Below are positions 1 to 32,987 of a stretch of DNA of 32,987 nucleotides, piece by piece; within the stretch, counting starts at the first letter, position 1, and each line of letters opens with the position of its first letter. Source of the DNA: Chitinophagales bacterium (GTDB taxonomy: Bacteria; Bacteroidota; Bacteroidia; Chitinophagales; Saprospiraceae). The translations under genes and the position numbers were made by a program. The notes under the pieces are model-generated. The model made no database searches. It saw nothing but the letters and a program-made list of their open reading frames with translations, and was not told the origin of the DNA. The stretch is from assembly GCA_013299105.1 (NCBI GenBank), contig JAAFJY010000051.1, positions 1 to 32,987 of the forward strand. Reading direction: 5' to 3'.

Positions 1-92
1 ACCTTTGCCGCATACGCCAAGTGGGGATTTTCAAGTTTCGATTATTTTTGCGCGAAACGTCAGCTTGACAAAAAAAGAAACAAAAAAGTCAA

Positions 93-226
93 GGGCTGTG
101 ATCAAATCCTGCGATTTTGCTTGAAAGTGCTGACGGGAATCCACCAAACTCGCTCCTTCGTCGCTCAAACAGTGGTGGCTTCTTATCCGTCAGCCCTTTC
201 GCAAAATCGGGATTTGCTCAAGGCCC
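93..226. repeat. Long imperfect palindrome (dispersed-repeat type)
   Basis: The left arm (93-135) and right arm (188-226) are reverse complements over about 40 bases with a few mismatches and short gaps. Shared blocks include caaatcc, gattttgc, gaaag and gctgacg. The 52-base centre is itself partly symmetric, beginning with ccacca and ending with tggtgg. An A-rich run lies immediately left of it. As RNA this would fold into one long hairpin. No transposase accompanies it. It resembles intergenic repeats common in Bacteroidota genomes, but only one copy is visible here. Confidence 0.65.
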
Positions 227-993
227 ATTTAAACTCCGATTTGAAAATTTGGTGAGATGGGAAGCAAAAATTCAAATCAAGGTAAGCTGAAACAAGTCAG
301 TTCAATTGTCTGAATTTCAATTAAATGCAAAAAAACATCCTGCATCGTGTAACCCTGGACTTCAGTCCGGGGACAAAATGCTCCCCCCTAATCACATCAC
401 GCATCTATCCAGTAGTTGCATCATATGAAGACTAGTGATCTGTATGAGATGGGGCAAAGGCATTACCACATGCACCAGCGTTGAGAAATTTTGACCTCCC
501 ACACTAATTTTCAAAGAACCACAATTTTTGAAACAATTTTTGAAACACAAAAGAATCCTTTTGATGCTGTATCAACTATTCTTGGGTTTGATGTGATTTA
601 AAGTATATTTAAATTTTTTGTCTAAACCAGAATTTTCAGAATTGCAGAATTACTTGCGTGACGTTGACCAATTCTTTCTAAAAAAGAATTTGAAAGAATG
701 AGACCTGCTTCGCAGGTAGCCTACATCACGATCAACGAGGCTAATAGTCCCCAGGTTTAGGCTCAAACCAAAGGGGGATTGCTTCCGGAATGGGACTCAA
801 AAATCACAACTGGGTTGATAATCAATGCTAGTTCAGCATACCATGCTCGTTCAGCAGCTAAAACTCATTCTCCATCGTTTAGCGAACTTAAAAAACAAAC
901 TACCAAGAGACAAGCCACGAATAAACCTTTCCAATTCGCAACTTCGTTACTCCGATGTAGCCACGAATTTTTTTTGCCACGCTTCGCGGGATG

Positions 994-1160
994 GGAACAC
1001 AGCTGAAAATGGGTTTGGGGGTGTTTGTTTGGGTGTGCGTGTGAGGGAACACCGTTTACAATTGACCGAGACGAAAGGTTGAGATCAAAGCCTTCACATT
1101 CGAACCCACACTTACACACTCAACACCCAATCTTGCGGATTGCCAACACGATTTTGACCG
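994..1160 (+). repeat. Dispersed intergenic repeat, copy 1
   Basis: This stretch is similar to the reverse complement of 16757-16917. Shared blocks in the same order are ggaacac, a G/T-rich run (gggtttggg...tgtttgggtgtg), a variable centre, then cacacttacacactc-acaccc and tcttgcggatt. The G/T-rich left part and C/A-rich right part are roughly complementary, so each copy could form an imperfect hairpin. No coding potential is conserved convincingly between copies. Confidence 0.7.
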
Positions 1161-1248
1161 TGATTTTGACCATGACTTTGACATTTGTTGCGAACAATAT
1201 TCATAAAACTGGAAAGGTTTATTTTTGAACCGTTACTAATGGCAAAAG

Positions 1249-1294
1249 CTTTTTTTTGAAACACAAAAGAAACAAAAGGGCCAAAAGCACTACA
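1249..1294 (+). repeat. A-rich 'cacaaaag' repeat, copy 1
   Basis: The segment around ttttttgaaacacaaaag, followed by aaacaaaagggccaaaagcac, closely resembles 25757-25812. In both copies a ggtta/ggttta-ttttttgaacc motif lies just upstream or at the start. A shorter related piece occurs at about 537-555. It appears to be an intergenic repeat family of unknown role. Confidence 0.5.
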
Positions 1295-1364
1295 CCTTCA
1301 GCGTTTTCAACTGGCAGACAATATTTTGTGGTTTTGTACCATACCTATTGAGGCCGAGTAGAGC

Positions 1365-1925
1365 TCACCAACCATAATACCCCTGGGGCTTGATCCCCTT
1401 TCTACGCAAGTACACAATACATTGGCCCCGGTGGTGAATGATGTGGTTTTCCATCGCATAGATGAAACGCCAAACGGGCATTTCATCTTTCACAAATTCA
1501 ACCTGTTCAAAAAGCTTTTTATCAGGGGTAGTTTTGATGACGTTGCGGACGTAGGCATACATTTTTCGCAATTCATCAAGCGTCTCCTCCTTGTTCATCT
1601 TGACGGAAGGACGCAGGTCTTTTTGCAGATAAGGGCTGTCATCCCGATTCAACATTCCAGACAATTGATTACAGGTGTAAATGACACAGTGCCGCCACTG
1701 TTCAGTATAGGTCATTACCGAGTCAGCTGCTTTGTACTGGAAATGTTCTGCTGGCATTTGCGCTGCGAGGGCCAGCGTATAAGTCTCGGAGCGCTGCCAG
1801 GCTTTTAGCAGTTCACTGCGCATGTTGGCAGCCTCGGTGCTGTTGTTGGAATAAGGTACACTGCTAAACCCCAAACCTGCCAGCAACAGGAGGGCTAATG
1901 ACCCTTGAAAGAAGCTTGTTTTCAT
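1365..1925 (-). CDS. DinB-like putative metal-binding protein, exported
   Basis: This 186-aa protein has an N-terminal hydrophobic signal (MKTSFFQGSLALLLLAGLGF) and then a four-helix DinB-like fold. Putative metal ligands fit the DinB/DfsB three-histidine pattern: His79 in QWRHC, and His161 and His165 in NHIIHHRGQ near the C-terminus. The frame stays open upstream to 2039, but that extension runs into the WD40 gene. The ATG at 1925 starts exactly at the signal peptide and leaves a 43-bp gap, so I chose it. It is the last gene of the minus-strand metal operon. DinB proteins are diverse (thiol transferases, hydrolases), and the reaction of this one cannot be predicted. Export is unusual, since most family members are cytoplasmic. 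Confidence 0.8.
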   Translation of the reverse strand: MKTSFFQGSLALLLLAGLGFSSVPYSNNSTEAANMRSELLKAWQRSETYTLALAAQMPAEHFQYKAADSVMTYTEQWRHCVIYTCNQLSGMLNRDDSPYLQKDLRPSVKMNKEETLDELRKMYAYVRNVIKTTPDKKLFEQVEFVKDEMPVWRFIYAMENHIIHHRGQCIVYLRRKGIKPQGYYGW

Positions 1926-1968
1926 GTTGCGTGATTGTTGAAAATATGATAAAATCTCGTTGCCAGTT

Positions 1969-3006
1969 CTATGGTAGCTCAGGGGCGCGAATGACCACGA
2001 TTTCTCCGTCGGTTGTCCCGATGGCCAGGTGGAGATCATCTGGCGACCAAGCCAGGCAACTGATGCACGACCTCATGCGATAAGCACCGTAGCACAACAG
2101 GTCTTCAGCTTGGGCATGGAAAAACCGCAAACCACCTCCTTCATCCGCCGAAGCAAAACAGGACCCTTGGTTTTGGTACCGAATTGCGGTGATTTTTTCT
2201 TCGTGTTCGTCGATTGTCCAGGGTATTTGGCCAGCGGGTGATTGTCCTGCAAAACGCCAAACGACAATGTCAGACCAGCAGTTGGTAAGTAAGAATTCAG
2301 CGCGGGCATCCCATTCCAAAATTTTGACTTTCCCTTGGTAGCCTGACATCTCAAAATCTTGGCCAAATTCATAAGGCTGGGGAAAAAAATGAATCCTTGA
2401 ATCCTGGGTCCCACAACCGATGAACTTGCCGTCAGGAGACCAGGACATTGAGAGCATGGAATTCTTCCAAGGCATGTTTTGTAGGGGTTCTGAAGCAGTT
2501 AAACCAAAAATCCGAACGCCCCCAAAACAGGCAGTTGCAAAAGAAAGCCCATTTGGATGCCAGCAGATGCTCGATACTGTACTCTCATGTTTTTCACTCT
2601 GGTAGATGAGTTTGCCATTCGAATCAATGAGTGCAACTCTGGGGCCAGTGCCCAAGACAGCATAATTTCCATTTGGCGACCAGACTGCGCATTCTACCCA
2701 AGCCGAATTGGCCTGGTGGTCTGCCAACAAGGAGAAAGTATCGAGGTTCCAAAGCTTGAACCGTCCGTCTTGCCCTCCACTCACGACCAAGGACTGCTGA
2801 GGGGAAACTGCGAGGCAGAGCATGGCATCGTGGGCTTGCCACTCATGCACTACTTCACGATTGAATACATCAAAGACTTGCACCATGCCAGCAGAATCAC
2901 CGCTGATGAGGTGCTTTCCATCCCCTGACCAGCAGACATTCAGGATGTAATCATCCAATAAGCTGGTGAATAGCTCGGAATTGTACGGTGTCATTTTGTT
3001 GCGCAT
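1969..3006 (-). CDS. WD40 repeat protein
   Basis: This 345-aa protein is made almost entirely of WD40-type beta-propeller repeats. Recurrent motifs include VCWSGDGKHLISGDSAG, VSPQQSLVVSGGQDGRFKLWN, VWSPNGNYAVLGTG, ICWHPNGLSFATACFGG, MSWSPDGKFIGCGTQDSRI and LAWSPDDLHLAIGTTDGEI, enough for about seven blades. It has no signal peptide or enzymatic domain, so it is probably a cytoplasmic scaffold. It starts 15 bp after the stop of the COG0523 GTPase gene and is probably translated from the same mRNA. That linkage suggests a partner role for the GTPase or metal pathway, which is inference only. Met5 (2994) is an alternative start. Confidence 0.85.
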   Translation of the reverse strand: MRNKMTPYNSELFTSLLDDYILNVCWSGDGKHLISGDSAGMVQVFDVFNREVVHEWQAHDAMLCLAVSPQQSLVVSGGQDGRFKLWNLDTFSLLADHQANSAWVECAVWSPNGNYAVLGTGPRVALIDSNGKLIYQSEKHESTVSSICWHPNGLSFATACFGGVRIFGLTASEPLQNMPWKNSMLSMSWSPDGKFIGCGTQDSRIHFFPQPYEFGQDFEMSGYQGKVKILEWDARAEFLLTNCWSDIVVWRFAGQSPAGQIPWTIDEHEEKITAIRYQNQGSCFASADEGGGLRFFHAQAEDLLCYGAYRMRSCISCLAWSPDDLHLAIGTTDGEIVVIRAPELP

Positions 3007-3021
3007 CGGGTATTGGGAAAA

Positions 3022-4380
3022 CTACCTGCTGGAAGCCAGGCAAGCATTAAAGCCCTTGGTCAACTCCTGGCGGTCTAAATTCCTACCAATGAAAATCAAT
3101 TGGTTCATTCGTTTTTCACTGGGCTTCCAATTGCGGTCACTTTTCGCTTCAAAAAGCATGTGTACTCCCTGAAAAACGAATCGTTCATCACGGTCTGCGA
3201 TATTCAGCACTCCCTTTGATCGGAAAATATCAGTACCCCGCTCACTCAACAACCAGCCAATCCATTGATTCAATTTTTGCAAATTCAAAGCTCCCGTAGA
3301 TTCAATTCCAACGGATTCTACCGTTTCATCATGCTCGTGACCGTGCGCATATTCCTCACTTTGAATAGCTTGTACCGGAATGTTATTTTGCTGGATCGTC
3401 AGGTTGAATTCATCCGGCCCATGTTGGGTGTAGAGAGCGTATAATCCGGTTTTATGAGGGTGCAATCTGAAACTTGCCCCTTTCTTTTCATCAATGAGCA
3501 AACGGCTGAGGGCTCCAGTGCTGGGGATGAATTTCCCACTTTTCAGCACTTTATATGCTTCGGAGAATTGCTTTACGGCTTTTTTCTTGGCTTTGCTTAA
3601 CTGTTCTTCATCCAATTTATCAAGTGGAATGAAAAGTGTATCCATACTAGGGTCAGGGCCTGCGTCAAAGGTCACGGTGTATTCATCATCGTTGTACAAA
3701 TAATAAACACCCATCCATTCAAAGGGCAACTCTTCGGTCAAAAAAGCAGGATTGATCTCCGCTTTAGCTGCCAGGTCAAATGCACGGATATTGAGGATTT
3801 TATCCATGCCAATGGCTGCGTTTTCCGTTTGGTGAACTTGGGCCTGGCTGTTCATGCGCTGGATGCGTTTGCTCAGTTGATCGAGCTCATTTTCAGTAAC
3901 CAAGTCGGTTTTATTCAACAAGATCACATCAGCGAAACCAATCTGTTCTTTGCACTCATCCGAATCGTCAATGTGTTGCCACACGTGTTTGGCATCAACA
4001 ATGGTAATGATTGCATCAAGAGAGAACATTTCTTTCATATCATCATCCACCCAGAAGGTTTGGGCTACGGGTGCCGGATTGGCCATCCCCGTAGTTTCGA
4101 TGATGATGTGGTCAAATTTGTCTCGGCGCTTCATGAGTTGTCCCAGAATTCTGATCAAATCACCACGCACTGTGCAGCAAATACAACCATTGTTCATTTC
4201 GAATATCTCCTCGTCGGCTTCAATGACCAATTCGTTGTCGATGCCAATTTCGCCAAATTCATTTTCGATCACCGCGATCCGTTGGCCGTGGTTTTCACGA
4301 AGAATGCGGTTGAGCAAAGTGGTTTTCCCGCTGCCTAGGTAGCCAGTTAAAACGGTGACTGGTATGGGTTGAGTTGTCAT
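3022..4380 (-). CDS. COG0523 family GTPase (CobW/ZNG1-type putative metallochaperone)
   Basis: This 452-aa P-loop GTPase of the G3E/COG0523 family has a Walker [10 protein letters not shown] (13-21), the diagnostic metal-binding CxCC (Cys66-Ile-Cys68-Cys69 in NNGCICC), [14 protein letters not shown] (switch/Walker B region), and LNKTD as the guanine-specificity motif. A CobW_C domain follows. A His/acid cluster, HGHEHDE, lies near residue 340 and is typical of zinc or cobalt handling members. The frame is open to 4461, but the ATG at 4380 begins [13 protein letters not shown] immediately before the P-loop, as in the family. Its position in an operon with a NiCoT transporter, behind a Fur/Zur-type operator, supports metal delivery under limitation. 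The client protein is unknown. A second, divergent paralog lies at 9671-10885. Confidence 0.9.
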
Positions 4381-4569
4381 GCTTGGTTTTTGTTTATAGG
4401 TGACTATCCAGCCGGTCCCATTTTGGCCAAAAAAGGCCGATTTCCGCCCCCTCTTCGCCATTTTTTTTCGCCGATGCTGGGCATCGACTACAAAAAATAG
4501 GCTTGATGGGACTAAAATCGCCTGCTTTTTTGTCTCAAAACCACTCGACTGGATAGCTACATTTGTAGA
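4381..4569 (-). other. 189-bp intra-operon leader with nested inverted repeats
   Basis: This gap precedes the COG0523 gene on the minus strand and is much longer than the other gaps in the operon (4-43 bp). It contains nested complementary arms: ctatccag (4404-4411) with ctggatag (4549-4556), and gtcccat (4415-4421) with atgggac (4506-4512). A central perfect hairpin, cgatgc-tgg-gcatcg, lies at 4472-4486. The transcript could fold into a branched leader. I recognise no riboswitch class. Confidence 0.4.
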
Positions 4570-4899
4570 TTATATATGCATTTCTTTGGCATTCCATTCA
4601 TACAGCAACTGTTCGGGCCAAACCTCATCCTGTTTCAATACTTGCTCTACAAAATGAGGGGCTAGTTCTGGGGTGATGCCTTTGTAATAATGGCATTCTG
4701 GTAGCACAATGACTATCGGGCCATCATTACAGCGGCCATTGCAGAGGGTTTTGGTAGTGTGAATCTCTTCATCCATGCCTTGTTCGGTAATGATCCTGCG
4801 GATTTCAACCGTGCTTTCTTCTGCGCCATTGTTTTTGCAAGAACCTCCATTGCAGAAGAAGAGATGTCGGCGAACTTTGCTTAGGTCTTTGATGGCCAT
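4570..4899 (-). CDS. (2Fe-2S) thioredoxin-like ferredoxin domain protein
   Basis: This 109-aa protein has the cysteine layout of thioredoxin-like [2Fe-2S] ferredoxins: Cys16 and Cys21 in FFCNGGSCKNNG, then Cys53 and Cys57 in LCNGRCNDGP, with an extra Cys69 in LPECHYYKGITPE. It is soluble and probably cytoplasmic. Its start lies 4 bp after the stop of the NiCoT transporter gene, so the two are probably translationally coupled. Similar small [2Fe-2S] proteins occur in cobalamin/metal loci (the CbiW type), where their role in electron transfer or metal handling is poorly known. The assignment to the fold is good. The function is inferred from context only. Confidence 0.82.
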   Translation of the reverse strand: MAIKDLSKVRRHLFFCNGGSCKNNGAEESTVEIRRIITEQGMDEEIHTTKTLCNGRCNDGPIVIVLPECHYYKGITPELAPHFVEQVLKQDEVWPEQLLYEWNAKEMHI

Positions 4900-4903
4900 G
4901 TTG

Positions 4904-5713
4904 TCATGTTTTTTTTAGGTTTCTGCGTCTCCACAAAAGCCAGGTATAGAGCGCAAGTACAATACATAAAAAACAGATGCCAATTGCAGAATAGACTGTT
5001 TCATTCAATTGTACGCTGGGATAAAAATGCAAGAGGATCGCATAAGCCGCAATGCAGTAAGCCATGATTACGATAAACCAACCCAGCCCGCGTCGGTAGC
5101 TGCGCATGGACTCACGCCCATGTACATTTTTTAAAAGTGCAGTCAGGATATAGCTGTCCAAAGTATCGGCAGTAATCATCCCGATTGAAAATACCAAGCC
5201 GATGACCAGCGCACCTCCAACCCCATGTGAATTTGAAGCGGCAATGCCCCAGGTTGCAGCTTGGGTGGCTGTATCAAAAACCAACCCAAAAATGATACCG
5301 ATAATGAATACTCCAAGTGGACGGGCATTGTCGCGCAATGCTGATGGCAGGATCAAGGTACGCCAGCCTTTTATTTTGTATTGCTCCTGGGTTGGGGATA
5401 AAAGGTTTAGCAGGTTGATACTTCCAACTAGAATAAGTAGAAATACGGGAAGCCATTCAAACCAGGCATTCCAAAAAACGCCCAATTGCCAACGGCCACT
5501 GAAAAAGGCGAATAATACCGCAATGCTGGTTACAGCCAGCCCGTGCCCCAAGGCAAACAATGCGCCAATCCAAGGGGCCAAATGAGGGCGTCGTTGATGA
5601 TTTTGTAAAGTAATGCCGTCAATAACTGCAATATGATCTGGATCCAGGCCGTGCTGCAGCCCAATCAAAAAGATGATCATCAAGCCATTCAGGTCGAAGT
5701 TGATTGCTTCCAT
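4904..5713 (-). CDS. NiCoT/HoxN-family divalent metal transporter
   Basis: This 269-aa polytopic inner-membrane protein carries the NiCoT signatures: HX4DH in TM2 (His21, Asp26, His27 in QHGLDPDHIAVID), LGHGLAVTSIAV, GLVFDTATQAA and GMITADTLDSYIL. About eight hydrophobic segments are visible. The family imports Ni2+ or Co2+ with high affinity. The metal here is uncertain: the neighbours are COG0523 GTPases and a Fur/Zur-like operator rather than a urease, hydrogenase or visible cobalamin genes. Zinc or cobalt transport is therefore possible. It starts 28 bp after the 70-aa ORF stop. Confidence 0.88.
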   Translation of the reverse strand: MEAINFDLNGLMIIFLIGLQHGLDPDHIAVIDGITLQNHQRRPHLAPWIGALFALGHGLAVTSIAVLFAFFSGRWQLGVFWNAWFEWLPVFLLILVGSINLLNLLSPTQEQYKIKGWRTLILPSALRDNARPLGVFIIGIIFGLVFDTATQAATWGIAASNSHGVGGALVIGLVFSIGMITADTLDSYILTALLKNVHGRESMRSYRRGLGWFIVIMAYCIAAYAILLHFYPSVQLNETVYSAIGICFLCIVLALYTWLLWRRRNLKKT

Positions 5714-5741
5714 TTATAAGTTTGGTTGAAAAAGTGTAGTC

Positions 5742-5954
5742 TCAACTCTTTTGTACTTCTGAAAGTGCCTGTTCAAACCAGCTGACAACAAGCCTGGTAT
5801 GTTCCTTGCCGTAATGCTGAATGAATTCGAGGGTCTTGGGATGCTCTTTATCTCCCAACTCAGCAAGGCGTTGCTGGATGAAGTTAGGTTCCAGCTTGAT
5901 TTTACACTCTTCTTGGATGCAGTGTTTCCACGCTTGATAGGTGTTAGGAATCAT
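5742..5954 (-). CDS. Small protein of unknown function, first gene of metal operon
   Basis: This 70-aa protein is predicted to be soluble and helical (MIPNTYQAWKHCIQEECKIK...). It has two cysteines, Cys12 and Cys17, and histidines in KEHPKTLEFIQHYGKEH. There is no signal peptide or membrane segment, and I do not recognise the family. It lies directly behind the minus-strand promoter and operator (start about 60 bp from the operator) and 28 bp ahead of the transporter gene, so it is probably a real co-regulated gene. The Cys/His content is compatible with metal binding but does not prove it. Confidence 0.7.
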   Translation of the reverse strand: MIPNTYQAWKHCIQEECKIKLEPNFIQQRLAELGDKEHPKTLEFIQHYGKEHTRLVVSWFEQALSEVQKS

Positions 5955-6017
5955 TGGCTTTGGGTAGGTTTAATGGCCAGTTAAGACCAATTGATGGAAT
6001 TTATTTTTGAAACCATG

Positions 6018-6047
6018 TTGCAAAAATAGAGATATTCTTTAGATTTG
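6018..6047 (+). promoter_or_regulatory. Bacteroidota-type promoter for the ABC/TonB operon
   Basis: A -33 TTG (6018-6020), a 19-nt spacer and a -7 element TAGATTTG (6040-6047, consensus TAnnTTTG) lie 25 bp before the ATG at 6073. The -33 lies inside operator box 1 and the -7 overlaps box 2, so a bound repressor would block both elements. Confidence 0.75.
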
Positions 6048-6050
6048 CAA
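6021..6050 (-). promoter_or_regulatory. Bacteroidota-type promoter for the NiCoT/GTPase operon
   Basis: On the minus strand a -33 TTG (complement of 6048-6050), a 19-nt spacer and a -7 TATTTTTG (complement of 6021-6028) mirror the plus-strand promoter with the same spacing. The -33 lies in box 2 and the -7 overlaps box 1. Transcription would run into the 70-aa gene starting at 5954. Confidence 0.72.
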
Positions 6051-6072
6051 CATTGTTTCAAAAATACCGTAC

Positions 6073-6768
6073 ATGATTCTTGCTCAAGACCTGTCAAAAA
6101 ACTATGGCGAACACTTGGCCTTACAAAAGTTAAACCTCGATATCGCTCCGGGCGAAATCTTCTGTTTGTTGGGCCAAAACGGCGCTGGCAAAACCACGAC
6201 GATCAACTGCTTTTTGGGTTTTACGAGCCCCAGTTCAGGCCGTGCGATGATCAATGGCATTGATGTGGCCCAGGATCCTCAAGCCAGCAAACAACACTTG
6301 GCCTATTTGCCCGAAGTGGTGATGTTGTACCCTAACCTGAGCGGCTTGGAAAACCTAGACTATTTCAGTCGCCTGGCTGGTTTTCGTTACAGTAAATCGG
6401 AATTGCAAGACCTGCTCGTCCATGCGGGTTTGCCCCAAGAAAGCATGTCTCGCTACGTGGACACTTATTCCAAGGGCATGCGCCAAAAAGTTGGAATCGC
6501 CATCGCGATGGCCAAACAGGCCAAAGCCCTGTTTTTGGATGAACCTACCAGTGGCCTGGACCCCAAAGCCAGCAATGATTTTTCGGTATTGTTAAAAAAA
6601 TTGGCCCAGGATGGTGTCGCTATTTTGATGGCAACGCATGATATTTTTCGGGCCAAGGATGTCGCCTCACGGGTAGGCATCATGCGCGAGGGCCAATTGG
6701 TAGCTACCCATGCCGCCACTGAGTTTTCAGCTACTGAACTGGAGAAGATTTATTTGGAAACGGTCTGA
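6073..6768 (+). CDS. ABC transporter ATP-binding protein (ABC-2 type)
   Basis: This 231-aa ATPase subunit has a Walker A GQNGAGKTT (34-42), a signature-like YSKGMRQ (132-138), a Walker B LFLDEP (153-158), the D-loop SGLDP and an H-loop His189 (ATHD). It lacks membrane segments and would energise the permeases encoded directly downstream, 18 bp away. It is the only ATPase gene in a cluster with four permease genes, so it may serve both permease pairs. The start ATG lies 8 bp after operator box 2 ends and has no Shine-Dalgarno, as is usual in Bacteroidota. The substrate is unknown. Confidence 0.92.
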   Translation: MILAQDLSKNYGEHLALQKLNLDIAPGEIFCLLGQNGAGKTTTINCFLGFTSPSSGRAMINGIDVAQDPQASKQHLAYLPEVVMLYPNLSGLENLDYFSRLAGFRYSKSELQDLLVHAGLPQESMSRYVDTYSKGMRQKVGIAIAMAKQAKALFLDEPTSGLDPKASNDFSVLLKKLAQDGVAILMATHDIFRAKDVASRVGIMREGQLVATHAATEFSATELEKIYLETV

Positions 6769-6786
6769 CCCTCAAATCCAAGCTGT

Positions 6787-8214
6787 ATGTTGAAGCAAAT
6801 TATTCAAAATGAATGGCGCATTGCCTGGCGCGAGCGGCAGTTGTCGGTGCTGTGGCTCTTGATTGCTGCCTTGTTGTTGTTTGCTACTTTGAGTGGCTGG
6901 CAAAATTTCCAACGCATCCAACACGAACGACAAGAGGCTGCGGACTTGATGCGCAAAAAATGGGAAGGCCAGGGTGCTCAAAACCCCCATTCTTCGGCGC
7001 ATTACGGCACTTATGTGTTCAAGCCCAGCTCAATATTGTACTTCTTAGACCCTGGTATCGACAAATTCTCAGGCGTTTCGCTACGTTTAGAAGGGCACGT
7101 GCAGCATGGTTTGGCCTTCGCTCCTGCTGCCGAGCAAAGCAGTCTCAGCCGTTTTGGAGACCTGAATACGGGACTGATTTTGCAGGTTTTGGTGCCGCTC
7201 CTGCTCCTCTTTTTGGCTTTCAACAGCGTACAGCGCGAGCGAAGCTCTGGTTCCATGCGCCTTTTGCTGGCGCAGGGCATTTCCATTCGCACCCTGTTGT
7301 GGGGCAAAATATTGGCCAATTGGAGCGTGTCTCTGGTTTTGTTGTTGCTCGTTGTGTTACTGGGACTTGGTTTGAGTTTTAGCCAGGGGCAACTCACTCA
7401 AAACCCGGATGTATGGACTCGTTTTGGGGGATTGTTGCTTTTGTATGCGGTCTATTACCTGATCATTGGCATGTTGGGGATTCAATTAGCCGCTGCGGTT
7501 CGTCAACCTGCTTTCGGACTGTTGCTCTTGCTCGGGGTTTGGGTATCGAGCAGCATTGTTTTGCCCAAAATGGCCAGTACCTGGGCCGAACAACGCCACC
7601 CGCTGTTGGGGATCATGCAGTTCAACCAGCAAATGCGGGAAGAAAGGGAAAAAGGCCTAAATGGGCACGACCCTGAAGATGAGCGCTCCAAGCGATTTGA
7701 ACAGAAAATTTTGGCCAAATACCAGGTGGAAAAACTGTCAGCATTACCGATCAACTATGATGGTTTGTTGATGCAGGAGGACGAATACTATGGAAACGCC
7801 GTATGGGATAAACATTTTGGCAAGCATTACCAAAATCTACAAAAGCAGTCCCAGCAACTTGCCCTGACCAGCTTTGTCAACCCTTTCCAAGCCTTGCGCA
7901 ACCTCAGCCTCGCTTGCGCCAATACCGATTTGTACCAATTTCTGCATTTTCAAAAAGCGGCAGAAATGTACCGCCGCGACCTCATTCGGGGTTTGAATGA
8001 GAAAATGGCTTACGGTGGCTCCAAAACGGGCGATTGGGAGTGGAAAGTTTCTCAAAAATGGCTGGCAGAACGCCCTGATTTCAATTACGTACCCCCTGCA
8101 ATGGGCTGGTCGCTCCAACAACGCAAAACAGAAATCATCGCCCTTGCTTCTTGGTTGCTGCTTTTGTGCGCTACCCTCTTTTTACCCTGGTGGAAAGCAG
8201 CTCGTTTGATCTGA
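6787..8214 (+). CDS. ABC-2 permease, DUF3526 type (pair 1, subunit A)
   Basis: This 475-aa membrane protein has TM1 at about 19-40, a first extracytoplasmic loop, a cluster of TM segments between about 127 and 262, a second large extracytoplasmic domain (about 265-445) and a last TM near 450-470. This matches ABC-2 permeases of the DUF3526 group that pair with a stand-alone ATPase. The motif FLAFNSVQRERSSGSMRLLL is the cytoplasmic coupling region seen in this group. It is clearly paralogous to 13275-14714: both share GWQN, WEG...HYG, RFGD and LPxNYxG motifs at corresponding positions. Such systems are proposed to export or to act on the envelope. The cargo cannot be read from sequence. Confidence 0.85.
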   Translation: MLKQIIQNEWRIAWRERQLSVLWLLIAALLLFATLSGWQNFQRIQHERQEAADLMRKKWEGQGAQNPHSSAHYGTYVFKPSSILYFLDPGIDKFSGVSLRLEGHVQHGLAFAPAAEQSSLSRFGDLNTGLILQVLVPLLLLFLAFNSVQRERSSGSMRLLLAQGISIRTLLWGKILANWSVSLVLLLLVVLLGLGLSFSQGQLTQNPDVWTRFGGLLLLYAVYYLIIGMLGIQLAAAVRQPAFGLLLLLGVWVSSSIVLPKMASTWAEQRHPLLGIMQFNQQMREEREKGLNGHDPEDERSKRFEQKILAKYQVEKLSALPINYDGLLMQEDEYYGNAVWDKHFGKHYQNLQKQSQQLALTSFVNPFQALRNLSLACANTDLYQFLHFQKAAEMYRRDLIRGLNEKMAYGGSKTGDWEWKVSQKWLAERPDFNYVPPAMGWSLQQRKTEIIALASWLLLLCATLFLPWWKAARLI

Positions 8215-8243
8215 TTTCCTTATCCAGCTACAATCACAAAATC

Positions 8244-9644
8244 ATGGTAAGGACCATTTTTCGATACGAATTCAAACAGCTGCTGCGCAATAAAGTGTTG
8301 TGGGGCATGGCCATTTTTCTGGTGCTGTGCAGTGCTTATGCGATTGGGTATGGCCGGCGCGATTACCAGCAGTTTTCCAATCAAATCAGTGAAGTTCAGC
8401 AAAAGCAGGCAGAGACCTACCAAAAACTTTTGCCCCGCTACGACTCCTTGAGTAAATTGGGTGAAAAGGCACCCCAAGCCTTGAAGGGCGAATACGGAGA
8501 CCCCAGCATGGCCGATTGGTTCTACCGTCGCTATGCTACCTGGACGCCTTCAACCCTCAGCGCCTTGGCGATTGGGCAGCGGGATCAACAAACGCCTTTT
8601 CAACGCATTCGCATGTTTCGGAATGTATTGGTCCCGGAATTGGAAGAAATCAACAACCCGGAGCAACTCCTCACCGGGAATTTTGACTTGGGGTTTGTGT
8701 TGGTTTACCTCCTTCCTTTGCTGCTCATCGTGTTGGGATTCAACGCACTCAGCCATGACCGTGAACAGGGCATGCTCGCCTTGGTGCAAGTGCAGGGTGT
8801 GCGACCAGCACAACTCATGCGAACCCGCTTGTTTTTACACTTTTTGATCCTTTGGGGCATGGCTGCTTTGCTCATCACAGTCGCTTTTGCTTGGGTGAAT
8901 GCGGATTGGCAGCAATGGCCTTTGTGGATGATCGCTACGGGCTTGTGGTTGCTTTTCTGGTCGGGTATCCTGGCTTGGGTCAACCAATGGCGACAATCAT
9001 CCGCGTTCAATGCCACTGTTTTGGCGGGCTCCTGGATTTTGATCTTGATTTTGCTGCCTGCTGCGGTCAATTTCCTCAATGACAAGGTTCACCCGATTGA
9101 GCCGCCAGCCGAGTTCATGGCGGCTGCTCGTGACATTGAATACCAGGAATGGGAACGACCTGTTGCGCAAGTGGTAGCCGATTTTCGGCGCTTGCGCCCC
9201 GATTTGTCAAGCATCGCGATCCGTGATACCCAGGCTGCACAAATCTATTTTTACAACGAGGTGATCATGTCCAAGATCAATTTACAAGGGACCAACTTGC
9301 AAACGACCAGGTTCAAGCGCATGGCCCTGGAAAAAAAGACCGCCCTGTTCAATCCTGCCTACGCTTACCATACTTTATTGACCCAGAGTGCGGGCAGTGA
9401 GATCAGTAATTACGAGGATTGGTTCAGTCAGGTAAAGCAGGTTTCTACGCAAAACCGGGATTATTTGCGTTCCCTGGGTTTCAACAAAAAATTGGTTACC
9501 CGCAAAGAACTGGATGAACTGCCCGTTTACAAGGCCTCTTTGACTTCGACAAATGTACTGGGCAATTTGCTTTTGATGCTCTTTTTGTGCCTGCTTACCT
9601 GGGGCTTGGCGGCCTTTCAAACCCGCAAAGCGCTTGCGTTGTAA
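8244..9644 (+). CDS. ABC-2 permease, DUF3526 type (pair 1, subunit B)
   Basis: This 466-aa membrane protein has TM1 at about 18-36, a soluble extracytoplasmic region containing [10 protein letters not shown], a TM cluster starting at [20 protein letters not shown], and a cytoplasmic DREQGM element. A second large soluble domain and a final TM near the C-terminus follow. It starts at the ATG at 8244, 29 bp after subunit A; the open frame to 8151 only overlaps subunit A and would add unrelated sequence. It is paralogous to 14717-16069 (shared IGQRD, LLxGNxD, FVLVYLxPLL, REqG). It probably forms a heterodimer with subunit A and uses the ATPase encoded at 6073. Confidence 0.85.
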
Positions 9645-9670
9645 AACTATTTCTTCAAAAATCACCCAAC

Positions 9671-10885
9671 ATGTCAACCCACAAAAAACTCCCTGTCACC
9701 GTTTTGAGCGGCTTTTTAGGCGCGGGAAAAACCACTTTGCTCAACCACGTTCTGCACAACAAAGAGGGCTTGAAAGTAGCCGTGATTGTCAATGACATGA
9801 GCGAGGTGAACATCGATGCCCGTTTGGTGGAACAGCAGAACACCCTTTCGCGCACCGAAGAAAAACTGGTGGAAATGAGCAATGGCTGCATCTGCTGCAC
9901 CTTGCGCGAAGACCTGATGTTGGAAGTAGAACGCCTGGCCAAGGAGGGACGTTTTGACTACCTTTTGATCGAAAGTACGGGCATTTCTGAACCCGTGCCA
10001 GTGGCCCAAACCTTCAGTTTTGTTGATGAAGAAAACGGCATTGACCTTTCTCGTTGGTCCTACATCGACACCATGGTGACCGTTGTGGACGCTTACAATT
10101 TTCCACAGGATTTTGGCAGCAACCAAACCGTTGCGGACCGCGAACTGCAAAGTGGAGAAAACGATTTCCGGCCCATCGTCAATTTGCTCACTGACCAAGT
10201 TGAATTTGCGGATGTGATCATCCTCAATAAAGCCGACCTGGTGCCTGCCGAGCGCCTTGCTGAAATGGTGGCCATGCTGCAAAAACTCAACCAAGGGGCC
10301 AAAATCATTTACACCCAATTCGGTAAAGTCGCCCCGGTCGAAATTCTCAATACGGGGCGTTTTGACTACGAAATTGCCTCCACTTCTGCGGGTTGGATCC
10401 GGGAATTGATGAACCTGGGAGCCCATACGCCCGAAACCGAGGAATATGGTTTCAGTTCTTTTGTTTTTCGCGACAAAAGGCCCTTTCATCCCCAGCGTTT
10501 CTGGAAATACCTCTGCGAAGACTTTGATGCAGGCATTGTGCGCAGCAAGGGCATGTTTTGGCTGGCTTCTCGCCCCGGTGAGGCCCTCAATTGGAGCCAG
10601 GCCGGAGGCTCTTTGCAAGCTTCGCACGCTGGCCATTGGTGGGCCAGCATGTCACTGACGCGCCGGATTCAAATGCCCGCTTTTTTGGAAGCACAAGAAG
10701 AAATTGAAAAGGACTGGGACAAGGAATTCGGCGATCGCCACAACGAACTGGTGTTCATCGGCCAGGACCTGGATCAAACCCTCATCAAAATGGAACTTCG
10801 TGCCTGCCTGTGTACCCCTGAAGAGGTGGAGCAGATGTGGCAAAGCAAAGCTTTTGAAGACCCTTTTCCCATAACGTTGAATTGA
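9671..10885 (+). CDS. COG0523 GTPase, ZigA/YciC-like zinc metallochaperone
   Basis: This 404-aa G3E GTPase has a Walker [10 protein letters not shown] (14-22), the metal-binding CxCC (Cys73, Cys75, Cys76 in SNGCICC), [23 protein letters not shown], and the CobW_C motif [18 protein letters not shown]. The length and motifs fit the YciC/ZagA/ZigA subgroup, whose characterised members are Zur-repressed and act in zinc starvation. The ATG at 9671, 26 bp after permease B, is chosen because it begins just before the P-loop; the frame upstream to 9587 overlaps the permease gene. This gene is the best evidence that the operon responds to zinc. It is divergent from the paralog at 3022-4380, so the two may have different clients. 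Confidence 0.9.
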
Positions 10886-10894
10886 TTTCCTCGC

Positions 10895-10923
10895 AAAACC
10901 GGGTCACTCACCCCGGGTTTTTT
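10895..10923 (+). terminator. Terminator-like hairpin upstream of TonB receptor gene
   Basis: aaaaccggg (10895-10903) pairs with ccc-g-ggtttt (10912-10921) with one bulged G and a short loop, followed by a T run. It lies in the 54-bp gap between the GTPase and receptor genes, so it may attenuate read-through instead of ending the operon. Confidence 0.5.
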
Positions 10924-10939
10924 ACAATATCATCTAACT

Positions 10940-13222
10940 ATGCACATCAAAACTACTTTATTGTTCCTGTTTTTGAGCACAGGACTTTTTGCACAAACAA
11001 CAGCGGACGTAACACCCGACACGATCAAAAAACTGGAACTTCAAACCGTCGAAATCGTTGGCCGACTGAAGAAAGATTACAACAGTGATTATTCTTTCTC
11101 TGCTACCAAAATGGCCATTCTGAACAAGGAATTGCCCCAATCCATTGGCACCGTCACCAAGGAGTTGATCGCCGACCGCCAGGCATTTCAACTGGCCGAT
11201 GCGGTAAAAATCACCAGTGGGGTCATCCCATCCAGTTTTTACAACCAGTATGCCATTCGGGGGATCAGCCAAAACGAAGAAGGCCAGATCATCAATGGGA
11301 TGCGCACCCGCCAGTTTTACTTTTTGCAGCCGCTGACTACCAACATTGAAAGGGTCGAAGTGTTGAAAGGTCCGGCCAGCGCCACTTTCGCCAGCGTAGA
11401 TCCCGGTGGCAGCGTGAACATGGTGACCAAAAAGCCACTCGAACAAACCCGCCGCGAAGTAAGCATGAGCGTGGGTAGTTTCAGCACTTTTCGGGGTACT
11501 TTGGACTTTACTGGGCCATTGAACGAGGCCAAGACCTTGTTGTACCGCGTCAATGGCGCTTACCAGGAGGCCCGGTCGTACCGCGATTTGGTGGGCAACA
11601 AGTCCCTGTTGATTTCGCCTTCATTCAGCTATCTGCCCAACAAAAAGACAGCCATCAACGCTGAATTGATCTTCAGCAACATGAATGGTACCCTTGACCG
11701 GGGGCAGCCCATTTTTGGCGCTCAAGCGGGCGTGACCAACCTCAACAGTACCCCGATCAGCCTCAACTTGGGAGCCACCAACGATTTTTTTAAGTCCAAG
11801 GAACTGATCCTGATGGGTAATTTTACGCACAATTTTACCCCTAATATCAGTTTCAACACGGCTTACATGAAGCAGTCCTGGACCGAAAATCTCCAGGAGC
11901 ACCGTACCACCAATGCTTTTGCAGTGGACATTGAAAACAAACCCGTTACGAGCCTGGCCGCCATGCAGTTTGTGCAACGCCAACAGTACTGGAACATCGA
12001 CAACCTGAGTTCTTATTTCAATTTCAAAGTAAAAACAGGAGGCCTTCAGCACCAGATTTTACTGGGATACGACCTCAACTATTGGGAGAAAACCAAAGGC
12101 GGCGGCCAAAATGCTGCGCGTGGTTTTTTGCTGAAGGACGGAACGGTTGCGGGGTCTTTTGCCTTGGCCAATGCCGCCAACTACCAGACCATCACGGTGG
12201 CTGGGCGCACTTTACCCCGCCCCAATGTCAACCATTTTGATCTGAGCAATCCTACTTACACCATCCGGAATGTCAATGATTACGTGCTCAATGTGCGCAG
12301 CGCTCTGCCCGCAGCCCTGACCACCAACAACGCCATTTACATCCAGGAACACCTGAAATGGAACAAGTTGACCTTGCTACTCAGTTTGCGCCAGGAATGG
12401 TTTGAAGACATCACCAACTACGAAACGAACAACGAACTGGCTTTCCAAAACTCCAAGTTGCTGCCCCGCATTGGCGCAAGTTTTGCTTTGAGCAAGCAGG
12501 TGAATTTGTACGGCACCTACCTGCAAGGCTTCCAGCCGCAGTCAAATACCGTTACCCTGATGCCCAGCACCAGTGCATTCTTCGGTGCAACGCGTTCGGC
12601 AGCACAATTCCAGCCTTTGGAGAGCGATCTGAAGGAGTTGGGTGCCAAAATTGATTTGTTCAAGGGAAAAATGAGCTTGACCACGGCCATTTACGAGATC
12701 AACCAACGCAACATCCTGATGAACGCCAACGACCCGGCCAACCCCGATTTGTTGGTGCAGCGCGGTGCGGACCGCAGCCGGGGTTTTGAAATCGACCTTG
12801 CGGGTTACATCAATGAGCACTGGCAATTGAACGCCTCGTACAGCTACATCGACGCCAAAATTGTGAACGATGCCAAAGCCGAATTGATTGGCCTCCGCAA
12901 AGAAAATACCCCTGTCAACAGCGCCAACTTGTGGACCCGTTTCAATTTTGGCCTGAACTCGCCCCTGCACGACCTGGGCATTGGCCTGGGCATACAGCAC
13001 CAGGGCAGCCGGATTCCTTGGTTCAATAGGGCCTTTGAAGTGCCAGCTTTTACCATTTTTGACGCGGCCTTGTACTACACACCAGCCAAAAGCAATGTTC
13101 AAATAGCCCTCAATGCCAATAACCTGTTCAATACCACTTATTGGATTGGGGCCCAAAACTACTTGCGCCTGTTCCCAGGTGCGCCGCGCAACGTGATCCT
13201 GACCGCTACTTACCGATTCTGA
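10940..13222 (+). CDS. TonB-dependent outer-membrane receptor, siderophore type
   Basis: This 760-aa protein has a signal peptide (MHIKTTLLFLFLSTGLFAQ), no carboxypeptidase-like N-domain, a plug domain (about 60-170) with QSIGTVTKELIADRQ, YAIRGIS and IERVEVLKGPASATFA...GGSVNMVTKKP, then a 22-strand-type barrel ending in an aromatic residue (LTATYRF). These motifs match the TonB siderophore-receptor family (FhuE/FpvA-like) and not SusC. It would import a metal chelate across the outer membrane using TonB-ExbBD, which is not encoded here. Sitting next to a ZigA-like GTPase behind a Fur/Zur-type operator, it may take up a zinc, cobalt or iron complex. Hairpins on both sides suggest that its expression level is set separately. 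Confidence 0.9.
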   Translation: MHIKTTLLFLFLSTGLFAQTTADVTPDTIKKLELQTVEIVGRLKKDYNSDYSFSATKMAILNKELPQSIGTVTKELIADRQAFQLADAVKITSGVIPSSFYNQYAIRGISQNEEGQIINGMRTRQFYFLQPLTTNIERVEVLKGPASATFASVDPGGSVNMVTKKPLEQTRREVSMSVGSFSTFRGTLDFTGPLNEAKTLLYRVNGAYQEARSYRDLVGNKSLLISPSFSYLPNKKTAINAELIFSNMNGTLDRGQPIFGAQAGVTNLNSTPISLNLGATNDFFKSKELILMGNFTHNFTPNISFNTAYMKQSWTENLQEHRTTNAFAVDIENKPVTSLAAMQFVQRQQYWNIDNLSSYFNFKVKTGGLQHQILLGYDLNYWEKTKGGGQNAARGFLLKDGTVAGSFALANAANYQTITVAGRTLPRPNVNHFDLSNPTYTIRNVNDYVLNVRSALPAALTTNNAIYIQEHLKWNKLTLLLSLRQEWFEDITNYETNNELAFQNSKLLPRIGASFALSKQVNLYGTYLQGFQPQSNTVTLMPSTSAFFGATRSAAQFQPLESDLKELGAKIDLFKGKMSLTTAIYEINQRNILMNANDPANPDLLVQRGADRSRGFEIDLAGYINEHWQLNASYSYIDAKIVNDAKAELIGLRKENTPVNSANLWTRFNFGLNSPLHDLGIGLGIQHQGSRIPWFNRAFEVPAFTIFDAALYYTPAKSNVQIALNANNLFNTTYWIGAQNYLRLFPGAPRNVILTATYRF

Positions 13223-13232
13223 TCCCATCCGG

Positions 13233-13269
13233 CTGCCTGGGGGATTTTCCCCTGGGCAGTTTATTGTTT
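13233..13269 (+). terminator. Strong hairpin terminator after TonB receptor gene
   Basis: ctgcctggggg (13233-13243) pairs with cccctgggcag (13249-13259) over 11 bp, including two G-U pairs, with a 5-nt loop (atttt). It is followed by tttattgttt. It lies 6 bp before the next start codon at 13275, so the second permease pair would depend on read-through or on a promoter I do not see. Confidence 0.65.
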
Positions 13270-13274
13270 AGTCT

Positions 13275-14714
13275 ATGCAAAATAATCTTTTTCTCATCGC
13301 CAGGCAGCACTGGCGCAGTGTGCTGAGTTCAAAAGCCCTGCTCCCGCTTTTGAGCTTGTTCTATGTTTTGCTTTTGTATGCCACGCTTACGGGCTGGCAA
13401 AACTACCATGCCCAAAACCAAGTGCGCAAAAGCCAGCAGGCCCAGGTTCGGCACGATTGGGAAGGCAGTCCCGACAAGCACCCGCACCGGATGGCGCATT
13501 ATGGCTATTTAGCCTTTCGGATCAAGCACCCTTTGAGTATTTTTGACTACGGCCTGGAAAGCTACACGGGCAACGCCATTTTTTTGGAAGCCCACCGCCA
13601 AAATACCACCAATTTTTCGGAAGCCAGTTTTTCCAGCAGCCTCCTGCGATTTGGCGACATCAGCCTGGCCATGCTTTTGCAAATACTCCTGCCGCTACTG
13701 ATTTTCTTCCTGGGTTTCAACAGCATCAGCGCCGAAAGGGAAAACGGAACCTTGAAAATGCTGTTCGGGCAGGGGGTAAAGTGGAGTGAATTGCTGTTCG
13801 GCAAAACCCTGAGCCTTTTGGCCATTTCCAGCCTGTTCTTTTTACCCGCTGCTTTGGTTTTACTGGGCATTGGAATATTTGAAGCCGCCCAATTCAGTGA
13901 AAACCTCAGCCGGGTGGGGGTTTTGTTGGGTATTTACACCATATATATAGGTATCCTCTGTTTGGTGGCGGTAGGCGTTTCGGCCACCAGCCCCGGTTCC
14001 AAATCAGCCTTGCTGCGATTGTTGGGCTTGTGGTTGCTTTGGGCCATTGTATTGCCGCGCAGCACCCAGGCTTTGGGAAATTACCTGCATCCTTCACCCA
14101 GTAAAGTGGCTTTTGACGCCGCCATTGAGCACGATTTGATCCGTGAAGGAGACAGCCACAACCCCGATGATCCACACTACAAGGCCATCAAAGACTCGCT
14201 GCTGCGCGTTTACCAGGTCGATTCGGTGCAACAATTGCCCTTCAATTACAGTGGTTTCATCATGACTGAGGGGGAAAGGATCAGCGCCGACATCTACAAT
14301 CGCCACCTCAATCGGCTTTTGCAAATCTACGACCGACAAAACCGCCTCGCGGAAAGCAGTGCCTGGCTCAATCCGATTGCTGCACTTCGCAACAGCTCCA
14401 TGCGCCTGGCGGGAAGTGATTTTGCAGCCTACCGCCATTTTCAACAGCAAGCTGAGACTTTTCGCTACCACCTGGCTCAGGAAATGAACCGTTTGCAGAT
14501 GCGCCTCATCAGCAACAAAAAACTCGGACCGAATGACAAGCCCTACCAGATCAGCCGAAAATATTGGAGCGAACTCCACGATTTTGATTACCGCTTTTTG
14601 AGCATGAAACAACTCAATCCCAGCTTGTGGTCGGGCTACCTGGTTTTGTTGGCCTGGTTGATGGGCCTGCTCTTGGTGTTTTGGGTTTTGATCAAACGTT
14701 TACAAATTGTCTGA
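13275..14714 (+). CDS. ABC-2 permease, DUF3526 type (pair 2, subunit A)
   Basis: This 479-aa membrane protein has the same topology as 6787-8214: TM1 at about 24-42, an extracytoplasmic loop with WEGSPDKHPHRMAHYG and RFGD, a TM cluster starting LLQILLPLLIFFLGFNSI, a cytoplasmic AERENGTLKMLFGQG, a large soluble domain with LPFNYSGFIMTEGE, and a C-terminal TM. It is a diverged paralog of the first pair's subunit A, so the permease module has been duplicated. No dedicated ATPase lies beside it. It starts 52 bp after the TonB receptor stop. Confidence 0.85.
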   Translation: MQNNLFLIARQHWRSVLSSKALLPLLSLFYVLLLYATLTGWQNYHAQNQVRKSQQAQVRHDWEGSPDKHPHRMAHYGYLAFRIKHPLSIFDYGLESYTGNAIFLEAHRQNTTNFSEASFSSSLLRFGDISLAMLLQILLPLLIFFLGFNSISAERENGTLKMLFGQGVKWSELLFGKTLSLLAISSLFFLPAALVLLGIGIFEAAQFSENLSRVGVLLGIYTIYIGILCLVAVGVSATSPGSKSALLRLLGLWLLWAIVLPRSTQALGNYLHPSPSKVAFDAAIEHDLIREGDSHNPDDPHYKAIKDSLLRVYQVDSVQQLPFNYSGFIMTEGERISADIYNRHLNRLLQIYDRQNRLAESSAWLNPIAALRNSSMRLAGSDFAAYRHFQQQAETFRYHLAQEMNRLQMRLISNKKLGPNDKPYQISRKYWSELHDFDYRFLSMKQLNPSLWSGYLVLLAWLMGLLLVFWVLIKRLQIV

Positions 14715-14716
14715 GG

Positions 14717-16069
14717 ATGTATCAATTGGAAATCAAGCGCTTTTTGCGCAGCAAAGGAATGGTGAGTGCGCTACTGACCTTGTTGGTCATCGGCGTGCTT
14801 AGTTTATGCATCGGCCAGCAGTTTGTGCAAAAACAAACCCAGGCACAGGCCGAAATAGCCCGTTTTCAGGCGGAGCACATCAATCGCAATGTGCAGTTTT
14901 TTGACAAAGAAATGGGCCTTTTGCTCTACTACCTGCGTTTTACCCTGGTCAATTCCAGCCATCCGCTCAATGCCTTGTCCATTGGCCAAAGGGATGTCAA
15001 TAACTCCATCCAGAGCCTCACCATTCGGGGTTTGGAGAACCAGAAATACGATACTGACCTGCACAATCCGGTGAATTTATTGCTGGGCAATCTCGATTTC
15101 AGTTTTGTACTGGTGTATTTGTTTCCCTTGCTCATCATTGCTTTGAGCTATAACTTGCTGGCAGAGGAGCGGGAAGGGGGGACTTTGCGCTTATTGGCCA
15201 GCCAAACGGGGCAGGTTTCGCTGTTTTTGCTGCGCAAAATAGGCATCCGGGTCTTGGCAATTGGCCTGTGTTTGTTGATTTTATTGGGTGTTGCACTGTT
15301 CATGTTTCAATTGCCTTGGAATGCTGAGACCTTGGCTTTCTGTGCGATTGCCTTGGCTTATGTGTTGTTTTGGTTTTCACTCAGCGCCTGGGTCATTTCC
15401 TGGCAACGCAGTTCGGGCTTCAACGCAGCCATGCTGCTGGCTTTTTGGGTGTTATTGACCATTTTGGCCCCGGTGGGCATCAATGCTTACCTGATCAACC
15501 GCTATCCCGTACCGGAGGCTTTGAGTGTGATGGTGAAACAACGCGAGGGTTACCATGAAAAATGGGACCTGGACAAAGCAGTGACCATGGACAAGTTTTA
15601 CGCCCATTATCCACAGTTCAAACGCTTTCCATTGCCGGACAAAACTTTCAGTTGGCTGTGGTACTACGCCATGCAACAAATGGGCGACGATGAGTCGAGA
15701 GCAGCTACGCTTGAACTCAAAAGCAAGTTGAAACAACGAGAAGAAAGTAGCCGTAGGCTGGCCTATTTCTGTCCGCCGATTCACGCCCAGTTGAGTTTGA
15801 ATCACTTGGCTGGTGCAGATTTGTCCAACCATTTGCAGTTTTTAGAAGCCACCGCACGTTTTCACGAAAAAAATCGCCTCTATTTCTACCCGCGCATTTT
15901 TGGCGACGAACCTGTGCATAATGAAAAATGGGGTGCCTTTAAGGTGGAAAAATTTCAGGCTGCGGTCCCGATTAACTGGTTTTCAAGCCTTGGACCTTTG
16001 TTGCTTTTGAGTGTGGGGCTCCTTGGGTTTGGTCTTTATGGATTAAGGCAAATAAAAATTGAGCACTGA
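14717..16069 (+). CDS. ABC-2 permease, DUF3526 type (pair 2, subunit B)
   Basis: This 450-aa membrane protein is paralogous to 8244-9644 (shared LNALSIGQRD, LLLGNLDFSFVLVYLFPLL, a cytoplasmic EEREGGTLRLL and a C-terminal TM). The ATG at 14717 lies two bases after the TGA of subunit A (14712-14714), consistent with translational coupling; the longer frame to 14627 would overlap the upstream gene by 88 bp and only adds out-of-family sequence. It would form a heterodimer with the preceding gene product. It is the last gene of the plus-strand metal cluster, with 129 bp before the next gene. Confidence 0.85.
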   Translation: MYQLEIKRFLRSKGMVSALLTLLVIGVLSLCIGQQFVQKQTQAQAEIARFQAEHINRNVQFFDKEMGLLLYYLRFTLVNSSHPLNALSIGQRDVNNSIQSLTIRGLENQKYDTDLHNPVNLLLGNLDFSFVLVYLFPLLIIALSYNLLAEEREGGTLRLLASQTGQVSLFLLRKIGIRVLAIGLCLLILLGVALFMFQLPWNAETLAFCAIALAYVLFWFSLSAWVISWQRSSGFNAAMLLAFWVLLTILAPVGINAYLINRYPVPEALSVMVKQREGYHEKWDLDKAVTMDKFYAHYPQFKRFPLPDKTFSWLWYYAMQQMGDDESRAATLELKSKLKQREESSRRLAYFCPPIHAQLSLNHLAGADLSNHLQFLEATARFHEKNRLYFYPRIFGDEPVHNEKWGAFKVEKFQAAVPINWFSSLGPLLLLSVGLLGFGLYGLRQIKIEH

Positions 16070-16198
16070 GATTTGTAGAGGATTTACCCAAATCTCCCGT
16101 AAACCACTCAAAAATCGGCCTTTCGGCTCAAAATTTAAGCAGGATAAGTTGGATTGTAGTACCTTGTAGGTTCAAATTTACACCCAAAATTCAAAGCT

Positions 16199-16711
16199 AT
16201 GGCTGTTTTTAACCTACAGGTCAATGGAAAAAAAGTGACGCTTGACGTCGAGCCGGACATGCCCCTGCTCTGGGTGCTGCGCGATTTTGCTGGCCTCAAA
16301 GGTACCAAATACGGTTGTGGTATGGCCATGTGTGGCGCATGTACCGTACACTTGAACGGTCAGCCGATCCGCTCTTGCCAGACACCCGTTTCTTCCTTGA
16401 ACAAAAGTTCCAAAATCACCACCATCGAAGGAATTTCAGATGGGGTACAACTCCATGCCGTACAACAAGCCTGGATCGAAGAGCAAGTGCCCCAATGTGG
16501 CTATTGCCAATCTGGACAAATCATGTCGGCAGTGGCGCTGCTGAAAACCACGCCAGATCCCAGCGATGCTGACATTGATGGAGCCATGAACGGCCACTTG
16601 TGCCGCTGTGGTACTTACGACCGCATTCGCAAAGCCATCCACCGAGCCGCTGATTTGTCTAAATCCAGCGGAGCAGGCAGCCAAAAAGTTGGCAAAGCTG
16701 GTGGCAAGTAA
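16199..16711 (+). CDS. iorA: Isoquinoline 1-oxidoreductase-type alpha subunit, (2Fe-2S) protein
   Basis: This 170-aa electron-transfer subunit belongs to a xanthine oxidase-family molybdenum hydroxylase. The N-terminal plant-type [2Fe-2S] site uses Cys40, Cys45, Cys48 and Cys60 ([15 protein letters not shown]). The C-terminal [2Fe-2S]_2 site uses Cys100, Cys103, Cys135 and Cys137 (QCGYCQSGQ and HLCRCGTY). The length and two-cluster layout fit IorA. There is no signal peptide, so it would be co-exported with the Tat-signal partner at 16992. The C-terminal tail is rich in Lys, Gly and Ser. The symbol reflects family and not a tested substrate; aldehydes or N-heterocycles are typical substrates for the family. 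Confidence 0.85.
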
Positions 16712-16756
16712 ATTGAAAAGAGCGCCATTAAATCATGGGAAAGCAAAGTATCGCGT

Positions 16757-16917
16757 GTCAACGTCATGCTGGAAATCCGCAAGAAAGGGTGTGGAGTGTG
16801 TAAGTGTGAGTTCGGGTGTGGGGCTTCGAGCATAAGTTTAGTCTCCAATTGAAAACGGGGTTTTTCACACTCAAACCCAAACAAGCACACCCAAACCCAA
16901 TTTTATCCGTGTTCCTA
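16757..16917 (-). repeat. Dispersed intergenic repeat, copy 2 (inverted)
   Basis: The reverse complement matches 994-1160 in the same block order (ggaacac, G/T-rich run, cacacttacacactc, tcttgcggatt). It occupies most of the 280-bp gap between the two subunit genes of the molybdenum enzyme. Confidence 0.7.
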
Positions 16918-16991
16918 TTCAGGCCGCACAGCGGGCAACCCAGTCGCTTCTTTTCTAAACATTTATCAGTGGCTTTTTAAACCAAAATCGC

Positions 16992-19148
16992 ATGACACCC
17001 AATCCACATAATCGTCGCGAATTTTTGAAACTCAGCAGCTTGTCCGGTTTGGGCTTGGTGCTGGGGGTTTCTTCGTTCGCCAAAAACGCAGCGCCTGTTT
17101 TGTTGAGCGCCGAGGCCATCCAACTCGAAATCAACCCTTTCATCATCATCGACAACCTGGGCAATATTACCCTGGTGAACCCCCGCCCCGACATGGGCCA
17201 GGGGTCGACCCAAGCGGTACCCTCGCTCTTGGCCGAAGAGCTTGAAGTGAGCCTGGAAAAGGTAAAACTCATCCAATCGGATGGGAAATCCAAATACGGC
17301 GACCAGACCTCCGGGGGCAGCAGCAGCGTGCGCGGCCTTTGGGAACCCCTGCGCAAAGCCGGGGCCGCAGCCCGCGAGATGCTGACCGAAGTAGCCGCCA
17401 AGCGCTGGGGCGTGAGCGTGGACCAATGCTACGCCGAAGACGCACGCATCCACCAACGCAACAGCAACAAGAGCTTCAGCTATGGCGAATTGGCCGATGA
17501 TGCCGCAAAATTGCCCATTCCCAAGGAGCCGAAACTCAAGGACACCAAAGATTTCAAAATCATTGGCAAAAAGAAACCCCGCCTTGACCTGCCTTCAAGG
17601 GTGACCGGTCAAGCCGTTTTTGGCTTGGACGTGGATGTGCCGGGCATGGTTTATGCCGCGATTTTGCATTCGCCTACCATCCACGGAAAAATCATTTCCA
17701 TTGACGATGCAGCGGCCAAAAAAATCCCCGGGGTGATCAAAATCATGAAGGCCGAGCGCCCCATGCCCCACCGCACTTCGGAAGCGGTAGCCGTAATCGC
17801 CAGCAACTGGTGGGCGGCCCACAAGGCCAAAAAAGCCCTGAATGTGACTTGGGATACCAAGGGCACCGAGCAGATGAGCACCGCTTCGTATTTTGCCAAA
17901 ACCTATGAAGCTGCCAAGCAAGAAGGCATCAATTTTGAGGAAAAAGGCGACATTGACCAGGCTTTGATCCACGCCGACAAAAAACTGGAAGCCAATTACG
18001 AAACCCCCTTCCTGGCCCACGCGCCGATTGAGCCCGAAAATGCCATCGCCCACGTCAAAGACAATGGCGAGGTAGAAATATGGGCCCCCATTCAAGGCCC
18101 CGACTGGGCATTGAGGGACGTTTCGAACTACCTCAAAATCAAGCCAGAGCAAATCAAGATGAACGTCTTTTTGCTGGGTGGTGCTTTTGGCCGCAAGGCT
18201 TACCACGACTTCTTGCTGGAGGCTTGCTTTTTATCCCGAGAGCTAAAAAAACCCGTCAAAGTCATCTGGACCCGCGAAGACGACATCGCCCAAGGGCCCT
18301 ACCGCCCAGGCATGTTGAGCGCCATGCGTGGCGCGGTCAGTGGTAAAAAAATCATGGCTTTTCACCACCACGCCATCGGAGAATCCATTAATCGGCAGGT
18401 TTTCAACGGTTTGAAAGAACACGAAGTCGATGATTGGATCATGGGTGAACTGAGTACGGACAACAATAAGTACCGCTTTCCCACCTCCAAACTGAGCTGG
18501 ACCAACGTCAAAACCGATATTCCAGTCGTATGGTGGCGCTCGGTGTATGCCTCTAATTTTGCTTTCGGACAAGAGTGTTTCGTAGACGAGCTGGCCCAAG
18601 CCGCTGGGCTCGACCCGATCGAGGCCCGCATGGGTATATTGCAGGACGATCGCTTCAAGAAGGTGCTGGAAGTTTTGGCTGAAAAAGCAAATTGGAAAGA
18701 AAAACTACCTGCCGGACAAGGCAAAGGGGTGGCCATTTTCAAAAGTTTTGACAGCATCAGCGCCTGCTGCGTGACCGTAGCCAAGCAAAGCGGTGGTGGC
18801 GTAAAAGTCGAAAAAGTAGTCTCCGTCATCGACTGCGGCTGGTACGTAAACCCCGACAACGTGAAGGCCCAAACCGAAGGCAACATCGTGATGGGCATCA
18901 CCGCTGCAATAAAACCAGCGATCACCTACGAAAACGGCGTGGCCCAGCAATCCAATTTCCACGATTACCCCATCATGCGCATCAGCGAAGCACCACAGAT
19001 GGAGATCCATATCGTGGACAGTGGTGCCCAACCAGGCGGCGTAGGAGAACCTGGCTTACCGCCCGTTGCACCTGCTTTGGCCAATGCGATTTTTGCTGCC
19101 ACTGGCAAGAGATTGCGGAAGCTTCCGATAGATCTGGGTGAAGTGTAA
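16992..19148 (+). CDS. iorB: Isoquinoline 1-oxidoreductase-type beta subunit, molybdopterin-binding
   Basis: This 718-aa catalytic subunit of the xanthine dehydrogenase/aldehyde oxidase family has a twin-arginine signal (NRREFLKLSSLSGLGLVLG), so it is exported folded to the periplasm. Typical molybdopterin-domain motifs are PDMGQGSTQAVPSLLAEEL, the conserved GGAFGRKAYHDF loop, and the C-terminal GGVGEPGLPPVAPALANAI with the catalytic Glu of the GEPG motif. The length matches IorB-type single-chain large subunits. It pairs with the [2Fe-2S] subunit at 16199. The natural substrate is unknown, and Bacteroidota homologs are often annotated as isoquinoline oxidoreductase by similarity only. The 280-bp gap to the alpha subunit is unusually long. 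Confidence 0.87.
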   Translation: MTPNPHNRREFLKLSSLSGLGLVLGVSSFAKNAAPVLLSAEAIQLEINPFIIIDNLGNITLVNPRPDMGQGSTQAVPSLLAEELEVSLEKVKLIQSDGKSKYGDQTSGGSSSVRGLWEPLRKAGAAAREMLTEVAAKRWGVSVDQCYAEDARIHQRNSNKSFSYGELADDAAKLPIPKEPKLKDTKDFKIIGKKKPRLDLPSRVTGQAVFGLDVDVPGMVYAAILHSPTIHGKIISIDDAAAKKIPGVIKIMKAERPMPHRTSEAVAVIASNWWAAHKAKKALNVTWDTKGTEQMSTASYFAKTYEAAKQEGINFEEKGDIDQALIHADKKLEANYETPFLAHAPIEPENAIAHVKDNGEVEIWAPIQGPDWALRDVSNYLKIKPEQIKMNVFLLGGAFGRKAYHDFLLEACFLSRELKKPVKVIWTREDDIAQGPYRPGMLSAMRGAVSGKKIMAFHHHAIGESINRQVFNGLKEHEVDDWIMGELSTDNNKYRFPTSKLSWTNVKTDIPVVWWRSVYASNFAFGQECFVDELAQAAGLDPIEARMGILQDDRFKKVLEVLAEKANWKEKLPAGQGKGVAIFKSFDSISACCVTVAKQSGGGVKVEKVVSVIDCGWYVNPDNVKAQTEGNIVMGITAAIKPAITYENGVAQQSNFHDYPIMRISEAPQMEIHIVDSGAQPGGVGEPGLPPVAPALANAIFAATGKRLRKLPIDLGEV

Positions 19149-19179
19149 AGACAGGGTGTTTTTGGTCATTTCCCCTAGC

Positions 19180-19220
19180 ATTGTACTCTAAAAACTTCGG
19201 TGAAGTTTTTAGAGTACAAT
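19180..19220. terminator. Perfect 19-bp inverted repeat, possible bidirectional terminator
   Basis: attgtactctaaaaacttc (19180-19198) and its exact reverse complement (19202-19220) flank a 3-nt loop (ggt). It lies 31 bp after the iorB stop codon. The stem is AT-rich and no T run follows on the plus strand, so it is not a classical terminator. RNA 3'-end protection is another possibility. Confidence 0.55.
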
Positions 19221-19697
19221 CTAATTTGCTTGTGAAGCTGTACGCGACATGAGTATGATGGTTCACAAAGCGCGACCAATAGCGCCAAAATATTGATCGA
19301 AAAAATGCCTTAGTATTTGAGCTAAAATAAGATGGACATCTTTGTTTTTGAGGTTTCGTAAAAAAGAACACAACTTCCTTCCAGTCAGTTGCTTATATTT
19401 TTTCACTAAACCCAAACCCGTCCACCTTATTTTTTTATGCTTCCTTAAGCGATCAGATCGACAGCCGGGAAATGTTTAGGAAAGGGGGGATTATTCTTGT
19501 TATATGAGGAGGGGCAAGCTGAAATTGATTAGATGCTGGCTTTTTGACAATTGGTGTGAGAGCCCAAAATTTCTCAATGCTCATCCCTGTGGTCACACTA
19601 TCACTTGTCAAAATGAAATCAAGCCAGTGACTTAAACTAAACTTGAACGCCATTTAAACGACACAACCATTTCCAAACTCAATTCTCATAAAAGCAA

Positions 19698-19726
19698 TCA
19701 AAAGAGGGCTAGCCCAAGCCAGCCCC
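19698..19726 (-). terminator. Terminator of the malic enzyme gene
   Basis: Read on the minus strand, ggctggc, loop ttgg and gctagcc form a 7-bp stem with one G-U pair (complement of 19707-19724). It is followed by a T-rich tail (ctcttttgattgctttt). It lies about 14 bp after the stop at 19738. Confidence 0.6.
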
Positions 19727-19737
19727 CCAATCTCATT

Positions 19738-22026
19738 TCACTTACAAGTCTGCGCATCCACCACCGCAATCGCAATCATATTGACCACCTCACGCGTAGT
19801 ACTCCCCAATTGCAACACGTGCGCAGGCCTGCGCAGGCCCAATAAAACCGGGCCAATTTTTTCGATCTGGGCCACTTCTTTCACCAGGTTGTAGGCGATG
19901 TTGGAGGCGGAGAGGTTCGGAAAAATCAGGATATTGGCGCCTTCACCCAGCAAATCACAGAAAGGGTGATTTTGGCGCAAGAGATCTTGGTCGAAGGGCA
20001 GGTGGGCTTGCATCTCGCCGTCCACCACCAGGTTGGGGTGCTTGGCTTTGAGCTTGGTCACCGCCTCGCGCATTTTGATGGCATCGTCGCCATCAGCGGA
20101 GCCGAAGTTGGAGTAGGTCAGCATCGCGATGCGGGGCTTGATGTTGAATTTTTCCACTTCTTTGGCGGCCAGTTCGGCAATTTCTACCAGTTCATCGGCA
20201 GTGGGGTTGAAATTGACGGTGGTATCGGCCAAAAACAGGGGCCCAAAGCGGCTCATCAGGATGTACATGCCCGCCACTTTTTTCACGCCTTCCTGGCGGC
20301 CAATCACTTGCAGGGCCGGACGAATGGTTTCGGGGTAGTTGCGGGTCATCCCGCCGATCATGGCCTCGGCTTCGCCCGTTTCGACCATCATGGCGCCAAA
20401 GTAGTTGCGGCGGCGCAGCATGTCGTGCGCTTCCGACATGTTGAAGCCCTTGCGTTTGCGTTTTTCAAACAACAAATCGCCAAAACGCTGCAAGCGGGCT
20501 TTTTCGGCCTCGTCTTGCGGCTTCATGGGGTCCACAATGCTCACCCCTTTGAGGTTGAGCTTGTTTTCGGCAATCAAGCGCTCAATTTTCTCCAGGCTGC
20601 CTAGCAAAATCGGGGTAGCGATGCCCTCTTCCAACACTTCCTGGGCAGCTTTGAGCACGGCGAGGTTTTCGGCGTCAGCGAGTACCACCCGTTTGGGGTC
20701 ACGGCGGGCTTGATTGATGATGGCCTTGGTAAGGGTATTGTCCAGTCCCAGGCGCTTGGAGAGCTGGGTTTCGTAGGCGTCCCAGTCTTTGATCGGGAAT
20801 TTGGCCACGCCAGCATCCATCGCAGCCTTGGCTACGGCGGGGGCTACGGCCATCAGCAGGCGCGGGTCGGTGGGCTTGGGGATGATGTAATCGCGGCCAA
20901 ACACCATCGTTTCCTTGCCATATGCCATGTTCACGATGTCGGGCACGGGTTTTTTGGCCAGTTCCGCCAGGGCACGTACTGCCGCCAGTTTCATTTCTTC
21001 ATTGATCACCTTGGAGCGCACGTCCAGGGCCCCACGGAAAATGTAGGGAAAACCCAACACGTTGTTGACCTGGTTGGGGTAATCGCTGCGGCCAGTGGCG
21101 ATGATGATGTCTTTGCGGGCTGCGGTGGCCTCTTCATAGCTGATTTCGGGCGTGGGATTGGCCATTGCAAACACAATGCAGTCTTGGGCCATCGCTTTGA
21201 CCATGCTTTGGTCCAATACATTGCCTTTCGACAAGCCAATGAACACGTCGGCACCGACCATCGCCTCAGCCAACGTAGTTTCGGTAGGCATTTTATCATT
21301 GGCAAATTCGCTCTTTTTGCCATCCAGGTTGGTGCGGCTGGGGTGGATCAAGCCCTTGGAGTCGAACATGAACATGTTGGCTTTCTTTGCCCCCAGGCTG
21401 TGGTACAACTTGGAGCAAGAAATGGCCGAAGCCCCCGCGCCGTTGACCACGATTTTGACCTGGTCAATTTTTTTGCCTACAATTTCGAGGGCATTCAACA
21501 AGGCCGCCGAGCTGATGATCGCCGTGCCATGCTGGTCGTCGTGCATCACGGGGATGTTGAGCTCGGCCTTCAGGCGTTCTTCGATTTCAAAGCACTCTGG
21601 TGCCGAGATGTCTTCGAGGTTGACCCCGCCAAAGGTAGGCTCCAGGATTTTGACGGTTCTGACAAACTCGTCCACGTCCTTGGTGTCGAGCTCGATGTCG
21701 AACACGTCGATGTCGGCGTAGATTTTGAACAAAAGTCCCTTGCCTTCCATCACGGGCTTGCCCGCAGCCGGGCCGATGTCGCCCAAACCCAATACGGCGG
21801 TGCCGTTGGAGATCACCGCTACCAGGTTGCCCTTGGCGGTGTACTTGTAAACGTCTTCAGGGTTGGCGGCAATTTCCAGGCAGGGGTCGGCTACACCGGG
21901 CGAATAGGCCAGGGTCAGGTCGCGCTGGGTAGCAGTTTCCTTGGTAGGCACCACCTCGATTTTACCCGGGCGGCCTTTGGCGTGGTAGTGAAGGGCTTCT
22001 TCTTTTAAGGTTTTATTGGTACTCAT
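19738..22026 (-). CDS. maeB: NADP-dependent malic enzyme with C-terminal phosphotransacetylase domain
   Basis: This 762-aa protein, the usual length for MaeB, would oxidatively decarboxylate malate to pyruvate, making NADPH in the cytoplasm. The N-terminal malic domain has [24 protein letters not shown]-like [14 protein letters not shown] and [10 protein letters not shown]. The NAD(P)-binding domain has [10 protein letters not shown]. From about residue 430 a phosphate acetyl/butyryltransferase-like domain follows ([45 protein letters not shown]), which in MaeB is regulatory and not catalytic. The frame is open to 22065, but the ATG at 22026 ([15 protein letters not shown]) fits the family start. 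It is transcribed alone, divergently from aroE. Confidence 0.93.
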
Positions 22027-22115
22027 GACAGAAAGTGGGTTGAAAAAGGTTCTTGGCATGGGCAACGGATACTTGCGTTTTGGCTGTCGCCAGCACCACT
22101 GTGCGGTGTGATTTT

Positions 22116-22158
22116 AGCACGCGGATGACACGGATGATGCAGATTTTCACGGATTTCC
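22116..22158. repeat. 'cggatgacacggatgatgc' repeat-like motif
   Basis: gcggatgaca-cggatgatgc is an imperfect tandem of a cggatgayrc unit followed by agattttcacggatt. From memory, similar strings recur between genes in Bacteroidota genomes. Only one copy is present here, so repeat status is not shown by this window. Confidence 0.35.
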
Positions 22159-22312
22159 AACTCGATGTTGACCGCACTAAACTCATAATCATCCTTGTCA
22201 AATGTGATAACTTACACTTTCACCATCCCTCGGTCTTGTATTTGGTCAGGCAAAGGTCCATTTTGTTTTCGTAGTGGACAAATTAATCCGGGATAAAAAA
22301 GGAAATTCCCAT

Positions 22313-22320
22313 TACCTTTG
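22313..22320 (+). promoter_or_regulatory. Candidate -7 element for aroE
   Basis: TACCTTTG matches the Bacteroidota TAnnTTTG -7 consensus, 21 bp before the ATG at 22342. No clear -33 TTG lies 19 nt upstream. If it is real, the TTG start at 22318 is excluded because it lies inside the promoter, which supports the ATG. Confidence 0.45.
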
Positions 22321-22341
22321 CTCCGGAAACCCAAACATTGC

Positions 22342-23124
22342 ATGCACAATACCTGGCCAGCCGATTCACCAGCACGTACTGCCGAGCGCCTTTTTGGCCT
22401 GATCGGCTTCCCACTTTCGCACTCCTTTTCCAAACGCTATTTTTCTGAAAAATTTGCCAAAGAATCAATCGGAGACGCTTTTTACGAGCTTTTTCCCATC
22501 GAAACCATAGAGCAATTGCCTGGTTTACTAGCCCAATGGCCCAATCTGAAGGGTTTGAATGTCACCATTCCTTACAAACAAGCGGTTTTACCTTATTTAC
22601 ATGTACTGGACGAAAGTGCAGCCGAAGTAGGTGCAGTCAATGTGATCAAAATCAGTGGCAATCAACTCATTGGCTACAACTCAGACACTTATGGTTTTTT
22701 GGGTAGTTTGCAGGCATTTTTGCAAGAAAACCAAAAAAATCCTGCTCATGCGCTTGTTTTAGGCACGGGTGGGGCGGCAAAAGCGGTATTTTATGCGTTG
22801 AAGAAACTGGGAATTGACTATGCCATTGCCTCTCGCAATGCAGCGCCAGGGCAATACAGCTATGTAGATTTGCACAAAATGGACCTTGCTCAATACCCCT
22901 TGATCATCAACACCACCCCCTTGGGCATGAGCCCACACACCGAAACTTTCCCCGATTTGCCTTACGAACAACTGGGACCAGCGCATTTGCTCTATGACCT
23001 CGTTTACAACCCCGAAATGACAACTTTTATGCAAAAAGGGCTGGAACGTGGTGCTGCGGTGGCCAATGGCCTGGCAATGCTACACGGGCAAGCCGAAAAA
23101 GCTTGGGAGATATGGAACAACTAG
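22342..23124 (+). CDS. aroE: Shikimate dehydrogenase
   Basis: This 260-aa protein would reduce 3-dehydroshikimate to shikimate with NADPH in aromatic amino acid synthesis. Visible motifs are GLIGFPLSHSFSK (shikimate-binding serines), GLNVTIPYK with the catalytic lysine, YNSDTYGF with the catalytic aspartate (NTD in most homologs), the dinucleotide loop LGTGGAAKAV, NTTPLGM, and C-terminal NGLAMLHGQAEKAW. The length is normal for the short Bacteroidota enzymes. The ATG at 22342 is preferred over the upstream TTG. Its 3' end overlaps the proline dehydrogenase start by 13 bp, suggesting translational coupling. Confidence 0.93.
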   Translation: MHNTWPADSPARTAERLFGLIGFPLSHSFSKRYFSEKFAKESIGDAFYELFPIETIEQLPGLLAQWPNLKGLNVTIPYKQAVLPYLHVLDESAAEVGAVNVIKISGNQLIGYNSDTYGFLGSLQAFLQENQKNPAHALVLGTGGAAKAVFYALKKLGIDYAIASRNAAPGQYSYVDLHKMDLAQYPLIINTTPLGMSPHTETFPDLPYEQLGPAHLLYDLVYNPEMTTFMQKGLERGAAVANGLAMLHGQAEKAWEIWNN

Positions 23125-24368
23125 GAAAGCCAGTCAAAAAATTCGATCAGATGTCGGAAGTAGTTAAAAAAATGCTTGGAGAAGAGGGGGAATTCAACCT
23201 CAGCTTCGAGGATACGCAAATCGCTTTTGCGGATCGCAGTGACAAGGAATTGAAAAAAATGGCCTGGTTATTCGGGCTCATGAACAACCATTGGCTGGTG
23301 GGCATCGGCTCGAAAATTGGCCTCGCCGCCATCAAAATGCACCTGCCTTTTGTGCAAACGGTGGTCAAAAATACCATTTTTGAGCAGTTTTGCGGAGGCA
23401 CCAGCCTGGAAGACTCTAAAAAAACCATTGCACGCCTGCATGCTTCGGGCATCAGTTCCTTCCTCGACTACGGGGCGGAAGCCAAGGAAGAAGAGGCCGA
23501 AATGGACTTCACCATGCAGGAAAACATCCGCTGCATCGAGTTTGCCAGCACCAACCCTGGTGCGCCGATCATCAGCATCAAGATCACGGGCATGTCGCGT
23601 TTTGAGTTTTTGGAAAACATCCAAAAAGGCATTCCGCTCGACGCAGACACCAAGGTTGAATACAAAAACCTGTTGCGCCGCCTCGACGGCATTTGCGCTG
23701 CCGCTGCCGAAAAAGGCGTTTCCGTGTTCGTAGATGCTGAAGAAAGCTGGATCCAGGACACCATCGACCACCTGGCCGAGATGATGATGAAGCGTTACAA
23801 CACCGAGCGGGCTGTGGTTTACACTACTTGCCAGATGTACCGCCACGATCGCTTGAAATACTTGCATGATCTGTTCGAGCGTTCACAGCACGAAGGGTAT
23901 ATTTTGGGCGTAAAATTGGTTCGCGGGGCCTACATGGAAAAAGAGCGCGTACGAGCTGAAGAGTTGGGTTATGTGTCGCCCATCCAGGCCAGCAAGGCCG
24001 ATACTGACCGCGATTTCAACACTGCGGTGCAGTTTTGCCTGGATAATTATGAAAAAGTTGCGGTCTGCAATGCTTCTCACAATGCCGATAGCGCCATGTT
24101 GCAAGCCCGCCTGATCGCCGAGCGCAAGCTGGACCGCAAGCACCCACACCTCTTGTTTTGCCAGTTGCAAGGCATGAGCGACAACCTGACCTACAATCTC
24201 GCCGCAGCCGGATTCAACTCTGCCAAGTACGTGGTGTATGGTTCGGTGCGCGATGTGGTCCCCTACCTGATCCGCCGCGCCCAGGAAAACTCCAGTGTCA
24301 CAGGCGACATGAGCCGCGAATATAGCTTGGTGGCACGGGAGATGAAACGTCGGGGACTGGAAGCGTGA
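23112..24368 (+). CDS. Proline dehydrogenase (monofunctional)
   Basis: This 418-aa FAD-dependent proline dehydrogenase barrel would oxidise proline to pyrroline-5-carboxylate and pass electrons to the quinone pool. Family motifs seen are FVDAEESWIQ, TCQMYRHDRL, the characteristic GVKLVRGAYMEKER, SHNADS, QLQGMSDNLTYNL and C-terminal YLIRRAQENSSV (substrate carboxylate-binding arginines). There is no P5C dehydrogenase domain, so the second step must be encoded elsewhere. The start is the ATG at 23112, inside the end of aroE; Met at 23151 is an alternative. A long hairpin follows the stop. Confidence 0.9.
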   Translation: MEQLGKPVKKFDQMSEVVKKMLGEEGEFNLSFEDTQIAFADRSDKELKKMAWLFGLMNNHWLVGIGSKIGLAAIKMHLPFVQTVVKNTIFEQFCGGTSLEDSKKTIARLHASGISSFLDYGAEAKEEEAEMDFTMQENIRCIEFASTNPGAPIISIKITGMSRFEFLENIQKGIPLDADTKVEYKNLLRRLDGICAAAAEKGVSVFVDAEESWIQDTIDHLAEMMMKRYNTERAVVYTTCQMYRHDRLKYLHDLFERSQHEGYILGVKLVRGAYMEKERVRAEELGYVSPIQASKADTDRDFNTAVQFCLDNYEKVAVCNASHNADSAMLQARLIAERKLDRKHPHLLFCQLQGMSDNLTYNLAAAGFNSAKYVVYGSVRDVVPYLIRRAQENSSVTGDMSREYSLVAREMKRRGLEA

Positions 24369-24387
24369 AAAAGTGGAAGAGTTTAGG

Positions 24388-24438
24388 GTTGAAATGTTGA
24401 AGAGTGGAACCCTCTTTTCAACCCTTCAACATTTCAAC
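24388..24438 (+). terminator. 15-bp hairpin terminator after proline dehydrogenase gene
   Basis: gttgaaatgttgaag (24388-24402) is exactly complementary to cttcaacatttcaac (24424-24438). On RNA the stem extends by two G-U pairs and one A-U pair. The loop is 21 nt and a short T run follows. It lies 20 bp after the stop and 20 bp before cinA. Confidence 0.6.
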
Positions 24439-24458
24439 TTTTAGACTAAAAATACTAC

Positions 24459-25703
24459 ATGAAAGTTGCAATACTTACCGTTGGCGATGAAATCCTGATT
24501 GGTCAGGTAGTCGATACCAACTCAGCCTGGATGGGTAAAACACTCAATTTGTCGGGTGCGCGAGTCGAGCGTATTGTGTCGGTGGGTGATACCCGCGAGG
24601 CTATTTTTGATGGTTTGAAAGAAGCCTTGCGCGGCACTGACGTGGTGTTGATGACCGGAGGCTTGGGACCCACCAAGGACGACATCACCAAAAAATGCCT
24701 GGCCGAGTTTTTCGGGGTAGAAATGGTTTTTCACCAGGAAACTTACGAGCGCATCGTCAAAATGTTTGAGGTCTGGGGGCGGCTGATCAATGAAGCGCAC
24801 CGCTTGCAGTGTTTCATGCCAGCGAATGCGGAGATTCTGACCAATCGCATGGGCACCGCGCCAGGCATGTGGTTCGAATACCGCAATCAGGTGGTGATTT
24901 CGATGCCTGGGGTACCTTATGAGATGCAATATTTGATGGACAATGAGGTTTTGCCGCGCCTGAAAAATCATTTTCCAGGGCAGCCGATTGCCCACCGTAC
25001 CATCTTAACGGTGGGTGAAGGCGAGAGCCAAATCGCCGAAAAACTGGAGGATTTTGAAGACAGCCTCCCTGAAAATTTCAAGCTGGCTTACCTACCCAAC
25101 CTGGGGCAAGTTCGATTGCGTTTGACTGGCGCAGGCTCCGATGCAAGCGAACTGGATAAGGTCCTGGACGAGCGGACCCAAGTGATCATCAATCGCCTCG
25201 GAGACCTTATATATGGTTACGGCGAAGATACTTTGGAGGCCGCGATAGGTCGCCTTTTGCAGGAGCGGGGCCTTACCTTGGCGACCGCTGAAAGCTGTAC
25301 GGGTGGTTATTTGGCCCACCGCATTACTTCAGTGCCGGGTTCATCCAATTATTTCCTGGGCTCGGTGATCAGTTACGCCAATGAGGTAAAAATGCAGGTT
25401 TTGGGTGTGCCATCCGAGATCCTGGAAACGGAAGGTGCCGTCAGCGAGGCCACCGTGAGGCACATGGCCGAGGGTTTGCTAAGAACCATCCCAGCCAGCA
25501 TTGGCATTTCGATTTCGGGCATTGCGGGGCCGGGTGGTGGCAGCGATACCAAGCCAGTAGGGCTGGTCTGGATGGGCATCAGCGATGGGAAAACCACCAA
25601 AACCTTTAGCATTCGAGCCGGAAAGGATCGCGAAAAAAACATCCAGTATTTTGGGGTTCATGCGCTAAACTTGATTCGTCGTTTTTTGCTGGGGAAGTTG
25701 TAG
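24459..25703 (+). CDS. cinA: CinA family protein (nicotinamide-nucleotide amidohydrolase-type)
   Basis: This 414-aa two-domain protein has an N-terminal MoaB/MogA-like (COG1058) domain at about 1-170 with TVGDEILIGQVVDTNS and MTGGLGPTKDDIT. The C-terminal PncC-type NMN amidohydrolase domain begins near residue 255 with LATAESCTGGYLAHRIT, containing the catalytic Ser/Thr region, and continues with GISISGIAGPGGG and KPVGLVW. CinA proteins hydrolyse ADP-ribose and deamidate NMN in NAD salvage; the competence link in the name is historical. It is cytoplasmic. The start fits the family and directly follows the hairpin at 24388-24438. Confidence 0.93.
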   Translation: MKVAILTVGDEILIGQVVDTNSAWMGKTLNLSGARVERIVSVGDTREAIFDGLKEALRGTDVVLMTGGLGPTKDDITKKCLAEFFGVEMVFHQETYERIVKMFEVWGRLINEAHRLQCFMPANAEILTNRMGTAPGMWFEYRNQVVISMPGVPYEMQYLMDNEVLPRLKNHFPGQPIAHRTILTVGEGESQIAEKLEDFEDSLPENFKLAYLPNLGQVRLRLTGAGSDASELDKVLDERTQVIINRLGDLIYGYGEDTLEAAIGRLLQERGLTLATAESCTGGYLAHRITSVPGSSNYFLGSVISYANEVKMQVLGVPSEILETEGAVSEATVRHMAEGLLRTIPASIGISISGIAGPGGGSDTKPVGLVWMGISDGKTTKTFSIRAGKDREKNIQYFGVHALNLIRRFLLGKL

Positions 25704-25756
25704 GGGAGTGCTCAATATGCTAAACCAGCACATATTTTGTACAAATCGCAAAAGGT

Positions 25757-25812
25757 TATTTTTTGAACCACAAAAGAGCCAAAAGGAACAAAAGAGCCAA
25801 AAGCACCCTACC
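25757..25812 (+). repeat. A-rich 'cacaaaag' repeat, copy 2
   Basis: tttttgaaccacaaaagagc followed by alternating caaaag/gaacaaaag units and caaaagcaccctacc resembles 1249-1294. Internally it is an imperfect tandem of agagccaaaag-like units. Confidence 0.5.
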
Positions 25813-25891
25813 GTCGGCGAGGGTCTTCTGGATATTGGAAAATTCACGCTTTTTTGCTTTTATTTTCAGCACTCTCACAGAAAAAAATAGA

Positions 25892-25899
25892 TAACTTTG
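25892..25899 (+). promoter_or_regulatory. Candidate -7 promoter element for the E2 gene
   Basis: TAACTTTG matches the Bacteroidota TAnnTTTG consensus. The nearest upstream TTTG (25853-25856) is 35 nt away, too far for the usual 19-nt spacing, so only the -7 element is supported. It would give a leader of roughly 150 nt. Confidence 0.4.
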
Positions 25900-26052
25900 C
25901 GGCGTTGATGGATAATGGTCCTCCGTTTCCCATCACACCTAACCAAGCTTTTTACCAAATTTCATTTGTGCATGCCCTTTTTTATTTGCACAAAACAAAA
26001 GAAATATCTGTTTGGGATCAAAAAACGAGACCAGCAGATTAGCAACACAACC

Positions 26053-27357
26053 ATGGCGCAATTTGAACTCATCATGCCCAAAATGGGCGAAAGCATCATG
26101 GAGGCTACCATCCTCAAATGGGTCAAACAAGAAGGGGACACGGTAGAACTGGACGAGACTGTGGTAGAAATTGCCACCGATAAAGTTGACTCCGAAGTAC
26201 CTTCGCCAGTTGCTGGTAAGATTACCAAGATTCTTTTTGCCGAAAACGATACCATAGCGATTGGAAAAACCATCGCTCTGATCGATACTACAGCTGCCGC
26301 TGGCGGCAATGGAGCTCAACTTATCACTGCTCCAGTAAAATCAGAGGTAGTGGAAGTAGCAGCCCCCTCTCCTCCCCCCCAACCTGCCGCTCAGACCAGT
26401 CAAGCGATACCAAGCGCCAAAAGTGATTCAGGCCGCTTTTATTCTCCCTTGGTACGCAACATTGCCAAGGAGGAAAACATCGCAGTACAAGAGCTAGATT
26501 CCATTGCAGGTACAGGCATGCACGGTCGAGTGACCAAAAAAGATATCCTGGACTACCTGCAAAATCGAGGCAAGGCAACTAGTACCCCAAGCGCCAGCCC
26601 AGCACCTACCCGCTCCAGCTTCACCCCACCAGCTGTCAGCACCGAAGGCAATGTGGAAATCGTAGAAATGGATCGGATGCGCCGCCTCATCGCTGACCAC
26701 ATGGTGATGTCGAAGCAAGTAAGCCCACACGTGACTTCCTTTGTGGAAGTAGATGTGACCAATCTGGTGCAGTGGCGCGATCGAATGAAGGATGAGTTTC
26801 AACAAAAGCACCGCGAAAAAATCACTTTTACCCCGATTTTTATCGAAGCTGTAGCTCGGGCGATCACTGATTTTCCGATGGTCAACGTTTCGGTAGATGG
26901 CACTAAAATCATTGTCAAAAAAGACATCAATATCGGCATGGCTGCGGCCCTGCCGACAGGAAACTTGATTGTACCAGTGATCAAAAACGCCGACCAACTG
27001 AACCTGGTGGGCTTAACCAAAGCCGTGAACGACCTGGCTGGCCGCGCCCGCAGTAACCAGCTCAAGCCCGAAGAAATCCAGGGCGGCACCTTCACGATGA
27101 CCAACGTGGGTACCTTTGGCAACGTGATGGGTACGCCGATCATCAATCAACCACAAGTAGCGATTTTAGCCGTAGGCGCTATTCGTAAAAAACCTGCGGT
27201 GGTGGAAACCGAATATGGCGATTTGATTGCCATTCGCCAAATGATGTTCATGTCCTTGTCATATGACCACCGGGTGGTAGATGGTTTCCTAGGGGGATCT
27301 TTTTTGCGCAAGATCGCCGATTACCTGGAGGCATTTGATCCGAAACGAGGCGTGTGA
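26053..27357 (+). CDS. 2-oxoacid dehydrogenase E2 (dihydrolipoamide acyltransferase)
   Basis: This 434-aa E2 core subunit has one N-terminal lipoyl domain (1-80) with the lipoyl lysine Lys44 in ATDKVDSEV, a proline/alanine/serine-rich linker and a peripheral subunit-binding domain (about 127-168, SPLVRNIAKEENI...GRVTKKDIL). A second Pro/Ser-rich linker and the catalytic acyltransferase domain follow, ending in SYDHRVVDG (His406, Asp410). It transfers acyl groups to CoA. Branched-chain, pyruvate and 2-oxoglutarate complexes cannot be told apart confidently. No E1 or E3 gene is adjacent. The ATG at 26053 (MAQFELIMPKMGESI) is the family start; the frame extends upstream to 25915 with unrelated sequence. 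Confidence 0.92.
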   Translation: MAQFELIMPKMGESIMEATILKWVKQEGDTVELDETVVEIATDKVDSEVPSPVAGKITKILFAENDTIAIGKTIALIDTTAAAGGNGAQLITAPVKSEVVEVAAPSPPPQPAAQTSQAIPSAKSDSGRFYSPLVRNIAKEENIAVQELDSIAGTGMHGRVTKKDILDYLQNRGKATSTPSASPAPTRSSFTPPAVSTEGNVEIVEMDRMRRLIADHMVMSKQVSPHVTSFVEVDVTNLVQWRDRMKDEFQQKHREKITFTPIFIEAVARAITDFPMVNVSVDGTKIIVKKDINIGMAAALPTGNLIVPVIKNADQLNLVGLTKAVNDLAGRARSNQLKPEEIQGGTFTMTNVGTFGNVMGTPIINQPQVAILAVGAIRKKPAVVETEYGDLIAIRQMMFMSLSYDHRVVDGFLGGSFLRKIADYLEAFDPKRGV

Positions 27358-27700
27358 TTTTAGTTGAGGAGTTGAGGAGCAGACCTTGTTCCACAATATG
27401 GTTGAGTCACCTCTGGTTTTTTATTGATCAAAAACCTGCTTTCTGCGCTTGAAATCGCATTTTTTGGCACATTATTTTGCATTTTACAGCAAAACAAGCA
27501 GCATTTTGCTATTTTTTTCGTTTTTTTGAGGGATTACAACCATTATAGTCGAGTATTTTCACATCAGTACTTATTATTACTGTTCTCAACTTTTGCACCC
27601 ATCCTGTGAACACTCATTCAATTCCTATTCGATTTGCTGAGGTAGAAGACCAACTTCCCACCAGCACCTGACTAGTTTTTTGACACTTAACCATAATTCT
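27358..27700. other. Intergenic region upstream of susC-like gene
   Basis: This 343-bp AT-rich region contains a small hairpin ggttttt...aaaaacc (27415-27436) that could end E2 transcription. I find no full TTG-N19-TAnnTTTG promoter and no gene. Near-matches such as TATTTTG (about 27471) are too weak to call. Confidence 0.45.
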
Positions 27701-30700
27701 ATGCGCAGCAAGTACACTCACTTGGCGTTGACCTTGTTTTGGCTGATGATCGGCTCGGCAAGTTTGTTGGCGCAGCGAAGTATTTCCGGCAAAGTAACCA
27801 ATGCAAGCGACGGCACCGGCCTTCCCGGCGTCACGATCGCTGTTTTGGGCACCAGCGCTGGTACTATTTCCGACGCAGAGGGCAATTTCAACCTCTCTAA
27901 TCTTCCTAATGAAGCCACTTTGGCCTTTTCTATGCTGGGTTTTGCCCCTCAAAACATCACCTTAGGGGCCAGTAATGTCATCAATGTTTCAATGGCTGAA
28001 GATGCCTTGACCCTGGGTGAAGTAACCATCACTGGTGCGTTTGGGATCAAACGTGATGCAAGAGGCTTGACCTACTCTGCACAAAAAGTGACCGCATCAG
28101 AGATTTTAGCAGCCAATGACCCTAACTTACTTGGCTCTTTGCAAGGAAGGGTTGCTGGAGCTTTGATCAACACTTCTTCGGGTGCGCCAGGGGCAGGGGT
28201 AAACATCGTTTTGCGCGGCATCAACTCTCTTGATCCAAGTGGCGACAACCAGCCCTTGATCGTAGTGGATGGGGTGATCATGAGCAATGCGACCAACGTG
28301 GGCAGTATCCTGCCTAGTGCTGGTTCCAACGCCTTTACCTCCAGTGAGCAGTTTTCAAACACCAACCGTTTGGCCGACATCAACCCCAACGATGTAGAAG
28401 ACCTCACCGTGCTAAAGGGGCCGGCAGCGACGGCTTTGTACGGTTCTTTGGCCCAAAATGGTGCCATAGTGATCACCACCAAAAAAGGAGTGGATGGCAA
28501 GTCAACGGTGCAGTTCACCTCTTCTTATGGCACCGATGAAATCAACAAATGGCCCGACATCCAGACCCAGTACCGCGAAGGCATCTCTGGTCGTATCCGC
28601 ATCAATGCCGACAACTCGGTGAACCCCACCAAGTTCCAAGATTATGGGCCACCGATCCGCGACAATCCAGTGTACAACAACTTCCGCAACCTGTTCACCA
28701 CAGGTAGTCGCATCCAAAACAACCTGAGCATCACGGGTGGCAACAAGGGTTTCAACTACCTGCTTTCGGGTGGTGCTTTTTCGCAAAACGGGATCGTACC
28801 CGAAACGGGTTTTGACCGCTACACTGGTCGTTTGAACGCGGGCTACACTGTCAACAAGTGGCTGAGTCTGAGCGGTGGGGTGGCTTATACCAACTCCAAT
28901 TCCAAAACGACCAATGGTGGTGACAAATCCGTGATTTCAGCCCTGAGTTACCACTCCAATACCTACGACGTAAACGACTACATCAACCCCAACGGCTCAA
29001 TTCGTTCTTATGCGGGAACGATCATCGACAATCCACGTTGGTTGGCCGAGTTTGCGCCTTATCGCTCGCGGGTAGACCGTTACTCCAGCCAGATTGCTGC
29101 GGACGCCAAAGTCAACTCCTGGTTGTCTTTCCGCTATCAGGTGGGCTTGGACCAATATACCGATGTACGCCGCTTTGAAATGCCCAATGGCACCGACGTA
29201 GGCTCACAAGTAGGCGGCTTTTTGTCGAACGAGAACTTCAGCTCCCGCATTTTGACCTCCAACTTGCTGGCCACCATCCAAAAGGATTTGGGGCAAAACC
29301 TAAAGTTGCGCTTTTTGGCAGGTAACAGCGTGATCGACAACCGCTATGAAAACGCGGGGTCGCGTGGAGAAGGCTTGGTAATTCCAGGTTTTTATGACAT
29401 CTCCAACGTGCGCAACGTCTTTTCCTTCTATGATTTTGCTCAAAGCCGCTTGGTAGGTGTTTTTGGTGATTTGAACCTCGATTACAAGGGCTTTGCTTAC
29501 TTCACTGCATCTGCTCGCAACGATTGGACCTCTACCCTACCCGCAGGCAATAATTCATTCTTCTACCCCTCGGTTGGAGCAGGATTCGTGTTCAGTGAAA
29601 TTCCTGGCTTGAAGATGCCTAGTTTCATTTCATATGGCAAAATCCGTGCTTCGTATGCCGAAACGGGTAAAGGTACCTCGCCCTACCGCGTAGGTTCCTA
29701 TTTTGAGGCCGCACCACGTCTGCCCTTTGGTCCATTGCGCAACCCACAAGACCCGACTTCAACTGACCCAATTCCAGGTTTCCGCCAGCGCATCAGCGTA
29801 GGCCGTGAGGATTTGCGCCCTGAGCGTACCCAAGGCTTGGAATATGGCGTTGAAATGATGTTCCTGAAGCGCCGCATTGGCTTTGATGTGACTTATTTTG
29901 ACCAAAAAACCATCGACCAGATTTTCCCGGTTCCGGTTTCTAACGCGTCTGGATACTCATCTGTGGTAACCAATGCGGGTACGATTCGCAACAAAGGCGT
30001 AGAAGTGAGCTTGAACTTAGTGCCTTTGAAGAACAAAAACTTCAATTGGGACCTGAAGATCAATTTTGCCCAATTGCGTGGTACTGTTGAATCGGTGGAT
30101 ACCAGCGTAGGAACAGTGACGGTATTTGACGGTGCCTGGATCGCCAGCCGCATGGTGCAGGGTGGTCGTGTGGGCGACTTGTATGGCTACAAGTTCCGCT
30201 ATGCAACCGATGGCCAGTTGCTGATAGGCACCGATGGTTACCCAATCGTGGACCAAAGCCGTTTGGTGCTTGCGGGCAATGCCATTCCTGATTTCACTAC
30301 AGCCTTGATCAATACTTTCACCTACAAAAACCTGTCCTTGAACTTCCAGTTTGAATGGCGCAAAGGTGGGGACGTATATGACATGGGCTTGCGCAACGCC
30401 ATCCGCAATGGTAACATACAACAAACCGAACGCCGCCACACCCAGGTCATTTTCAAAGGGGTGAAAGCAGATGGAACGGCAAATGCCACTCCGGTGGAAG
30501 TGGACGGCGACAACTTCTATCGCTCTACGGCTCGCTACAATGGTGCTTCTGAAATTTTGTTGCAAGATGGTTCTTGGCTGCGTTTGCGAGTAATTTCACT
30601 TGGATTTAGCATCCCTAAAAGTGCTTTACAGCGCACCCCATTTGCCGCTTTGACCCTCACGGCTACGGGCAACAACCTGTTTCTGAATACACCTTATGCT

Positions 30701-30817
30701 GGTTTCGACCCTGAATCCCTGCAAAATGGTGCAGGAAGCAATGCCTTTGGCTTTTCGGGTTTGACTACCCCAGCCGTGCGCTCTATGAACTTGGGGCTCA
30801 ATGTAACCTTCAAATAA
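27701..30817 (+). CDS. SusC/RagA-family TonB-linked outer-membrane protein
   Basis: This 1038-aa outer-membrane transporter has a signal peptide ending near LLAQ. A carboxypeptidase D-like regulatory domain follows (about 26-105, SISGKVTNASDGTGLPGVTI...SDAEGNFNLSNLP), then a TonB-box region (GEVTITGAF) and a plug with GRVAGALINTSSGAPG, VLRGINSL, PLIVVDGV and VEDLTVLKGPAATALYGS...GAIVITTKKG. A large beta-barrel completes it. SusC proteins import oligosaccharides or peptides together with a SusD lid lipoprotein, here the next gene 37 bp away. No glycoside hydrolase, peptidase or sigma/anti-sigma pair is visible in the window, so the nutrient cannot be guessed. ATG 27701 is preferred over a TTG at 27680. 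Confidence 0.93.
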   Translation: MRSKYTHLALTLFWLMIGSASLLAQRSISGKVTNASDGTGLPGVTIAVLGTSAGTISDAEGNFNLSNLPNEATLAFSMLGFAPQNITLGASNVINVSMAEDALTLGEVTITGAFGIKRDARGLTYSAQKVTASEILAANDPNLLGSLQGRVAGALINTSSGAPGAGVNIVLRGINSLDPSGDNQPLIVVDGVIMSNATNVGSILPSAGSNAFTSSEQFSNTNRLADINPNDVEDLTVLKGPAATALYGSLAQNGAIVITTKKGVDGKSTVQFTSSYGTDEINKWPDIQTQYREGISGRIRINADNSVNPTKFQDYGPPIRDNPVYNNFRNLFTTGSRIQNNLSITGGNKGFNYLLSGGAFSQNGIVPETGFDRYTGRLNAGYTVNKWLSLSGGVAYTNSNSKTTNGGDKSVISALSYHSNTYDVNDYINPNGSIRSYAGTIIDNPRWLAEFAPYRSRVDRYSSQIAADAKVNSWLSFRYQVGLDQYTDVRRFEMPNGTDVGSQVGGFLSNENFSSRILTSNLLATIQKDLGQNLKLRFLAGNSVIDNRYENAGSRGEGLVIPGFYDISNVRNVFSFYDFAQSRLVGVFGDLNLDYKGFAYFTASARNDWTSTLPAGNNSFFYPSVGAGFVFSEIPGLKMPSFISYGKIRASYAETGKGTSPYRVGSYFEAAPRLPFGPLRNPQDPTSTDPIPGFRQRISVGREDLRPERTQGLEYGVEMMFLKRRIGFDVTYFDQKTIDQIFPVPVSNASGYSSVVTNAGTIRNKGVEVSLNLVPLKNKNFNWDLKINFAQLRGTVESVDTSVGTVTVFDGAWIASRMVQGGRVGDLYGYKFRYATDGQLLIGTDGYPIVDQSRLVLAGNAIPDFTTALINTFTYKNLSLNFQFEWRKGGDVYDMGLRNAIRNGNIQQTERRHTQVIFKGVKADGTANATPVEVDGDNFYRSTARYNGASEILLQDGSWLRLRVISLGFSIPKSALQRTPFAALTLTATGNNLFLNTPYAGFDPESLQNGAGSNAFGFSGLTTPAVRSMNLGLNVTFK

Positions 30818-30854
30818 CTTTGCTTTGGTATATAAGGCAAAAAAGCATTTGAAC

Positions 30855-32330
30855 ATGAAATTCAATCGATCAAAAATAAGTCTGGCCGGACTTGCCCTGA
30901 GCCTCTTGGGATTCAGTGCTTGCTCCGATTACCTGGACATCAACAACGACCCTACGGCCATCAGCGACAGCCAAGTAACCATGGCGGCCCTCATGCCAAC
31001 GGTACTCGAAGCAACGGCTCAAGCCAATTACCAGCACGCTTTTAGCATTTGTCAGGTGGCCCAGCACATCAATGGGGTATCCGGTGGTGGGGTGAGTTCT
31101 CAAGCTGAATTCCGCATCGCCAGTGGCTGGAGCTTCAACTACCTCAGCGCAATGACCAATACCAATGCGCTGATCAAAAGGGCACAGGAATTGAATGCGC
31201 CGCATTATGCTGGCCTGGGCAAAATCTTGATGGCTTACAACCTACAAATGGCCACTGATGCCTGGGAAAACATTCCCTACAGCCAGGCTTTCAGCTTGAG
31301 TAACCTCAAGCCTGCTTACGACAGCCAGGAAAGCATTTATGGGACCATCAATCGCCTGTTGGATGAAGCCATTGTCGATCTGGGACAAACAACCTCAGGT
31401 TTTTCACCTGGAGCTGACGACCTCATTTTTAGGGGTGATCGCGCTCGTTGGCGCCGTACAGCTCAAGCCCTCAAAGCCAGGGTAGCCATGCACCTGAGCC
31501 TGAAAAGTGGTGGAGCCACTGCCGCGACCAATGCCTTGGCGGCCCTCACTGGCGGCGGCATGATCAGCAACGCCGATGATTGCCAGTTGGTGTTCAACAC
31601 CCGCAACCTCAACCCCTGGCATTCTGGGGTGGCGCTGGCCAACAACACTGGCAACGTAAGTGTGCGCCATTCTGCCCAACTAGCCGATGCAATGAACGGC
31701 ACTACTTTTGGGATTTGGGATCCTCGTTTACCCTTGATTGCAGGCCGACTGACCGCCAATGCGAGCGCTCGTACCTGGTTGGGCAACGAGCCTGGCACGG
31801 GTTTGGGTGGCAACATTGACCTGGTAGCGACTTCATGGCATTCACGCAACGTCTCGCCCATCCAGTTTGTGACTTTTGCCGAGCAAAAATTCATCCAAGC
31901 TGAGGCTGAGTTTTTGAAAAACAATGGCACGACTACGTCTAAAGGCACTACTGCTGCGGGTTACACTGCTTATTTGGATGGGGTACGCGCCAGTTTGGAC
32001 AAAATTGGGGTGGCCGATACGGCTAGAACCCGCTACCTGGGCTCCCCCATCGTAGCTCCGGGGGCGAGCAACCTTACCTTGGGCCACATCATGGTGGAAA
32101 AATGGAAGGCCATGTTCCTCAACCCTGAGGTTTGGGCTGATATGCGCCGCTGGGAATACAGTGCGGATGTGTACAAAGACCTGCAACTGCCCGCTGGCTT
32201 GAACCCTGAACTGGGTGGTAAATGGACCCAAAGGGCACAATATCCCGATGCTGAATTTACCCGCAACGGGCCGAATGCGACCAAAAATGTCAAGCCTTTG
32301 GCCGAACCCATGTGGGTGTTCAAAAAATGA
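30855..32330 (+). CDS. SusD/RagB-like nutrient-binding lipoprotein (SusD-like_2 type)
   Basis: This 491-aa surface lipoprotein has a signal peptide ending in a lipobox with Cys23 (LLGFSAC), followed by SDYLDINNDPTAISD, typical of the SusD-like_2 subgroup. The helical TPR-like fold is indicated by motifs such as YAGLGKILMAYNLQMATDAWENIPYSQAF and the C-terminal MVEKWKAMFLNPEVWADMRRW. It caps the SusC barrel encoded 37 bp upstream and binds the substrate on the cell surface. The ATG at 30855 begins at the signal peptide; the longer frame from 30825 starts without an ATG. Confidence 0.92.
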   Translation: MKFNRSKISLAGLALSLLGFSACSDYLDINNDPTAISDSQVTMAALMPTVLEATAQANYQHAFSICQVAQHINGVSGGGVSSQAEFRIASGWSFNYLSAMTNTNALIKRAQELNAPHYAGLGKILMAYNLQMATDAWENIPYSQAFSLSNLKPAYDSQESIYGTINRLLDEAIVDLGQTTSGFSPGADDLIFRGDRARWRRTAQALKARVAMHLSLKSGGATAATNALAALTGGGMISNADDCQLVFNTRNLNPWHSGVALANNTGNVSVRHSAQLADAMNGTTFGIWDPRLPLIAGRLTANASARTWLGNEPGTGLGGNIDLVATSWHSRNVSPIQFVTFAEQKFIQAEAEFLKNNGTTTSKGTTAAGYTAYLDGVRASLDKIGVADTARTRYLGSPIVAPGASNLTLGHIMVEKWKAMFLNPEVWADMRRWEYSADVYKDLQLPAGLNPELGGKWTQRAQYPDAEFTRNGPNATKNVKPLAEPMWVFKK

Positions 32331-32390
32331 TCTTCGTAATCGGATGAATGGCAGTTTGACCAAAACTTGCCGCATCCAAAAATGATTGCA

Positions 32391-32846
32391 ATGAAAATAC
32401 TACGCAATTTTTTCATTTTGCTCAGCTTCTTCGCCATCACGGCTTGTTACGAAGAGAAAGATTGGCTGGGTGACAATGCCGATTTTCAGGGCAAAGCGGT
32501 GCCTTCGATCTTCATGTATGTACTGGACTCTACCTTGTTCACCCCTGGCCGCACTGCTCGGGTGAACCTGGAATACTTTTGTACCGATGGCATCAAGGAA
32601 ATCAGGATTTACCAGCGCGTCGGTTCAGCTACGGCTGCCCGTGCCCTGGTGACTACTTTGCCCTACACGCCTGCTTTTTCCAAACTGAAGCAGCAGGATA
32701 CTTTGATTTACCAGTTTCCAATCCCAACGGGCAATGCCGCCAATACCCAAATCTTCATCGATGCGGAAGCGGTAAGCACCAAGGATGTGACCAAAGGCAG
32801 TTGGCAACCTACGGCTAGCTCGCGAAATTTCCGCACGCGAAGGTGA
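32391..32846 (+). CDS. Small putative surface lipoprotein of the SusCD operon
   Basis: This 151-aa protein has a lipoprotein signal ending at Cys19 (LLSFFAITAC), followed by YEEKDW, an acidic stretch resembling the surface-export signal of Bacteroidota lipoproteins. The rest looks like a beta-rich domain (VNLEYFCTDGIKEIRIYQRV), perhaps Ig-like, with no catalytic motif. I do not recognise the family. It is the third gene after SusC and SusD, 60 bp after SusD, a position often held by a surface ligand-binding protein, so that role is inferred. An ATG at 32382 is an alternative start. Confidence 0.75.
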   Translation: MKILRNFFILLSFFAITACYEEKDWLGDNADFQGKAVPSIFMYVLDSTLFTPGRTARVNLEYFCTDGIKEIRIYQRVGSATAARALVTTLPYTPAFSKLKQQDTLIYQFPIPTGNAANTQIFIDAEAVSTKDVTKGSWQPTASSRNFRTRR

Positions 32847-32866
32847 GTAGAAGTTGAAGGGTTTTA

Positions 32867-32914
32867 GACTTTGGACAGCACTCCCAGCTCAGTGGGTGCA
32901 CTGAGCGCAAAGTC
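32867..32914 (+). terminator. Two-tier hairpin after the SusCD operon
   Basis: An outer stem gactttg (32867-32873) / caaagtc (32908-32914) encloses a perfect inner hairpin gctcagtg-ggtg-cactgagc (32887-32906). A T-rich run begins near 32931. It lies 20 bp after the last stop and probably ends the operon. No gene start is evident in the remaining bases to the window edge. Confidence 0.55.
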
Positions 32915-32987
32915 GTGCTTTCATATGTTGTTTTTTTCTAATTATTAGCCTGACTTTTGGCCAATCTGATGTTTTTGATGTTCTTTT

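Follow-up and report, generated by a model that had tools for sequence, protein, structure and literature searches.

A candidate double Zur operator around a bidirectional promoter between two metal gene clusters of a Saprospiraceae bacterium

Introduction

Two gene clusters with predicted functions in metal transport diverge from a short intergenic element on contig 47 of the 7.67-Mb genome of a Chitinophagales bacterium (Saprospiraceae), which raises the question of whether both are controlled from this element and, if so, by which regulator. The first-pass annotation of the locus had proposed two Fur/Zur-type operators arranged as an inverted pair across a divergent promoter. Here, this proposal was followed up in the window, defined as the whole stretch of 32,987 nucleotides that was analysed, in the own genome and in related genomes.

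Results

The intergenic region contains an inverted repeat at 6002..6066 with arms of 23 bp, of which 22/23 positions match; it was the best in the window, and the best repeat with 23-bp arms in 40 dinucleotide shuffles reached 19/23. Within this element lie two 19-bp Zur-type boxes, box 1 at 6006..6024 (TTTGAAACCATGTTGCAAA) and box 2 at 6044..6062 (TTTGCAACATTGTTTCAAA), which are imperfect palindromes with, respectively, 7/9 and 8/9 of the half-site pairs complementary. Box 1 is identical to the reverse complement of box 2 at 18/19 positions, and the inverted pair of 19-bp boxes described previously is real. Scoring with a 51-site matrix from other genomes, whose sites had been found with a first matrix or related patterns and were hand-chosen for promoter position, placed the two boxes as the top matches of the window (26.9 and 23.4; next match 11.2). 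The matrix behind most of the scans was trained on six sites of the own genome, so that own-genome scans are partly circular. A weaker box-like site was seen at 527-545 of the window, scoring 16.0 by the matrix of own-genome sites and 7.4 by that of the relatives, and Rfam gave no match in the window.

Bacteroidota promoters carry the elements TTG and TAnnTTTG. Promoter-like motifs of this kind, TTG-N19-TAnnTTTG, run across the boxes on each strand, as had been claimed: on the plus strand at 6018..6047 (TTG-N19-TAGATTTG), with the -33 TTG in box 1 and the TTTG of the -7 element in box 2, and on the minus strand at 6021..6050 (TTG-N19-TATTTTTG), with the -33 TTG in box 2 and the TTTG in box 1. 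The 33-kb window holds no matches to this motif other than these two, against a shuffle mean of 0.53, but by itself it is weak evidence because 10 of 100 shuffles also gave two matches; a sigma-70 scan of the window was uninformative (20 sites against 18.9 in shuffles). For both directions, the TTG occupies positions 13-15 of one box and the TTTG positions 1-4 of the other, while the TA pairs of the -7 elements belong to neither box. Since TTG and TTTG sit at fixed box positions, the distance D between the box centres sets both spacers (N = D - 19). The same spacer on both strands is therefore an arithmetic property of paired palindromes and not an independent sign of selection, and the earlier view that the identical 19-nt spacers look selected was abandoned; what is informative is how far apart the boxes lie (D) and the presence of the TA pairs.

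The plus-strand cluster starts with an ABC transporter ATPase (6073..6768), orthologs of which lie downstream of paired boxes in congeners and in another genus. It is followed by two ABC-2 permeases with DUF3526 (6787..8214 and 8151..9644, the latter with its first ATG 31 codons in), a COG0523 GTPase close to ZigA (9587..10885; 552.9 bits against a cut-off of 600; first ATG 28 codons in), a TonB-dependent receptor of the siderophore type (10940..13222; TIGR01783, 267.2 bits, above the cut-off), and two further ABC-2 permeases with DUF3526 (13275..14714 and 14627..16069, the latter with its first ATG 30 codons in). The word DUF3526 was absent from papers in an open-access text search. The minus-strand operon opens with a small protein of 70 amino acids without a Pfam family (5742..5954), with relatives in the box-linked clusters of L043 (47%) and L058 (45%), and continues with a NicO-family metal transporter (4904..5713), a [2Fe-2S] ferredoxin-like protein under the curated cut-offs (4570..4899) and a COG0523/CobW-type GTPase (3022..4461); a WD40 protein (1969..3006) probably belongs to it as well, judging from the spacing. 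At 16199-19148, past the plus-strand cluster, Pfam identifies a [2Fe-2S] subunit; with it lies a large protein that by eye resembles a molybdenum hydroxylase, and the two are probably a separate unit.

It had also been proposed that one element switches ten kilobases of metal genes. This is plausible, and the extent was trimmed because of terminator-like hairpins at 10899-10916 and 13231-13261 (43 hairpins of this kind were counted, and 27.9 in shuffles) and because the ortholog of the TonB receptor has a box pair of its own in a congener. Given the hairpins, the plus transcript may or may not extend to the TonB receptor and the two permeases behind it.

Searches of the own genome with the exact core TGMAACNNNGTTKCA returned six sites against five for the reversed control. 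The core count alone shows no enrichment, and the own-genome case rests on the context of the six sites: two are those of the window, one precedes zur on contig 3, one a TonB receptor of 768 amino acids on contig 23, and two lie on contig 20, one upstream of a 431-amino-acid protein with no Pfam assignment and the other upstream of an ABC ATPase frame that is broken. The contig 3 box starts 75 nt upstream of the zur start codon and is located between zur and genes for a DUF2946 protein and a TonB receptor matching the ZnuD model (98 bits; cut-off 950). The expectation that boxes of the own genome precede zinc genes was borne out at the zur/ZnuD-like locus; the site on contig 23 precedes another TonB receptor, and the genes near the two sites on contig 20 are less clear. 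ZnuA was not found in the own genome with PF01297, a profile that matched in 11/14 control genomes, so znuABC is not a target as far as searched. Among looser patterns, the 19-mer TTTGNAACNNNGTTNCAAA with two mismatches gave no signal at this stringency (86 genome sites against 89 in the control), and the 15-mer core with one mismatch gave 176 sites against 75, contexts being read for the exact sites. The classical Fur-like pattern TGATA-N1-12-TATCA gave 43 genome sites against 15 in the control, none of them on the contig of the window among the matches listed. In L063 (9307-9600), a strong box lies before an ABC ATPase whose reading frame breaks off shortly after the start and which looks like a remnant.

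The five genomes of the genus have 32 core sites against 19 in the control, and all 26 congener sites, comprising 23 scored stretches and three sites in L135, were read in context. Ten of the 23 scored 20 or more: four lie before a ZnuD-like receptor, three before orthologs of the ABC operon and three before a conserved protein of about 150 amino acids. The remaining 13 scored below 20, and 12 of them were marked inside reading frames; the script also marked four of the ten high scorers as within frames, via alternative starts or small spurious frames. A box stands directly before the ZnuD-like receptor adjoining zur in 4/4 congeners, and a reading frame separates the box from zur in all four. 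The protein of about 150 amino acids follows high-scoring boxes in three congeners (L164 2926, L173 3007, L179 3082) and was without a Pfam family in the only copy scanned (L179). The ABC-operon orthologs are those of L168 (87% identical) and of L177 and L174, the last two identified from contig-end fragments. L135, from congener G572, has a box pair before the ortholog of the TonB receptor of the window (88% over 760 amino acids) and a DUF3526 permease (71%), and two boxes lie upstream of another TonB receptor. The NicO protein as a probe gave two weak matches outside the own genome among 149 genomes of the order and none in G465, G572 or G578, which was too few to locate orthologous divergons.

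Two side observations were made in these congeners. A frame of 79 amino acids on the minus strand, flanking the box pair of L168 opposite the ABC operon (2164-2403; G572), starts Zur-like and then diverges, as judged by eye, and looks like a decayed Fur-family gene. At L174 (474-3999; G683), two genes that by eye begin like ribonucleotide reductase subunits flank one copy of the paired-box promoter opposite the ABC operon.

Boxes were also found in wider relatives. The 30 zur loci collected (96,986 positions) contained 14 sites scoring at least 16, against 0.4 in mononucleotide shuffles; by reading, and with the own locus included, 14/30 loci have a promoter-placed box and 16/30 are without one at this threshold. 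The box often lies between a SCO1-zur unit and a divergent MerC gene (Pfam: SCO1 in L084, MerC in L098). A separate collection of COG0523 loci had a box of at least 16 in 8/8 Bacteroidota-titled records versus 1/15 others, where the single box is within a reading frame; the eight Bacteroidota-titled loci hold 14 sites, where dinucleotide shuffles gave 0.84 on average and at most 4. With gene relationships checked by BLAST, the box precedes NicO-ferredoxin-COG0523 genes in L040, L042, L043 and L058, zur in L040 and L041, an ABC ATPase with two permeases in L058, a small protein preceding ZigA in L043, and HisI in L051 (by Pfam) and L053 (a HisI relative). Related boxes were thus present before other metal genes, namely zur, MerC, HisI and NicO/COG0523, as the first-pass annotation had anticipated. 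COG0523 relatives 55-56% identical occur in L045, L046 and L061, records titled Nitrosopumilus, and are either true homologs or misbinned contigs.

The strict pattern TTTGCAACNNNGTTGCAAA had eight sites in 295 genomes of the class and none in the control; by reading, 7/8 are promoter-placed and 1/8 is within a frame. The strict pattern WWTGCAACNNNGTTGCAWW was found in 25/40 genomes with a zur match versus 1/40 without (Fisher 4e-9, uncorrected for phylogeny and genome size), and its control in 0/80 genomes; the zur-bearing set was defined by completeness of at least 90% and zur E-values up to about 1e-20, weaker matches being excluded, and 15/40 of its genomes had no match to the pattern. The sole exception among the zur-less genomes, G010, has the box before a frame of 280 amino acids matching none of the reference proteins.

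The genome encodes two Fur-family proteins, Fur1 on contig 26 and a Zur-type protein of 142 amino acids on contig 3. The Zur-type protein carries the Fur-family domain (PF01475, 42.4-42.5 bits; cut-off 23.1), and its best solved relative is E. coli Zur (4mtd, E 1.4e-8), followed by M. tuberculosis FurB. Its best NCBIfam match is the Zur model, at 47.8 bits far under the cut-off of 167, and it lies under every NCBIfam cut-off shown; the name Zur consequently rests on several weaker lines. A Cys80-type residue and the CxxC pairs are metal-site ligands of Zur. Cys80 is found in 11 aligned proteins and is absent from Fur1, while C99, C102, C135 and C138, which form two CxxC pairs, are invariant in 12/12 aligned proteins. 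Fur1 matches the Fur family at 101.9 bits, with Fur-like models as best NCBIfam matches, none above the cut-off.

The first-pass annotation had left the operators as Fur/Zur-type. The evidence favours Zur over Fur: a box lies before the own zur and before zinc genes of relatives, and the exact box core was not found in 16 kb around fur1, where the best score with the relatives' matrix was 7.9. The reading of the boxes as iron operators bound by Fur1, with the operons as iron or siderophore genes, could draw on the TonB receptor of the window, which exceeds the cut-off of a siderophore-receptor model, and on the Fur-family match of Fur1 itself; it is nevertheless considered highly unlikely in view of the lack of a box in the fur1 region, the boxes at the own zur and beside the zur/ZnuD-like locus of four congeners, and those before HisI, MerC, NicO and COG0523 genes elsewhere. 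That the Zur-like protein senses another metal, e.g., nickel or cobalt, so that this would not be a zinc regulon, is very unlikely too. The NicO transporter and the CobW-type GTPases within the regulon would fit such a role, but the nearest solved relatives of the protein are zinc regulators, two matches below cut-off, of the GTPase at 9587-10885 to ZigA and of the receptor next to zur to ZnuD, point to zinc, and the box precedes HisI, paralogs of which are listed in Zur regulons in PMC2770081. The assignment of the boxes as Zur operators is therefore well supported by sequence and context, and the Zur-type protein would be expected to bind them.

The pairing of boxes seen in the window is recurrent. 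Direct inspection covered 13 pairs with a spacing of 37-40 bp, for whose selection TA was not used. The distance is 38 bp in the window, in L184 (G111, another genus, with an ABC ortholog 76% identical), in L136 and in L137, where the first box is weak (11.0). It is 37 bp at the ABC-operon orthologs L168 (G572), L177 and L174 (near-identical copies in one genome, G683), as well as in L102, L181 and L139, in which zur and a ZnuD-like receptor are divergent; 39 bp in L043 and in L182, at a ZnuD-like receptor; and 40 bp in L135. In all 13, TTG-N18-21-TAnnTTTG spans the two boxes on one strand or on both. The motif strand is directed away from the adjoining Fur-family gene in L136 and L181. Pairs at 34 bp (L141) and 28 bp (L144) also exist and do not give the usual spacer.

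A search with the pair pattern GTTGCAAA-N6-34-TTTGCAAC in 396 genomes found at least 75 sites, including that of the window. Among the matches listed, the gap was 18-21 in 9/75, and TA stood at the -7 place in 7/9 of these versus 7/66 with other gaps (Fisher 5e-5, the band 18-21 having been chosen after the data were seen). Contexts were read for ten of these sites among the matches listed, and six proved to be promoter-placed paired boxes. The pair-pattern sites of L138, L140, L142 and L143 had no paired boxes and were taken as chance.

The number of working promoters per pair deserves separate consideration. Palindromic boxes supply TTG and TTTG on both strands nearly free, and 9/13 pairs at 37-40 bp have the full motif on a single strand, so that one strand only might carry a working promoter and the other a by-product. 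For the window, this is unlikely: TA pairs are correctly placed on both strands there, as in L177, L174 and L135, which together are the 4/13 pairs with the full motif on both strands, and genes diverge both ways from the element. The earlier proposal of divergent repression by two dimers fits this arrangement, and orthologous ABC operons have retained the box pairs.

Discussion

Taken together, the sequence evidence points with high probability to a double Zur operator around a bidirectional promoter, at which two dimers would repress both operons in the presence of zinc. When zinc is sufficient, dimers of the Zur-type repressor encoded on contig 3 would occupy both 19-bp boxes. The dimer at one box would then cover the -33 TTG of a given direction, and the dimer at the other its -7 TTTG and probably also its start site, so that RNA polymerase would be blocked on both strands. 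Under zinc shortage, Zur would leave and both operons would be expressed, providing the ABC/DUF3526 transporter, the ZigA-like GTPase and perhaps the TonB receptor from the plus side, and the NicO transporter, the ferredoxin and the COG0523 GTPase from the minus side.

A broader reading joins three elements: a Zur code of the Bacteroidota's own (TTTGCAACANNGTTGCAAA), a recurrent "promoter clamp", and clamp-driven zinc uptake independent of ZnuABC at this locus; the chance that all three hold together is about even. If the clamp is true, the -33 TTG and the -7 TTTG fall inside two boxes 37-40 bp apart, the spacing of the operators cannot evolve separately from the promoter spacer (N = D - 19), and TA pairs are all that must be added for a palindromic box pair to fire both ways. 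The joint reading would make ABC/DUF3526, a siderophore-type TonB receptor and ZigA the zinc set of a genome in which no ZnuA was found. Apart from this reading, the analysis provides a defined candidate Zur box with which genomes of a large phylum can be searched, and with it a candidate zinc-starvation regulon of TonB receptors, DUF3526 ABC transporters, MerC and small unknown proteins. The geometry also suggests a simple route to a co-repressed divergent promoter, in which polymerase contacts lie within two palindromic operators at the right distance.

Compared with known systems, the putative promoters share with Bacteroidota TTG / TAnnTTTG promoters the two elements and the spacing class, and differ in that TTG and TTTG fall within operator boxes. 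The Zur operators of E. coli, B. subtilis, actinobacteria and cyanobacteria likewise combine a Fur-family repressor with a palindromic box over promoters, and their regulons contain, as here, zinc uptake genes, zur itself, TonB receptors and COG0523 GTPases. The letters of the box, TTTGCAACANNGTTGCAAA, differ from those of the Zur boxes known from other phyla. The B. subtilis yciC gene, which encodes a COG0523 protein, is reportedly preceded by two Zur boxes, a likeness to the present locus, but unlike it is not known to form a symmetric divergent promoter.

The open-access literature searched yielded no published Bacteroidota Zur box among the matches listed, and a description may exist in subscription papers, preprints or regulon databases. 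"Bacteroid" had no match in the accessible part of the review PMC6103462, nor had Bacteroidetes in the main text of PMC2770081, as far as that was accessible. Zur palindromes of the 9-1-9, 7-1-7 and 23-bp types are described in the same review (PMC6103462). According to it, E. coli Zur binds znuABC with two dimers at one promoter, which is also the number proposed here; at znuABC both dimers sit in one box, whereas here two boxes 38 bp apart flank the promoter spacer (PMC6103462).
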